45,782 nt of DNA from a virus. Below are positions 1-45,782 of the stretch, in pieces. A model generated the notes under the pieces. The model ran no database searches. It saw nothing but the letters and a program-made list of their open reading frames with translations, and was not told the origin of the DNA. The position numbers were made by a program, and so were the translations under genes. Position 1 is the stretch's first letter, and each line of letters starts with the position of its first letter. The DNA lies in the IMG/VR virus record IMGVR_UViG_3300017786_000018, positions 1 to 45,782 of that record; one strand, 5' to 3'.

Positions 1-309
1 ATCCAAAGCAACACAAACTGGAGTTCAGGAAACACTCAAGTAGTGACCAATATGGGGGTTTCTACTGTATATCTCCACGGCAACAAGATTGCTATGGTTG
101 ATGATACTTCACTCACACTCTTTGATGGTGGTTATCAGTCCAATACAACAAAGAGCAGACTCAATGCACTTTGTGATGAATTCTGCATTGCTGGTGAAGG
201 CGTATTTCAAAAGGATTTCGTCTGGTATGTAAGAAAGTTCGTTGGTGCAATCAATGGTAAGAATGTATATAAGAACGAAGATTTCAAAGGTGGTTACGTC
301 TTCGCATGA
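1..309 (+). CDS. Conserved small cyanophage protein, 5' end missing
   Basis: The frame is open from the first base of the window, so the gene starts upstream. A GTG at 43 and an ATG at 52 are only internal candidates, because the codons before them read smoothly as IQSNTNWSSGNTQVVTN. The visible part is about 102 residues, ending in GGYVFA. It has motifs such as NWSSGNTQV, VYLHGNKIA, LFDGGYQSNTTKSRLNAL and a VFQKDFVWYVR segment. I recognise the pattern as a small protein common in T4-like cyanophages, but no function is known to me. There is no signal peptide or membrane segment in the visible part. Its TGA overlaps the start of the next gene (ATGA), suggesting translational coupling. Confidence 0.75.
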   Translation: MQSNTNWSSGNTQVVTNMGVSTVYLHGNKIAMVDDTSLTLFDGGYQSNTTKSRLNALCDEFCIAGEGVFQKDFVWYVRKFVGAINGKNVYKNEDFKGGYVFA

Positions 310-497
310 TAAAGTCTCTCACTAAATCACGCTCTCGTTCTGATCTATTACTCATTCACATGAAATTCTTATTGATCGCTATTACTGGATTTTGTCTCTG
401 GTCTAATCCAGACTTTCGTAGATTCGGTGCTGATAGACTTCAAGACGCATCCGATATCATGCGCCCTGAGTATAATGAAATTAAGGTAACATTCTGA
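306..497 (+). CDS. Small protein with one hydrophobic segment
   Basis: A 63-residue ORF whose ATG overlaps the stop of the previous gene by four bases. The first 18 residues are basic and serine-rich. They are followed by a second methionine (base 360) and the hydrophobic run FLLIAITGFCLW, then the polar tail SNPDFRRFGADRLQDASD. The internal ATG would give a 45-residue protein starting right at the hydrophobic segment, a plausible signal-anchor start. The coupled upstream start was kept because it overlaps the preceding stop. Function is unknown; a small membrane-anchored phage protein is the simplest reading. The TGA overlaps the next ATG by one base (TGATG). Confidence 0.6.
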   Translation: MIKSLTKSRSRSDLLLIHMKFLLIAITGFCLWSNPDFRRFGADRLQDASDIMRPEYNEIKVTF

Positions 498-640
498 TGA
501 GACTTGCACTGTCTGCCCTTATTATCTTCGCAGGTGTTAACATCGGTCTAAACTTACATAACACCATGTCTAAATATCAAGACAAGAAAATGAATCAACT
601 CTGCCAGATTGATCAATCTTACTGTAATAACCAAAAATAA
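497..640 (+). CDS. 47-aa small membrane-type protein
   Basis: A short ORF of 47 residues starting in a TGATG overlap with the preceding gene. The N-terminus MRLALSALIIFAGVNIGL has the shape of a signal peptide or single transmembrane segment. It is followed by a charged stretch (SKYQDKKMNQ) and two cysteines (CQIDQSYC) near the C-terminus. If the N-terminus is inserted or cleaved, those cysteines could lie on the periplasmic side. Evidence for a real gene is the coupling, the coherent amphipathic layout and the four-base gap to the next gene. I do not recognise a family. Confidence 0.5.
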   Translation: MRLALSALIIFAGVNIGLNLHNTMSKYQDKKMNQLCQIDQSYCNNQK

Positions 641-643
641 GTT

Positions 644-856
644 ATGCACCATGTATTATATGAATGGAGTGAATTAGTGGAAATAGATAAACACGTAGAA
701 CAGTTAGATCTTGCCATTAATGCAATCGATCAACTCACTACATCATTACAACTCACTGATAACAATTCTCTACTGAATGCATCCCTAGTTTCTATTAGAT
801 TAGAACTACAATCACAGGTAGATGAAATCCTCTCCCAATTCCCTAATTACAAATGA
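644..856 (+). CDS. 70-aa helical hypothetical protein
   Basis: A 70-residue acidic, leucine-rich protein predicted to be almost all helix: heptad-like spacing runs through KHVEQLDLAINAIDQLTTSL and ASLVSIRLELQSQVDEIL. It could form a small coiled coil. It starts four bases after the previous stop and ends in an ATGA overlap with the next gene, so it belongs to the same coupled set. There are no cysteines and no recognisable catalytic motif. Function unknown. Confidence 0.6.
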   Translation: MHHVLYEWSELVEIDKHVEQLDLAINAIDQLTTSLQLTDNNSLLNASLVSIRLELQSQVDEILSQFPNYK

Positions 857-1092
857 CAAAATCTACAATAGAGGACTTCCAGTTAGGTGAAACAATTACA
901 TACAGAAATACGACTGGATACATAACTTTCATTGATCAGCAATATATTACTTACTGCGTCAAAGAAACTAATCTACCTCCCAAAGTAGCACAACATTCTA
1001 AACGTCCCACAAATCAAGTCAATGTCCTCATCTACCGACAATACTGGCACCTCATTCAGTCAACAACTCCAGTACATCAAAATGACAACTAA
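853..1092 (+). CDS. 79-aa conserved hypothetical protein
   Basis: A 79-residue protein whose ATG overlaps the preceding TGA. The first half reads as a small beta barrel: FQLGETITYRNTTGYITFIDQQYITYCV alternates strands and turns much like SH3-type folds that begin with a 'function/expression/effect' triad. The second half has KRPTNQVNVLIYRQYWHLIQ, resembling small cyanophage proteins that end in a VLVYREYW-type segment. That fold reading is an inference from strand pattern only. It overlaps the next tiny ORF by 11 bases. Function is unknown. Confidence 0.65.
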   Translation: MTKSTIEDFQLGETITYRNTTGYITFIDQQYITYCVKETNLPPKVAQHSKRPTNQVNVLIYRQYWHLIQSTTPVHQNDN

Positions 1093-1174
1093 AGAGATCA
1101 CTTCTATCCTGTGGAATAACTGGAGAGATTATATCATCAAACAACGTATAAACAACCGTACAGACACTAATTAA
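1082..1174 (+). CDS. 30-aa ORF, possible last gene of the small-gene set
   Basis: A 30-codon ORF (MTTKEITSILWNNWRDYIIK...) overlapping the end of the previous gene by 11 bases. The sequence is helical and tryptophan-containing with a basic tail, not random-looking. Its stop lies just before the inverted repeat at 1177-1210. It is too short for composition to prove coding; the overlap arrangement, repeated throughout this cluster, is the main support. Confidence 0.4.
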   Translation: MTTKEITSILWNNWRDYIIKQRINNRTDTN

Positions 1175-1176
1175 TA

Positions 1177-1210
1177 GTTTTCCACAGATATCCGCGTAAT
1201 TGTGGAAAAC
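1177..1210. repeat. 10-bp perfect inverted repeat containing two DnaA-box-like sequences
   Basis: GTTTTCCACA at 1177-1186 is repeated as its exact reverse complement TGTGGAAAAC at 1201-1210, with a 14-base loop. Each arm holds TTTTCCACA, which matches the DnaA box reported for cyanobacteria. As RNA the repeat would form a 10-bp hairpin immediately after the small-gene cluster. It is not followed by a U-tract, so it is a poor rho-independent terminator. It could be a transcript-end or stability hairpin, or a protein-binding palindrome. Confidence 0.6.
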
Positions 1211-1332
1211 CCTTTATAAACCTATTAGTGTTCTTTATCTCTCGTTAATGTCCTCTGCTGTTGTACTCTTAGCACGCATCCTATCAGATGTCAATGCCTG
1301 TCAGAATACGCAGATAATTATCAGAAACCCTC

Positions 1333-1361
1333 TTGACAATATCTGACTTATGCCCTATAAT
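1333..1361 (+). promoter_or_regulatory. Sigma-70 type promoter, TTGACA-17-TATAAT
   Basis: TTGACA lies at 1333-1338 and TATAAT at 1356-1361, separated by 17 bases, the consensus spacing. Transcription should begin near 1368, about 38 bases upstream of the ATG at 1406. A full-consensus host-type promoter indicates early expression by unmodified host RNA polymerase, in contrast to the T4-type late promoters elsewhere in the window. Confidence 0.8.
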
Positions 1362-1405
1362 AACACTGTAAGGGTTCAGAAACACCCCTTGTATCTTTCC
1401 CACTT

Positions 1406-1609
1406 ATGCAATACATTATCTACGACAACACAGATACACTTAGAGCATCCTTTGTAAGTGTCTACGACCTTGAGAAGTTCATCGATGGTATCAGAAACTC
1501 TCGGGGAGATAACTACCCAAACACTCCGAGAATGTCAACCTTTGATTACATCAAGTCTATCGGATGGTTCTGGGAGGTAGTTGACAAAAGTGCAGAGGTT
1601 AGTGTATAA
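1406..1609 (+). CDS. 67-aa hypothetical protein, likely early expressed
   Basis: A 67-residue protein (MQYIIYDNTDTLRASF...) standing alone between two strong sigma-70 promoters; the second promoter's -10 box overlaps its stop codon. The sequence suggests an alpha/beta fold: strand QYIIYD, then a helix YDLEKFIDGIR, then a C-terminal segment YIKSIGWFWEVV. No domain is recognised and there is no signal peptide. Placement downstream of a consensus early promoter suggests a host-takeover or regulatory role, but that is inference from context only. Confidence 0.65.
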   Translation: MQYIIYDNTDTLRASFVSVYDLEKFIDGIRNSRGDNYPNTPRMSTFDYIKSIGWFWEVVDKSAEVSV

Positions 1610-1610
1610 T
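1581..1610 (+). promoter_or_regulatory. Sigma-70 type promoter, TTGACA-18-TATAAT
   Basis: TTGACA at 1581-1586 and TATAAT at 1605-1610 are separated by 18 bases. Both hexamers are exact consensus. The promoter lies in the last codons of the 67-aa gene and would start transcription near 1617. It is followed by about 180 bases without a convincing gene before the ATG at 1800, so it drives either a long leader or a separate small RNA. Confidence 0.75.
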
Positions 1611-1616
1611 AGTAGA

Positions 1617-1799
1617 AGCAATCGGAGGACCTGTGAGTAACACTTAGCGACAGTTGTTAAATGTTATAAATGGCAGTATATTGGCCCCCGTAAATATAAA
1701 AAAGGGCCATAACCTAACCTACAAAGGTTCCCCAGAGAGGGTTATATATTATTCACTAAACGATTTACAAGGACCACAAAAAAATTCTGAGATAAAAAA
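1617..1799 (+). ncRNA. Candidate structured leader or small RNA
   Basis: No gene of convincing length lies here. Foldable elements are: TGGCCC 1682-1687 pairing with GGGCCA 1704-1709; AACCT 1716-1720 pairing with AGGTT 1725-1729 over a four-base loop; and TAACC 1710-1714 pairing with GGTTA 1740-1744 around it. A GGAGG at 1624-1628 sits four bases before a GTG that opens only four codons. A seven-codon ORF at 1670-1693 (MAVYWPP) ends Pro-Pro-stop inside the first stem. TATAAATG at 1665-1672 is a 7/8 match to a late promoter. I do not recognise a named riboswitch. Leader, attenuator or sRNA are all possible. Confidence 0.35.
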
Positions 1800-2018
1800 A
1801 TGGATTCTAAGACCCGTGTAGAGAGACAAGACATCAGAGTATGGGCAATAGAGCAATTAATTGGGCATGAGTCATTTTTAGATCCTCGGATGTATGCCTG
1901 TGCTGACTATTATGCATCGTCGTATGCATCTCAAGTTGTAGAAGATCTATATACCTTATGGGTGGAGTGGAAAACGAAAAACCCCACAGATAACCCTCAG
2001 ATCAGAAATCGCCTATAG
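1800..2018 (+). CDS. 72-aa conserved hypothetical cyanophage protein
   Basis: A 72-residue, mostly helical protein. Distinctive segments are RVERQDIRVWAIEQLIGHE, DPRMYACADYYASSYASQVVEDL and a tryptophan-rich WVEWK end. The pattern of paired helices with conserved aromatic residues looks like a small cyanophage family I have seen without a known function. It follows the structured leader from the promoter at 1581-1610, so it is probably early. No strong Shine-Dalgarno is present before the ATG; the upstream bases are A-rich. Confidence 0.65.
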   Translation: MDSKTRVERQDIRVWAIEQLIGHESFLDPRMYACADYYASSYASQVVEDLYTLWVEWKTKNPTDNPQIRNRL

Positions 2019-2022
2019 AAGT

Positions 2023-2193
2023 ATGTCCCAAAGATTCACAACAACCTTAGAGGAAGACGACTACGGAGATCTCATCCTCAATATACCATATGATGTATGT
2101 GAAGCAATGGGATGGGATATTGGTACAAGTCTAGACTATGAAATGACCGAGGATGGACTCGGATTTATATTAAGGAAAACAGCAGATGAGTGA
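2023..2193 (+). CDS. AbrB/MazE-like swapped-hairpin small protein
   Basis: A 56-residue acidic protein. Its core DYGDLILNIPYDVCEAMGWDIGTSLDYEM followed by GLGFILRK follows the layout of AbrB/MazE/SpoVT domains: a strand with D-G-D, then I-P, a helix with the 'lGW..G..l' turn, and a closing strand pair ending in LRK. Proteins of that fold are DNA-binding antitoxins or transition regulators; small free-standing ones are frequent in cyanophages. There is no toxin partner next door, so a toxin-antitoxin role is not supported. It starts four bases after the previous stop and overlaps the next gene by eight bases. Confidence 0.6.
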   Translation: MSQRFTTTLEEDDYGDLILNIPYDVCEAMGWDIGTSLDYEMTEDGLGFILRKTADE

Positions 2194-2440
2194 GAAGATT
2201 ACAGATCAAGTTGAAGAGCAGGCAGAGGTTAATGTAGGGGAAACGTTACTCACAGTCAATGAGTGCCTGATTGCCATCCACAAGCGCCTAGAAGCACTCG
2301 AAAAGCATGTGAGTGAGTTACCTACTCCAGACAAGACTTATTACAAACCAGAGGGGTATGAGGACTATCTCAATCTAGCTGGTAATTTGAAAGAAATCTA
2401 TCGGAGGATCGGAGAGTTAGAGAATGGGATGCAAAACTAG
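2186..2440 (+). CDS. 84-aa coiled-coil protein
   Basis: An 84-residue acidic protein with a heptad-rich central part, LLTVNECLIAIHKRLEALEKHVSEL, and a second helix NLKEIYRRIGELEN. A YYKPEGYEDY linker separates them. It probably forms an oligomeric helical bundle; similar short coiled-coil proteins precede tail genes in cyanophages. It overlaps the 923-aa virion gene by 17 bases, and an SD-like GGAGAG for that next gene lies inside it at 2411-2416. Such coupling suggests it is made with, and may assist, the tail protein; that role is inferred. Confidence 0.65.
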   Translation: MSEKITDQVEEQAEVNVGETLLTVNECLIAIHKRLEALEKHVSELPTPDKTYYKPEGYEDYLNLAGNLKEIYRRIGELENGMQN

Positions 2441-5195
2441 AGGGTACAACTTTGGACTATGTGCTGGGTTCAGTGGAATTAACCCTGAGCATTGTGCTCA
2501 TTACACTCCGATTGGTGGTGTAACATTTGAGTATAAAGAATATCCTCAGAATGTAATTAGACAGGGGGACTACGAGATTCCTGATAGGGAAGATAATCGG
2601 GTAATGTATCCGTATAATCTGGAGTCAGTAACACCTGCAACGGGAGGAACCACAGGATCAGGTAGTGGTATATCTGCAGCGAACTGTGGGAAGTTATCAA
2701 AACCCGATCCTTGTGCTTCTGGATTCGGAGGGGCCGACGGCGCGGTCTCCACACTGATCACAGACTGGTTTCCTACTGAGTTATCATTTGATTTTAACTT
2801 CTCAGACACTTGGTTTTCTTATTTGTATGATACTTCAGTCAAGTCAGGTATTGTAGGGACACCTTGTTATTATATTGAGACAGAAACTAGCAGCAGCAGT
2901 TCAGGAGGGAGCGGCAGTCGTCAGATTTGTCATCCTTGTACCTTGTTTACATCTACACCTGCAGAGACTCAGATAACATATACAGCAGAAGAGGACCTTA
3001 CAGGCGATCCTGATTGCCCTCATCCAACGTTATTTGCTATTGATACAAACTCTGACAAGATAGTCTTTTCTTATGATCAGTTATCTACGACTCTTCCTAA
3101 TGGTGCAACTGACTTTGCATTAAGTTATGATGGTGTTACCTATACAGATGCATGGGATCCAGATAATGAGAATCCTATTGAATATGAATCGAGTCAAAAT
3201 CCTTGGCAGGCAGGTGATGAGGCAGCAAGTGAGTTTGAAATCTATGACTTCACTAGTGGTGCAACTAAATCCGACTTCATTGTAAAGGCACGAGTTGAAC
3301 CTATCTTTGATGATACAGGTGCTGCCACTGTGTTTAGTGGTACTAAATGGATCATTACTGAGTTATTGAATCCTGGAACTGGTTATGCAGTTGGTGATGT
3401 ATTCCAAATGACATTGTTGCATAGTCATCCTGATAACAGTCAGACGACTTTGACTATGAATATCAAGGTAACTGGTATTGGTCCTGTAGATAATGTGACG
3501 AGTACAACTGGTTTTGATGTGCTACGAGTCAATGATAAGATCAATGGACATACAATTACTCGTACATTCCATACAGATGATGAAAATTTCAAGTATCACG
3601 TTGTATATCTTGATGGGGACGGATTAGATTTTACCAAAGATACACAATACAGTTCAGATCGTAACCACGATATCACAGTAGTAGCGGGATATGGTATTAA
3701 AGATCGTGCATGTCTAGTAGGTCTGTATGAATTTCTAAACAAATCTATACAATTTCTAACTGCAGACGTTAATAAGAATGCAGCAAGCGCATTTAATAGT
3801 ATATTTCAACCTATTGGGTTTGCTACAGTCACTAATGGAGCAGTTACAGGACTTTCCTTTGATGGGCAAGTCATGGGTTTAGATGTAACTAACATTAAAA
3901 GAAACCGAAGAAACTCATATAGTGACGCTGATAACGTTTCATTGACTGGTGGAGATGGATCTGGGTGTGTTGTTAACATCGTAACGGATGATAACGGGAT
4001 GATTTCCGAAGTTATTATTGTAGATCCTGGTTCTGGTTATAACATTGGTAATGTATTAGAGATTCCTGGTAGTCAGAGACCGTCAGGAACTCCTAAAAAT
4101 GCTCTTATTGATGTCATTCTTGCATCTAGACCTGGTTCTGGGTTTGAAAATCTTAAGGTAGAACCCATTTTAGAGATTAGTCCGTCTCCACTTGCACCAA
4201 TAGATGATAATAATGATGCAAAAGTGGATGCAACCTTCGTAGGTGGTTCTGTAAGTTCTGTACTTATCACAAAAGGCGGTATAGGGTATGATCAACTAAA
4301 CCCACCTACGGTGACTGTTAACAATATTAACGATCCTATTCAGATTACTGTTGAAAATGATGGGTTTAATCCAAATTTGGTGGATGACTATCAAGGTATC
4401 TTAAACAGTTTACCCGAAGGAAGACCCGAATCACCAAAAATTTCCGCCGATGATTTGCAAAGTATTGAAGATTCCTATAGTTTTGTTCCAGAATCGACGG
4501 ATGTAGTCAATCAGAGTCCTAAATTTGAAGTAAAGATGGACCCTGAAAACGAAAGAGTCGAACAATTACCGCAACACAAGTATAGTTCTGATGCAACTAC
4601 ACCTCTAAAGACAATTATGAAGAATGATTGGGACACAACTTACCTAAAAGATGTTCCAATTGATGCAGAATACAAGCAAGTGTTCCCTGATGAGATAGCA
4701 AGATCGAATGAACAGATCTCTGATGACATTGATTCTATAACACAACAGCAAATTCCTGCATTTCAGGAACTTCCAGAGACTAAACTTGAGACCTGTGTAG
4801 GAAGTTTTACCAATTTACCTACCGCATCTCCGTTCACTAAATATATTATGCGTCAATATCGTCCTGATCCCGCAAAGGTCACGGAAATACAGGTTTCTTT
4901 GACTTGTACTCCTCAAGATATTGGTTGTGGTCACATTGTATGTGCTCCTCCAGCGCTATCGCCAGGATATTCTGAGACACTTGGTACGGGTACATTCACA
5001 ACTGACCCTGAAACAGGTGAATCAACGGAAGATACGGAGACAACAACATACAGTTATGCAATGTCAGCATTACTTGGACCTGGAGCACAACCATGGACTG
5101 CTACTGGAAGTATGAAAATCTTCCATGACTTGACTAGAGATGCACAAACTGTTATACTTGCAACTGATGCATACGGAAATCCCTTCGCAACTTAA
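2424..5195 (+). CDS. Virion structural protein upstream of the PAAR tip
   Basis: A 923-residue, mostly beta protein, rich in Thr, Ser, Gly and Asp. The N-terminus is cysteine-rich (MGCKTRGYNFGLCAGFSG, then EHCAHY). A Ser/Gly low-complexity linker lies near residue 155. GxGY-type beta repeats occur near residues 315 (NPGTGYAVGD), 534 (DPGSGYNIGN) and 616 (KGGIGYDQLN), the same module found in the giant gene and gp8. The C-terminal 100 residues hold a Cys-rich stretch (CTPQDIGCGHIVC). It lies directly before the PAAR gene, where T4 has the gp5 hub, but I see neither a lysozyme motif nor a gp5 OB-fold start. I call it a cyanophage-specific baseplate or tail protein. Start chosen at the ATG preceded by GGAGAG. 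Confidence 0.7.
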   Translation: MGCKTRGYNFGLCAGFSGINPEHCAHYTPIGGVTFEYKEYPQNVIRQGDYEIPDREDNRVMYPYNLESVTPATGGTTGSGSGISAANCGKLSKPDPCASGFGGADGAVSTLITDWFPTELSFDFNFSDTWFSYLYDTSVKSGIVGTPCYYIETETSSSSSGGSGSRQICHPCTLFTSTPAETQITYTAEEDLTGDPDCPHPTLFAIDTNSDKIVFSYDQLSTTLPNGATDFALSYDGVTYTDAWDPDNENPIEYESSQNPWQAGDEAASEFEIYDFTSGATKSDFIVKARVEPIFDDTGAATVFSGTKWIITELLNPGTGYAVGDVFQMTLLHSHPDNSQTTLTMNIKVTGIGPVDNVTSTTGFDVLRVNDKINGHTITRTFHTDDENFKYHVVYLDGDGLDFTKDTQYSSDRNHDITVVAGYGIKDRACLVGLYEFLNKSIQFLTADVNKNAASAFNSIFQPIGFATVTNGAVTGLSFDGQVMGLDVTNIKRNRRNSYSDADNVSLTGGDGSGCVVNIVTDDNGMISEVIIVDPGSGYNIGNVLEIPGSQRPSGTPKNALIDVILASRPGSGFENLKVEPILEISPSPLAPIDDNNDAKVDATFVGGSVSSVLITKGGIGYDQLNPPTVTVNNINDPIQITVENDGFNPNLVDDYQGILNSLPEGRPESPKISADDLQSIEDSYSFVPESTDVVNQSPKFEVKMDPENERVEQLPQHKYSSDATTPLKTIMKNDWDTTYLKDVPIDAEYKQVFPDEIARSNEQISDDIDSITQQQIPAFQELPETKLETCVGSFTNLPTASPFTKYIMRQYRPDPAKVTEIQVSLTCTPQDIGCGHIVCAPPALSPGYSETLGTGTFTTDPETGESTEDTETTTYSYAMSALLGPGAQPWTATGSMKIFHDLTRDAQTVILATDAYGNPFAT

Positions 5196-5198
5196 AAT

Positions 5199-5750
5199 AT
5201 GCCTGGATTGATGGCTGGAATATTCATGGGCACCTGTAGTGGTCATGGAACTGGTGTTGGAGCATCTCACCACCCTGGATTGGGTGGAGGTGTATTACCT
5301 AATTGCCCACACCCATCACTAAGCCCCACGGTCGTCGCCTCACCACTACCTGCAGTTAATGCAGTTGCTATTTGGCCACCAGTACCACAATTACCTTTGG
5401 GTGTCGCAAAAGCAGTTGCTGCTAAAGTCTTCATTAATAAGAAGGTTCCTATTGTAGATTTGGATATTTTAACTCCTCATCCAACACCTACTCAGTTTAC
5501 TACAACATCTGTAGGTGAAAAATGCCTTGTAACTCTCAACACACCTGCTTGGTGGTGTACTGTTGGTATAACTGGCGGTAGAGAAGCACCCATTGGGCAT
5601 GCGAGGAAAGCACTGGCAACTAGCAAGACTGTCTTTATTGGCAAAGTCAATGCAACACGCTTTGGAGATCCTCTAGGAGACGGGACACCAGCGTTCCCGT
5701 GTCTGTCTGTCATCACTGGTTCAAGTCCTAATGTTTTTATTGGAATTTAA
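5199..5750 (+). CDS. PAAR-like tail spike tip protein
   Basis: A 183-residue glycine-, proline- and histidine-rich protein. It begins MPGLMAGIFMGTCSGHGTG, with GASHHPG following. It ends with the typical PAAR terminus of short turns leading to SSPNVFIGI, and the preceding segments (KTVFIGKVNATRFGDP) repeat the same beta-hairpin rhythm. PAAR proteins form the sharp metal-binding cone on the gp5/VgrG spike (T4 gp5.4) and are the first component to touch the host membrane. The length is about twice that of T4 gp5.4, so the middle part (VASPLPAVNAVAIWPP...) may be an extra module. Histidines and cysteines are available for metal binding, but the exact ligands cannot be assigned here. Confidence 0.75.
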   Translation: MPGLMAGIFMGTCSGHGTGVGASHHPGLGGGVLPNCPHPSLSPTVVASPLPAVNAVAIWPPVPQLPLGVAKAVAAKVFINKKVPIVDLDILTPHPTPTQFTTTSVGEKCLVTLNTPAWWCTVGITGGREAPIGHARKALATSKTVFIGKVNATRFGDPLGDGTPAFPCLSVITGSSPNVFIGI

Positions 5751-5753
5751 TTA

Positions 5754-5900
5754 ATGGCAAAAGTTACAAAAACGTTTTCTGGCGACAATATGATCGAAAG
5801 TCGTCCTAAGAAGACCCGCCAAGGTCGTGGAGCACATACCAAATATGCTTCGACTAGTAGAAACAACGCTCGAAAGCGTTATCGTGGTCAAGGACGATAA
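5754..5900 (+). CDS. 48-aa highly basic conserved protein
   Basis: Forty-eight residues, about a third Lys or Arg, with the core RPKKTRQGRGAHTKYAS and the C-terminus ARKRYRGQGR. I recognise this KKTRQG...KRYRGQG signature from small proteins of many T4-like and cyanophage genomes; the role is unknown. The composition resembles ribosomal or nucleic-acid-binding proteins. The ATG lies three bases after the PAAR stop, so the two are surely cotranscribed. The stop codon is embedded in the late promoter core at 5896-5903. Confidence 0.75.
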   Translation: MAKVTKTFSGDNMIESRPKKTRQGRGAHTKYASTSRNNARKRYRGQGR

Positions 5901-5903
5901 ATA
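5896..5903 (+). promoter_or_regulatory. T4-type late promoter core GATAAATA
   Basis: GATAAATA differs from the T4 late element TATAAATA only in the first base and lies at a gene boundary, overlapping the stop of the 48-aa gene. It would start transcription near 5909, about 45 bases before the 52-aa gene and upstream of gp25 and gp6. Three other boundary copies in the window share ATAAATA. Confidence 0.55.
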
Positions 5904-5904
5904 A

Positions 5905-5937
5905 AAGGGATAGAACCCCTTAAAAAGTTCTATTTTA
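5905..5937 (+). other. Two mutually exclusive hairpins in the gp25 leader
   Basis: ATAGAAC (5910-5916) pairs exactly with GTTCTAT (5927-5933), followed by TTTAT. Alternatively AAGGG (5905-5909) pairs with CCCTT (5917-5921). The two cannot form together. The longer one, with its T-rich tail, could be a weak terminator for the upstream genes; the arrangement could also simply be a folded leader of the late transcript. Confidence 0.35.
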
Positions 5938-5953
5938 TATTAAATGGAGGCAC

Positions 5954-6112
5954 ATGGGGTTAAATCACGTTCCCGATCACAATTCTGATATGATGAAACA
6001 GGATTTTGGCACGGTTGTATTAATTACAGACGTTAAATCCGATCAGTATCTCAATTTGTATAAGGGTAATCGACAAACACAAAAGACTGAGAATCTCAGA
6101 AAATGGCGTTAA
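5954..6112 (+). CDS. 52-aa hypothetical protein preceding gp25
   Basis: An ORF of 52 residues (MGLNHVPDHNSDMMKQDFG...) with a strong GGAGG at 5946-5950 only three bases before the ATG. It overlaps the gp25 start by ten bases, so gp25 is probably translated by reinitiation or coupling; gp25 itself lacks a clear Shine-Dalgarno. The middle segment TVVLITDVKSDQYLNLYKGN suggests a beta-alpha unit, and the C-terminus is polar and basic. No family recognised. Confidence 0.6.
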   Translation: MGLNHVPDHNSDMMKQDFGTVVLITDVKSDQYLNLYKGNRQTQKTENLRKWR

Positions 6113-6522
6113 AGAAAATTGGGGGTAAGGATCTAACCGTATCACGAAAATTCGTAGATTTGGCAATTAATTTCTCCAGAAATCCCTTTACAGATGATGT
6201 ATCAGCAGTAAAGAATGAAGGTGCTATCAAACAGGCAATCAAAAACCTGATTTTGACGACACCTGGGGAAAAACCCTTTCAACCCATTTTCGGATCTAAA
6301 GTTAACGCCTTGTTATTTGAACCTTTAGATCCATTCACTGCAGATGCTCTTGAAGAAGAGATCATAAATACCATTAAACAACACGAACCTAGAGTACAAC
6401 TTGAAAATGTTTTTGTGACTCCTGTTTATGAAGGTAATAAAATTAATATTACTATTGAATATAAAGTAGTCGGGTTACCCATTGTCGAAACAATAAACTT
6501 TGTTTTACAGAGACCTGAGTAA
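6103..6522 (+). CDS. gp25: Baseplate wedge protein gp25
   Basis: A 139-residue protein of the GPW/gp25 family, which shares its fold with the TssE sheath-anchoring subunit of type VI secretion systems. The family's EPR motif is present (E95-P96-R97 in QHEPRVQ), as are the N-terminal DLAINFSRNPFTDD segment and the LLTTPGEKPFQPIFG turn typical of the group. gp25 sits in the baseplate wedge next to gp6 and anchors the first sheath ring. Length is close to the T4 protein. It overlaps the 52-aa gene upstream and gp6 downstream (TAATG), so baseplate genes are coupled. Confidence 0.92.
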   Translation: MALKKIGGKDLTVSRKFVDLAINFSRNPFTDDVSAVKNEGAIKQAIKNLILTTPGEKPFQPIFGSKVNALLFEPLDPFTADALEEEIINTIKQHEPRVQLENVFVTPVYEGNKINITIEYKVVGLPIVETINFVLQRPE

Positions 6523-8555
6523 TGCAACCAACCAATTTAACAGCATTAGATTTTGATGATATCAAATCATCAATCAAATCTTATTTAAGGACACGACCCG
6601 AATTTACGGATTATGACTTTAATGGATCAGCGCTGTCGTATTTAATTGACACCTTAGCGTATAATACATATTATTCTGCATTCAACGCTAATATGGCGAT
6701 GAATGAAGCATTTTTACCCTCAGCAACGGTTAGGGATAATGTTGTTAATATTGCGAAGTTATTAAATTACCTTCCTAGGTCAATTACTACGTCTAAAGCA
6801 TGTTTAGCGTTTGAATTGCAAACAGTACAGACAAATGGAGCATATCCATCTTCTGTAGTACTTAAAAAGGGCGCTGTATGTAGTGGTGGTGCTTATATTT
6901 GGAACGTTCTTGAAGATATAACTGTTAGTGTTAGTCCTACAACAGGAATTGCGATATTTGATGCCGTTACTGTTCGTGAGGGTGCTATTGTAACATTCTC
7001 ATATGTTGTTAACACCTTTGCATCTCAAATTTATAAGGTTCCTTCCGAAGATGCTGATATTGAAACTCTTTCTGTAAAAGTGAGACCTAATGAATCTACT
7101 ACAGAATTTGATCTTTACAATAGAGTCAGTACTATTACGACTTTAACTCCAACAACGCGAGCATATTTCCTCAATGAAGGTGAGGACATGCGTTATGAGA
7201 TTAAGTTTGGTGATGATAGTGTTGGACGTGCTCTGAAAGATGGTGAGGTAGTAGAATTAGAATATTTGGTTACTTCTGGCACTGCAGCAAATGAAGTGTC
7301 TAGATTTAACTTTATTGGTAGAATGGTTGATAGTAATGGCGTTTCATATCAAGCAGCTCAGATTGAGATTACGGTAAAGGAGAAATCTCAACAGGGTCAA
7401 CCTGCAGAAACCATAGAATCGATCAAATATAATGCTCCTAGATACTATTCCGCGCAATATAGAGCAGTCACAGCGCAAGATTACGCAATTATTACCAGAA
7501 ATCTATATTCTAACGCTAGTTCTGTTGTTGCATATGGTGGAGATGCGTTAAATCCTCCTATTTACGGAAAAGTCTATGTTGTCATCAAAACAAAGACGGG
7601 ATCTTTGCTAAATGACGCTACTAAGAAAGAAATTGCCTCAGATTTAAGAAAATATGCGATGGCATCTATCGATCCTGTGGTCATAGATCCTGATGATATG
7701 TACATTAATCTAAAACTGTTCGTTTCTTACGATACTGGTTGCGGATCTAACCCATCAGAAATTAAATCTGATATTAATCTTGCGGTTCAAGATTGGGGAA
7801 AACAGACAGCAATCAATAACTTTAACTCAACATTTAGAGCAACTGATTTTGAGAAAGCAGTAACACTTGCTAATAAATGCGTTAATGATGTTTCTCTTCA
7901 AACAACGATTCTAAAATATCTAAACCCAACTCCTAATCAAACTAATACTTACTGTATTTCTACTGGATCTGATTTATATAACAGTGCTCCTAGTCAGGAC
8001 GGCGGTGATGGAACTACTTGTAAGAAAGAACCAATTCTTCTTTCTGGAACTTTCAGAACTGCGGAAAGACCTGGTGTTGATCAACAATTTGAAGATGATG
8101 GTTTTGGTAATCTGAGATCCTTCTACAATACTGGTACTAGAAAGATCTATACAAACGATACTGCTGGTACAGTTAACTATGATACGGGTCAAGTCTGTTT
8201 TGGTCCTGTTAATGTAATTGGTTCGGGCACTAATGTCCCTCCCGATAGTGCTATTACAATCACCGATGTTTCTACTGGATTAGGTGGAGTTACGGATATA
8301 ACACAAATACCTACTGACATCCAAATCCCTGTTGTATTTGTTCCTGCAAACACTGCAACTATTCCTGGTTCTACTCCAGGAACGATCATTAATATTATTA
8401 CTCCAACAATTACAGTTGTGCCGATTGGAACAAGACCAGTTCCTACAATCCCTCTAAATAGTTTGACGCCAACGGAATTCAATCAAACCCCTACCACGAT
8501 TGATATTCCTGACATCGATACCAACGGAAATATCAGTAACACTAGTTGCTTCTAA
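6522..8555 (+). CDS. gp6: Baseplate wedge protein gp6 (Baseplate_J-like)
   Basis: A 677-residue protein matching cyanophage gp6, the clamp protein whose dimers form the inner baseplate ring with gp25 and gp7. The N-terminus DFDDIKSSIKSYLRTRPEFTDYDFNGSALSYLIDTLAYNTYY and the PSATVRDNVVNIAKLLNYLPRS stretch are characteristic. The central region, with FGDDSVGRALKDGEVVELEYLVTSGTAAN, is the Baseplate_J part. The last 130 residues after RKIYTNDTAG are a Thr/Pro/Ile-rich low-complexity tail (TPGTIINIITPTITVVP) that looks like a flexible extension. Start ATG overlaps the gp25 stop by one base. Confidence 0.92.
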   Translation: MQPTNLTALDFDDIKSSIKSYLRTRPEFTDYDFNGSALSYLIDTLAYNTYYSAFNANMAMNEAFLPSATVRDNVVNIAKLLNYLPRSITTSKACLAFELQTVQTNGAYPSSVVLKKGAVCSGGAYIWNVLEDITVSVSPTTGIAIFDAVTVREGAIVTFSYVVNTFASQIYKVPSEDADIETLSVKVRPNESTTEFDLYNRVSTITTLTPTTRAYFLNEGEDMRYEIKFGDDSVGRALKDGEVVELEYLVTSGTAANEVSRFNFIGRMVDSNGVSYQAAQIEITVKEKSQQGQPAETIESIKYNAPRYYSAQYRAVTAQDYAIITRNLYSNASSVVAYGGDALNPPIYGKVYVVIKTKTGSLLNDATKKEIASDLRKYAMASIDPVVIDPDDMYINLKLFVSYDTGCGSNPSEIKSDINLAVQDWGKQTAINNFNSTFRATDFEKAVTLANKCVNDVSLQTTILKYLNPTPNQTNTYCISTGSDLYNSAPSQDGGDGTTCKKEPILLSGTFRTAERPGVDQQFEDDGFGNLRSFYNTGTRKIYTNDTAGTVNYDTGQVCFGPVNVIGSGTNVPPDSAITITDVSTGLGGVTDITQIPTDIQIPVVFVPANTATIPGSTPGTIINIITPTITVVPIGTRPVPTIPLNSLTPTEFNQTPTTIDIPDIDTNGNISNTSCF

Positions 8556-8563
8556 ATTAAGAG

Positions 8564-11500
8564 ATGAATATTAATAAGGTTTCTCAGTCTATCGCCAGTC
8601 AGACTCCCGACTTTATCGGGTCTGAATATCCCCTGTTTAATAAATTCATAGAATATTATTACAGGTCCCAAGAAAAAACAGGTCTTGGTCAAAATATAGT
8701 CAATAACTTCCTACAATATCTGGATATTGACAAACTTGACATTGGTATCCTGGACGGTTCAACTAAAGTTGTAGAAGAGATTACAGCAACTAGTGACACC
8801 ATTGTTGTTGAGTCTGTTGATCAATTTTTAGACGCTAACGGTTCGATACTGATTGGCGACGAAGTAATTTACTACGAGAGTACGACTACTTCTCCAAACA
8901 TTGCTCTGACTCCTGGTATCTCTTATGAACAGGTAAAACTTAAGTGGACTCCTCTTGCTCAGATCATTGATTCTTTTGATGGCACTACTCGTTCCTTCCC
9001 TTTAACATCTCAGGCCAATCCCATTGGACCTCCTACTGCACAACACATTATTGTTAGTCTTTATGGTGATGTTTTAATCCCTAACACGGATTATACTATT
9101 AGTGGAACAAATATTGTCTTCACAAATCCACCTAGGAGTAGAATTGCATCTGATGACAATTCATCTACCTATATTACCTTCCTGAGTGGTTTTATTGAAA
9201 ATACTATCGTTGGTATCGATAATATTTCAAATTCGTTTGGTGAGGGTAAAACCGAATTTAAACTGACTAGAAATGGTGTAAAATATGAACCTATTGTTGA
9301 TGAATACCTAGTTGCTGTTTATGATAATGAACTCTTAGTTCCTAAGGTTGATTATTTTTTAGATGGTGATATTTTTATCTTTAATACTGCTCCTCTAAAC
9401 GGACGATTCTTATCTCTGTATTCTATTGAGGCACCTATCCCCTCATTCGGTAGTGGTGCAGTTGGTTATGCCCGTATCGACAATCTGGGTCAGTTAACTT
9501 CTATTTCGATCAATGAAAATGGAAGTGGTTATAGATTTCAGTATCCACCTAAAGTTAATATTAGTTCTGTCAAGTCTGGTGCTGGTGCAAATGCCACTGC
9601 ATTGGTAAATGGTATCAAATCTTCCACTTTACTGTCTGGCGGTAAAGGTTATAGCGATACTAACCCTCCAACCGTAGTTATTGAAAACCCTACTGTTGCT
9701 GGATCTAAACTTGCCGAACTGAAAGCTACTGTTACTGATGGTACTATCACTGCAGTTAATATTGTTGATTCTGGTAGTGGTTATACTTTTACTCCTAGAG
9801 TAACGTTTAGACAACCTGGTGGTGCTATTCTTGGCGCACCAACTATCAGTAGTGGTTCTATTTCAGGAACAGTCACCGTTATTGACGGTGGTCAAGGATA
9901 TACTACTGCACCTACAATTTACGTTGATGAACCTCTGGGTGATAATCCAATTAGAGCAAATATCCAGGCAGTTCTTACTAATGGTGTAATTACTGGCACT
10001 AATGTATTGAATGCTGGTCAAGGTTATACCTCTGTTCCTAGAGTTGCTGTTATTGATCCTACTGGTGCTCAAGTCCTCCAGACTCAAGTTGATGGTGATG
10101 GACGTGTTATCGGCATTGAAATTCTCAGTGGTGGCAATGGATTTGATGATGTCCCCTCTGTGTATATTGTTGATAATAGACCTAATGGTGGTATTGGAGC
10201 AACTGCAACAGCATCTATCTTTAATGGTAGAATTACCGATATCAATGTCACTAATTTTGGTAGTGGGTATAGTGCTGCAACACCTCCCTCAGTAGTCATT
10301 CAAGCACCACCTCAGGCAGAAGCATCTGTTGAGATTGGTTTGAATGAAATTACTGGATTCTCTATTAACAAGTCTGGTAAAGAATATTCTAAAGCACAGT
10401 TTATTGGTTGTGCCAGAGCAGCAAGTGGTGTCACTTCATATACTGAAAGTGGTAATGCTGTGTTCTCTAATGACACAATGGCAATGCCTGCTGCTGCATC
10501 TGCAAACGTAAAGTGTCTTGATGCTTTATTTGTCAAGAGACTTTTAGACAAATACACCGAACAATTCCTTCCTGATGTTCCTGAACTGGATTATAAGAAG
10601 ATTGACGTTCGTACTGCAATTAAATCAGTAAAAGATTTCTATTCTTCTAAGGGTACATCCTTTAGTGTTGCATATCTGTTCAAACTTCTCTACGGGGAAC
10701 AGATTAGCATCTCATATCCTAAGGACCAAATTATCAAGCCTTCTTCGGCAACTTGGTCTATTGATACGATTCTTCGTGCAACTTTAGTAAGTGGCGATCC
10801 TACAAATATTAAAGATGGTCTGCTGACTCAAGAAGCAGATATTGCAGATCCTAACATTAGAGCAGCAAGTGCTCTGGTTGAAAATTATATCTCTATTAAA
10901 ACTTCTGAAGTTGAGATCTTTGAACTTGTCTTATCTGAAGAGACCATTGTAGGTTCATTCACAGTTCCATATAAGACTAAGTTGGCAGAACCTCTTGGTA
11001 TAGAAGATAATGTCATTACAGTTGACTCTACGATCGGTTGGCCAGAAAGAAACGGTGAATTTGTCATTGGTTCTAGCGAAGTAGTACAATATAAGGAAAA
11101 ATCTCTTAACCAGTTTATCGAATGTACTCGCTCTGTTAACAATATTGTTGAAGATTGGGATTCTGCTACTCCTGTAGCATCTAATTTTACAGTATTCATT
11201 AATAGAGGAACGGCTCAGGAAGTAGTTCTGAATGTTGTTGGTATTGTTGATGCTCAGCAAACTACCCTTACTGATACTGGATCTTATTATCTTTCTGGTG
11301 ATAAACTTACTGTATCTAAACTTGGTGGTACATCTACCAAACCAGAACTCAGAACTTGGTTGTACAACGTTAAGAAACTGATTGAAGTCAGTTCTGTAAC
11401 TTTTGGTGGTATTAATAATCGGTTTGCAACAATTACCTGCTCTAATGCACATGGTCTTTTAGTTGGTGATCAGGTTACCGTTTATGGTGCAAACCCAATC

Positions 11501-14500
11501 ATTTACAACGGATCATTCTTCGTTACTTCTAGGGACAGTGAAACTATATTCCAGTATCAACTTCCTCAACCCGCTACTGTTATTCCTCAGGGCAATATCT
11601 TAGTATCAGTTGACTTGAACAAAGGTAAGTCTGATAATATTGCGGTTCTTAATTCTATTGGACCTTACACAACTAACGTACAAAACTCGTTCTTTAACGA
11701 CGACTCCGTTTATGTTGCATCTACTGGTATTCCCAACTATGCAATTGGTCCCTTCCCTGGATCTGCACTATTACCTGGTAACCAGCGTAAGTTAAACAGA
11801 TTCCCACTGAATCCTCTAACAATTTCTACCAAAAGTAGTATTTCTCCTGGACCTGTTGGTACATGGGTTAATGGCGTATCTATTTGGTCTTATAAGTCGG
11901 ATATTGCAAAAACCTTTGGTCCTGTAACATCTATTGGTATTACTGATGCAGGTTCTGACTATGACGCTGCGTCCCCTCCAACCATTACCATTTCTGGTGG
12001 TGGCGGTACTGGAGCAACTGCTAGTGTTGTAGTTGATGGGTCTATCACGTCGATCACAGTCGATGCATCTGGATCTAACTATACTTCATCCCCACTAGTC
12101 TCTATCGTCGGTGGAGGCGGTTCTGGTGCCGCTGCAACGGCAATTATCACTAAGGGTGTTGTTTCTAGAATTCTTATGAATTCTGGTGGTACAGGATATA
12201 CCTCACAACCATCAATCACTATTGTTGGTGGTGGTGGTACTGGAGCAACTGCGACAGCATCTGTTCGTGGTCCTATCAAATCTATTGGAGTTGATGAGGG
12301 TGGTGCATCTTATACCTCTCAACCCGATGTCTCTTTGAGTTCTGGTTCTGGTGCTGTTGCTCAAGCAATTGTTAGTAACGGAAGAATCATTTCTATTGCT
12401 ATCATCTCTGCAGGTAGTGGATATACTACTGCTCCTGAGGTCACTATTCAAGGTGATGGTTTTGGTGCTCTTGCGCGTGCAACCATTGATACTGATGGTG
12501 AAAATGCTGGTAGAGTAACTGCTATTGAAATCCTTAACAGAGGTATTAACTATGTTCAGGGTACAACTATTATTAACCTGACATCTGTCGGTAATAATGC
12601 AACCTTTAGTTCCAATGTATTCCAATGGACATACAACTTAGAACAAACTACTACATTTGATGCTGCAAAAGGTGCGGTCTTTGCTGGATTTAATAACCAG
12701 TATGGTGGTGAGTATGCACACCTTGCTAATCCTCAGAAACTAAGATATATCCTGGGTGATAACCTGTTTGTCAATACTAACGGCGAAACCCTTGAGCAAG
12801 AAGATCAGTTAACACACTCTCCTATTATTGGTTGGGCATTTGATGGTAATCCCATCTATGGTCCTTATGGATATACCGATCCTACGGATCAGGCATCAGC
12901 AATCAGCAGACTTGATACTTCATATCGTCTTAAGACAAATCTTGTTTATAATGAAACTACAAATCCATATCCTGTTAGAACTGCTGGTCCTCTCTTAACA
13001 GAAGAGACTGCAGGTAAGTTTATTGAAGACTATGAGTATGTCTTTGGTTTAGGTGATCTAGATCAATACAATGGTCGCTTCTGTAAGACCCCTAATTTCC
13101 CAGAAGGTGTATATTGCTATTTTGTTACTATTGACACTACCGAGAATGGTAATGCACTATTCCCTTATGTTACTGGTCCAGATTTCAACTCAGTTGTTGA
13201 TTCTTGGAATCTTAATAAGGATGCTGTACAACAGAATATTCCTACAGGTGTTGTCCGCTACAGAGATCCTTATGAGAACGTTGATATTGACGTTGAGAGG
13301 GCACCGAATGCCTCTACAAACGCTCTAACCACCGAGGGTGGTGAAATCCTACTCTTTGATATAGAAGACGAGAATAGAGACGGTATTATTGATGCTGCAG
13401 AAACTGCAGATCCTGATCAATTATTTGAAGAGTCTCCTTTACAACTCTTTGATTATTTCCCTTCAGTAAGATTCGATTCTAAAGTTGATATTGAAGTTGA
13501 AACGATTACTAAGTTTGAAGATGCAGCAGTAACAGGATTCACTGTTGAAAATCCTGGTAAGAGTTATCAAGTTAATGATATCTTAACCTTTGATAATAGT
13601 GGTACTGAGGGTATTGGCGTATCTGCTCGTGTTTCTAGGATTACTGGTGAGACTATCCAATCTTATGGATTTGAGACTGTAAATGATAAGAATTACGGTG
13701 TTGTTCAAACCACCGTCCCCCATAACATTACTGCAGGAGATACTGTTTTCGTTGATTATAGTCCTGTCATGGACAACACGAACAAGCAGTTTATTGTCCG
13801 TCAGTTAAAAGGTATTGAAGAACTTGTAATTGAGCAAAGTGGATCTGGATATGATGATCAGATTCCTCCTACAATTATTATTGATGGCGATGGCGAATCT
13901 GCATCATTAGAGGCAGTAGTTACAACTGTTGGATCTATTGACAATGTTAACATTATCAATTCTGGTTCTGGATATACTAAGAACCCTAGAGTTATTCTGA
14001 GTCATCCTCAAGTATTCAAGAAAGCGGATTATTACGTTTCTACTATTGCAAATCAAAATTATGTCAAAGTTAATGATGCAATCGTAAATGGTGATAAAGA
14101 ACTTTTTGTTTGTGGTAAAACCTTAGATAATAACAGTAACGAAGTAGCATTTATTGCTAAATTCTCTGCTCTTGGAGTAAAAGAGTGGGAGAACTCTTTA
14201 GAGAGTCAAACAGGTCAAACTTATACCGAATTCCTCAAATTAGACGTTAGTGGCAATAATATTTGGGTAGTTGGTGAAAACAAACCAAATGCAACCATTC
14301 TTGCTGCATATAACCCAGATATCATTCTTGCAAAATACACTCAGGCTGATGATGGTCTTAGTGCTACGTTGAATTTCCAAAAGGGTTATGCTGGTATCTC
14401 TGGTTCTACTCGTGCAGATAAAGTAACAGCAATTAAGAGATATTCTGATACTCGTTATATCATTGGTGGTTATACAAATACCAACTCAGCAAATCCATAT

Positions 14501-17500
14501 GATGCATTCATCGCATCTATTGATTCAACTGGTAATTTTGCTGCAAAGAGAAAAATTTCGACTTCTTCTAAGTCGGAAAAACTTCTTGATCTGATTGTTC
14601 TTGATGATGCAGTTTATTTCGTCTTAGAAACTGCTGATAGTGATAGTGCTACTGATATCAAACTATCTTTCGGTAAGGCACAGATCGGAACTAGTGCAAT
14701 TACGATTGATTGGATCAAGGAAATCAATAACTCCTTGTATTCCTTCCTGAATGTAAGTTTAGTCTCTGATGAATTTAATGAGTGTTATATTAATGCAACA
14801 CTAAGACTCAAGTCGGACAATACTACTAAAGATAGTTTCTGGGTTGGTAAATTTGATACCACTGGAGAGGTTCTTTGGAATTACAGATATGTTGCTCCTG
14901 CAGGTGAGTCTGTTGAAGTTGCACAGAAGGGTGTTATCGACATCTTTGGTGATTTGAACGTAGCATTCACTAGAACTAATAACACTACCTTATATAAAAC
15001 TGTAGATACTGTTAAAATTGGTTATGATGGTAAAATAAAGTCTCATACTAATAATGAATTCAATAAGAATAATATTGAAGGTATTTCAGTACATGCTTTA
15101 ACTGTTGATAACTCTGGTGATGTTTATGCCTTAGGTCAAACCTCTTGGAACAGAAATGAGTTCATCCTTGAGTTTACTTCAGGTGCAACTACCGATACTT
15201 GCGACCATTACACTCCAACATACACAGGAACTGCTGGTGCAATTCAATATCTTGCTAATGCAGCATATCTACCTGGATATCAAACTGCATCACCATCTTC
15301 TTGGGAAAATGCAAATATCACAATTCCTGCAGCACAGTTAGGAACTAAACTTAATGATGATTGGACCTGTGAATTCATGGTCTATAAGAATGGATCTGAA
15401 TATAACGACTTTAGTCAAACTCAGGTCACTTTGATGGCAATTGGTGATGCTACCGTCTCTACTGGTGGTCTGTGGTTGTATTATGATCTTTCTAGTGGCA
15501 AACTTGAATTAGTTGTTACTAACAACACCACTTCTATCAACTCTGCAGGTAGTGCATTACAATCTGTATCAACAACGATGTATGCAGATAATAACTGGCA
15601 GTTTGTTGGATTAACAAAAAGTGGCAATACCTTCACTGGTTATGTAAATGGTATTCAGGTATTCACTGGAACTATCGCAGACACTAGTCTCGGTAATAAG
15701 GATATGTTCTTTGGTAATATTCCTGGCAGAAACACTACATTGGGTGATTTCCGTTCTAATGAACAGTTCCAGGGATATTTCGATAATATTAGACTTAGAA
15801 ACAGATTAGTTACTCCTACAGTTCCTTCTGAGGTTTCTGCTCTACCTACTTCAGGTGGATATGGTCTTGCTTTCAGTTGGGTTGATACTGCTTGGTTCAC
15901 AACTAATATGAATCGTTATGATTACATCGATTATATTGGTTGGGCTCTTAAGACTGATAAGAACTCGGATTCTGCAAGAATTGGCGATCAGGGTGTTAAG
16001 ACTAATACTGGAGTTGGTTTTGCTAGAACTACAGTTACCCCAGTCACTGGATCCACTCTCACTGTAACTAATGTTGGACTTGCTCTGGGTGATGCTGGAT
16101 TGCAAACTCTAGATTTTGATGATGCAACTATCACTCTTGCTCAGGATACAGAAGCATTAACTTATGCTGTAGATGACTGGAGTTCTAGAACATCCACAGT
16201 ACCTTCACCTGGATCTCAAAAACTGAAAGTTACTGCGGTTGTCAGAAACAGATACTATATTAAGGTTACTAACACTGTCAAAATTGATAATGTTCAGGAA
16301 CTTACTATCAATCAACCGTTTGCTTTTACTGTTGGTTCAAAACTTCGTTTGAATAGTGATTCAGGATCCTTTATCAACAGTGGTTATATCTTAAGAATTG
16401 ACAGAACTAATAATAAAGTGTATGTTGCTGTTAATAATAATGCCTGGTCAGATGATCTGAACACTGGTAATCTGCTTACTGAACAGTTTGCAGAGCAAAG
16501 CACTTATGGTATTACTGGTCCTGTTCCTCAGGATGTGAATATTATTACTGATTATATCTTTGAGAAAATCGATAATACCACACCTGGTACGTTTGATATT
16601 GATCTAGACAAGTATAATTTAGATAATACCTATAACGCAGGCGGTGGTCAGAATCTGGACTCCTTTGCTAAGTTCAAACCTTTCAATACTGATTTTTACG
16701 GTGTTAAGATTGAAGAGGTTTCTGGATCATCAACCTTTATTGTTGGATCTGTTGTTAATATCTCAGCTTCTGATATATCATTCAATGCAGCATATACTAC
16801 TGCTCAGATTACAAATCTTACAGGTGTTCTAAAAATCACCCTAGTTGCTACTCTAGACAAGACTTTGCAATGCACTGCAGTTGCTAATACTGATGAAGTT
16901 TATGTAATTACTAACGATAAGCATTATCTGTCAGTTGGTGAGAACATTAGTGTAGATGGTAATCCATCTCAAGAATCAGGTGGTGTCACATATGACGAAT
17001 ATGACGGTTCATTCATTGTTGATAGTGTAGTAAGTTCTAAAGAGTTTACTTATAAACTATCTGCTGCAGCAATCACTGCACCTGCAGTATCAGCAGGTTC
17101 CGTTAGTGTATTTGGTAAGTCTCCCGTCTTGAAGATGTACTATGGTCACCAGTATCTGTTTGACCTCAGTCACTCTTCTATGGCTGGTGCTAACCTGTCG
17201 TTCTCCAAAGATAATCTGTTTAAACTGGAGTATTCTTTCAACTCTATCGAAAGAATTGGAACACCTGGTTTGACTGGAGAAGGACAACCTACTCCTACTG
17301 TAAAATTAAAAGTTGGAAGAGGTACGGTAACTAATATCTCTTACTACTTCGATCCTTCTAGAACTGGTAGTGAATCTCCTATTGCAGATGGTAGTTATCT
17401 TGATATTGTTGATTCCCCTTATTTGGGAACCTTTACTATCACAGATACTTCTGGTGGTACAATCACTACTGGCGATACCATTTATAAATTCTTACTTCCT

Positions 17501-20500
17501 GATGAACCTGAAGGTGTTGCAACAGTTTCTCAATCATCTTATAGCACCAGTTCGACAAAAGCAGTTGGACCTATTTCAGATATTAGAATCGTCAATGCTG
17601 GCGGTTTCTACTCCAGACTTCCTATTGTAACGGGCATTCAATCTTCTCGTAAAATTGAAAGAGTTGCTATCAACGAACCTGGTACTGAATACACTGTTGG
17701 TACTTACAATGCTGTTCCTATCGGTGGAGATGGTGAAGGTGGTTTAGTCTCTATTACTGTCGCAGATGGAACAGATGACGAGGGTGTTTCAATTCCTGGT
17801 CAGGTACAAGAAGTTGTCGTTACTTCTCCTGGTAAAGGATATACAACAGCAACAATTGATCTTGAAGCAATTGAGGGCATTCTTGGTGCTGGATTGACTG
17901 GATCTGGTGCTGAATTGGAAGTTGTTATTCCACCTTTCGGCGTAGGTGCTTCTATCTTCACCAAAGGCGATAAAGTTGGTAAGATTAAGAAACTTAAGAA
18001 CAACAACTTTGGTTATGATTATCCTCATGACTATACACTCCGTCCTGAGATCACATTCCCGATCAACGCACAATTAACATCTACTAGTATTCTTGACAGT
18101 ATTACTGTTACTAATCCTGGTTCTGGTTATTCACAAGCACCTGCTGTTGTTATCACAGGTGGTGGTGGTACTGGCGCTATTGCTGAAGCATCAATTAGAA
18201 ACGGTCGTATTGATCAGATCTTAGTGAAAGATCCTGGTGCAGGATATTCTTCTGAACCAACTGTTTCTTTGAAGTCTTCTTTCAACTATGTTGTTAACCT
18301 TGACTTGGGTCTTCTACAGTTTGCTTTCCCTCACGGAATTGTAAATGGATCGGAAGTTACTCTTAGTGTAACTGATACTGGAGATGGTGCTGATTTCCCT
18401 CTGGCAGCAGGTGCTTTGGGTAGATTGAATTCTACTACAACTTATTTTGCAATCACAGGTTCTGCAAACTCTCTAGAAGATGATCAGTTAAAACTTGCAA
18501 TTACTGCTGCTAACGCAGAACTTGGTGATTCAATCAGTTATGCTAACACTGGTGTTGGCAGACAATCATTACTAACCGAATCTTTTGGTGCTGCTGCATC
18601 TGCAAACGTTATCACTTCTACTTTCCTTGAAGGTGAGTTGGTTTATCAAGGTGATACACTTGAGACTGCAACTGCGACTGGTTATGTCTCTACTAACAGT
18701 GGTTGGCAGGTTGGTCCTAGAGTTCTTAAGATTGTTGATTACACTGGTGATTTCGCAAGCAATCAAAGAGTAACTGGTGTAATTTCTAAATCTTCTGGTA
18801 TCATCAGCGATCTTAAGATTGCAAAGGGTGTTCTAGAGATTGGTTCTATCACTAAGACCACAGGTCAGTTTATTGATGACGTTGGTAAGCCTTCGGAAAT
18901 CATTCAGAAGATCCAAGACTCTTACTATTATCAGGACTTCTCTTACGCTGTTAAGTCTTCTGTTTCTATCGATGACTGGAAGGACATCTTAATCAAGAAC
19001 GTTCATCCTGCTTCGTTCAAAGTATTTGGTGAGTTGAATCTGAATGAGTATGGTTCAATTCCCAACAAGATCACTGACTTCCAGTTAACTAAGTCTGTTG
19101 AACTTGCAAGAGAGTCCATTGTTCCTAACATTCAAAGTTTCTCTCTGGTTGAACCTGTATATTCTGAGTTTAACAATACTGAGGTTCTTTTCCGTCAGAA
19201 GAGACTAACTTCCTCTGAGAATATTTTGACCTCTGTTGTACAGCGTATTGATAATATCTCAAACTTGTTTGATGGCGAAAGAATTTCGTTCCCTCTGACG
19301 GTTTCTGGTAACAACGTTGTTGCTAACTCCAATCAGTTGATGATCGTCTTGAATGGTGTTGCTCAAACTCCTAACACATCATTTGAGGTTCAAGGTGATT
19401 CGATTGTATTCAGCGAACCCCCTTCACCTCCTGCAAGTGTCAAGTATGTCAATGTAACTATTGATCAAATTAATAATGTTAGTTTTGCATTCACTAATCA
19501 AAGTGGTATCTTCCCTTATGTGGGTGACACTCTGATTGGGGTATCTTCTACAGCAAGATTAACTGTAACTAAAGTCCTTGGTGATGTCATTCAAGGTTAT
19601 GTAACTGAAGGAACGTTTATTATTGGAGAACTTTGCACAGTTGGTGCAACTGGATTCTCTGCTAACTTGGCAACTAATACTGCAATCACTAACATTGGAT
19701 TGTTCGCTTTTGGTGAGACGGTTACTAATCTCCAAGGTGATACTGCTAAAGTTGAGCAAATCAACCTGCAAAGCGGTCAAGAAACACCTCTTGCTAAATT
19801 ACGTTATACCATTGGTGCAGCAACTGCTAGTGTCGAAGTTGTAGCAATTGCTGATGTAGATGCACCTGTCCCTGCAGGCACATTTACCCAAGGTCAAAAG
19901 TATCAGTTCGGATCTGAAATCTTTACTGTTAATACTATCACTGATGGATCAGATTCCACAACTCTGGGTCTGACTAGAGGCGAGGATGGTACTCAAGCAG
20001 TAGCACAACAGGAAGACATTCCTATCTACGGAACTCAAATTTCTGTCACTGATGCTCTTACTCTGAGTAAGACTGCTGGTACATACAAATCAACACCTGG
20101 TCTATACGATATCGAACTCAATGATGTCATTATTGGGGCATCTTCAGGTGTTGTTGCTCGAATTACCTCTACATCAGCATATCAAGATCCCGTAACTCAA
20201 GAGTTCATTGGACAGGTTAATATCTCTGAGGGTTCTTCCTTCTTCGGTCTTCTGTTCAACAGAATTACATCTCAGACTTATCCAAATATTGTCTTGGATG
20301 ATATTTCCAAATCAACTGTAAGTATTGTTGATTTCACTGATAATGCTACTGCATTCGATATTCGCTTCCCATCAAATGAACTGATTAACAACTTTGTCAT
20401 TCCTTATGACACTGCATCAGGTGCTTTACAGCAAGACGAATATATTCGCAACTACAAATTAGAGTATGGTAGTTCTAGTGCTGACTTCTTTGCAAATGAA

Positions 20501-23500
20501 GGTGGTAAGACTAGAAAGTTAACTTTCACTGATAGTGTAGGTAGTGGATTCTTTAACGCTGGTCAAGTAATCAGAACCGCTGATACAAAGGCAGAGGTTA
20601 TTGGTTATAATCAGGCAAGAAGAACTCTTTATCTTGGTAAGATTGGTAGAACTCAATCTACAGGTCAAGACTATCATTCAGCAACCTTTACTGCTGGAGC
20701 TTCTCTCAATACTTACAATGAGAGATATGGAACGGCATGTTTATCACTTTCTCGTGGTACTGCTCCTCATACTTTTGTTAGTGGTGTTACTAATGCAATC
20801 ACTGCATCTGTTGGTGCAAGTGGGACATTCACTGCTGCAACAGGAACAACTTATGAACCTCTTTCTGGACTCTTAGTCCTTGAGATTGGAACTCACTCCT
20901 TGACCACCAGCAATAAAGTAACTATTGCCGATAATGGTGTCGTATTCACTTGTGCTTCAGATAATAACACCAATAACTATGCATATCCTCGTTCTGGTGA
21001 TCCTGCATCTGGTCAAGCACTTACAATCACAGGAACCACTTCAACCACAATTACGGTTAACGTTGGAGCAGTTCCTGTTGATGAGTATATTAGTTATGCC
21101 ACCTCTACCGAATTTGGTTTTGGAACAGGTGCATTTACGGTCGAACTTTGGGTTAATCCTATTTCTGTTTCTGCAGGAAGCAAGTCACTCTTTGACTTTA
21201 GAACAGCAGCAACCGAACTGTCACCCTATCTGTATCTTGATGGTGCAAACCTAAAATACTACAATAATGGTAGTGTTACAATCACTGGTACAACAAACTT
21301 AGTTGCTGGAACTTGGTATCATGTTGCCATCAGCAGAAGCGGTAGTACAACTAAAATGTTCCTCAATGGAACACAAGAGGGTGGTGATTACAGTGACGCT
21401 AGTGATTATGGATCCACAAAACCAATTAGAATTGGTGCTGCTTATGACGCCACTGCAGTATTGCCTGGTTATGTCGATGAGTTCCGTGTTTCCAATAATG
21501 CTCGTTACACTGGTACATTCACTGCACCTGCAGGTATCTTCCAAGGTGATGCTAATACAAAACTACTTCTCCATATGGATGGTGAAGATGGTCAAACTTA
21601 TGTTGATGATTGGTCTGGCACCGAAGGATTTACTAAGGGTGAAGACTTCAATAACGGTGCAATTCTTGCAACATCTAGACTTACAGGAGCACCTGCTGGA
21701 TTCGCTGGTAGGTCTCAAAGATACTATGATGCTGCGAACCTGATTGAACTCAACAAAGATTATATTGCTAAGGAAACAGTCTATCTATTGACTCAGCAAT
21801 ATCCATCATTGACAATTCCTGGTGGTAATGTCAATTGTGAAGATGATATTCGCGATATCTTATCTGCGATTATCGAAGATCTTCGCAATGGTTCTAATAG
21901 TCATCTATGGGATGCTGCAGCATTGTATGTCGATAGAACAACTGTTCCTATCACTATCAGTCATGTTGATACTGAGATTACTGAAACCTTATGGGCATAT
22001 GAAAAAGTTGATGATATTCTCCAGTACATCATTAATAATACTCTTTGGACAACTGCTGGTTCTCATGGATTGACGCAGAGAACTGATACTACAATTACAG
22101 ATTCTTCTACGTCATCTCTGACTAAATTTACACCTGTTGCACCAACAACATATGCTGAGGATACAGGTCTGCTGACTCTATCCATTGGATCTCATTCACT
22201 AACAACAGCATCAAGAGTTTCTCTAGCAAGAGAATCAATTATATTCACTTGTGCTGATGATGGTAATGATCGTCAAATCGCTTATCCTGATCCTGGTAAT
22301 GCAACTGCATATGATCAAGTTCTAGCAGTAGAAGCAGTCACTGCAACAACAATCACTGTTAATGTTGGAGCATCTCCTGCTGGTCAGCAATATGCACACA
22401 CATTCGTAAGTGCTGCAGCAAATGCAGTCACTGAACTGGATTACACGACAGGAGATTGTGCAGATGTTTATAGCACAATCGGTAACCTGATTGACATCCT
22501 TACTGATACGCTCACCAATGCAAATCTGAGTTCTCCTGTCGATCATTTAGCAAGTGTAACTAAGGTTGCTCCAGTATTTGAATTCCAGGGTGGTACAGTT
22601 AATGCATACCTAGAAACCGACTTTACAGTTAACTATCAAGACACTGTAAATGATCTGATTTATACCAATCAAATTGATGGTGACGGTCAGTATAGATTTA
22701 GAGATGCCGCTGGATTGATTCGTGCTAACCGCACACCTATCGTAGATAAAGCAGCAGCAGATATGATCACAAGATATCCTGATCTCGCTCAGGATATGCC
22801 TAGAAACCAAAGTGGTGGTAGTACTGATGGTACTATTCGTTGTAAAACTGACCTAGGACAAATTCTAGACGCAGTTGCTAATGATATTGAAAATGGTGGT
22901 AATAGAAATACCGTCACTGCTGGTAACTTCTATGTCGGTGCTAGTGGAGAACTACAGCACATCAGACTACAAGCATTCCAGTCAATCTATGCACATGATC
23001 GCTTAGGTTACTATGCTAAGCAAGCAATTACTGGTGATCTGGATGAAACTAACACTGAATCTATCATTGTTGGTGATTGGGGTATTACAAATGATGGTGG
23101 TAATTGTGCTAACGTGCAATCCGCTATCGATACTCTGATTACAACAATCAATGATATTGTCGCTCCTACAGATGAAGATTTCAATATTGCTGCTGATAGA
23201 ATCTATTTCAACAGAAATTACATTGCTGAAGAAATTACTTCACTCACCACTCAAGAATTTACTTATGATCTGAATGGTGTGAATTACAGCGCACTGACGT
23301 TCCCTGGTTCTAATGGTGCTGTAACTTGCCAAAGAGATCTTAAACTGATTCTCTTAAGCATAATCTCCGATCTTCAAACGGGTGGTACTAATAGCACTAT
23401 TCAAGCAATTGAATTGTATCTGAATGCAAACCTCACTATCAATCATATTGAGAATGAGTTACTTGCTACCATTTACTCTATTGAATTACTCAAGACATTT

Positions 23501-26500
23501 GCTGAGAGAGCAGTACAGAATCTTCTGTATGATCAATTTGCTGCTGTAACTGGTAATCAGTATGCGGCACAATTCACATCACAGACCGCATACCGTGATG
23601 CTCTGTCACCCACAGCAATTAATAATGTTATCTACAGAATCAGAGATCTAGTTGATACCTCTGTTTCTATCCTTGCCCCTGGTAAAGATGAAGCAAGAAG
23701 TGCTGCTAAGAATCTTCTGTATAACAAGAATTACTATAAGGAAGAGATTTCTACACAGGCAATCGCACAGTTTGGTAGTGGATCATGGTCTTATGACACC
23801 TTCGTTGAAGGTCTTGTTGATGACATCGTACATGATTTGATCACTACTGATGTTGATACCAGTGTAACTGCATATACGATTACTCTCAGCGCTTCTACTG
23901 GTGCTTTCGTGGTCGGTGAAACTGTTACATCTAGCGGTGGTGGAACTGCAACTGTTCTTGACTGGGATACTGATACCGATACTTTATATGTCGGTGCATT
24001 TACTGGCACTGCATGGGCAGCAGCAGATACTCTGACTGCTCCTTCTACTGCAACAGGAACTATCGCTACTAGTGGCGTAAGTTCTGTGTATGATTGGTAT
24101 TCTTCTCCAGCAAACGTTAAGATTCTTGCTAAGGCAAGAACACTTACATCTAATATCTCAGGTCAAGTTTCTGGTACTAACCTCTTCACTAATCCTGAGG
24201 CATTTGCTGCTAACTGGCAGTTGAATGATCTTGGTGGTGTTGATTCTCTTCTGATTACAGATGATAGCATTGCTGCTCCTGACGCTACAGTTACTGCAGA
24301 GAAATTCTTCGCAGCAAACTCAAATGGTGGTGTTCATGACACGTTCAGAGATTACAGTCTGACTGCATTTGAAACGTTCGACTCAGGTGCAGTTAAATTT
24401 GACACTGATGGTGAAACTTTCGACACGGGTGCGGTTGGAATTGATGCTACTCAGACATTTACATTCTCAGTATTCTTCAAGTCTGCTGGATCTAATTCCC
24501 TCAGATATAAGATTACTCTTGATCCTGGAACTGCTTCTGAGCAGAACATCTTCTTCGATCTCAATCTCAACGCTGGAACCACAGGATCTCTGTTTATCCC
24601 TCAGGGTGGTATGACAGGCGATGCATTTGGTGCTGTTCCTTATGGTGATGGTTGGTACAGAGCATACATCACGACAACCTTCGGATTTGGTTTCTCTACA
24701 CTCAGAGGATCAGTCATTGTTAACTCTGCTACTGGTGCAACTAGTTGGACTGGTGATGGAAGCGTTGGTGCATACTTATGGGGTGCTAAACTCAATAAGG
24801 GTCCTCTTGATCCATACACTGCAGTCAGTGGAGAAATCTTCTACGCTGATACTGAGTACAACATCAAAAATTATGCAATCGATCTCTTAGAAGGATTTAT
24901 GGGTCAGGCACTGGATGACACCTTGACTTCTCCTTCTACCTCTGCTGGATTCTATAAATTCTATGATTCTACAGCAGCGTCTGATTACAATAAGGCAACT
25001 ATTCAAAGATCTATTCGTTATGCACTGAATATTATTCGTCAGCAATTAACCGTTGATAGTTACTACACAACTCTTGTTCAGGTCAATGGTATTTCCTTGG
25101 TCGCTAAGACATATGGAACTAGAGATATTCCTGTTGGAATTTCTGGTGGTCTGCAAGGTTCTGATTATATTTACGGTCTTAACAGTGACTCTTACGCTGA
25201 ATTGGAAGGAATTACTGTCAATGAAGCACAGATCGTTCAAGTCTATAAGAGATTTAGAATTGATGGTACTATCACCGATGGTCCTTTTACAATGGGTGAG
25301 GTTGTTGCCAAACAAGGCGCACCTTCCATCACTGGAGTTGTCTATGGATTCTTTGAAGATGCAAATTATAAGTATCTAGATGTTCGTGTTACCGCTGGTC
25401 CTTGGGCAGTTACAGATACTCTCGTAGGTGCAACAAACTCAACAACTGCACAAATTAGTGCAGAAGAAGATAGACTGCATGTAATTGATCTGAGAGGCGA
25501 CTTTGCCAACAATATTCCATTCAAGGGATATACCAGTGGCAATTCTGCACTACCTACAGGATTCCTTAAGACACAAGCTGCTGTAACCAGCAATTCTGGT
25601 GGTACTCTGACAGTAGATACTGAAAGTTTAATTGGCAGTTTTGAAAAGACTTCTGTGGTTTATCCTGAGTCCTCTAGACAATATCTGGATGTTTCACAAT
25701 ATGCTGGTCTCGATGTTCAGGTTGGTCAACGAATTGCATCTGAGGGATATATCAGACTTGGAATTGGTATTGTTAGTGGATTGAATACATTCGTAGAAGG
25801 TAATAGACTTTACAAGGTTGTTAACGGCAATCAAGATACTGCTAACTACGCTATTATTACTGAAGTTGATCTTGATAACAACTATCTCTATGTTAGTCAG
25901 GTTGTAGGCACATTTACTAACGGTGATTTAGTTGGTGATTATGGTGTTGGTAACAACTTCCCTGTTGGTTACGCATCGATTAGCACTAAGGTTACAACTG
26001 CTGGCGCTGCTGCTGCTCTTGTACAGGATATTCGTCCAGTGGGTCTTAACAGAAGAATCTACCTGAGTGATATTCGTGGAGCATTCGATCTTAAAGATTC
26101 TATCAAAGGTCTTGATGGATATCGTGCAGCAGTTATTGATAAGGTTGATTTGAAGGCAAGAACAAAACGTGCTTTCAAAGGATTTGATGGTACTCAAACC
26201 AACTTTAAACTTACTACTGATAATGGCGTACAGTATCTTCCTGATCCTGCAGGTCATCTATTAACCTTTATCAATGGTGTTCTACAACCTCCTGGTGCAA
26301 CGAATGCATTCACAGCATTCTCGGATGAAATTCAATTCACCGAAGCACCTGATCCTGGTGCATCCTTCACTGGATTCTATGTTGGTAAGTTGAGACAGTT
26401 GGATGATATCTCGTTTGAGTTTGATTCCTTACGTCAGTCTTTCAACCTCAAGCGTAATGATGTATTCTATTCACTGACATTGACTGATGGTGTTCAATCG

Positions 26501-27091
26501 AGCGTTATTAGACCTGAAAACAATATCATTGTTTCCATTAACGGTGTTCTCCAAGAACCTGGTGTTGGTTTTGAAATTGTTGGTTCTAGAATTATCTTCT
26601 CAGAAATCCCTCGTGTTGGATCGACCTTTGTCGCATTCTCCTACGTTGGTTCTGAAGCAGACGTTGAAGCAGCATCTGTCGTTCCTCCAATTGAATCGGG
26701 TGACTTCATCCAAATTCAAGGTGAGACAACTGACAGAGAAGTTGCTCTGATTGAATCTTCAAACTCCCTAATCACATTTGATTATCTGGGATCTGTCTTT
26801 GGACAAGATGGGCAAGCGTCCGCTGTTCTGACAAGTGGATTCATTGACAGGGTGCAGGTTACTGCTGGCGGTTCTAACTATACATCTAGACCTACTGTGA
26901 GACTTGACTCTATTTCTGGATTCGATGGTCAAGTACGCGCACTGGTAGGTGTTGCAGGTGTTGAAATGAGTAGTTCGGGTTCTGGTTATCAAAACCCAGA
27001 AATCATTATCGAGACATCTGTTCCCGATGATTGGACTGCACCAGATCTTTCCCTATATGGTGAAGAGGTTATCGATCCAGAGATCCTATAA
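8564..27091 (+). CDS. Giant 6175-aa modular baseplate/fibre protein at the gp7 position
   Basis: One open frame of 6175 codons with no internal stop, well over 600 kDa. It sits between gp6 and gp8, where T4 has the 1032-aa wedge protein gp7. The first 90 residues (PDFIGSEYPLFNKFIEYYY...), an FYSSKGTSFSVAYLFKLLYG motif near 690 and a YYQDFSYAVKSSVSIDDW...HPASFKVFGE motif near 3450 are the parts I recognise from cyanophage structural proteins. Other modules, approximate residues: GxGY arrays 315-620, 1120-1335 and 3005-3235; YHYH domain 1370-1545 (HSPIIGWAFDG from 1418); propeller-like 1820-2205; LamG 2258-2428; cupredoxin-like without ligands 2857-2955; split LamG 4053-4327; helical repeats 4386-5096; CBM-like 5205-5425; INGVLQ modules near the C-terminus. 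Probably a wedge scaffold combined with surface-binding functions; the gp7 equivalence is by position only. Confidence 0.85.
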   Translation: MNINKVSQSIASQTPDFIGSEYPLFNKFIEYYYRSQEKTGLGQNIVNNFLQYLDIDKLDIGILDGSTKVVEEITATSDTIVVESVDQFLDANGSILIGDEVIYYESTTTSPNIALTPGISYEQVKLKWTPLAQIIDSFDGTTRSFPLTSQANPIGPPTAQHIIVSLYGDVLIPNTDYTISGTNIVFTNPPRSRIASDDNSSTYITFLSGFIENTIVGIDNISNSFGEGKTEFKLTRNGVKYEPIVDEYLVAVYDNELLVPKVDYFLDGDIFIFNTAPLNGRFLSLYSIEAPIPSFGSGAVGYARIDNLGQLTSISINENGSGYRFQYPPKVNISSVKSGAGANATALVNGIKSSTLLSGGKGYSDTNPPTVVIENPTVAGSKLAELKATVTDGTITAVNIVDSGSGYTFTPRVTFRQPGGAILGAPTISSGSISGTVTVIDGGQGYTTAPTIYVDEPLGDNPIRANIQAVLTNGVITGTNVLNAGQGYTSVPRVAVIDPTGAQVLQTQVDGDGRVIGIEILSGGNGFDDVPSVYIVDNRPNGGIGATATASIFNGRITDINVTNFGSGYSAATPPSVVIQAPPQAEASVEIGLNEITGFSINKSGKEYSKAQFIGCARAASGVTSYTESGNAVFSNDTMAMPAAASANVKCLDALFVKRLLDKYTEQFLPDVPELDYKKIDVRTAIKSVKDFYSSKGTSFSVAYLFKLLYGEQISISYPKDQIIKPSSATWSIDTILRATLVSGDPTNIKDGLLTQEADIADPNIRAASALVENYISIKTSEVEIFELVLSEETIVGSFTVPYKTKLAEPLGIEDNVITVDSTIGWPERNGEFVIGSSEVVQYKEKSLNQFIECTRSVNNIVEDWDSATPVASNFTVFINRGTAQEVVLNVVGIVDAQQTTLTDTGSYYLSGDKLTVSKLGGTSTKPELRTWLYNVKKLIEVSSVTFGGINNRFATITCSNAHGLLVGDQVTVYGANPIIYNGSFFVTSRDSETIFQYQLPQPATVIPQGNILVSVDLNKGKSDNIAVLNSIGPYTTNVQNSFFNDDSVYVASTGIPNYAIGPFPGSALLPGNQRKLNRFPLNPLTISTKSSISPGPVGTWVNGVSIWSYKSDIAKTFGPVTSIGITDAGSDYDAASPPTITISGGGGTGATASVVVDGSITSITVDASGSNYTSSPLVSIVGGGGSGAAATAIITKGVVSRILMNSGGTGYTSQPSITIVGGGGTGATATASVRGPIKSIGVDEGGASYTSQPDVSLSSGSGAVAQAIVSNGRIISIAIISAGSGYTTAPEVTIQGDGFGALARATIDTDGENAGRVTAIEILNRGINYVQGTTIINLTSVGNNATFSSNVFQWTYNLEQTTTFDAAKGAVFAGFNNQYGGEYAHLANPQKLRYILGDNLFVNTNGETLEQEDQLTHSPIIGWAFDGNPIYGPYGYTDPTDQASAISRLDTSYRLKTNLVYNETTNPYPVRTAGPLLTEETAGKFIEDYEYVFGLGDLDQYNGRFCKTPNFPEGVYCYFVTIDTTENGNALFPYVTGPDFNSVVDSWNLNKDAVQQNIPTGVVRYRDPYENVDIDVERAPNASTNALTTEGGEILLFDIEDENRDGIIDAAETADPDQLFEESPLQLFDYFPSVRFDSKVDIEVETITKFEDAAVTGFTVENPGKSYQVNDILTFDNSGTEGIGVSARVSRITGETIQSYGFETVNDKNYGVVQTTVPHNITAGDTVFVDYSPVMDNTNKQFIVRQLKGIEELVIEQSGSGYDDQIPPTIIIDGDGESASLEAVVTTVGSIDNVNIINSGSGYTKNPRVILSHPQVFKKADYYVSTIANQNYVKVNDAIVNGDKELFVCGKTLDNNSNEVAFIAKFSALGVKEWENSLESQTGQTYTEFLKLDVSGNNIWVVGENKPNATILAAYNPDIILAKYTQADDGLSATLNFQKGYAGISGSTRADKVTAIKRYSDTRYIIGGYTNTNSANPYDAFIASIDSTGNFAAKRKISTSSKSEKLLDLIVLDDAVYFVLETADSDSATDIKLSFGKAQIGTSAITIDWIKEINNSLYSFLNVSLVSDEFNECYINATLRLKSDNTTKDSFWVGKFDTTGEVLWNYRYVAPAGESVEVAQKGVIDIFGDLNVAFTRTNNTTLYKTVDTVKIGYDGKIKSHTNNEFNKNNIEGISVHALTVDNSGDVYALGQTSWNRNEFILEFTSGATTDTCDHYTPTYTGTAGAIQYLANAAYLPGYQTASPSSWENANITIPAAQLGTKLNDDWTCEFMVYKNGSEYNDFSQTQVTLMAIGDATVSTGGLWLYYDLSSGKLELVVTNNTTSINSAGSALQSVSTTMYADNNWQFVGLTKSGNTFTGYVNGIQVFTGTIADTSLGNKDMFFGNIPGRNTTLGDFRSNEQFQGYFDNIRLRNRLVTPTVPSEVSALPTSGGYGLAFSWVDTAWFTTNMNRYDYIDYIGWALKTDKNSDSARIGDQGVKTNTGVGFARTTVTPVTGSTLTVTNVGLALGDAGLQTLDFDDATITLAQDTEALTYAVDDWSSRTSTVPSPGSQKLKVTAVVRNRYYIKVTNTVKIDNVQELTINQPFAFTVGSKLRLNSDSGSFINSGYILRIDRTNNKVYVAVNNNAWSDDLNTGNLLTEQFAEQSTYGITGPVPQDVNIITDYIFEKIDNTTPGTFDIDLDKYNLDNTYNAGGGQNLDSFAKFKPFNTDFYGVKIEEVSGSSTFIVGSVVNISASDISFNAAYTTAQITNLTGVLKITLVATLDKTLQCTAVANTDEVYVITNDKHYLSVGENISVDGNPSQESGGVTYDEYDGSFIVDSVVSSKEFTYKLSAAAITAPAVSAGSVSVFGKSPVLKMYYGHQYLFDLSHSSMAGANLSFSKDNLFKLEYSFNSIERIGTPGLTGEGQPTPTVKLKVGRGTVTNISYYFDPSRTGSESPIADGSYLDIVDSPYLGTFTITDTSGGTITTGDTIYKFLLPDEPEGVATVSQSSYSTSSTKAVGPISDIRIVNAGGFYSRLPIVTGIQSSRKIERVAINEPGTEYTVGTYNAVPIGGDGEGGLVSITVADGTDDEGVSIPGQVQEVVVTSPGKGYTTATIDLEAIEGILGAGLTGSGAELEVVIPPFGVGASIFTKGDKVGKIKKLKNNNFGYDYPHDYTLRPEITFPINAQLTSTSILDSITVTNPGSGYSQAPAVVITGGGGTGAIAEASIRNGRIDQILVKDPGAGYSSEPTVSLKSSFNYVVNLDLGLLQFAFPHGIVNGSEVTLSVTDTGDGADFPLAAGALGRLNSTTTYFAITGSANSLEDDQLKLAITAANAELGDSISYANTGVGRQSLLTESFGAAASANVITSTFLEGELVYQGDTLETATATGYVSTNSGWQVGPRVLKIVDYTGDFASNQRVTGVISKSSGIISDLKIAKGVLEIGSITKTTGQFIDDVGKPSEIIQKIQDSYYYQDFSYAVKSSVSIDDWKDILIKNVHPASFKVFGELNLNEYGSIPNKITDFQLTKSVELARESIVPNIQSFSLVEPVYSEFNNTEVLFRQKRLTSSENILTSVVQRIDNISNLFDGERISFPLTVSGNNVVANSNQLMIVLNGVAQTPNTSFEVQGDSIVFSEPPSPPASVKYVNVTIDQINNVSFAFTNQSGIFPYVGDTLIGVSSTARLTVTKVLGDVIQGYVTEGTFIIGELCTVGATGFSANLATNTAITNIGLFAFGETVTNLQGDTAKVEQINLQSGQETPLAKLRYTIGAATASVEVVAIADVDAPVPAGTFTQGQKYQFGSEIFTVNTITDGSDSTTLGLTRGEDGTQAVAQQEDIPIYGTQISVTDALTLSKTAGTYKSTPGLYDIELNDVIIGASSGVVARITSTSAYQDPVTQEFIGQVNISEGSSFFGLLFNRITSQTYPNIVLDDISKSTVSIVDFTDNATAFDIRFPSNELINNFVIPYDTASGALQQDEYIRNYKLEYGSSSADFFANEGGKTRKLTFTDSVGSGFFNAGQVIRTADTKAEVIGYNQARRTLYLGKIGRTQSTGQDYHSATFTAGASLNTYNERYGTACLSLSRGTAPHTFVSGVTNAITASVGASGTFTAATGTTYEPLSGLLVLEIGTHSLTTSNKVTIADNGVVFTCASDNNTNNYAYPRSGDPASGQALTITGTTSTTITVNVGAVPVDEYISYATSTEFGFGTGAFTVELWVNPISVSAGSKSLFDFRTAATELSPYLYLDGANLKYYNNGSVTITGTTNLVAGTWYHVAISRSGSTTKMFLNGTQEGGDYSDASDYGSTKPIRIGAAYDATAVLPGYVDEFRVSNNARYTGTFTAPAGIFQGDANTKLLLHMDGEDGQTYVDDWSGTEGFTKGEDFNNGAILATSRLTGAPAGFAGRSQRYYDAANLIELNKDYIAKETVYLLTQQYPSLTIPGGNVNCEDDIRDILSAIIEDLRNGSNSHLWDAAALYVDRTTVPITISHVDTEITETLWAYEKVDDILQYIINNTLWTTAGSHGLTQRTDTTITDSSTSSLTKFTPVAPTTYAEDTGLLTLSIGSHSLTTASRVSLARESIIFTCADDGNDRQIAYPDPGNATAYDQVLAVEAVTATTITVNVGASPAGQQYAHTFVSAAANAVTELDYTTGDCADVYSTIGNLIDILTDTLTNANLSSPVDHLASVTKVAPVFEFQGGTVNAYLETDFTVNYQDTVNDLIYTNQIDGDGQYRFRDAAGLIRANRTPIVDKAAADMITRYPDLAQDMPRNQSGGSTDGTIRCKTDLGQILDAVANDIENGGNRNTVTAGNFYVGASGELQHIRLQAFQSIYAHDRLGYYAKQAITGDLDETNTESIIVGDWGITNDGGNCANVQSAIDTLITTINDIVAPTDEDFNIAADRIYFNRNYIAEEITSLTTQEFTYDLNGVNYSALTFPGSNGAVTCQRDLKLILLSIISDLQTGGTNSTIQAIELYLNANLTINHIENELLATIYSIELLKTFAERAVQNLLYDQFAAVTGNQYAAQFTSQTAYRDALSPTAINNVIYRIRDLVDTSVSILAPGKDEARSAAKNLLYNKNYYKEEISTQAIAQFGSGSWSYDTFVEGLVDDIVHDLITTDVDTSVTAYTITLSASTGAFVVGETVTSSGGGTATVLDWDTDTDTLYVGAFTGTAWAAADTLTAPSTATGTIATSGVSSVYDWYSSPANVKILAKARTLTSNISGQVSGTNLFTNPEAFAANWQLNDLGGVDSLLITDDSIAAPDATVTAEKFFAANSNGGVHDTFRDYSLTAFETFDSGAVKFDTDGETFDTGAVGIDATQTFTFSVFFKSAGSNSLRYKITLDPGTASEQNIFFDLNLNAGTTGSLFIPQGGMTGDAFGAVPYGDGWYRAYITTTFGFGFSTLRGSVIVNSATGATSWTGDGSVGAYLWGAKLNKGPLDPYTAVSGEIFYADTEYNIKNYAIDLLEGFMGQALDDTLTSPSTSAGFYKFYDSTAASDYNKATIQRSIRYALNIIRQQLTVDSYYTTLVQVNGISLVAKTYGTRDIPVGISGGLQGSDYIYGLNSDSYAELEGITVNEAQIVQVYKRFRIDGTITDGPFTMGEVVAKQGAPSITGVVYGFFEDANYKYLDVRVTAGPWAVTDTLVGATNSTTAQISAEEDRLHVIDLRGDFANNIPFKGYTSGNSALPTGFLKTQAAVTSNSGGTLTVDTESLIGSFEKTSVVYPESSRQYLDVSQYAGLDVQVGQRIASEGYIRLGIGIVSGLNTFVEGNRLYKVVNGNQDTANYAIITEVDLDNNYLYVSQVVGTFTNGDLVGDYGVGNNFPVGYASISTKVTTAGAAAALVQDIRPVGLNRRIYLSDIRGAFDLKDSIKGLDGYRAAVIDKVDLKARTKRAFKGFDGTQTNFKLTTDNGVQYLPDPAGHLLTFINGVLQPPGATNAFTAFSDEIQFTEAPDPGASFTGFYVGKLRQLDDISFEFDSLRQSFNLKRNDVFYSLTLTDGVQSSVIRPENNIIVSINGVLQEPGVGFEIVGSRIIFSEIPRVGSTFVAFSYVGSEADVEAASVVPPIESGDFIQIQGETTDREVALIESSNSLITFDYLGSVFGQDGQASAVLTSGFIDRVQVTAGGSNYTSRPTVRLDSISGFDGQVRALVGVAGVEMSSSGSGYQNPEIIIETSVPDDWTAPDLSLYGEEVIDPEIL
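9506..10420 (+). repeat. GxGY beta-repeat array 1 in the giant gene
   Basis: About eight degenerate copies of a 35-45 residue unit. Each has a strand, the turn G-x-G-Y (for example NGSGYR, GGKGYS, SGSGYT, GGQGYT, AGQGYT, GSGYSA), a 'P.v.i' strand, a Gly/Ala-rich loop (GAxATA) and a 'v.nG.I..I.v' strand. Copies differ by substitutions rather than frameshifts, so this is protein-level repetition. A rigid beta-solenoid or bead-on-string stalk is likely. Confidence 0.8.
11930..12570 (+). repeat. GxGY beta-repeat array 2, with near-identical GGTGGTGG DNA
   Basis: Five to six copies of the same unit, here more uniform, with the loop GGGGTGATA or GGGGSGAAA. At DNA level the loop segments around 11996-12020 and 12227-12252 are almost identical, and another relative lies near 18158-18182. 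This higher identity suggests recent duplication or gene conversion within the array. Confidence 0.75.
17575..18275 (+). repeat. GxGY beta-repeat array 3, including a module shared with gp8
   Basis: Repeats with NAGGFYSR, EPGTEYTV, SPGKGYTT, NPGSGYSQ and DPGAGYSS turns. The middle section (GTYNAVPIGGDGEGGLVSI, then VVVTSPGKGYTTATIDLEAIEGI, then ELEVVIPPFGVGA) lines up residue by residue with bases 33180-33450 of gp8. Confidence 0.75.
21720..23850 (+). repeat. Helical repeat block in the giant gene, four units
   Basis: Four diverged units start near 21720, 22693, 23183 and 23698. The shared pattern is a helix with A...I..N..YI.kE, a loop with a single Cys (C4425, C4760, C4922 in the first three units), then D(l/i)..IL..I..DL..GgN, and an A..Y helix. 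Unit four lacks the cysteine loop and runs into other modules. The block is alpha-helical within an otherwise beta protein. Confidence 0.65.
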
Positions 27092-27094
27092 ATA
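27087..27094 (+). promoter_or_regulatory. T4-type late promoter TATAAATA
   Basis: An exact match to the T4 late promoter core, overlapping the stop codon of the giant gene (TAA 27089-27091). Expected start near 27100, giving a leader of about 15 bases before the ATG at 27115. Confidence 0.75.
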
Positions 27095-27114
27095 ACTAAA
27101 AATTCCTACGAGTA

Positions 27115-28344
27115 ATGGCTAAACAAACACTCGGTCTTGGAACCACTGCCAACGATAACACAGGTGATACTCTGCGAATCGGTGGTGACAAGATCAATGA
27201 TAACTTCAATGAAGTATATGCTGCATTAGGAAATGGCACTAACTTAACGGTTAGTGTTACCAATCCTGCTGTAGGGCAAGTCTTAAGGTATAACGGAACG
27301 ACGTTTTTACCTTCTGACTTTACAAACCTTACTGCCAACTTAGATGTTAATGGTAGCAATATCGTTTCTTCTTCCAACGGAAATATCGCCATTACTCCTA
27401 ATGGAACTGGAAACGTTACTGTTAGTAACGGTAGTATTGTTAATACATTTAACGGTTCTACAGGTGTTGTAGATTTTCCTACAAAAGTTCAATATAAAAA
27501 TGAATATAGTGCTTTAGGTAATGCTCCTGCAGCAGCAAGTTATGCTGGGTATTTCTTCACAGTTGATGGTGATGATAACCCATATGTTAACATTAATATC
27601 ACCGCAGGTGGTGCTGGTGATGTACAAGCAAAATTAATTACTCAGTATTCCAGTATTGATCTTCTCGTAGATGTAGATACTACAACTGCAGCACCAACTA
27701 CCGATCAAGTTCTTGCTTGGAACGGCACTAATTGGATTCCTGCAGATCAGACAGGTGGAGGCGGTGGTGGAGCAGATCAAAATCTGTTTGCTACATTCTC
27801 TGGTGATACTGGTAGTACTACAGCAAATACTACTACTGATAGTCTCACAGTTACTGGTGGTACAAACATTGCAACTGCTGTAGTTGGTGACGTTCTAACA
27901 ATTAATTTTGATGGAACTATTCCTACAACTTTAGCTGCTCTGACAGATACCAATGTAACTGGTATCACTCAAGGTGATTCGTTGTTCTACAACGGAACTC
28001 AGTGGGCAGTTGTTAAGAGTCCTATTACTTGGTGGGAACTCAACTCTAATGGATCAAACCATTACACATTTAGTGGTCCTGGTTTCCCAACAACACAAGA
28101 TGATCCCACAATCTATGTTCATAGAGGGTTCACTTACGCATTTGATAACTCTGTTAATGGTGGAGCACACCCATTCAGAATTCAATCAACTCAAGGTTTA
28201 AGTGGAAGCGCATACACCACGGGTCAAACTGGTAGTGGAACTAGCGTTCTTTACTGGAATGTTCCTATGGATGCTCCTAACACACTTTATTATCAATGCA
28301 CTATTCATTCTTTAATGAATGGTACTATTAACGTTGTAAATTGA
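27115..28344 (+). CDS. Fibre-like virion protein with C-terminal cupredoxin domain
   Basis: A 409-residue protein. The N-terminus, TTANDNTGDTLRIGGDKINDNFNEVYAAL, is a common start of phage fibre and tail-tip proteins. The middle is a Thr/Asn/Gly-rich beta stalk with a GGGGGG hinge near residue 220. The last 100 residues read as a cupredoxin: WWELNSNGSNHYTFSG, a 'YVHRGFTYAFD' strand, GGAHPFRI with H352, a WNVPMDAPNTLYY strand, then C395-T-I-H398-S-L-M401. The C-x2-H-x2-M spacing plus an upstream His is the type-1 copper ligand set of amicyanin. There is no signal peptide, so this is not a photosynthetic plastocyanin. A redox or metal-stabilised tip or a retired binding fold are both possible. 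A consensus late promoter lies just upstream. Confidence 0.75.
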   Translation: MAKQTLGLGTTANDNTGDTLRIGGDKINDNFNEVYAALGNGTNLTVSVTNPAVGQVLRYNGTTFLPSDFTNLTANLDVNGSNIVSSSNGNIAITPNGTGNVTVSNGSIVNTFNGSTGVVDFPTKVQYKNEYSALGNAPAAASYAGYFFTVDGDDNPYVNINITAGGAGDVQAKLITQYSSIDLLVDVDTTTAAPTTDQVLAWNGTNWIPADQTGGGGGGADQNLFATFSGDTGSTTANTTTDSLTVTGGTNIATAVVGDVLTINFDGTIPTTLAALTDTNVTGITQGDSLFYNGTQWAVVKSPITWWELNSNGSNHYTFSGPGFPTTQDDPTIYVHRGFTYAFDNSVNGGAHPFRIQSTQGLSGSAYTTGQTGSGTSVLYWNVPMDAPNTLYYQCTIHSLMNGTINVVN

Positions 28345-28347
28345 TAA

Positions 28348-31300
28348 ATGGCAAGAACTGTTCCTGGATCTGGTGCCGTCATCGAACCAATCTTTGACGA
28401 GATTTTCGGTGTTCGCGCAGTAAGAGTAAAAAGTGGTGGTAGTGGGTATAGTCCTTCGGATCCGCCAAGACTAACTATTGATGGGTGTGGCACACCCGAT
28501 CAAGAAGCATTGTTATATCCAATCATCGATGATGATTCGGGTAGGATTATTCACGTCCGTGTTCTTGAAAGAGGTCGTGGGTATGATCCTCTAAGACTTC
28601 AAATTATTCCAGAACAGGAAACACCGAACGTTATAACTTCGTTCGATATTAATAAAATCTGGCAAACACATCCTAACTCTCCAACTAGTGGTGTGTTTAG
28701 TGGTGTTACTGATAGATTGACAATTCAATCTGATAATCATCCTAAACCAACCTGGACTGAAGCAGAAGCAGCACCTGGAGGTGGTTCGCTTGTAGATAGA
28801 TCGTTTGATCAAACATTTGTATATCGTGGTGGTAAGGATGTTCCTAATCCTGGAGAGCGAGAAGAGCAGAAAGATAAAGTAATTGGTATTTTAGCGAACG
28901 GTGGTTTACTTCATACTCCAGAATGGGGTACTGATGGTGGAACACCTGCTGGGTTCTCTATTGATACGGTAAAATATGATTATGTTAAGAGCACTGATGT
29001 ATATGATTCAATAACTGAGAATAATGTTCGTTATTATCAAACCAATAAGGTAATTAATGAATTTGATTTAGATAACGGTGTATTTGATTGGGGTAATTTT
29101 GAACAATATACTTGGAATGTAAAAGTTGAGTATGGAAACATCATGCTCACAGTCTCCAATGTTGATGAAACATTAGGCGCTGTTGAAGTTGGTCGTATTG
29201 TTGATGAAGTTGGTGGTATTGCTAAAGGAGAAATTGCAAAAGTCTCTAGAGATAATTTAAACAATATCACTAGAATTTATCTCAGAAGTGTATCTACTGG
29301 AGCAACTTTTTCTAATGGTGATGTTTGTTTAGGATCTAATGGATTTTCATTCACTGTCTCAGATGACCCTAGATCTTTAAATGTATATTATATTGATTTT
29401 GGGCAATACGCTGAAAAATTTGGACCATTTACACCTGGTGTATATTATCTGGCACCTCAAAATATACAAGTTAAAAGAAATTATTTAATTGTTTGGAATC
29501 AGACGGACTCGTCTAATCAGCAGGGTGCAGGACATCCATTACGTTTGAGTACCACAGCAGATGGTACATTGGATGGTGGAACTTTATATTATAAGAGCAC
29601 GGGTCTTTTACAGGGACCTGCAGCAGATTATGAAAATCAATATCAAATGATATTCATGATGAATGCTGATGAATCATCTCAGATTTATTATCATTGTGCT
29701 TATCACAGATATATGTCTGGATATGAGGGTGATGAAGGATATATAAGTCTCGATCCTGTAGTTGAAGACGTTGCACCTACAAATAACTATTACAGTAGTG
29801 ATTTTTATCAATCAGATATTAATGATCTTAATACTATTGATAGATCCCGACATGTAGATGGACACTCAAAAGTTTTGGGTATGTCCTTCGATGGATATCC
29901 CATTTATGGTCCTTATGGATATAATGTTAGTGGTGCTGTTGCAAGAGAAGTTTCTTCTTACAGATTGAGAACTACTACTGAACTTCCTGGTGCTAGAGTA
30001 ACTATTGGTGTTAGTACAGCAGGAACAGTTACTTATGCCTTAACAGTAGCAAATAATCAATATCAATTTGATGGATCTCGTCCTGCCTTCCTAAATCTAG
30101 AAAGAGGTAAGACGTATATCTTCAATCTGGATAATGCCACAAATGATGCTGATACATTCTTGTTAACAACAACGGATGATTCTTGGCATGCTACAGGAAA
30201 TTCCGCCAATATTGGTGATACAAGTTATGTTTATAATGACGGTGTAACATATTACATTGATGGTGGGATAGTAAGTTATACTACATATCTTTCACAGTTT
30301 GCACTTGCAACTACAAGAGAATTGAGAATTACTGTTCGTGCAGATGCACCTAGAGCATTGTATTCATTCTCATATGCAAATTCTGGTAGAGGAATTAGAA
30401 GTGTTCAAGATGCATATATTCTTGGTGATTTAACTGAGGATTATATCTACGATTCTTCTGTAGGAACTTTGGATGAATTTAACGGTAAGTTTACTCCAAC
30501 TCCTGAGTATCCGAACGGAACATATGCTTACTTCATGACTGAAGATAGTGGTGGTAATCCTGTCTATCCATATGCTATTGGTCCTAAGTTTTATAGTGTT
30601 CCTCTCTTTGAGGGAGATTCTGTACCTACATTAGTAGATCAATTCCCTTCAGGTGCTCAGGGTGAAGTTGTTCTGAATCCTGATGTTCCTGGTCAGGTTG
30701 CATATATCAAGATGACCAAAAAGGGTGATGGATTCTTTGGTTCTGCAAAGGCAAGAATTCTTGGTGGTGAAGGATCTGGAGCAACAGGTAGTCCTATTGT
30801 TCAGACAATTACTGGTCTATCACTATTAAATTCAGGAAGGCAGTATGCAACTCCACCTACTCTTATCTTTGAAGGTGGTGGAACTGGGCAAGGTGCTCAA
30901 GGTGCAGCAGAAGTAGATACTACAGGTGAAGTTTCCAGTGTTAATATCGTAAATCCTGGTGAATTCTATCAAGAACCTCCTTTTGTTCTATTCACTGGTG
31001 GTGGCGGTATTGGTGCTAAAGGTGAAGCAATAATTAGTCAGGGTGCTATTACAGGAGTCAATGTTACCGAACCTGGTAAAGGATATACATCACAACCAAA
31101 TATCATCTTCACTAAATTAGTGAATCTGAAGAGGAAGACTCGTTCTCGTCAAGCATTCAATTCTTCAAATATCTATTTGACTGGATTGACAAAGAATGTT
31201 ACTGCATCAGATGATACAATTTATGTTGATTCTACAGATGCATATCCTGGATCGGGATCATTTATTCTTAATGCTGAAACAGTTTCATACACTTCTAAAG

Positions 31301-32490
31301 CAGCAGGTAAATTTACTGGTCTGACTAGAGGTATCAACTTTAATTACGATCAAAGAGTAATTCTTGATGCTGGACAAGAGTATAATTTCAGTGTTGGTGA
31401 TAGAGTTATTAGAAAAGTTGAGAGTGAGAATAATAAAGTTGCAAAGGTTTATGATTTCAACCCAACAACCAGAGAACTCTTGGTCGTATTTGAGGTTGAT
31501 GAACTAGCATTTATCGATGGTGGTCTTCCTTCTACCGAAGATGCTATTGTACAATTTGATGCTGGTGTAGCATCTAGTGCTCCTTCTGGATTCCAACCCC
31601 ACGTTGTTCTGACTTCTGTGGGTGATAGTATTTCACTTCTTACAGAACCTGTTTCTGTTTTACAGGATAGAAGATTTGAAGATGATGATGAGAATAATGG
31701 AGCGGGTGATGGTATCGCAGATTTGGTAAATACTGGAACTGATTATATTAACCAAATTAGTTTGGATGGTGGCATCTATAGTTCTCTTTATGGTATTGAA
31801 GAGACACAAGGTGGTACGAACACAACATTATTCCAAGTTGGTGATCAAGTTAAAGACGCAAGCATTCCATTCAAATATGCTGGAATTGCTACAGCAGGCG
31901 GTCTGAGTGAAGGTGTTGAGCATACTGCTGTTCTAAATATCTACTTAGATGGTAATTTTGGCAATGGTCAAAATTACAGTGTGAATGAAGTTGTTACTGG
32001 TGATGTTTCTGGTGTTCAAGCTACGGTGGTATCTTGGGATACTACAAATGCCGTGCTTCAAGTACAAAGCATCGTTCCATTTAACACAGGTAATATTAAT
32101 ATCGGTATTGCAGGATATTTGTACGAATTCTCTCAAAATGGTACGATCGTAGATTTCTACGTTCAAAATGCTGGTACAAACTATACAGGAACACCAACAG
32201 TCGCTGTAGAAAATGTCGGAGACATTCAAGCAACAGGAACTGTTAACATGACAACTGCGGGTGACCAGGTTGCATCAATCACCATTTCAAATGGTGGTTA
32301 TGGTATCCAACAAACTGTTGATGGTACTTACAACCTACACCCAACCGTTACCTTTACCAATGCAGGCGGTGATAGCACTGGTGCAAACGCTGCAGCATAT
32401 GCAATTCTTGGTGGGGAGAAACTGAATGGTAACGGGGGAGCATCCTATAGAATCAAACGAATTGAATATGCGACAATTGTTCGTTCGTAA
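28348..32490 (+). CDS. Virion protein with cupredoxin, split YHYH and GxGY modules
   Basis: A 1380-residue beta-rich protein. In order: GxGY units at 25-90 (SGGSGYSP, ERGRGYDP); a cupredoxin-like domain at about 345-475 with H396 in GAGHPLRL and C450-A-Y-H453-R-Y-M456, again C-x2-H-x2-M; a YHYH domain beginning at H506 (HSKVLGMSFDGYPIYGPYG) and resuming near 700 (NGKFTPTPEYPNGTYAYFMT); between these halves an inserted cupredoxin-like fold (VNLERGKTY-type strand, DSWHATG, TVRADAPRALYSFSY) without copper ligands; more GxGY units at 815-930; a VDST...RG module at 947-995; and further GxGY units to the end (GGASYRIKRIEYATIVRS). It lies between the cupredoxin fibre gene and gp8 and is almost certainly a virion component; its precise place is unknown. 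Confidence 0.75.
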   Translation: MARTVPGSGAVIEPIFDEIFGVRAVRVKSGGSGYSPSDPPRLTIDGCGTPDQEALLYPIIDDDSGRIIHVRVLERGRGYDPLRLQIIPEQETPNVITSFDINKIWQTHPNSPTSGVFSGVTDRLTIQSDNHPKPTWTEAEAAPGGGSLVDRSFDQTFVYRGGKDVPNPGEREEQKDKVIGILANGGLLHTPEWGTDGGTPAGFSIDTVKYDYVKSTDVYDSITENNVRYYQTNKVINEFDLDNGVFDWGNFEQYTWNVKVEYGNIMLTVSNVDETLGAVEVGRIVDEVGGIAKGEIAKVSRDNLNNITRIYLRSVSTGATFSNGDVCLGSNGFSFTVSDDPRSLNVYYIDFGQYAEKFGPFTPGVYYLAPQNIQVKRNYLIVWNQTDSSNQQGAGHPLRLSTTADGTLDGGTLYYKSTGLLQGPAADYENQYQMIFMMNADESSQIYYHCAYHRYMSGYEGDEGYISLDPVVEDVAPTNNYYSSDFYQSDINDLNTIDRSRHVDGHSKVLGMSFDGYPIYGPYGYNVSGAVAREVSSYRLRTTTELPGARVTIGVSTAGTVTYALTVANNQYQFDGSRPAFLNLERGKTYIFNLDNATNDADTFLLTTTDDSWHATGNSANIGDTSYVYNDGVTYYIDGGIVSYTTYLSQFALATTRELRITVRADAPRALYSFSYANSGRGIRSVQDAYILGDLTEDYIYDSSVGTLDEFNGKFTPTPEYPNGTYAYFMTEDSGGNPVYPYAIGPKFYSVPLFEGDSVPTLVDQFPSGAQGEVVLNPDVPGQVAYIKMTKKGDGFFGSAKARILGGEGSGATGSPIVQTITGLSLLNSGRQYATPPTLIFEGGGTGQGAQGAAEVDTTGEVSSVNIVNPGEFYQEPPFVLFTGGGGIGAKGEAIISQGAITGVNVTEPGKGYTSQPNIIFTKLVNLKRKTRSRQAFNSSNIYLTGLTKNVTASDDTIYVDSTDAYPGSGSFILNAETVSYTSKAAGKFTGLTRGINFNYDQRVILDAGQEYNFSVGDRVIRKVESENNKVAKVYDFNPTTRELLVVFEVDELAFIDGGLPSTEDAIVQFDAGVASSAPSGFQPHVVLTSVGDSISLLTEPVSVLQDRRFEDDDENNGAGDGIADLVNTGTDYINQISLDGGIYSSLYGIEETQGGTNTTLFQVGDQVKDASIPFKYAGIATAGGLSEGVEHTAVLNIYLDGNFGNGQNYSVNEVVTGDVSGVQATVVSWDTTNAVLQVQSIVPFNTGNINIGIAGYLYEFSQNGTIVDFYVQNAGTNYTGTPTVAVENVGDIQATGTVNMTTAGDQVASITISNGGYGIQQTVDGTYNLHPTVTFTNAGGDSTGANAAAYAILGGEKLNGNGGASYRIKRIEYATIVRS

Positions 32491-32494
32491 CCCA

Positions 32495-32502
32495 CATAAA
32501 TA
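32495..32502 (+). promoter_or_regulatory. T4-type late promoter core CATAAATA
   Basis: A 7/8 match to TATAAATA in the 40-base gap before gp8. The predicted start near 32508 would fall inside the AGGAGG at 32506-32511. Confidence 0.6.
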
Positions 32503-32505
32503 AAC

Positions 32506-32511
32506 AGGAGG
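32506..32511 (+). promoter_or_regulatory. Strong Shine-Dalgarno AGGAGG at unusual distance
   Basis: A full AGGAGG lies 19 bases before the gp8 ATG, against the usual 5-9. No in-frame ATG, GTG or TTG exists between it and 32531, and the frame is closed by TAA at 32501-32503, so it cannot serve a longer gp8. Confidence 0.5.
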
Positions 32512-32530
32512 ACAACAGTACCTACACGAA

Positions 32531-34063
32531 ATGGCAGCACTACTTACTGATCAATTTAGAATTTTTTCAGCGAAAAAGTTCATCAAAGCACTGGAAGGTC
32601 CTGACGCAACTCAGAGTGATTCTGCGGCAGGTGCTAATCGTGATCGATTATATCTTTTCATTGGAAGACCCCAGTCTTGGGATAATGAAAACTCGCCTCC
32701 TCAGGCAGTTGATTCATTCGGAGAATTCTCCGATTCCTATGATGACATGATCTCATTGAAGAGGGTTCTTGCTGCGGATACCGTTCAGGTTGTTCGTCGT
32801 ATTGACTGGGTTTCTCCAGAAGAAACCACTGGTGGATTGGGTTTCACTTATGACATGTATCGTCATGATTATTCCCCATCAAAAACTGCTGCCTCTGGTG
32901 CTACCAAATTATATGACTCCGATTTCTATGTTGTAAATTCACAATATCAAGTATATAAGTGCATTTATAACGGAACTTCACCGTCTGATCCTAATGGAAA
33001 ACCCTCTACTGTAGAACCTACAGGAACTTCCACATCTATCATTACTACTGGTGATGGATATCGTTGGAAGTATATGTACACTATCCCAGTTGCTTCGGTT
33101 CTTAAGTTTTTCTCCAACGATTACATGCCCGTCTTTACCAATGACGCGGTAAAAACAAATGCAGTTGCTGGTGAGATTGACACTGTTGTAATTAATTCAG
33201 CAGGTTCTGGATATAATAACGGTACATATGATAACGTTGCTATCAATGGTGATGGTACTGGTGGTCGTGTTTCTATCGTTGTAGATGGTGGTAAGATTAT
33301 CTCTGCTACTGTTACATCTGGTGGTACTGGTTATACCTTCGGTAAAATTAGTGTAGATAGTATTACTGGTATTGGTACTGGTTCTGGTGGTCAAGTTGAT
33401 GTCATCATTCCACCTCCAGGTGGTCATGGTGCAGACGCTGTTACTGAGATTGGCGCTTTTCGTGTCATGATCAACGCTAAACTCTCCTATGATGAGGGTG
33501 CGGGTGACTTCCCAATTGATAATGACTATCGTCGTATTGGTCTTATTACCAATCCATTAAAGTTTGGCACATCAGAATTGATTTCTGACTTGACAGTTTC
33601 TGCTACTAAGGCAGTTATTTTCTCGCCAACTTTCCAAGGTAATTATGTTCCTGATGAAATTATCACTCAAACTAGAGTTGTTGGTGGTACGAACGTTACT
33701 GCTCGTGCGAGAGTTATCTCGTGGAACCCCACCACAAAAGTCTTAAAGTATTATCAAAATGCTACTGACGGTATCTTCCCTGAAGTTACTGGTACTCAGA
33801 ATGAATTTGATGGTTCCAATGTTATTAATGGTGCAACATCTGGTGCTGCTGGTCAGCCTGATGTTAACTTTCCAGCAGTTCCTAATTCTTCTTCTAGGAC
33901 TATTAATAATACCGAGTATGACTTGGGTATGAGATTCAATAACGGTTATGCAAAACCCGAAGTTGCGTCAAACAGCGGTGACGTTGTTTATATAGATAAT
34001 AGAAGATCAATTAGTCGTGCAAACGACCAGGTAGAAGATATTAAAATCGTCATCGAATTCTAA
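32531..34063 (+). CDS. gp8: Baseplate wedge protein gp8 with inserted GxGY module
   Basis: A 510-residue protein matching cyanophage gp8. The start AALLTDQFRIFSAKKFIKALEGPD, the LYLFIGRPQSWDNENSPP segment, GYRWKYMYTI, and the C-terminus FNNGYAKPEVASNSGDVVYIDNRR with EDIKIVIEF are diagnostic. gp8 forms dimers in the baseplate wedge and binds gp7. T4 gp8 is 334 residues. Part of the excess is an inserted pair of GxGY repeats at about 216-306 (NSAGSGYNNG, SGGTGYTFG, ending VDVIIPPPGGHGAD), homologous to a stretch of the giant gene. The stop overlaps the next ATG by one base (TAATG). Start is the only possible one in frame. Confidence 0.92.
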   Translation: MAALLTDQFRIFSAKKFIKALEGPDATQSDSAAGANRDRLYLFIGRPQSWDNENSPPQAVDSFGEFSDSYDDMISLKRVLAADTVQVVRRIDWVSPEETTGGLGFTYDMYRHDYSPSKTAASGATKLYDSDFYVVNSQYQVYKCIYNGTSPSDPNGKPSTVEPTGTSTSIITTGDGYRWKYMYTIPVASVLKFFSNDYMPVFTNDAVKTNAVAGEIDTVVINSAGSGYNNGTYDNVAINGDGTGGRVSIVVDGGKIISATVTSGGTGYTFGKISVDSITGIGTGSGGQVDVIIPPPGGHGADAVTEIGAFRVMINAKLSYDEGAGDFPIDNDYRRIGLITNPLKFGTSELISDLTVSATKAVIFSPTFQGNYVPDEIITQTRVVGGTNVTARARVISWNPTTKVLKYYQNATDGIFPEVTGTQNEFDGSNVINGATSGAAGQPDVNFPAVPNSSSRTINNTEYDLGMRFNNGYAKPEVASNSGDVVYIDNRRSISRANDQVEDIKIVIEF

Positions 34064-37000
34064 TGGCACAAAATACCAATTTAAACGTCACACCTTATTA
34101 TGACGACTTCGATAAGGACAAAAACTTTTATCGAGTGTTGTTTAGACCTGGATTCCCCATTCAGGCAAGAGAACTTACTACGATGCAGAGTATTCTGCAG
34201 AATCAGGTAGAGTCTGTTGGAACGCATCTGTTCAAAGATGGTGCGATGGTTATTCCTGGTCAGGTGGGTTATGACCTGAATGTGCAAGCAATTTTACTAC
34301 AAGAGTCTTTCCTTGGTAGTGATGTCGAAACGTACAGAGCTCAATTAGAAGGATCTATTATTGAGGGTCTGACAACTGGCGTCAAGGCGAAAGTTCTTTA
34401 TAGTATCTCTGCTTCAACTTCAGAGCGTGGTTATATTACATTATATGTTAAGTATATTGACTCAGGTGACACCACTTCAGAGTCAGCATTAAATACATTC
34501 CAAATCAACGAACAGTTGATTGCAGATAAAGAAATTACATTTGGATCGACTCTTATTGAGATCGGTACTCCCTTTGCTCAGTTGCTTCCTGTTAATGCAA
34601 CTGCAGTTGGTTCTACTGCATACATCAGTGATGGTGTCTATTATATTAGAGGACACTTTGTAAATGTTCCTTCAAACTATCTGATTCTTAATCAGTACAG
34701 CAGTAATCCTTCTTACAGAGTTGGTTTAGAGGTTCTGGAGTCTATTGTTACTCCTGAAGATGATGAATCTCTGAATGATAATGCTGCAGGAACATCAAAC
34801 TATTCTGCTCCTGGTGGTCATAGATTTAAAATCAGTACTCAATTTGTTAAGAGACTGATTACTGATGAAGCGGATAAAGACTTCATCGAACTGCTTAGAA
34901 TTAATAACAGCAGAATTGAAAACTTTGTTGAAAGAACTGAGTATAGTGAACTTGAGAGATCTCTTGCTCGTAGAACTTTTGAAGAATCTGGTGACTATGT
35001 TATCGATACATTCGATATCAGTGCTCGTGAGCATTTGAATGATGGATTCAACGCAGGTGTATATGCTTCGGGAGAAACTTCTGCAGATGGCAATCTTGCT
35101 CAAGAAGGTAAACTTGCCCTAGAGGTTTCACCTGGTAAGGCATACGTTAGAGGGTATAGAACTGAATTTATTACACCTCAGTATGTTGACACCGACAAAC
35201 CTAGAGATTTTGAAAGCAGACAGAATGCTATCATCAACTTCAACCTAGGAAACTTTGTTAAAATTTATGATGTATATGGTTGGCCAGAAATTTCTGGTGA
35301 TGGTGTAACAGATGCATACCAGACCTTAAATCTATATGATGACTGGGCACCAAATGCAACCAGTGCTGTAAAGTCTGGCGCTAATAGAATTGGTAGATGT
35401 AGAACTGTTCAGTTACAGAAGTCTTCTACTGCTCTTGCTGCAACGTCACCGTTTGGAATCAATCCTACGGTTACTGGTGGTGTTTATGATCTTTGGATTT
35501 ATGATGTTCAGATGTTCACTGTCTTGAACATTGCAAATGCTGTAACGCCATACTTAGTAGGTACTAGAATTGTAGGTAAGACATCTGGTGCTGCTGGTTA
35601 TATTGCAGATACTGGTGTTAATAGTCACTATGTGTATATTGAGCAAGTAAATGGTGTGTTCTCCAATGGAGAAATCCTTGAAGTTAATGGTAGAGATGTT
35701 GGCACATTAGAAGCAGCATGGTCATATCAATTAAGTGACACTAGATCTTGTTTTGGTGAAGATGGTTCTTCCGCTATTAGATTTGGTGCAAACTGGATTC
35801 TTAACGACTCTAGACCTATTGAATCATCAGCTATCGAAGTTGATCAGGCATCAGATGATGAAATCACAGGTTTCCGTACTAGATTTGAGAAAGATCTCAG
35901 ACCTGGTGATGTTGTAACACCTACACTCTCTACTTTTGAGGGTGCTAATACACTGCGTATTAAGAGAGTTGATCCTACTGCTATTGGTACAACTGCTACA
36001 AATAAGAAAGGCACGGTTGCTAATAATGCAGTTGTCTTCGATTACACTAATCAGACTGCAGCATTAGATCAAACTTTGATGGTCGGTACTGTTACTGATG
36101 GGGAATATGGTGAGATGGTAAGGATGCGTCCTTTCATCTTCCAAAAAGATTATCAGAATGGCGAACTTTCGTTTGACCTTCCTGAAGATGTAATGAAGTC
36201 TCTGGACGATGAATCATTCTTCGTTTATAGAAACTTTGCATCTAAAACTGTAACTACTGGTTCTATTACATTCACTGTACCTGAAACTGAAGCATTTGGA
36301 GCATTATCTTCGGATAATTATATTCTGACTGTTATTGCTAATGGTGGTTCTGGTACATTCGCCAATGGTGAAAATATTGACATTGATGCACAGGTTGATG
36401 GCGGTGTTCTTACTGCGACCTTCGGTGCAAACAATCAATCATTTACAGTCGCTGGTCTTGGTAGTGTTGCAACTGTCACCTTAACGGCACTTGTCTCTAA
36501 GAATACTGTTTCTAAGAAACTCAAGACTGCTTCTAAGATGCAGGCACTTAAAGTTTATAAGACCTTTGATGATCTGATTGAACAACCAACAGGTTTAACA
36601 TACAGTGGTTTATATGGTACTAGAGTACAAGATGAGGAAATTTCATTCGGTCTGAACGATGTCTATACGGTTCATGCAATTTACGAATCTTACGACGACA
36701 ATGATGCATCTGCACCTTATGTCGTTCTTACTGAATCCACCTTCTTTTCCGCTGGCACATTACTAGTTGGTAGAACATCTGGTGCTAGAGGTAGAGTTAT
36801 TTCCTTCTCGAACGCAGATTTAAAACTGTATTATGTTGCACTGAATGAAATTCCCTTTATTCAAGGTGAAACTATTAGCGGTTTTAATAGTTCCGATGAG
36901 GCAATTACTGGCATTATTGATGACTCTGCAAACTCAGTCTTTATAGGTTCTAAAGTTATTACGGACCAATTCTCATTGAATGCTGGTCAGAGAACAAACT

Positions 37001-40000
37001 TTTATGATGTTTCACGACTGACTAGACTTCCTTCTGTTGTTCCTCCTACTAGAAGACTGCTTGTAATCTTTGACTATCTGTCACATGCAACATCTGGAGA
37101 TTATTTCTCTGCAGAATCTTACAGTGGTATTGGTTTCAAAGAGATTCCTAGTTACAAACTTGATGGTTCTATTAAGTTTATTCGCGATCAAATCGACATT
37201 CGTCCTGCTGTTAAAGAACTGAGGAATGGTTCTGGTACGATTGGTGCTCCCTTCTATGTTAACTGTACTACTTTTGACTTTGTATCGAGAGTATTTGATA
37301 CAACTGGTGGATCTGCGGGTTCTACCATCTTTGATATCATGCAGGTTAATTCTTCGTTCCGTGCAGACTACTCTTGGTATCTGCCTAGAATTGACAAACT
37401 GTATCTCTCCCATGATGGAAAACTGAGAGTTTCTAAGGGTGTTTCTGGATATGCTCTGATTCCACCCCCACATGTACAAAACTCGATGCTTCTGGCAACA
37501 ATCGAGTACAAACCATATGTATTTGATCCTGAAAGAGATATTCTGATTACTACAGAAAATCTACGTCGCTATACCATGAAGGATATTGGCGATCTGGAGC
37601 AGAGACTAACTCATGTTGAATACTATACTTCGTTGTCTATGCTTGAGTCTCAAGCAGATAATACTAAGACCTATGATGAAAATGGTTTCGACCGTCTGAA
37701 AAATGGTTATGTTGTTGATGACTTTACTGATCACACCACTGGCGATGTATTAAACGTCGATTATAAGTGTTCTTTAGACTTTAAAGAAGGTCAATTAAGA
37801 TCACAACATTACACAACAAACGTCGGTCTGCAATTCGATGCAACCTCTTCTACTAATGTTGTGAAGACTGAAGGCAACGTTGTTATGCTCCCATATTCAG
37901 ATGTTGCTATTGTAATTCAACCATATGCATCTAGAACTGAAAATGTCAATCCATTTAACGTCTTTACGTTTATTGGTCGTATTGACCTGACACCTGCATC
38001 TGACGACTGGATTGATATCGAGCGTCTTCCTGCTCGTGTTGAGAACGTTGAAGGTGACTTCTCTTCCGTATCGCAAGATATGCAAGTCGATCAAAATGGT
38101 TTTGCTCCTATTCAATGGGGTTCATGGCAAACGAACTGGACTGGTGAAACAGTAACTTCCTCATCATCAACTAGATCTGCATCTGGTACATTTGGTGTTG
38201 GTCGTCAGTTAGGTTCTCTTGGTCACGGTCAGCGTCGTCAAGGTCTATTCTATCTCCATGAACGTCGTACTATTCGTGTTGTTAACAATCAGGCACGTCA
38301 AGGTATTCGTACAAGGGTTGTTCCTAAGATTGAAAGAAGATCATTAGGTGATTCGGTTCTTTCTAGAAGTAGCATCCCTTGGATTAGATCTCGTAACATT
38401 GGTTTCAACGTTGATCGTATGAAGCCTCGTACTAGATTCTATGCATTCTTTGATGGTGTTAGTGTCACTAATTACATTACACCTAAAGTTATTGAAATTA
38501 TCAAGAACTCTACAACTGACTCCAGAACAAACGAAACTCCTTTCGTTGTAGGTGAGACTGTTATTGGTTCTACATCTGGTTGCCAAATGAAAGTTGTTGC
38601 TCCTGATGATGGTTACAAGACTAATCCTTATGGTAAGGGTACAGAAGTTCTTCCTACATCATATTCCTCTCAAACTGCATACTTGAACCACGATATCACT
38701 GCAATCTCTGAAACTGTATCTCCCGATTTCTTCGGTAATGCTCAGGTTGGAGAACTTCTAACTGGTCAAACATCTGGTGCAGTTGCAGTTGTTAAAGATC
38801 GTCGTCTTCTGACTGATAACGTTGGTAACATTCAAGGGTCTTTCTTTGTCCCTTCTCCGAAGAATGATGCCAATCCTCGTTGGGCAACTGGTACTCGTGC
38901 ATTTAGATTCACAACATCAGACGAAAATAGTAAGGCACCTGGTGCAGTTGATTCATCTGCTGATGCATCATATTCTGCATCAGGAACATTACAGACAGTT
39001 CAGGAAAACATTCTTGCAGTCCGTAATGCTGAACTAGTTAGAGATACTGTTTCTGAAGATAGAGTTGTACAAACAACTAGAACGGAAACACGTCAGATTG
39101 GTTGGTATGACCCTCTTGCACAATCATTTATTGTTGAAGAAGAAGGTGGTATGTTCTTGAGTGGTGTGGATGTATTCTTTAATACTAAGGATACAAACAT
39201 TCCAATCTCCATGCAGATTCGTACCATGGAAAATGGTTATCCTACTAAATCAATCTTACCTTTCTCTGATGTAACAATTACACCAGATGATATTGAGATC
39301 TCAGAAAGTGCTGCTGTTCCTAGTAGATTCACTTTCAAAGCACCTGTTTATATTAAGTCTTCTGTAGAATATTGCTTTGTTCTCCTATCTGACTCTAACG
39401 AGTATAAGGTTTGGATCTCTAGAATGGGCGATGTTGATGTAACTGGAACCAGAACGATTTCAGAACAACCATATGCTGGTGTTCTATTCAAGTCTCAGAA
39501 CGCATCTACCTGGACTGCTGACCAGTATGAAGATCTCAAATTCACAATCTATCGTGCAGAGTTTACATCTACGACTGGTACTGTTTCCTTAAACAATACT
39601 CCTCAAGGAAAGGGTAACAACGGTATTCATAGATTGATCGAGAATCCGATTCTGACAATCAAACCCAAGTTAGTTCTATCTCTTGGTGCTGCTGCCTCTC
39701 AATACACCTTTAGTCAAGGTGCTCGTATCCTTCAGCAGACTACTTCTGCACAAGCTACAGTTGTAACGACTACAACTTCTGGTAGTGTTTCGGATACTAT
39801 TACAGTTACTGATGCAGGAGGGTCTTGGTTACAAGGAACTGCCAATACTTATTTGATAAGATCTTCAGAATCACTTGCAACCCTGGTTGTAGGTAGTGCT
39901 TCTGGAACATTGGAAGTGGGTGATATTGTTACTGGTGCAACTTCAAACTCTATTGGTATTGTTAAGACTTGGGATGGTTCTGCCAATCTGGTTCTTCACT

Positions 40001-41403
40001 ATATCACTGGTGCATTTACAGATACTGAAAGTTTGAGTGAAACTGGTGGTTGGTCTGCAACAGTTACTTCCTCTGTAGAAAGTGGTGATTCTTTCGGAGC
40101 ATATCTGACTGCAGCACCTTCATTCGATAGTGATCAAACTGAAGTTATGGTATTCCATAGAAATCATGGTATGCACAACAGATCCAATAATGTGAAGATC
40201 GAAGGTGTTATGTCGGAAATTTCTGATACTACACTTACTAGCGCACTTTCGATTGGTGCTTCATCAATCACGGTTGCTAACGCAGCACTCTTCCACAAAA
40301 TCATTAATGGTGCTGCCATCAGTAATAGTAACCCTGGATATATTCAGATTGGTACTGAATTAATTCAGTATTCTAATATCTCTGCTGACGGTAAAACAAT
40401 CACTGTAGCGACCTCTGGTAGAGGTGCGATGAGTACTACAGAGGCAACTCATGCATCTGGAGCATTAGTTAAGTGCTACAACCTGGATGGTATTCCACTG
40501 ATCGATATCAACAAAACACATACAAGTATTTCCTGCCCTTGGTTGGATACTTACATGCTGCACATTACGGGTGTTGCCAACAATGGCATCAGAAGTGGTG
40601 GTAACATGGTGTTCGCAACGCAGAATGTTCAGTTTGAAACTCTGACACCTAGTATCTCGGTCATGGATCTTCCAGAAACCGATATCACTGCTAGGGTAAA
40701 TACTACTAGCGCAACATCAATTAGCGACGGAAGTACTACTGTTGATCAAGCATCATTCGTCAATGATGGAACATATGTTCCTATCACATTGAATGATCTG
40801 AACTTCTTCGGTAATCCTAGAATGGTTTGTTCTGAGGTCAATGAACTTGCAAAACTGAGTGGTCAAAAGTCATTCAATATGCTGATTGATCTTTCTACAG
40901 AAAAATCAACTCTTTCACCTGTTGTCGATCTTGATAGATGTTCGCTAATTACAACAACGAATAGAATCAATAAGTGGCCTGGTGGTCCTAATGCATATGG
41001 TCAGCAATCACAGATTGACACATCGCAAGATGTATCTACTCTGCCTTTCGGTGATCAAAACGATGCAGTTTACATCACACGTCTTGCAAGACTGATCAGA
41101 GAATCTAGATCTCTGAGAGTTGATTTCCAGATGTCACGTCCTCCTGAAGCAGATGTTAGAATCTATTATAGAGTATTCAACTCTGGTACTAATGATGACA
41201 TCGATTCATCTGGTTGGACACTAATGCCATTGCCACTACAGTATGACTCTTCTCCATCAGAAGAAATTCTTTGGAAAGATTATTACTATGAGGTAAGCGG
41301 TTTGAATTTCAATGCATTCCAAATCAAGATTGTAATGAGATCTTCAAACCAGGCAAGGATCCCACTAATTGCTGACCTTCGTGCTATTGCTCTCGCAACC
41401 TAA
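34063..41403 (+). CDS. Large DUF4815-type virion structural protein
   Basis: A 2446-residue protein. The start NTNLNVTPYYDDFDKDKNFY, then RPGFPIQARELTTMQSILQ, is the signature of DUF4815 phage structural proteins. Near residue 1170-1200 is another family hallmark, RYTMKDIGDLEQRLTHVEYY followed by TSLSMLE. An arginine-rich region at 1378-1473 leads to MKPRTRFYAFFDGVSVTNY. Several 'vG..tSGA.a.v' beta modules occur near 505, 900, 1493, 1562 and 1940, and an IGTELIQY...GRG module near 2090. The C-terminal 250 residues (MVCSEVNEL, YITRLARLIRESRSLRVDF) look conserved. Its place after gp8 corresponds to T4 genes 9 and 10, so a role in connecting fibres to the wedge is plausible, but no gp9 or gp10 similarity is visible to me. 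Confidence 0.8.
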   Translation: MAQNTNLNVTPYYDDFDKDKNFYRVLFRPGFPIQARELTTMQSILQNQVESVGTHLFKDGAMVIPGQVGYDLNVQAILLQESFLGSDVETYRAQLEGSIIEGLTTGVKAKVLYSISASTSERGYITLYVKYIDSGDTTSESALNTFQINEQLIADKEITFGSTLIEIGTPFAQLLPVNATAVGSTAYISDGVYYIRGHFVNVPSNYLILNQYSSNPSYRVGLEVLESIVTPEDDESLNDNAAGTSNYSAPGGHRFKISTQFVKRLITDEADKDFIELLRINNSRIENFVERTEYSELERSLARRTFEESGDYVIDTFDISAREHLNDGFNAGVYASGETSADGNLAQEGKLALEVSPGKAYVRGYRTEFITPQYVDTDKPRDFESRQNAIINFNLGNFVKIYDVYGWPEISGDGVTDAYQTLNLYDDWAPNATSAVKSGANRIGRCRTVQLQKSSTALAATSPFGINPTVTGGVYDLWIYDVQMFTVLNIANAVTPYLVGTRIVGKTSGAAGYIADTGVNSHYVYIEQVNGVFSNGEILEVNGRDVGTLEAAWSYQLSDTRSCFGEDGSSAIRFGANWILNDSRPIESSAIEVDQASDDEITGFRTRFEKDLRPGDVVTPTLSTFEGANTLRIKRVDPTAIGTTATNKKGTVANNAVVFDYTNQTAALDQTLMVGTVTDGEYGEMVRMRPFIFQKDYQNGELSFDLPEDVMKSLDDESFFVYRNFASKTVTTGSITFTVPETEAFGALSSDNYILTVIANGGSGTFANGENIDIDAQVDGGVLTATFGANNQSFTVAGLGSVATVTLTALVSKNTVSKKLKTASKMQALKVYKTFDDLIEQPTGLTYSGLYGTRVQDEEISFGLNDVYTVHAIYESYDDNDASAPYVVLTESTFFSAGTLLVGRTSGARGRVISFSNADLKLYYVALNEIPFIQGETISGFNSSDEAITGIIDDSANSVFIGSKVITDQFSLNAGQRTNFYDVSRLTRLPSVVPPTRRLLVIFDYLSHATSGDYFSAESYSGIGFKEIPSYKLDGSIKFIRDQIDIRPAVKELRNGSGTIGAPFYVNCTTFDFVSRVFDTTGGSAGSTIFDIMQVNSSFRADYSWYLPRIDKLYLSHDGKLRVSKGVSGYALIPPPHVQNSMLLATIEYKPYVFDPERDILITTENLRRYTMKDIGDLEQRLTHVEYYTSLSMLESQADNTKTYDENGFDRLKNGYVVDDFTDHTTGDVLNVDYKCSLDFKEGQLRSQHYTTNVGLQFDATSSTNVVKTEGNVVMLPYSDVAIVIQPYASRTENVNPFNVFTFIGRIDLTPASDDWIDIERLPARVENVEGDFSSVSQDMQVDQNGFAPIQWGSWQTNWTGETVTSSSSTRSASGTFGVGRQLGSLGHGQRRQGLFYLHERRTIRVVNNQARQGIRTRVVPKIERRSLGDSVLSRSSIPWIRSRNIGFNVDRMKPRTRFYAFFDGVSVTNYITPKVIEIIKNSTTDSRTNETPFVVGETVIGSTSGCQMKVVAPDDGYKTNPYGKGTEVLPTSYSSQTAYLNHDITAISETVSPDFFGNAQVGELLTGQTSGAVAVVKDRRLLTDNVGNIQGSFFVPSPKNDANPRWATGTRAFRFTTSDENSKAPGAVDSSADASYSASGTLQTVQENILAVRNAELVRDTVSEDRVVQTTRTETRQIGWYDPLAQSFIVEEEGGMFLSGVDVFFNTKDTNIPISMQIRTMENGYPTKSILPFSDVTITPDDIEISESAAVPSRFTFKAPVYIKSSVEYCFVLLSDSNEYKVWISRMGDVDVTGTRTISEQPYAGVLFKSQNASTWTADQYEDLKFTIYRAEFTSTTGTVSLNNTPQGKGNNGIHRLIENPILTIKPKLVLSLGAAASQYTFSQGARILQQTTSAQATVVTTTTSGSVSDTITVTDAGGSWLQGTANTYLIRSSESLATLVVGSASGTLEVGDIVTGATSNSIGIVKTWDGSANLVLHYITGAFTDTESLSETGGWSATVTSSVESGDSFGAYLTAAPSFDSDQTEVMVFHRNHGMHNRSNNVKIEGVMSEISDTTLTSALSIGASSITVANAALFHKIINGAAISNSNPGYIQIGTELIQYSNISADGKTITVATSGRGAMSTTEATHASGALVKCYNLDGIPLIDINKTHTSISCPWLDTYMLHITGVANNGIRSGGNMVFATQNVQFETLTPSISVMDLPETDITARVNTTSATSISDGSTTVDQASFVNDGTYVPITLNDLNFFGNPRMVCSEVNELAKLSGQKSFNMLIDLSTEKSTLSPVVDLDRCSLITTTNRINKWPGGPNAYGQQSQIDTSQDVSTLPFGDQNDAVYITRLARLIRESRSLRVDFQMSRPPEADVRIYYRVFNSGTNDDIDSSGWTLMPLPLQYDSSPSEEILWKDYYYEVSGLNFNAFQIKIVMRSSNQARIPLIADLRAIALAT

Positions 41404-41639
41404 TGAACTCTGAAGACCTGATACCCGTTGAAGGAAGGGAGGGGTGGTATAGAGACCCCTCCTCTGGTGCTATCGTAAATGGCAACCAGTCTGATTATGA
41501 TAAATATATGGCATCTTACAATAAGAGGCAACAAGAAGAAATGGAGAAGAAAGCTTTACAAAAAGAGGTTTCTGATCTAAAATCTGATATGAGTGATATC
41601 AAATCACTCTTACTAACGTTAGTCCAAAATCAAAAGTAG
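41403..41639 (+). CDS. 78-aa coiled-coil protein
   Basis: Starts in a TAATG overlap with the large DUF4815-type gene. The N-terminal half, LIPVEGREGWYRDPSSGAIVNGN, looks like a small folded motif recurring in cyanophages. The C-terminal half (RQQEEMEKKALQKEVSDLKSDM, SDIKSLLLTL) is a charged heptad-repeat coiled coil. It probably oligomerises and may be a minor virion part or fibre-assembly chaperone; neither is shown by the sequence. Confidence 0.7.
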   Translation: MNSEDLIPVEGREGWYRDPSSGAIVNGNQSDYDKYMASYNKRQQEEMEKKALQKEVSDLKSDMSDIKSLLLTLVQNQK

Positions 41640-41644
41640 TTATT

Positions 41645-41875
41645 ATGTCGATTGAACAAGTTTCTCAGCCAGAAATGCTCCAACAATTCCAGGAGCGATT
41701 CAAGGCATTGATTGATGAAAATCAACAACTTGCTGCCAAGTTGAAAAATAATGAGCAGGTAGCACTTAAACTTCAAGGTGCTATTGAAGCACTAGAATAT
41801 TATAATCCTCAGGAGGAAGAACCCGCTTCCCAACCTCCTGAAGAAAGTGAGGTTGATGAAGTAACCGCAGAATAG
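41645..41875 (+). CDS. 76-aa acidic coiled-coil protein
   Basis: A 76-residue protein, helical from MLQQFQERFKALIDENQQL through NNEQVALKLQGAIEALEYY, then a proline- and glutamate-rich disordered tail (EEEPASQPPEESEVDE). The layout is common for small cyanophage proteins encoded next to fibre genes. It is the last gene before a clear terminator, so it closes the baseplate transcription unit. Function is unknown. Confidence 0.7.
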   Translation: MSIEQVSQPEMLQQFQERFKALIDENQQLAAKLKNNEQVALKLQGAIEALEYYNPQEEEPASQPPEESEVDEVTAE

Positions 41876-41877
41876 TC

Positions 41878-41903
41878 AAAGGGGGACATTGTTCCCCTTT
41901 TTT
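41878..41903 (+). terminator. Rho-independent terminator
   Basis: A stem GGGGA (41882-41886) with TCCCC (41893-41897), extended by a G-T pair and three A-T pairs, closes a six-base loop and runs directly into six Ts. It lies three bases after the stop of the 76-aa gene and separates it from the fibre gene. Confidence 0.9.
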
Positions 41904-41908
41904 ACTAG

Positions 41909-41916
41909 CATAAATA
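41909..41916 (+). promoter_or_regulatory. T4-type late promoter core CATAAATA
   Basis: A 7/8 match to the T4 late core six bases after the terminator T-tract, 45 bases upstream of the fibre ATG. The terminator-promoter pair marks a clean transcription unit boundary. Confidence 0.7.
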
Positions 41917-41953
41917 ACTTGGAAGCATTATCTCTGTAGAGTTGTCGTAAAAA

Positions 41954-44900
41954 ATGGCAAATAGAATTCAATTAAGGCGTGGTGGCGCTCAAGAATGGGC
42001 AAACTCTAACCCAACCCTGGCACAGGGCGAATTAGGGATTGAACTTGACACGGGTCGGTTCAAAATTGGTGACGGTGTATCCGCATGGAACACTCTTCGA
42101 TATGAACGACCTGTTGAATCTGTATCCAATACGGCAAATACTCTAGTACAAAGAGATGCTGATGGTAATTTTTCTGCAGGTACGATTACAGCAACCATAA
42201 TTGGTAATGCTTCCACCGCTGCTCGTCTTGCATCTTCTAGGCAAATCACTTTAGGTCAGGATCTTACAGGTTCTGCTATTTTTGATGGTTCCACCAACAT
42301 CACAATTAATGCTGCGCTAGACTTAATTGCTACGCTTCCACATTACGATGGTACTGTAACTGCATCTGGCACATATACAAAAGTTACTGTCGATTCAAAA
42401 GGTAGAATTAGTAATGCAGAAACTCCAACCAATATTGCAGCATATGGTCTCGATGGAACTGTAGAGGGACAATCTGCTCAACCTTATGACCTTGACCTGG
42501 CAGCAATTGCAGGTCTCACCACTACTGGTATGCTTGCCAGGGCTTCTGGTGGTAATATGCAAACCAGAACAATCACTGGTAATTCTGGTAGAATTTCTAT
42601 TAACGATGGTGATGGTGTTTCTGGTAACCCAACCATTGATCTGATCACAACAACTATTTCAGCAGGTGATTATAATACGGAATCCCTGACATCTGTTGCT
42701 GGCAGTCAAACTGTTAACGCAACAAAACTCAGTGTTGATGCGTATGGTCGCTTAACATCTGCTACAACTGTGCCTATTGCTACAGCAGTTGAAGGAACAA
42801 CTGCCCTAGATTATGCAGCAGGTACGGTATATGTAAGATATGATATCATTAAAAATGCCTCTAAGGTATATCAAGCAATCACTGGTGTTGCTGCAGGACA
42901 AGGTGCTCCCACTCATGATGATACTAGTGATGCTGGCGGATGGAGATACCTCGCTGCCGAGACAACAGAACAGAAGGGTCTTGCTTCTTTCGCACAAGAG
43001 GATTTTGATGTAAGTGCAGGCGGTCATGTAGTTATTGCTGCTGCAGGTGTAGATAATACTCAATTACAAAATAATCGTGTTTCGTTTGCTGATGGTAGTG
43101 CTGTTGAGCACTTTGAACTTGATCAAGAACTTACTGCAACCACTGGATACAGAGGATTCAATCGTCTTAACTATATTAAAGTTAATGACGCGAGTGGTAA
43201 TCTACTTGTTGGCGCTAATAATACGGGGGACGGCGGAGCTGGCGAACTTGATATTAATGTACGGTCGTACTTCTCTGACCCTGACATTACTCTTGACGGT
43301 GCTGCTGCTCAGACACTGGATAAGACTGGGGATGGTAACCTTACCTTCCAGTTAACTCAGGACACTGCAACAAATAGAAATTTAAATATTCTAACGACCA
43401 ATGCTGGTTCTGGAACTAGCAACATTATTATTACTGCTGAAGATACTGTACAAATCAGTGCATCAGAAGCAGCAGGTAAAGTCCATGTAGAAGATCTGAG
43501 AATTCAGGCAAATTATTTGGGTGGTACTGGTGATATTTTCATTGACCCTAACGATGATAGAGATGTTAGTGGTCTAGTAACAATCCGTGGTAATCTTCAA
43601 GTTGATGGTACAACCACAACAGTCAATTCAACAACTACTACTTTAGATGATCCTATCATTACCCTTGGTGGTGATACTGCTCCTACACTAGATGACAATA
43701 AGGATCGTGGTGTTGAGTTTAGATATTACGATACTGAAGCACGCTTAGGTTTCTTTGGTTGGGATACTGATTATGCAGATTTAGCTGCTCATGAAGGTGG
43801 TTTCCGATTCCTTCATGCTGCTACAAATACTTCTGAAGTCTATGGTGGTACTGATTCTGGTATCATTGCAGGTAATTTAAAACTTACATCTGGTACTGCA
43901 TCTACAACTAATACAACTGGTGATCTGGTTGTTGCTGGTGGTGTTGGAATCACTGGTGCAGTTAATATTGGTGGTCTGTTAGATGTAGATAGCACATTGC
44001 GTGTTACTAGTACCTCTCGTTTCGACGATAATATGGTTCTGCAGGGAGCATCTAAGACCCTGCAACTTAATAACGGATCAGGAACAACCAAGATTGAGTT
44101 CCAATCAACAACTGGTAATGCATCTATTGCAGGTGTAACTGATATCACAGGAAACCTCAACGTTAATACTAACAAGTTCAACGTTGTTGCTGCTTCAGGT
44201 AATACTGCTATTGCAGGTACTCTTGGAGTTACTCTGGGTACAACTCTTACTGGTGCTCTTGATCTTAACAACAACGCAAATATCTCTGGTCTGGTTCATC
44301 TTGAATCTGTAGATGAACCTGATATTCTATCTGGTGCTCCTCACTCAATTCAGAATGCCGACTACGGTGCATTACGAGTAGATGGTGGTGGATACTTTGA
44401 TAAGAACGTTCTCTTTAATGGTGACATCTTCCTGAATGGTGACTTTAACCAGCAAGAAGACGCAACTGAGAACTACGGTCTAAGAAACTATCTGTCTGTC
44501 AGATATAAGATGCGTACAGGTTCTGTTGCCGCATACACTCCAAGTTATTCAAATCACAACACTTCCAACTTAAGAGTCTTTGGTGGTGCTGGTGTTAACA
44601 CTACCTTACATGTTGGTGGTATTGGAAATGGCGAAGGTCTGTTTGTCGGTAAGAAAAATAATAGCGATACGATCAAGTTCAGCGTTTTAGGTGCTACAGG
44701 TAACACTGATATTCAAGGCACACTTGATGTTGCTGGTAACTCTGAGTTCAATGGCACAGTTGATGTTGATGCAGACTTTGCTGTTAGATCAGGAACTACT
44801 GATAAGTTCTTTGTTGATAATGTAACTGGTAACACCAACATTGAAGGAACACTGACCGCTGATGGTCACACTGAGTTAAATTCAACTCTTAATGTCGATA

Positions 44901-45782
44901 ATAATGTCACACTTGGTGCTCAACTAACAGTTACTGGCACAACCGAGTTTAATAATACTGTTGATGTTGATGCTAACTTCGCTGTAAGAAGTGGTAGCAC
45001 TGATAAGATGACCGTTGCCTCTTCTTCAGGTAACATTGCAACTGACGGCACACTGGTTGTTCAAGGTCAAACAACTATTAATGACTCTCTGATTGTTGAT
45101 GCTGCTAACGAAGTCTTCTCCATCAGAAATGGATCTGCGGTTGAGAAGTTTGGTGTTGATGCTGATAACGGCAATACAAATATCATCGGTACATTGACCG
45201 TTGGTGATGCAACTCAGATTAATGACACCTTGGGTGTATCTGGTGTTGTCACTTTCACAAGAAACACACAGCAGACCTTAACTGGTTCTTATGCTGCTGA
45301 TGGTGCATTCCAATTGACTGGTGGTGCTGCTATTGGTAAGAACCTTGCAGTTAGTGGTGATGCTAGAGTCTATGGTGGCACTGAATTAACAGGTGCTCTA
45401 GACCTTAACAATAGTGCAGACATCTCTGGTGCTCTAGTAACTCATGATGATGTTACTATCACTGCAGATAACAAAACATTTGCTATTCAAAATGCATCTG
45501 CTGCGAACAAGTTAACTGTAGATACTGATAACGGTAACACTGATATTCGTGGCACCTTAGACATCGGTGGTGATGTAACTGCTGAGTCTAATCTTACTGT
45601 TACTGGAAACCTTACTATCAATGGAACAACCACTACTGTCAATTCTACGGTCACAACTCTCGATGACCCTATTATTACTGTGGGTGGTGACACAGCACCA
45701 ACGTCTAACGACGCTAAGGATCGTGGTGTTGAATTCCGTTATTACGACGGCTCTGCGAAAATTGGTTTCTTCGGATACGATA
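41954..45782 (+). CDS. Tail fibre with Mtd-like N-terminal domain, 3' end missing
   Basis: Open from ATG 41954 to the window end (1276 complete codons), so the C-terminal receptor-binding part is not seen. The first 50 residues (RIQLRRGGAQEWANSNPTLAQGELGIELDT, then KIGDGVSAWNTL) match the N-terminal domain found in major tropism determinant and many phage fibres. It continues with IIGNASTAARLASSRQITL, a common fibre stalk motif. From about residue 700 on there are many 15-25 residue stalk repeats such as NTNIEGTLTADG, NTDIQGTLDVAG, FAVRSGTTDKFF and LTGALDLNN. A TTTVNST...DDPIITLGGDTAPT...DRGVEFRYYD block occurs twice, about 2 kb apart. The upstream late promoter and terminator make it a separate late transcript. 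Confidence 0.88.
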   Translation, partial: MANRIQLRRGGAQEWANSNPTLAQGELGIELDTGRFKIGDGVSAWNTLRYERPVESVSNTANTLVQRDADGNFSAGTITATIIGNASTAARLASSRQITLGQDLTGSAIFDGSTNITINAALDLIATLPHYDGTVTASGTYTKVTVDSKGRISNAETPTNIAAYGLDGTVEGQSAQPYDLDLAAIAGLTTTGMLARASGGNMQTRTITGNSGRISINDGDGVSGNPTIDLITTTISAGDYNTESLTSVAGSQTVNATKLSVDAYGRLTSATTVPIATAVEGTTALDYAAGTVYVRYDIIKNASKVYQAITGVAAGQGAPTHDDTSDAGGWRYLAAETTEQKGLASFAQEDFDVSAGGHVVIAAAGVDNTQLQNNRVSFADGSAVEHFELDQELTATTGYRGFNRLNYIKVNDASGNLLVGANNTGDGGAGELDINVRSYFSDPDITLDGAAAQTLDKTGDGNLTFQLTQDTATNRNLNILTTNAGSGTSNIIITAEDTVQISASEAAGKVHVEDLRIQANYLGGTGDIFIDPNDDRDVSGLVTIRGNLQVDGTTTTVNSTTTTLDDPIITLGGDTAPTLDDNKDRGVEFRYYDTEARLGFFGWDTDYADLAAHEGGFRFLHAATNTSEVYGGTDSGIIAGNLKLTSGTASTTNTTGDLVVAGGVGITGAVNIGGLLDVDSTLRVTSTSRFDDNMVLQGASKTLQLNNGSGTTKIEFQSTTGNASIAGVTDITGNLNVNTNKFNVVAASGNTAIAGTLGVTLGTTLTGALDLNNNANISGLVHLESVDEPDILSGAPHSIQNADYGALRVDGGGYFDKNVLFNGDIFLNGDFNQQEDATENYGLRNYLSVRYKMRTGSVAAYTPSYSNHNTSNLRVFGGAGVNTTLHVGGIGNGEGLFVGKKNNSDTIKFSVLGATGNTDIQGTLDVAGNSEFNGTVDVDADFAVRSGTTDKFFVDNVTGNTNIEGTLTADGHTELNSTLNVDNNVTLGAQLTVTGTTEFNNTVDVDANFAVRSGSTDKMTVASSSGNIATDGTLVVQGQTTINDSLIVDAANEVFSIRNGSAVEKFGVDADNGNTNIIGTLTVGDATQINDTLGVSGVVTFTRNTQQTLTGSYAADGAFQLTGGAAIGKNLAVSGDARVYGGTELTGALDLNNSADISGALVTHDDVTITADNKTFAIQNASAANKLTVDTDNGNTDIRGTLDIGGDVTAESNLTVTGNLTINGTTTTVNSTVTTLDDPIITVGGDTAPTSNDAKDRGVEFRYYDGSAKIGFFGYD
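43607..43770 (+). repeat. Fibre TTTVNST block, copy 1
   Basis: Encodes TTTVNSTTTTLDDPIITLGG, then DTAPT, KDRGVEFRYYD and GFFGWD. A second copy begins at 45623 with the same order of motifs and substitutions in between. This is the structural block seen before trimeric stalk repeats; its recurrence implies a duplicated fibre segment. Confidence 0.75.
45623..45782 (+). repeat. Fibre TTTVNST block, copy 2 (cut by window end)
   Basis: Matches copy 1 at 43607: TTTVNSTVTTLDDPIITVGG, then KDRGVEFRYYD and GFFGYD. The window ends inside the copy. Confidence 0.75.

Follow-up and report, generated by a model that had tools for sequence, protein, structure and literature searches.

A viral baseplate protein very probably ends in a domain that combines the cupredoxin fold with a complete set of type-1 copper ligands. 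Both the fold and the ligand set are known from other proteins; in the literature that we searched, a strictly conserved site of copper type as a standard part of a baseplate is new. The protein is encoded in a virus record of 45.8 kb, and by the window we mean the whole stretch of 45,782 nucleotides that was analysed.

The gp9-like protein and its C-terminal domain

Judged by its sequence, the 409-residue protein is a gp9-like connector of T4-like marine cyanophages (Table 1). The earlier note on this DNA had called it a tail fibre-like protein; the assignment to a virion-type protein holds, but PHROG 677 and the Pfam family T4_gp9_10_N identify a baseplate wedge tail fiber connector rather than a tail fibre. 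The score against PF07880 (T4_gp9_10_N) is 34.2 bits, for which the curated cutoff is 25. The homology to T4 gp9 and gp10, which is also seen in PDB matches, covers the N-terminal 40-85 residues; beyond this part the similarity ends, and the C-terminal cupredoxin matches neither T4 protein. The 328 phage records with homologues are nearly all from phages of marine Synechococcus and Prochlorococcus, and the IMG/VR contigs with homologues number at least several hundred. Upstream there is a gp6-like gene, separated from the gp9-like gene by that of a giant protein of 6175 residues, and gp10-like, gp8-like and DUF4815 genes follow downstream. The giant protein is a single open frame at positions 8564-27091 of the window, and it contains many repeats of the type 'SGYT..P.V.I.GGGGTGA' and a YHYH-like stretch.

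Table 1. Positions in the window of the gp9-like protein, its gp10-like neighbour, their domains and the predicted ligand residues.
Feature	Position	Strand	Evidence
gp9-like baseplate wedge / tail-fibre connector, 409 aa	27115..28344	+	PHROG 677 E=2e-192; tblastn matches in 328 phage records
N-terminal T4 gp9/gp10-type domain, residues 3-71	27121..27327	+	Pfam PF07880 E=3.3e-8; phmmer T4 gp10 E=3.5e-5, T4 gp9 E=6.9e-4
C-terminal cupredoxin domain (predicted), residues 297-409 modelled	28003..28341	+	AlphaFold pLDDT 88.5, pTM 0.82; Foldseek to cupredoxins; amicyanin profile E=6.1e-5
H352, predicted first ligand	28168..28170	+	131/131 gp9 homologues
Y393, invariant aromatic two before the ligand Cys	28291..28293	+	19/19 divergent domains; Y in 381/384 four-ligand domains
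C395, predicted thiolate ligand	28297..28299	+	131/131; sole Cys of the protein, single Cys in 123/131 ORFs
H398, predicted second His ligand	28306..28308	+	131/131 gp9 homologues
M401, predicted axial ligand	28315..28317	+	131/131 gp9 homologues
gp10-like baseplate wedge protein, 1380 aa, with split YHYH domain	28348..32490	+	PHROG 708; Pfam PF14240 E=7e-17
First cupredoxin-like domain of gp10-like protein, residues 365-459; predicted ligands H396, C450, H453, M456	29440..29724	+	profile E=1.1e-21
Degenerate cupredoxin-like domain of gp10-like protein, residues 571-681, no ligands, between the two YHYH parts	30058..30390	+	profile E=1.8e-9

Both motifs that had been read from the letters, H352 in GGAHPFRI and C395-x2-H398-x2-M401 within YYQCTIHSLMNG, are present in this open reading frame exactly as described. 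Over the 12,842 coded residues of the window that were examined, 0.0035 occurrences of the pattern C-x2-H-x2-M are expected from the composition; the pattern is observed twice, in the gp9-like gene and in the next gene, and two occurrences were reached in 0 of 2,000 shuffles. A disulphide role for C395 was considered and rejected since the domain has a single cysteine.

An AlphaFold model of the domain was built on an alignment of the window sequence with IMG/VR rows. The model contains eight strands, in agreement with the cupredoxin-like strand pattern that had been proposed; the domain begins near residue 297-306, slightly earlier than the start given before, and comprises about 105 C-terminal residues. 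The first histidine lies just ahead of strand E58-61 of the domain, and the cysteine, the second histidine and the methionine lie in the loop that joins the last two strands. A comparison with known structures had been suggested as a check, and in Foldseek the best PDB matches are almost all cupredoxins, with rusticyanin (E=1.2e-4), three-domain nitrite reductase, cytochrome oxidase subunit II, AcoP and amicyanin at the top (Foldseek probability 1.00). The closest viral models are those of phage tail, fibre and baseplate proteins. Because the TM-scores to solved cupredoxins are moderate (0.44-0.57), we regard the domain as a distinct cupredoxin subfamily.

A PDB search with the single sequence was too weak (best E 0.07), and a profile was therefore needed. 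The top PDB hits of a profile of 22 domains are nearly all type-1 copper proteins; amicyanin ranks first, and behind it come copper nitrite reductase, plastocyanin, rusticyanin, auracyanin and azurin. When a profile of 28 sequences was aligned with amicyanin 2gb2, all four ligands were in register; the amicyanin counterparts of H352, C395, H398 and M401 are, in the numbering that we assume, H53, C92, H95 and M98. The topology of the model and the profile alignment together put the four residues at known ligand positions. The Pfam models Copper-bind and Cupredoxin_1 gave no reported match for the window protein; the best E values among its relatives, 6e-4 and 3e-4, respectively, fall short of the curated cutoffs, and no Pfam cupredoxin model reached its cutoff for the window protein or the relatives. 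The profile search, the Foldseek matches and the amicyanin alignment thus support the central claim of the earlier note, a complete type-1 copper ligand set and a cupredoxin fold on a virion-type protein, with a metal site that is predicted.

Retention of the ligand set and spread of the module

Free variation of the ligands among homologues was not found. Of the distinct gp9 ORFs whose C-terminus is complete, 131 of 131 carry all four, at pairwise identities down to 39%. A bias from selection by the motif was considered and rejected, since the 45 gp9 homologues fetched by the N-terminal 110 residues alone gave the same result (45/45). In 19 divergent domains with a mean identity of 41%, the only strictly invariant columns are those of H352, Y393, C395, H398 and M401, and the probability that all four ligands would fall in invariant columns is P=2e-6.

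When paralogues are included, the 502 distinct domains comprise 384 with four ligands, 3 with three, 15 with one and 100 with none. Among the 497 untruncated domains, the two histidines and the cysteine are all present in 387, all absent in 106 and reduced to one in 4; the ligands behave as a unit and are retained or lost together. Almost all losses concern the second cupredoxin-like domain in the gp10-like protein; the full set is found in 99 of 99 gp9 domains and 170 of 172 domains of other proteins. The exact C-x2-H-x2-M spacing is kept in 380 of the 384 four-ligand domains, and a proline follows the first histidine in 370. The distance from the first histidine to the cysteine is variable (commonly 41 to 57), as would be expected because the intervening loops vary.

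No gp9 examined is without the axial methionine; one gp10-like relative has glutamine in its place, and others are without methionine. The glutamine occurs in L217 (frame 1 ORF, residues 446-562), and L164 has serine; these axial variants should be useful for comparing the chemistry of the site. Phage S-ShM2, the one apparent gp9 exception, was dismissed since its gene is annotated as two overlapping frames, the second of which carries the site. In phage S-SKS1 (L081:3001-3456), GG is inserted in the ligand loop to give C-x4-H, the sole such spacing seen, which is either a sequencing error or a variant.

The second C-x2-H-x2-M of the window belongs to the gp10-like neighbour. Its first cupredoxin-like domain was matched to the gp9 domain by hhalign (E=1.8e-7) with the ligands aligned, and all four ligands are kept in 113 of 118 such domains. 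The AlphaFold model of this domain is poor (pLDDT 79; five models 54-79) and yielded no significant fold match, and a PDB profile search also returned nothing; the cupredoxin nature of the domain is therefore argued from the profile and the ligands. The ligands have been lost completely in 98 of 113 cases of the second gp10 domain. Where the window has this ligand-free domain, a few relatives (L062, L179) have a cupredoxin whose site is intact.

The earlier note had supposed that such a domain on a phage tip would be unusual. In T4-like marine cyanophages, however, the domain is the rule rather than an isolated oddity. The cupredoxin is a mobile module: it occurs in a tail-region protein of the podovirus P-GSP1 (residues 35-122) and likewise in P-SCSP2, twice in a protein of P-SSM2, and in peptidase-S8-like, S74-like, lectin and YHYH phage proteins. 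The gp9-type proteins of S-CREM1 and Melnitz-1 are without it, and that of S-CREM1 has a different C-terminus; therefore, the domain is an exchangeable head that is inessential to gp9 itself. Among cellular proteins, there are relatives in Halobellus and Bacteroidetes that seem to carry signal peptides. In addition, the Prochlorococcus single-cell genome AG-347-K20 (L458:3-3170) encodes a surface-type protein in which SWM repeats are combined with the same cupredoxin module, so that host and phage may share it, and the question arises of whether this is shared chemistry or mimicry. Several other genome hits, L442 among them, are plainly contigs of phages that were binned into bacterial assemblies. 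Contigs binned as Rhodopirellula and Rickettsiales genomes (L442, L444) carry gp9-type phage genes, which indicates that these assemblies hold phage DNA.

A protein with the domain has very probably been detected in virions. LC-MS of purified S-SZBM1 particles identified S-SZBM1_206, a protein of 498 aa, by 9 peptides with 24.9% coverage (PMC9146016). PP650_gp070 of S-SZBM1, which carries the domain and the complete set of four ligands, is likewise 498 aa long, and the genes around it correspond in length, one after another, to S-SZBM1_203, 204, 205 and 207. The length and the gene order leave little room for error in equating the two.

Possible roles of the predicted metal site

By analogy with T4, the N-terminal gp9/gp10-type part would hold the protein in the wedge of the baseplate, with its cupredoxin head facing outward. 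H352, C395, H398 and M401 would bind a metal, most likely copper, and we consider it likely that the gp9 cupredoxin is metal-bound in the mature virion. Cyanobacteria keep their cytosol poor in copper, and the gp9-like protein, which is made there, is without a signal peptide; for these reasons, copper would probably be acquired once the cell has lysed or when the phage reaches the host surface, unless zinc is bound first. A zinc-bound or metal-free site at assembly is possible. The metal would pin the Cys-His-Met loop to the sandwich, and the pinned loop would hold a rigid exposed face around H398. Type-1 copper proteins dock through the face around this histidine, and in the phage the same face may contact the tail fibre or the host surface. 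If the six wedges and the gp9 trimers of T4 are taken as a guide, gp9 alone would contribute about 18 sites per virion. The statement as a whole, with the domain, the anchored baseplate part and a metal-organised exposed face in contact with the fibre or host, has in our judgement a little better than an even chance of being correct. These ocean viruses probably bear a metal where the tail makes contact with the host. Few viruses in sunlit seawater are as common as T4-like cyanophages, and their host recognition is poorly known; a strictly conserved baseplate site of blue-copper type offers a concrete handle on whether virions carry copper and whether adsorption depends on it. If the proposal is true, phage particles would join the discussion of trace metals in seawater.

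The main rival explanation is that the metal is purely structural, with copper or zinc stabilising the beta-sandwich in seawater, and that any stable head would serve. Displayed virion domains do need stability, the fold persists in the second gp10 domain after the complete loss of ligands, and the different C-terminus of S-CREM1 gp9 is consistent with interchangeable heads. However, a site with such a role would be expected to be replaced in some gp9 or fibre copies, as it was in the second gp10 domain, and yet the gp9 domains without exception and the domains of other proteins with two exceptions keep all four ligands. This retention in gp9 and in free-standing domains, set against the loss in the second gp10 domain, weakens the structural explanation, which we consider rather unlikely.

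Redox sensing is possible. A change in oxidation state or copper occupancy at the host surface might trigger a rearrangement of the fibre or baseplate, or electrons might be exchanged with host carriers; a complete type-1 ligand set, the invariant aromatic two residues before the cysteine and the presence of another site of this kind in the neighbouring baseplate gene are all in keeping with this role. The sensing of the periplasm and the binding of electron carriers that the earlier note had proposed are not supported by the results. We nevertheless judge it improbable as the function of the site, since no redox partner or contact between sites is indicated, the module is also part of unrelated proteins (fibres, protease-like proteins and cellular adhesins), and the axial residue is glutamine in one gp10 relative and absent in others. 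The bolder form, in which gp9 and gp10-like heads make up a baseplate ring of redox-active copper centres whose state is switched by host contact and gates the rearrangement, is if anything a shade more doubtful; if true, such a ring would amount to a redox-triggered infection machine.

The domain might also be a metal-free relic whose Cys-His-Met loop persists because folding or the chemistry of the lone cysteine requires it. The second gp10 domain demonstrates that metal-free versions occur, but relics would be expected to drift as that domain did, whereas the H-C-H residues are retained in an all-or-none manner, the axial methionine is invariant in gp9 and the loop spacing is exact; we consider a relic highly improbable. 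Type-1 sites bury their metal and bind it very tightly. Since a metal would be so buried and held, and since none of the results points to a host receptor, it is exceedingly improbable that the tail copper would attract a copper-uptake receptor of the host as a 'Trojan horse' in analogy to the Ferrojan idea, although marine hosts do take up trace metals and iron-bearing tails have been proposed for other phages (PMC11705849).

Relation to known proteins

The phage domain is a cupredoxin in a new place, outside the amicyanin and plastocyanin families proper. The description of the site as amicyanin-like, which was made from the letters, is correct for the Cys-His-Met loop, which is closest to that of amicyanin, and amicyanin is also the best PDB profile match. 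The description is not correct for the first ligand, where G-H-P-F is closer to rusticyanin and azurin than to the amicyanin motif, which we take, in line with printed alignments, to be P-H-N-V. The gp9 domain scores only 13.9 bits against the NCBIfam equivalog TIGR02657, far below the cutoff of 110.2, and unlike amicyanin it is fused to a baseplate protein, with no redox partner indicated. In amicyanin, azurin and plastocyanin, an asparagine follows the first histidine. Because proline replaces this usual asparagine, the phage site is not an electronic copy of amicyanin; the exchange should alter the hydrogen bonding of the cysteine sulphur and therefore the potential.

Plastocyanin differs in its loop, which is C-x2-H-x4-M rather than C-x2-H-x2-M. 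Rusticyanin is the top Foldseek match of the phage domain; however, it is a free periplasmic protein of about 155 aa, whereas the phage domain is fused. The Cys-His-Met loop of rusticyanin is longer than that of the phage domain. The At5g54830-like domain (PF25489) gave weak matches for 15 of 22 members, the best (E 0.0023) below the curated cutoff.

The literature searched contained no report of a cupredoxin or blue-copper domain on a cyanophage, baseplate, virion or tail fibre; subscription papers and preprints may differ. PMC8115048 was rejected as a precedent because its subject is viral nirK. The YHYH domain (PF14240) has been described as a predicted metal-dependent hydrolase of phage tails in a paper that mentions neither cupredoxins nor copper (PMC7824862). 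It is a different domain, but a cupredoxin lies between its two parts in the gp10-like neighbour and in DSL-LC01, and this suggests a recurrent partnership of the two that is possibly relevant to the predicted metal-hydrolase. In DSL-LC01, an Actinomycetia phage (L462:3065-4435), the cupredoxin so placed is intact.
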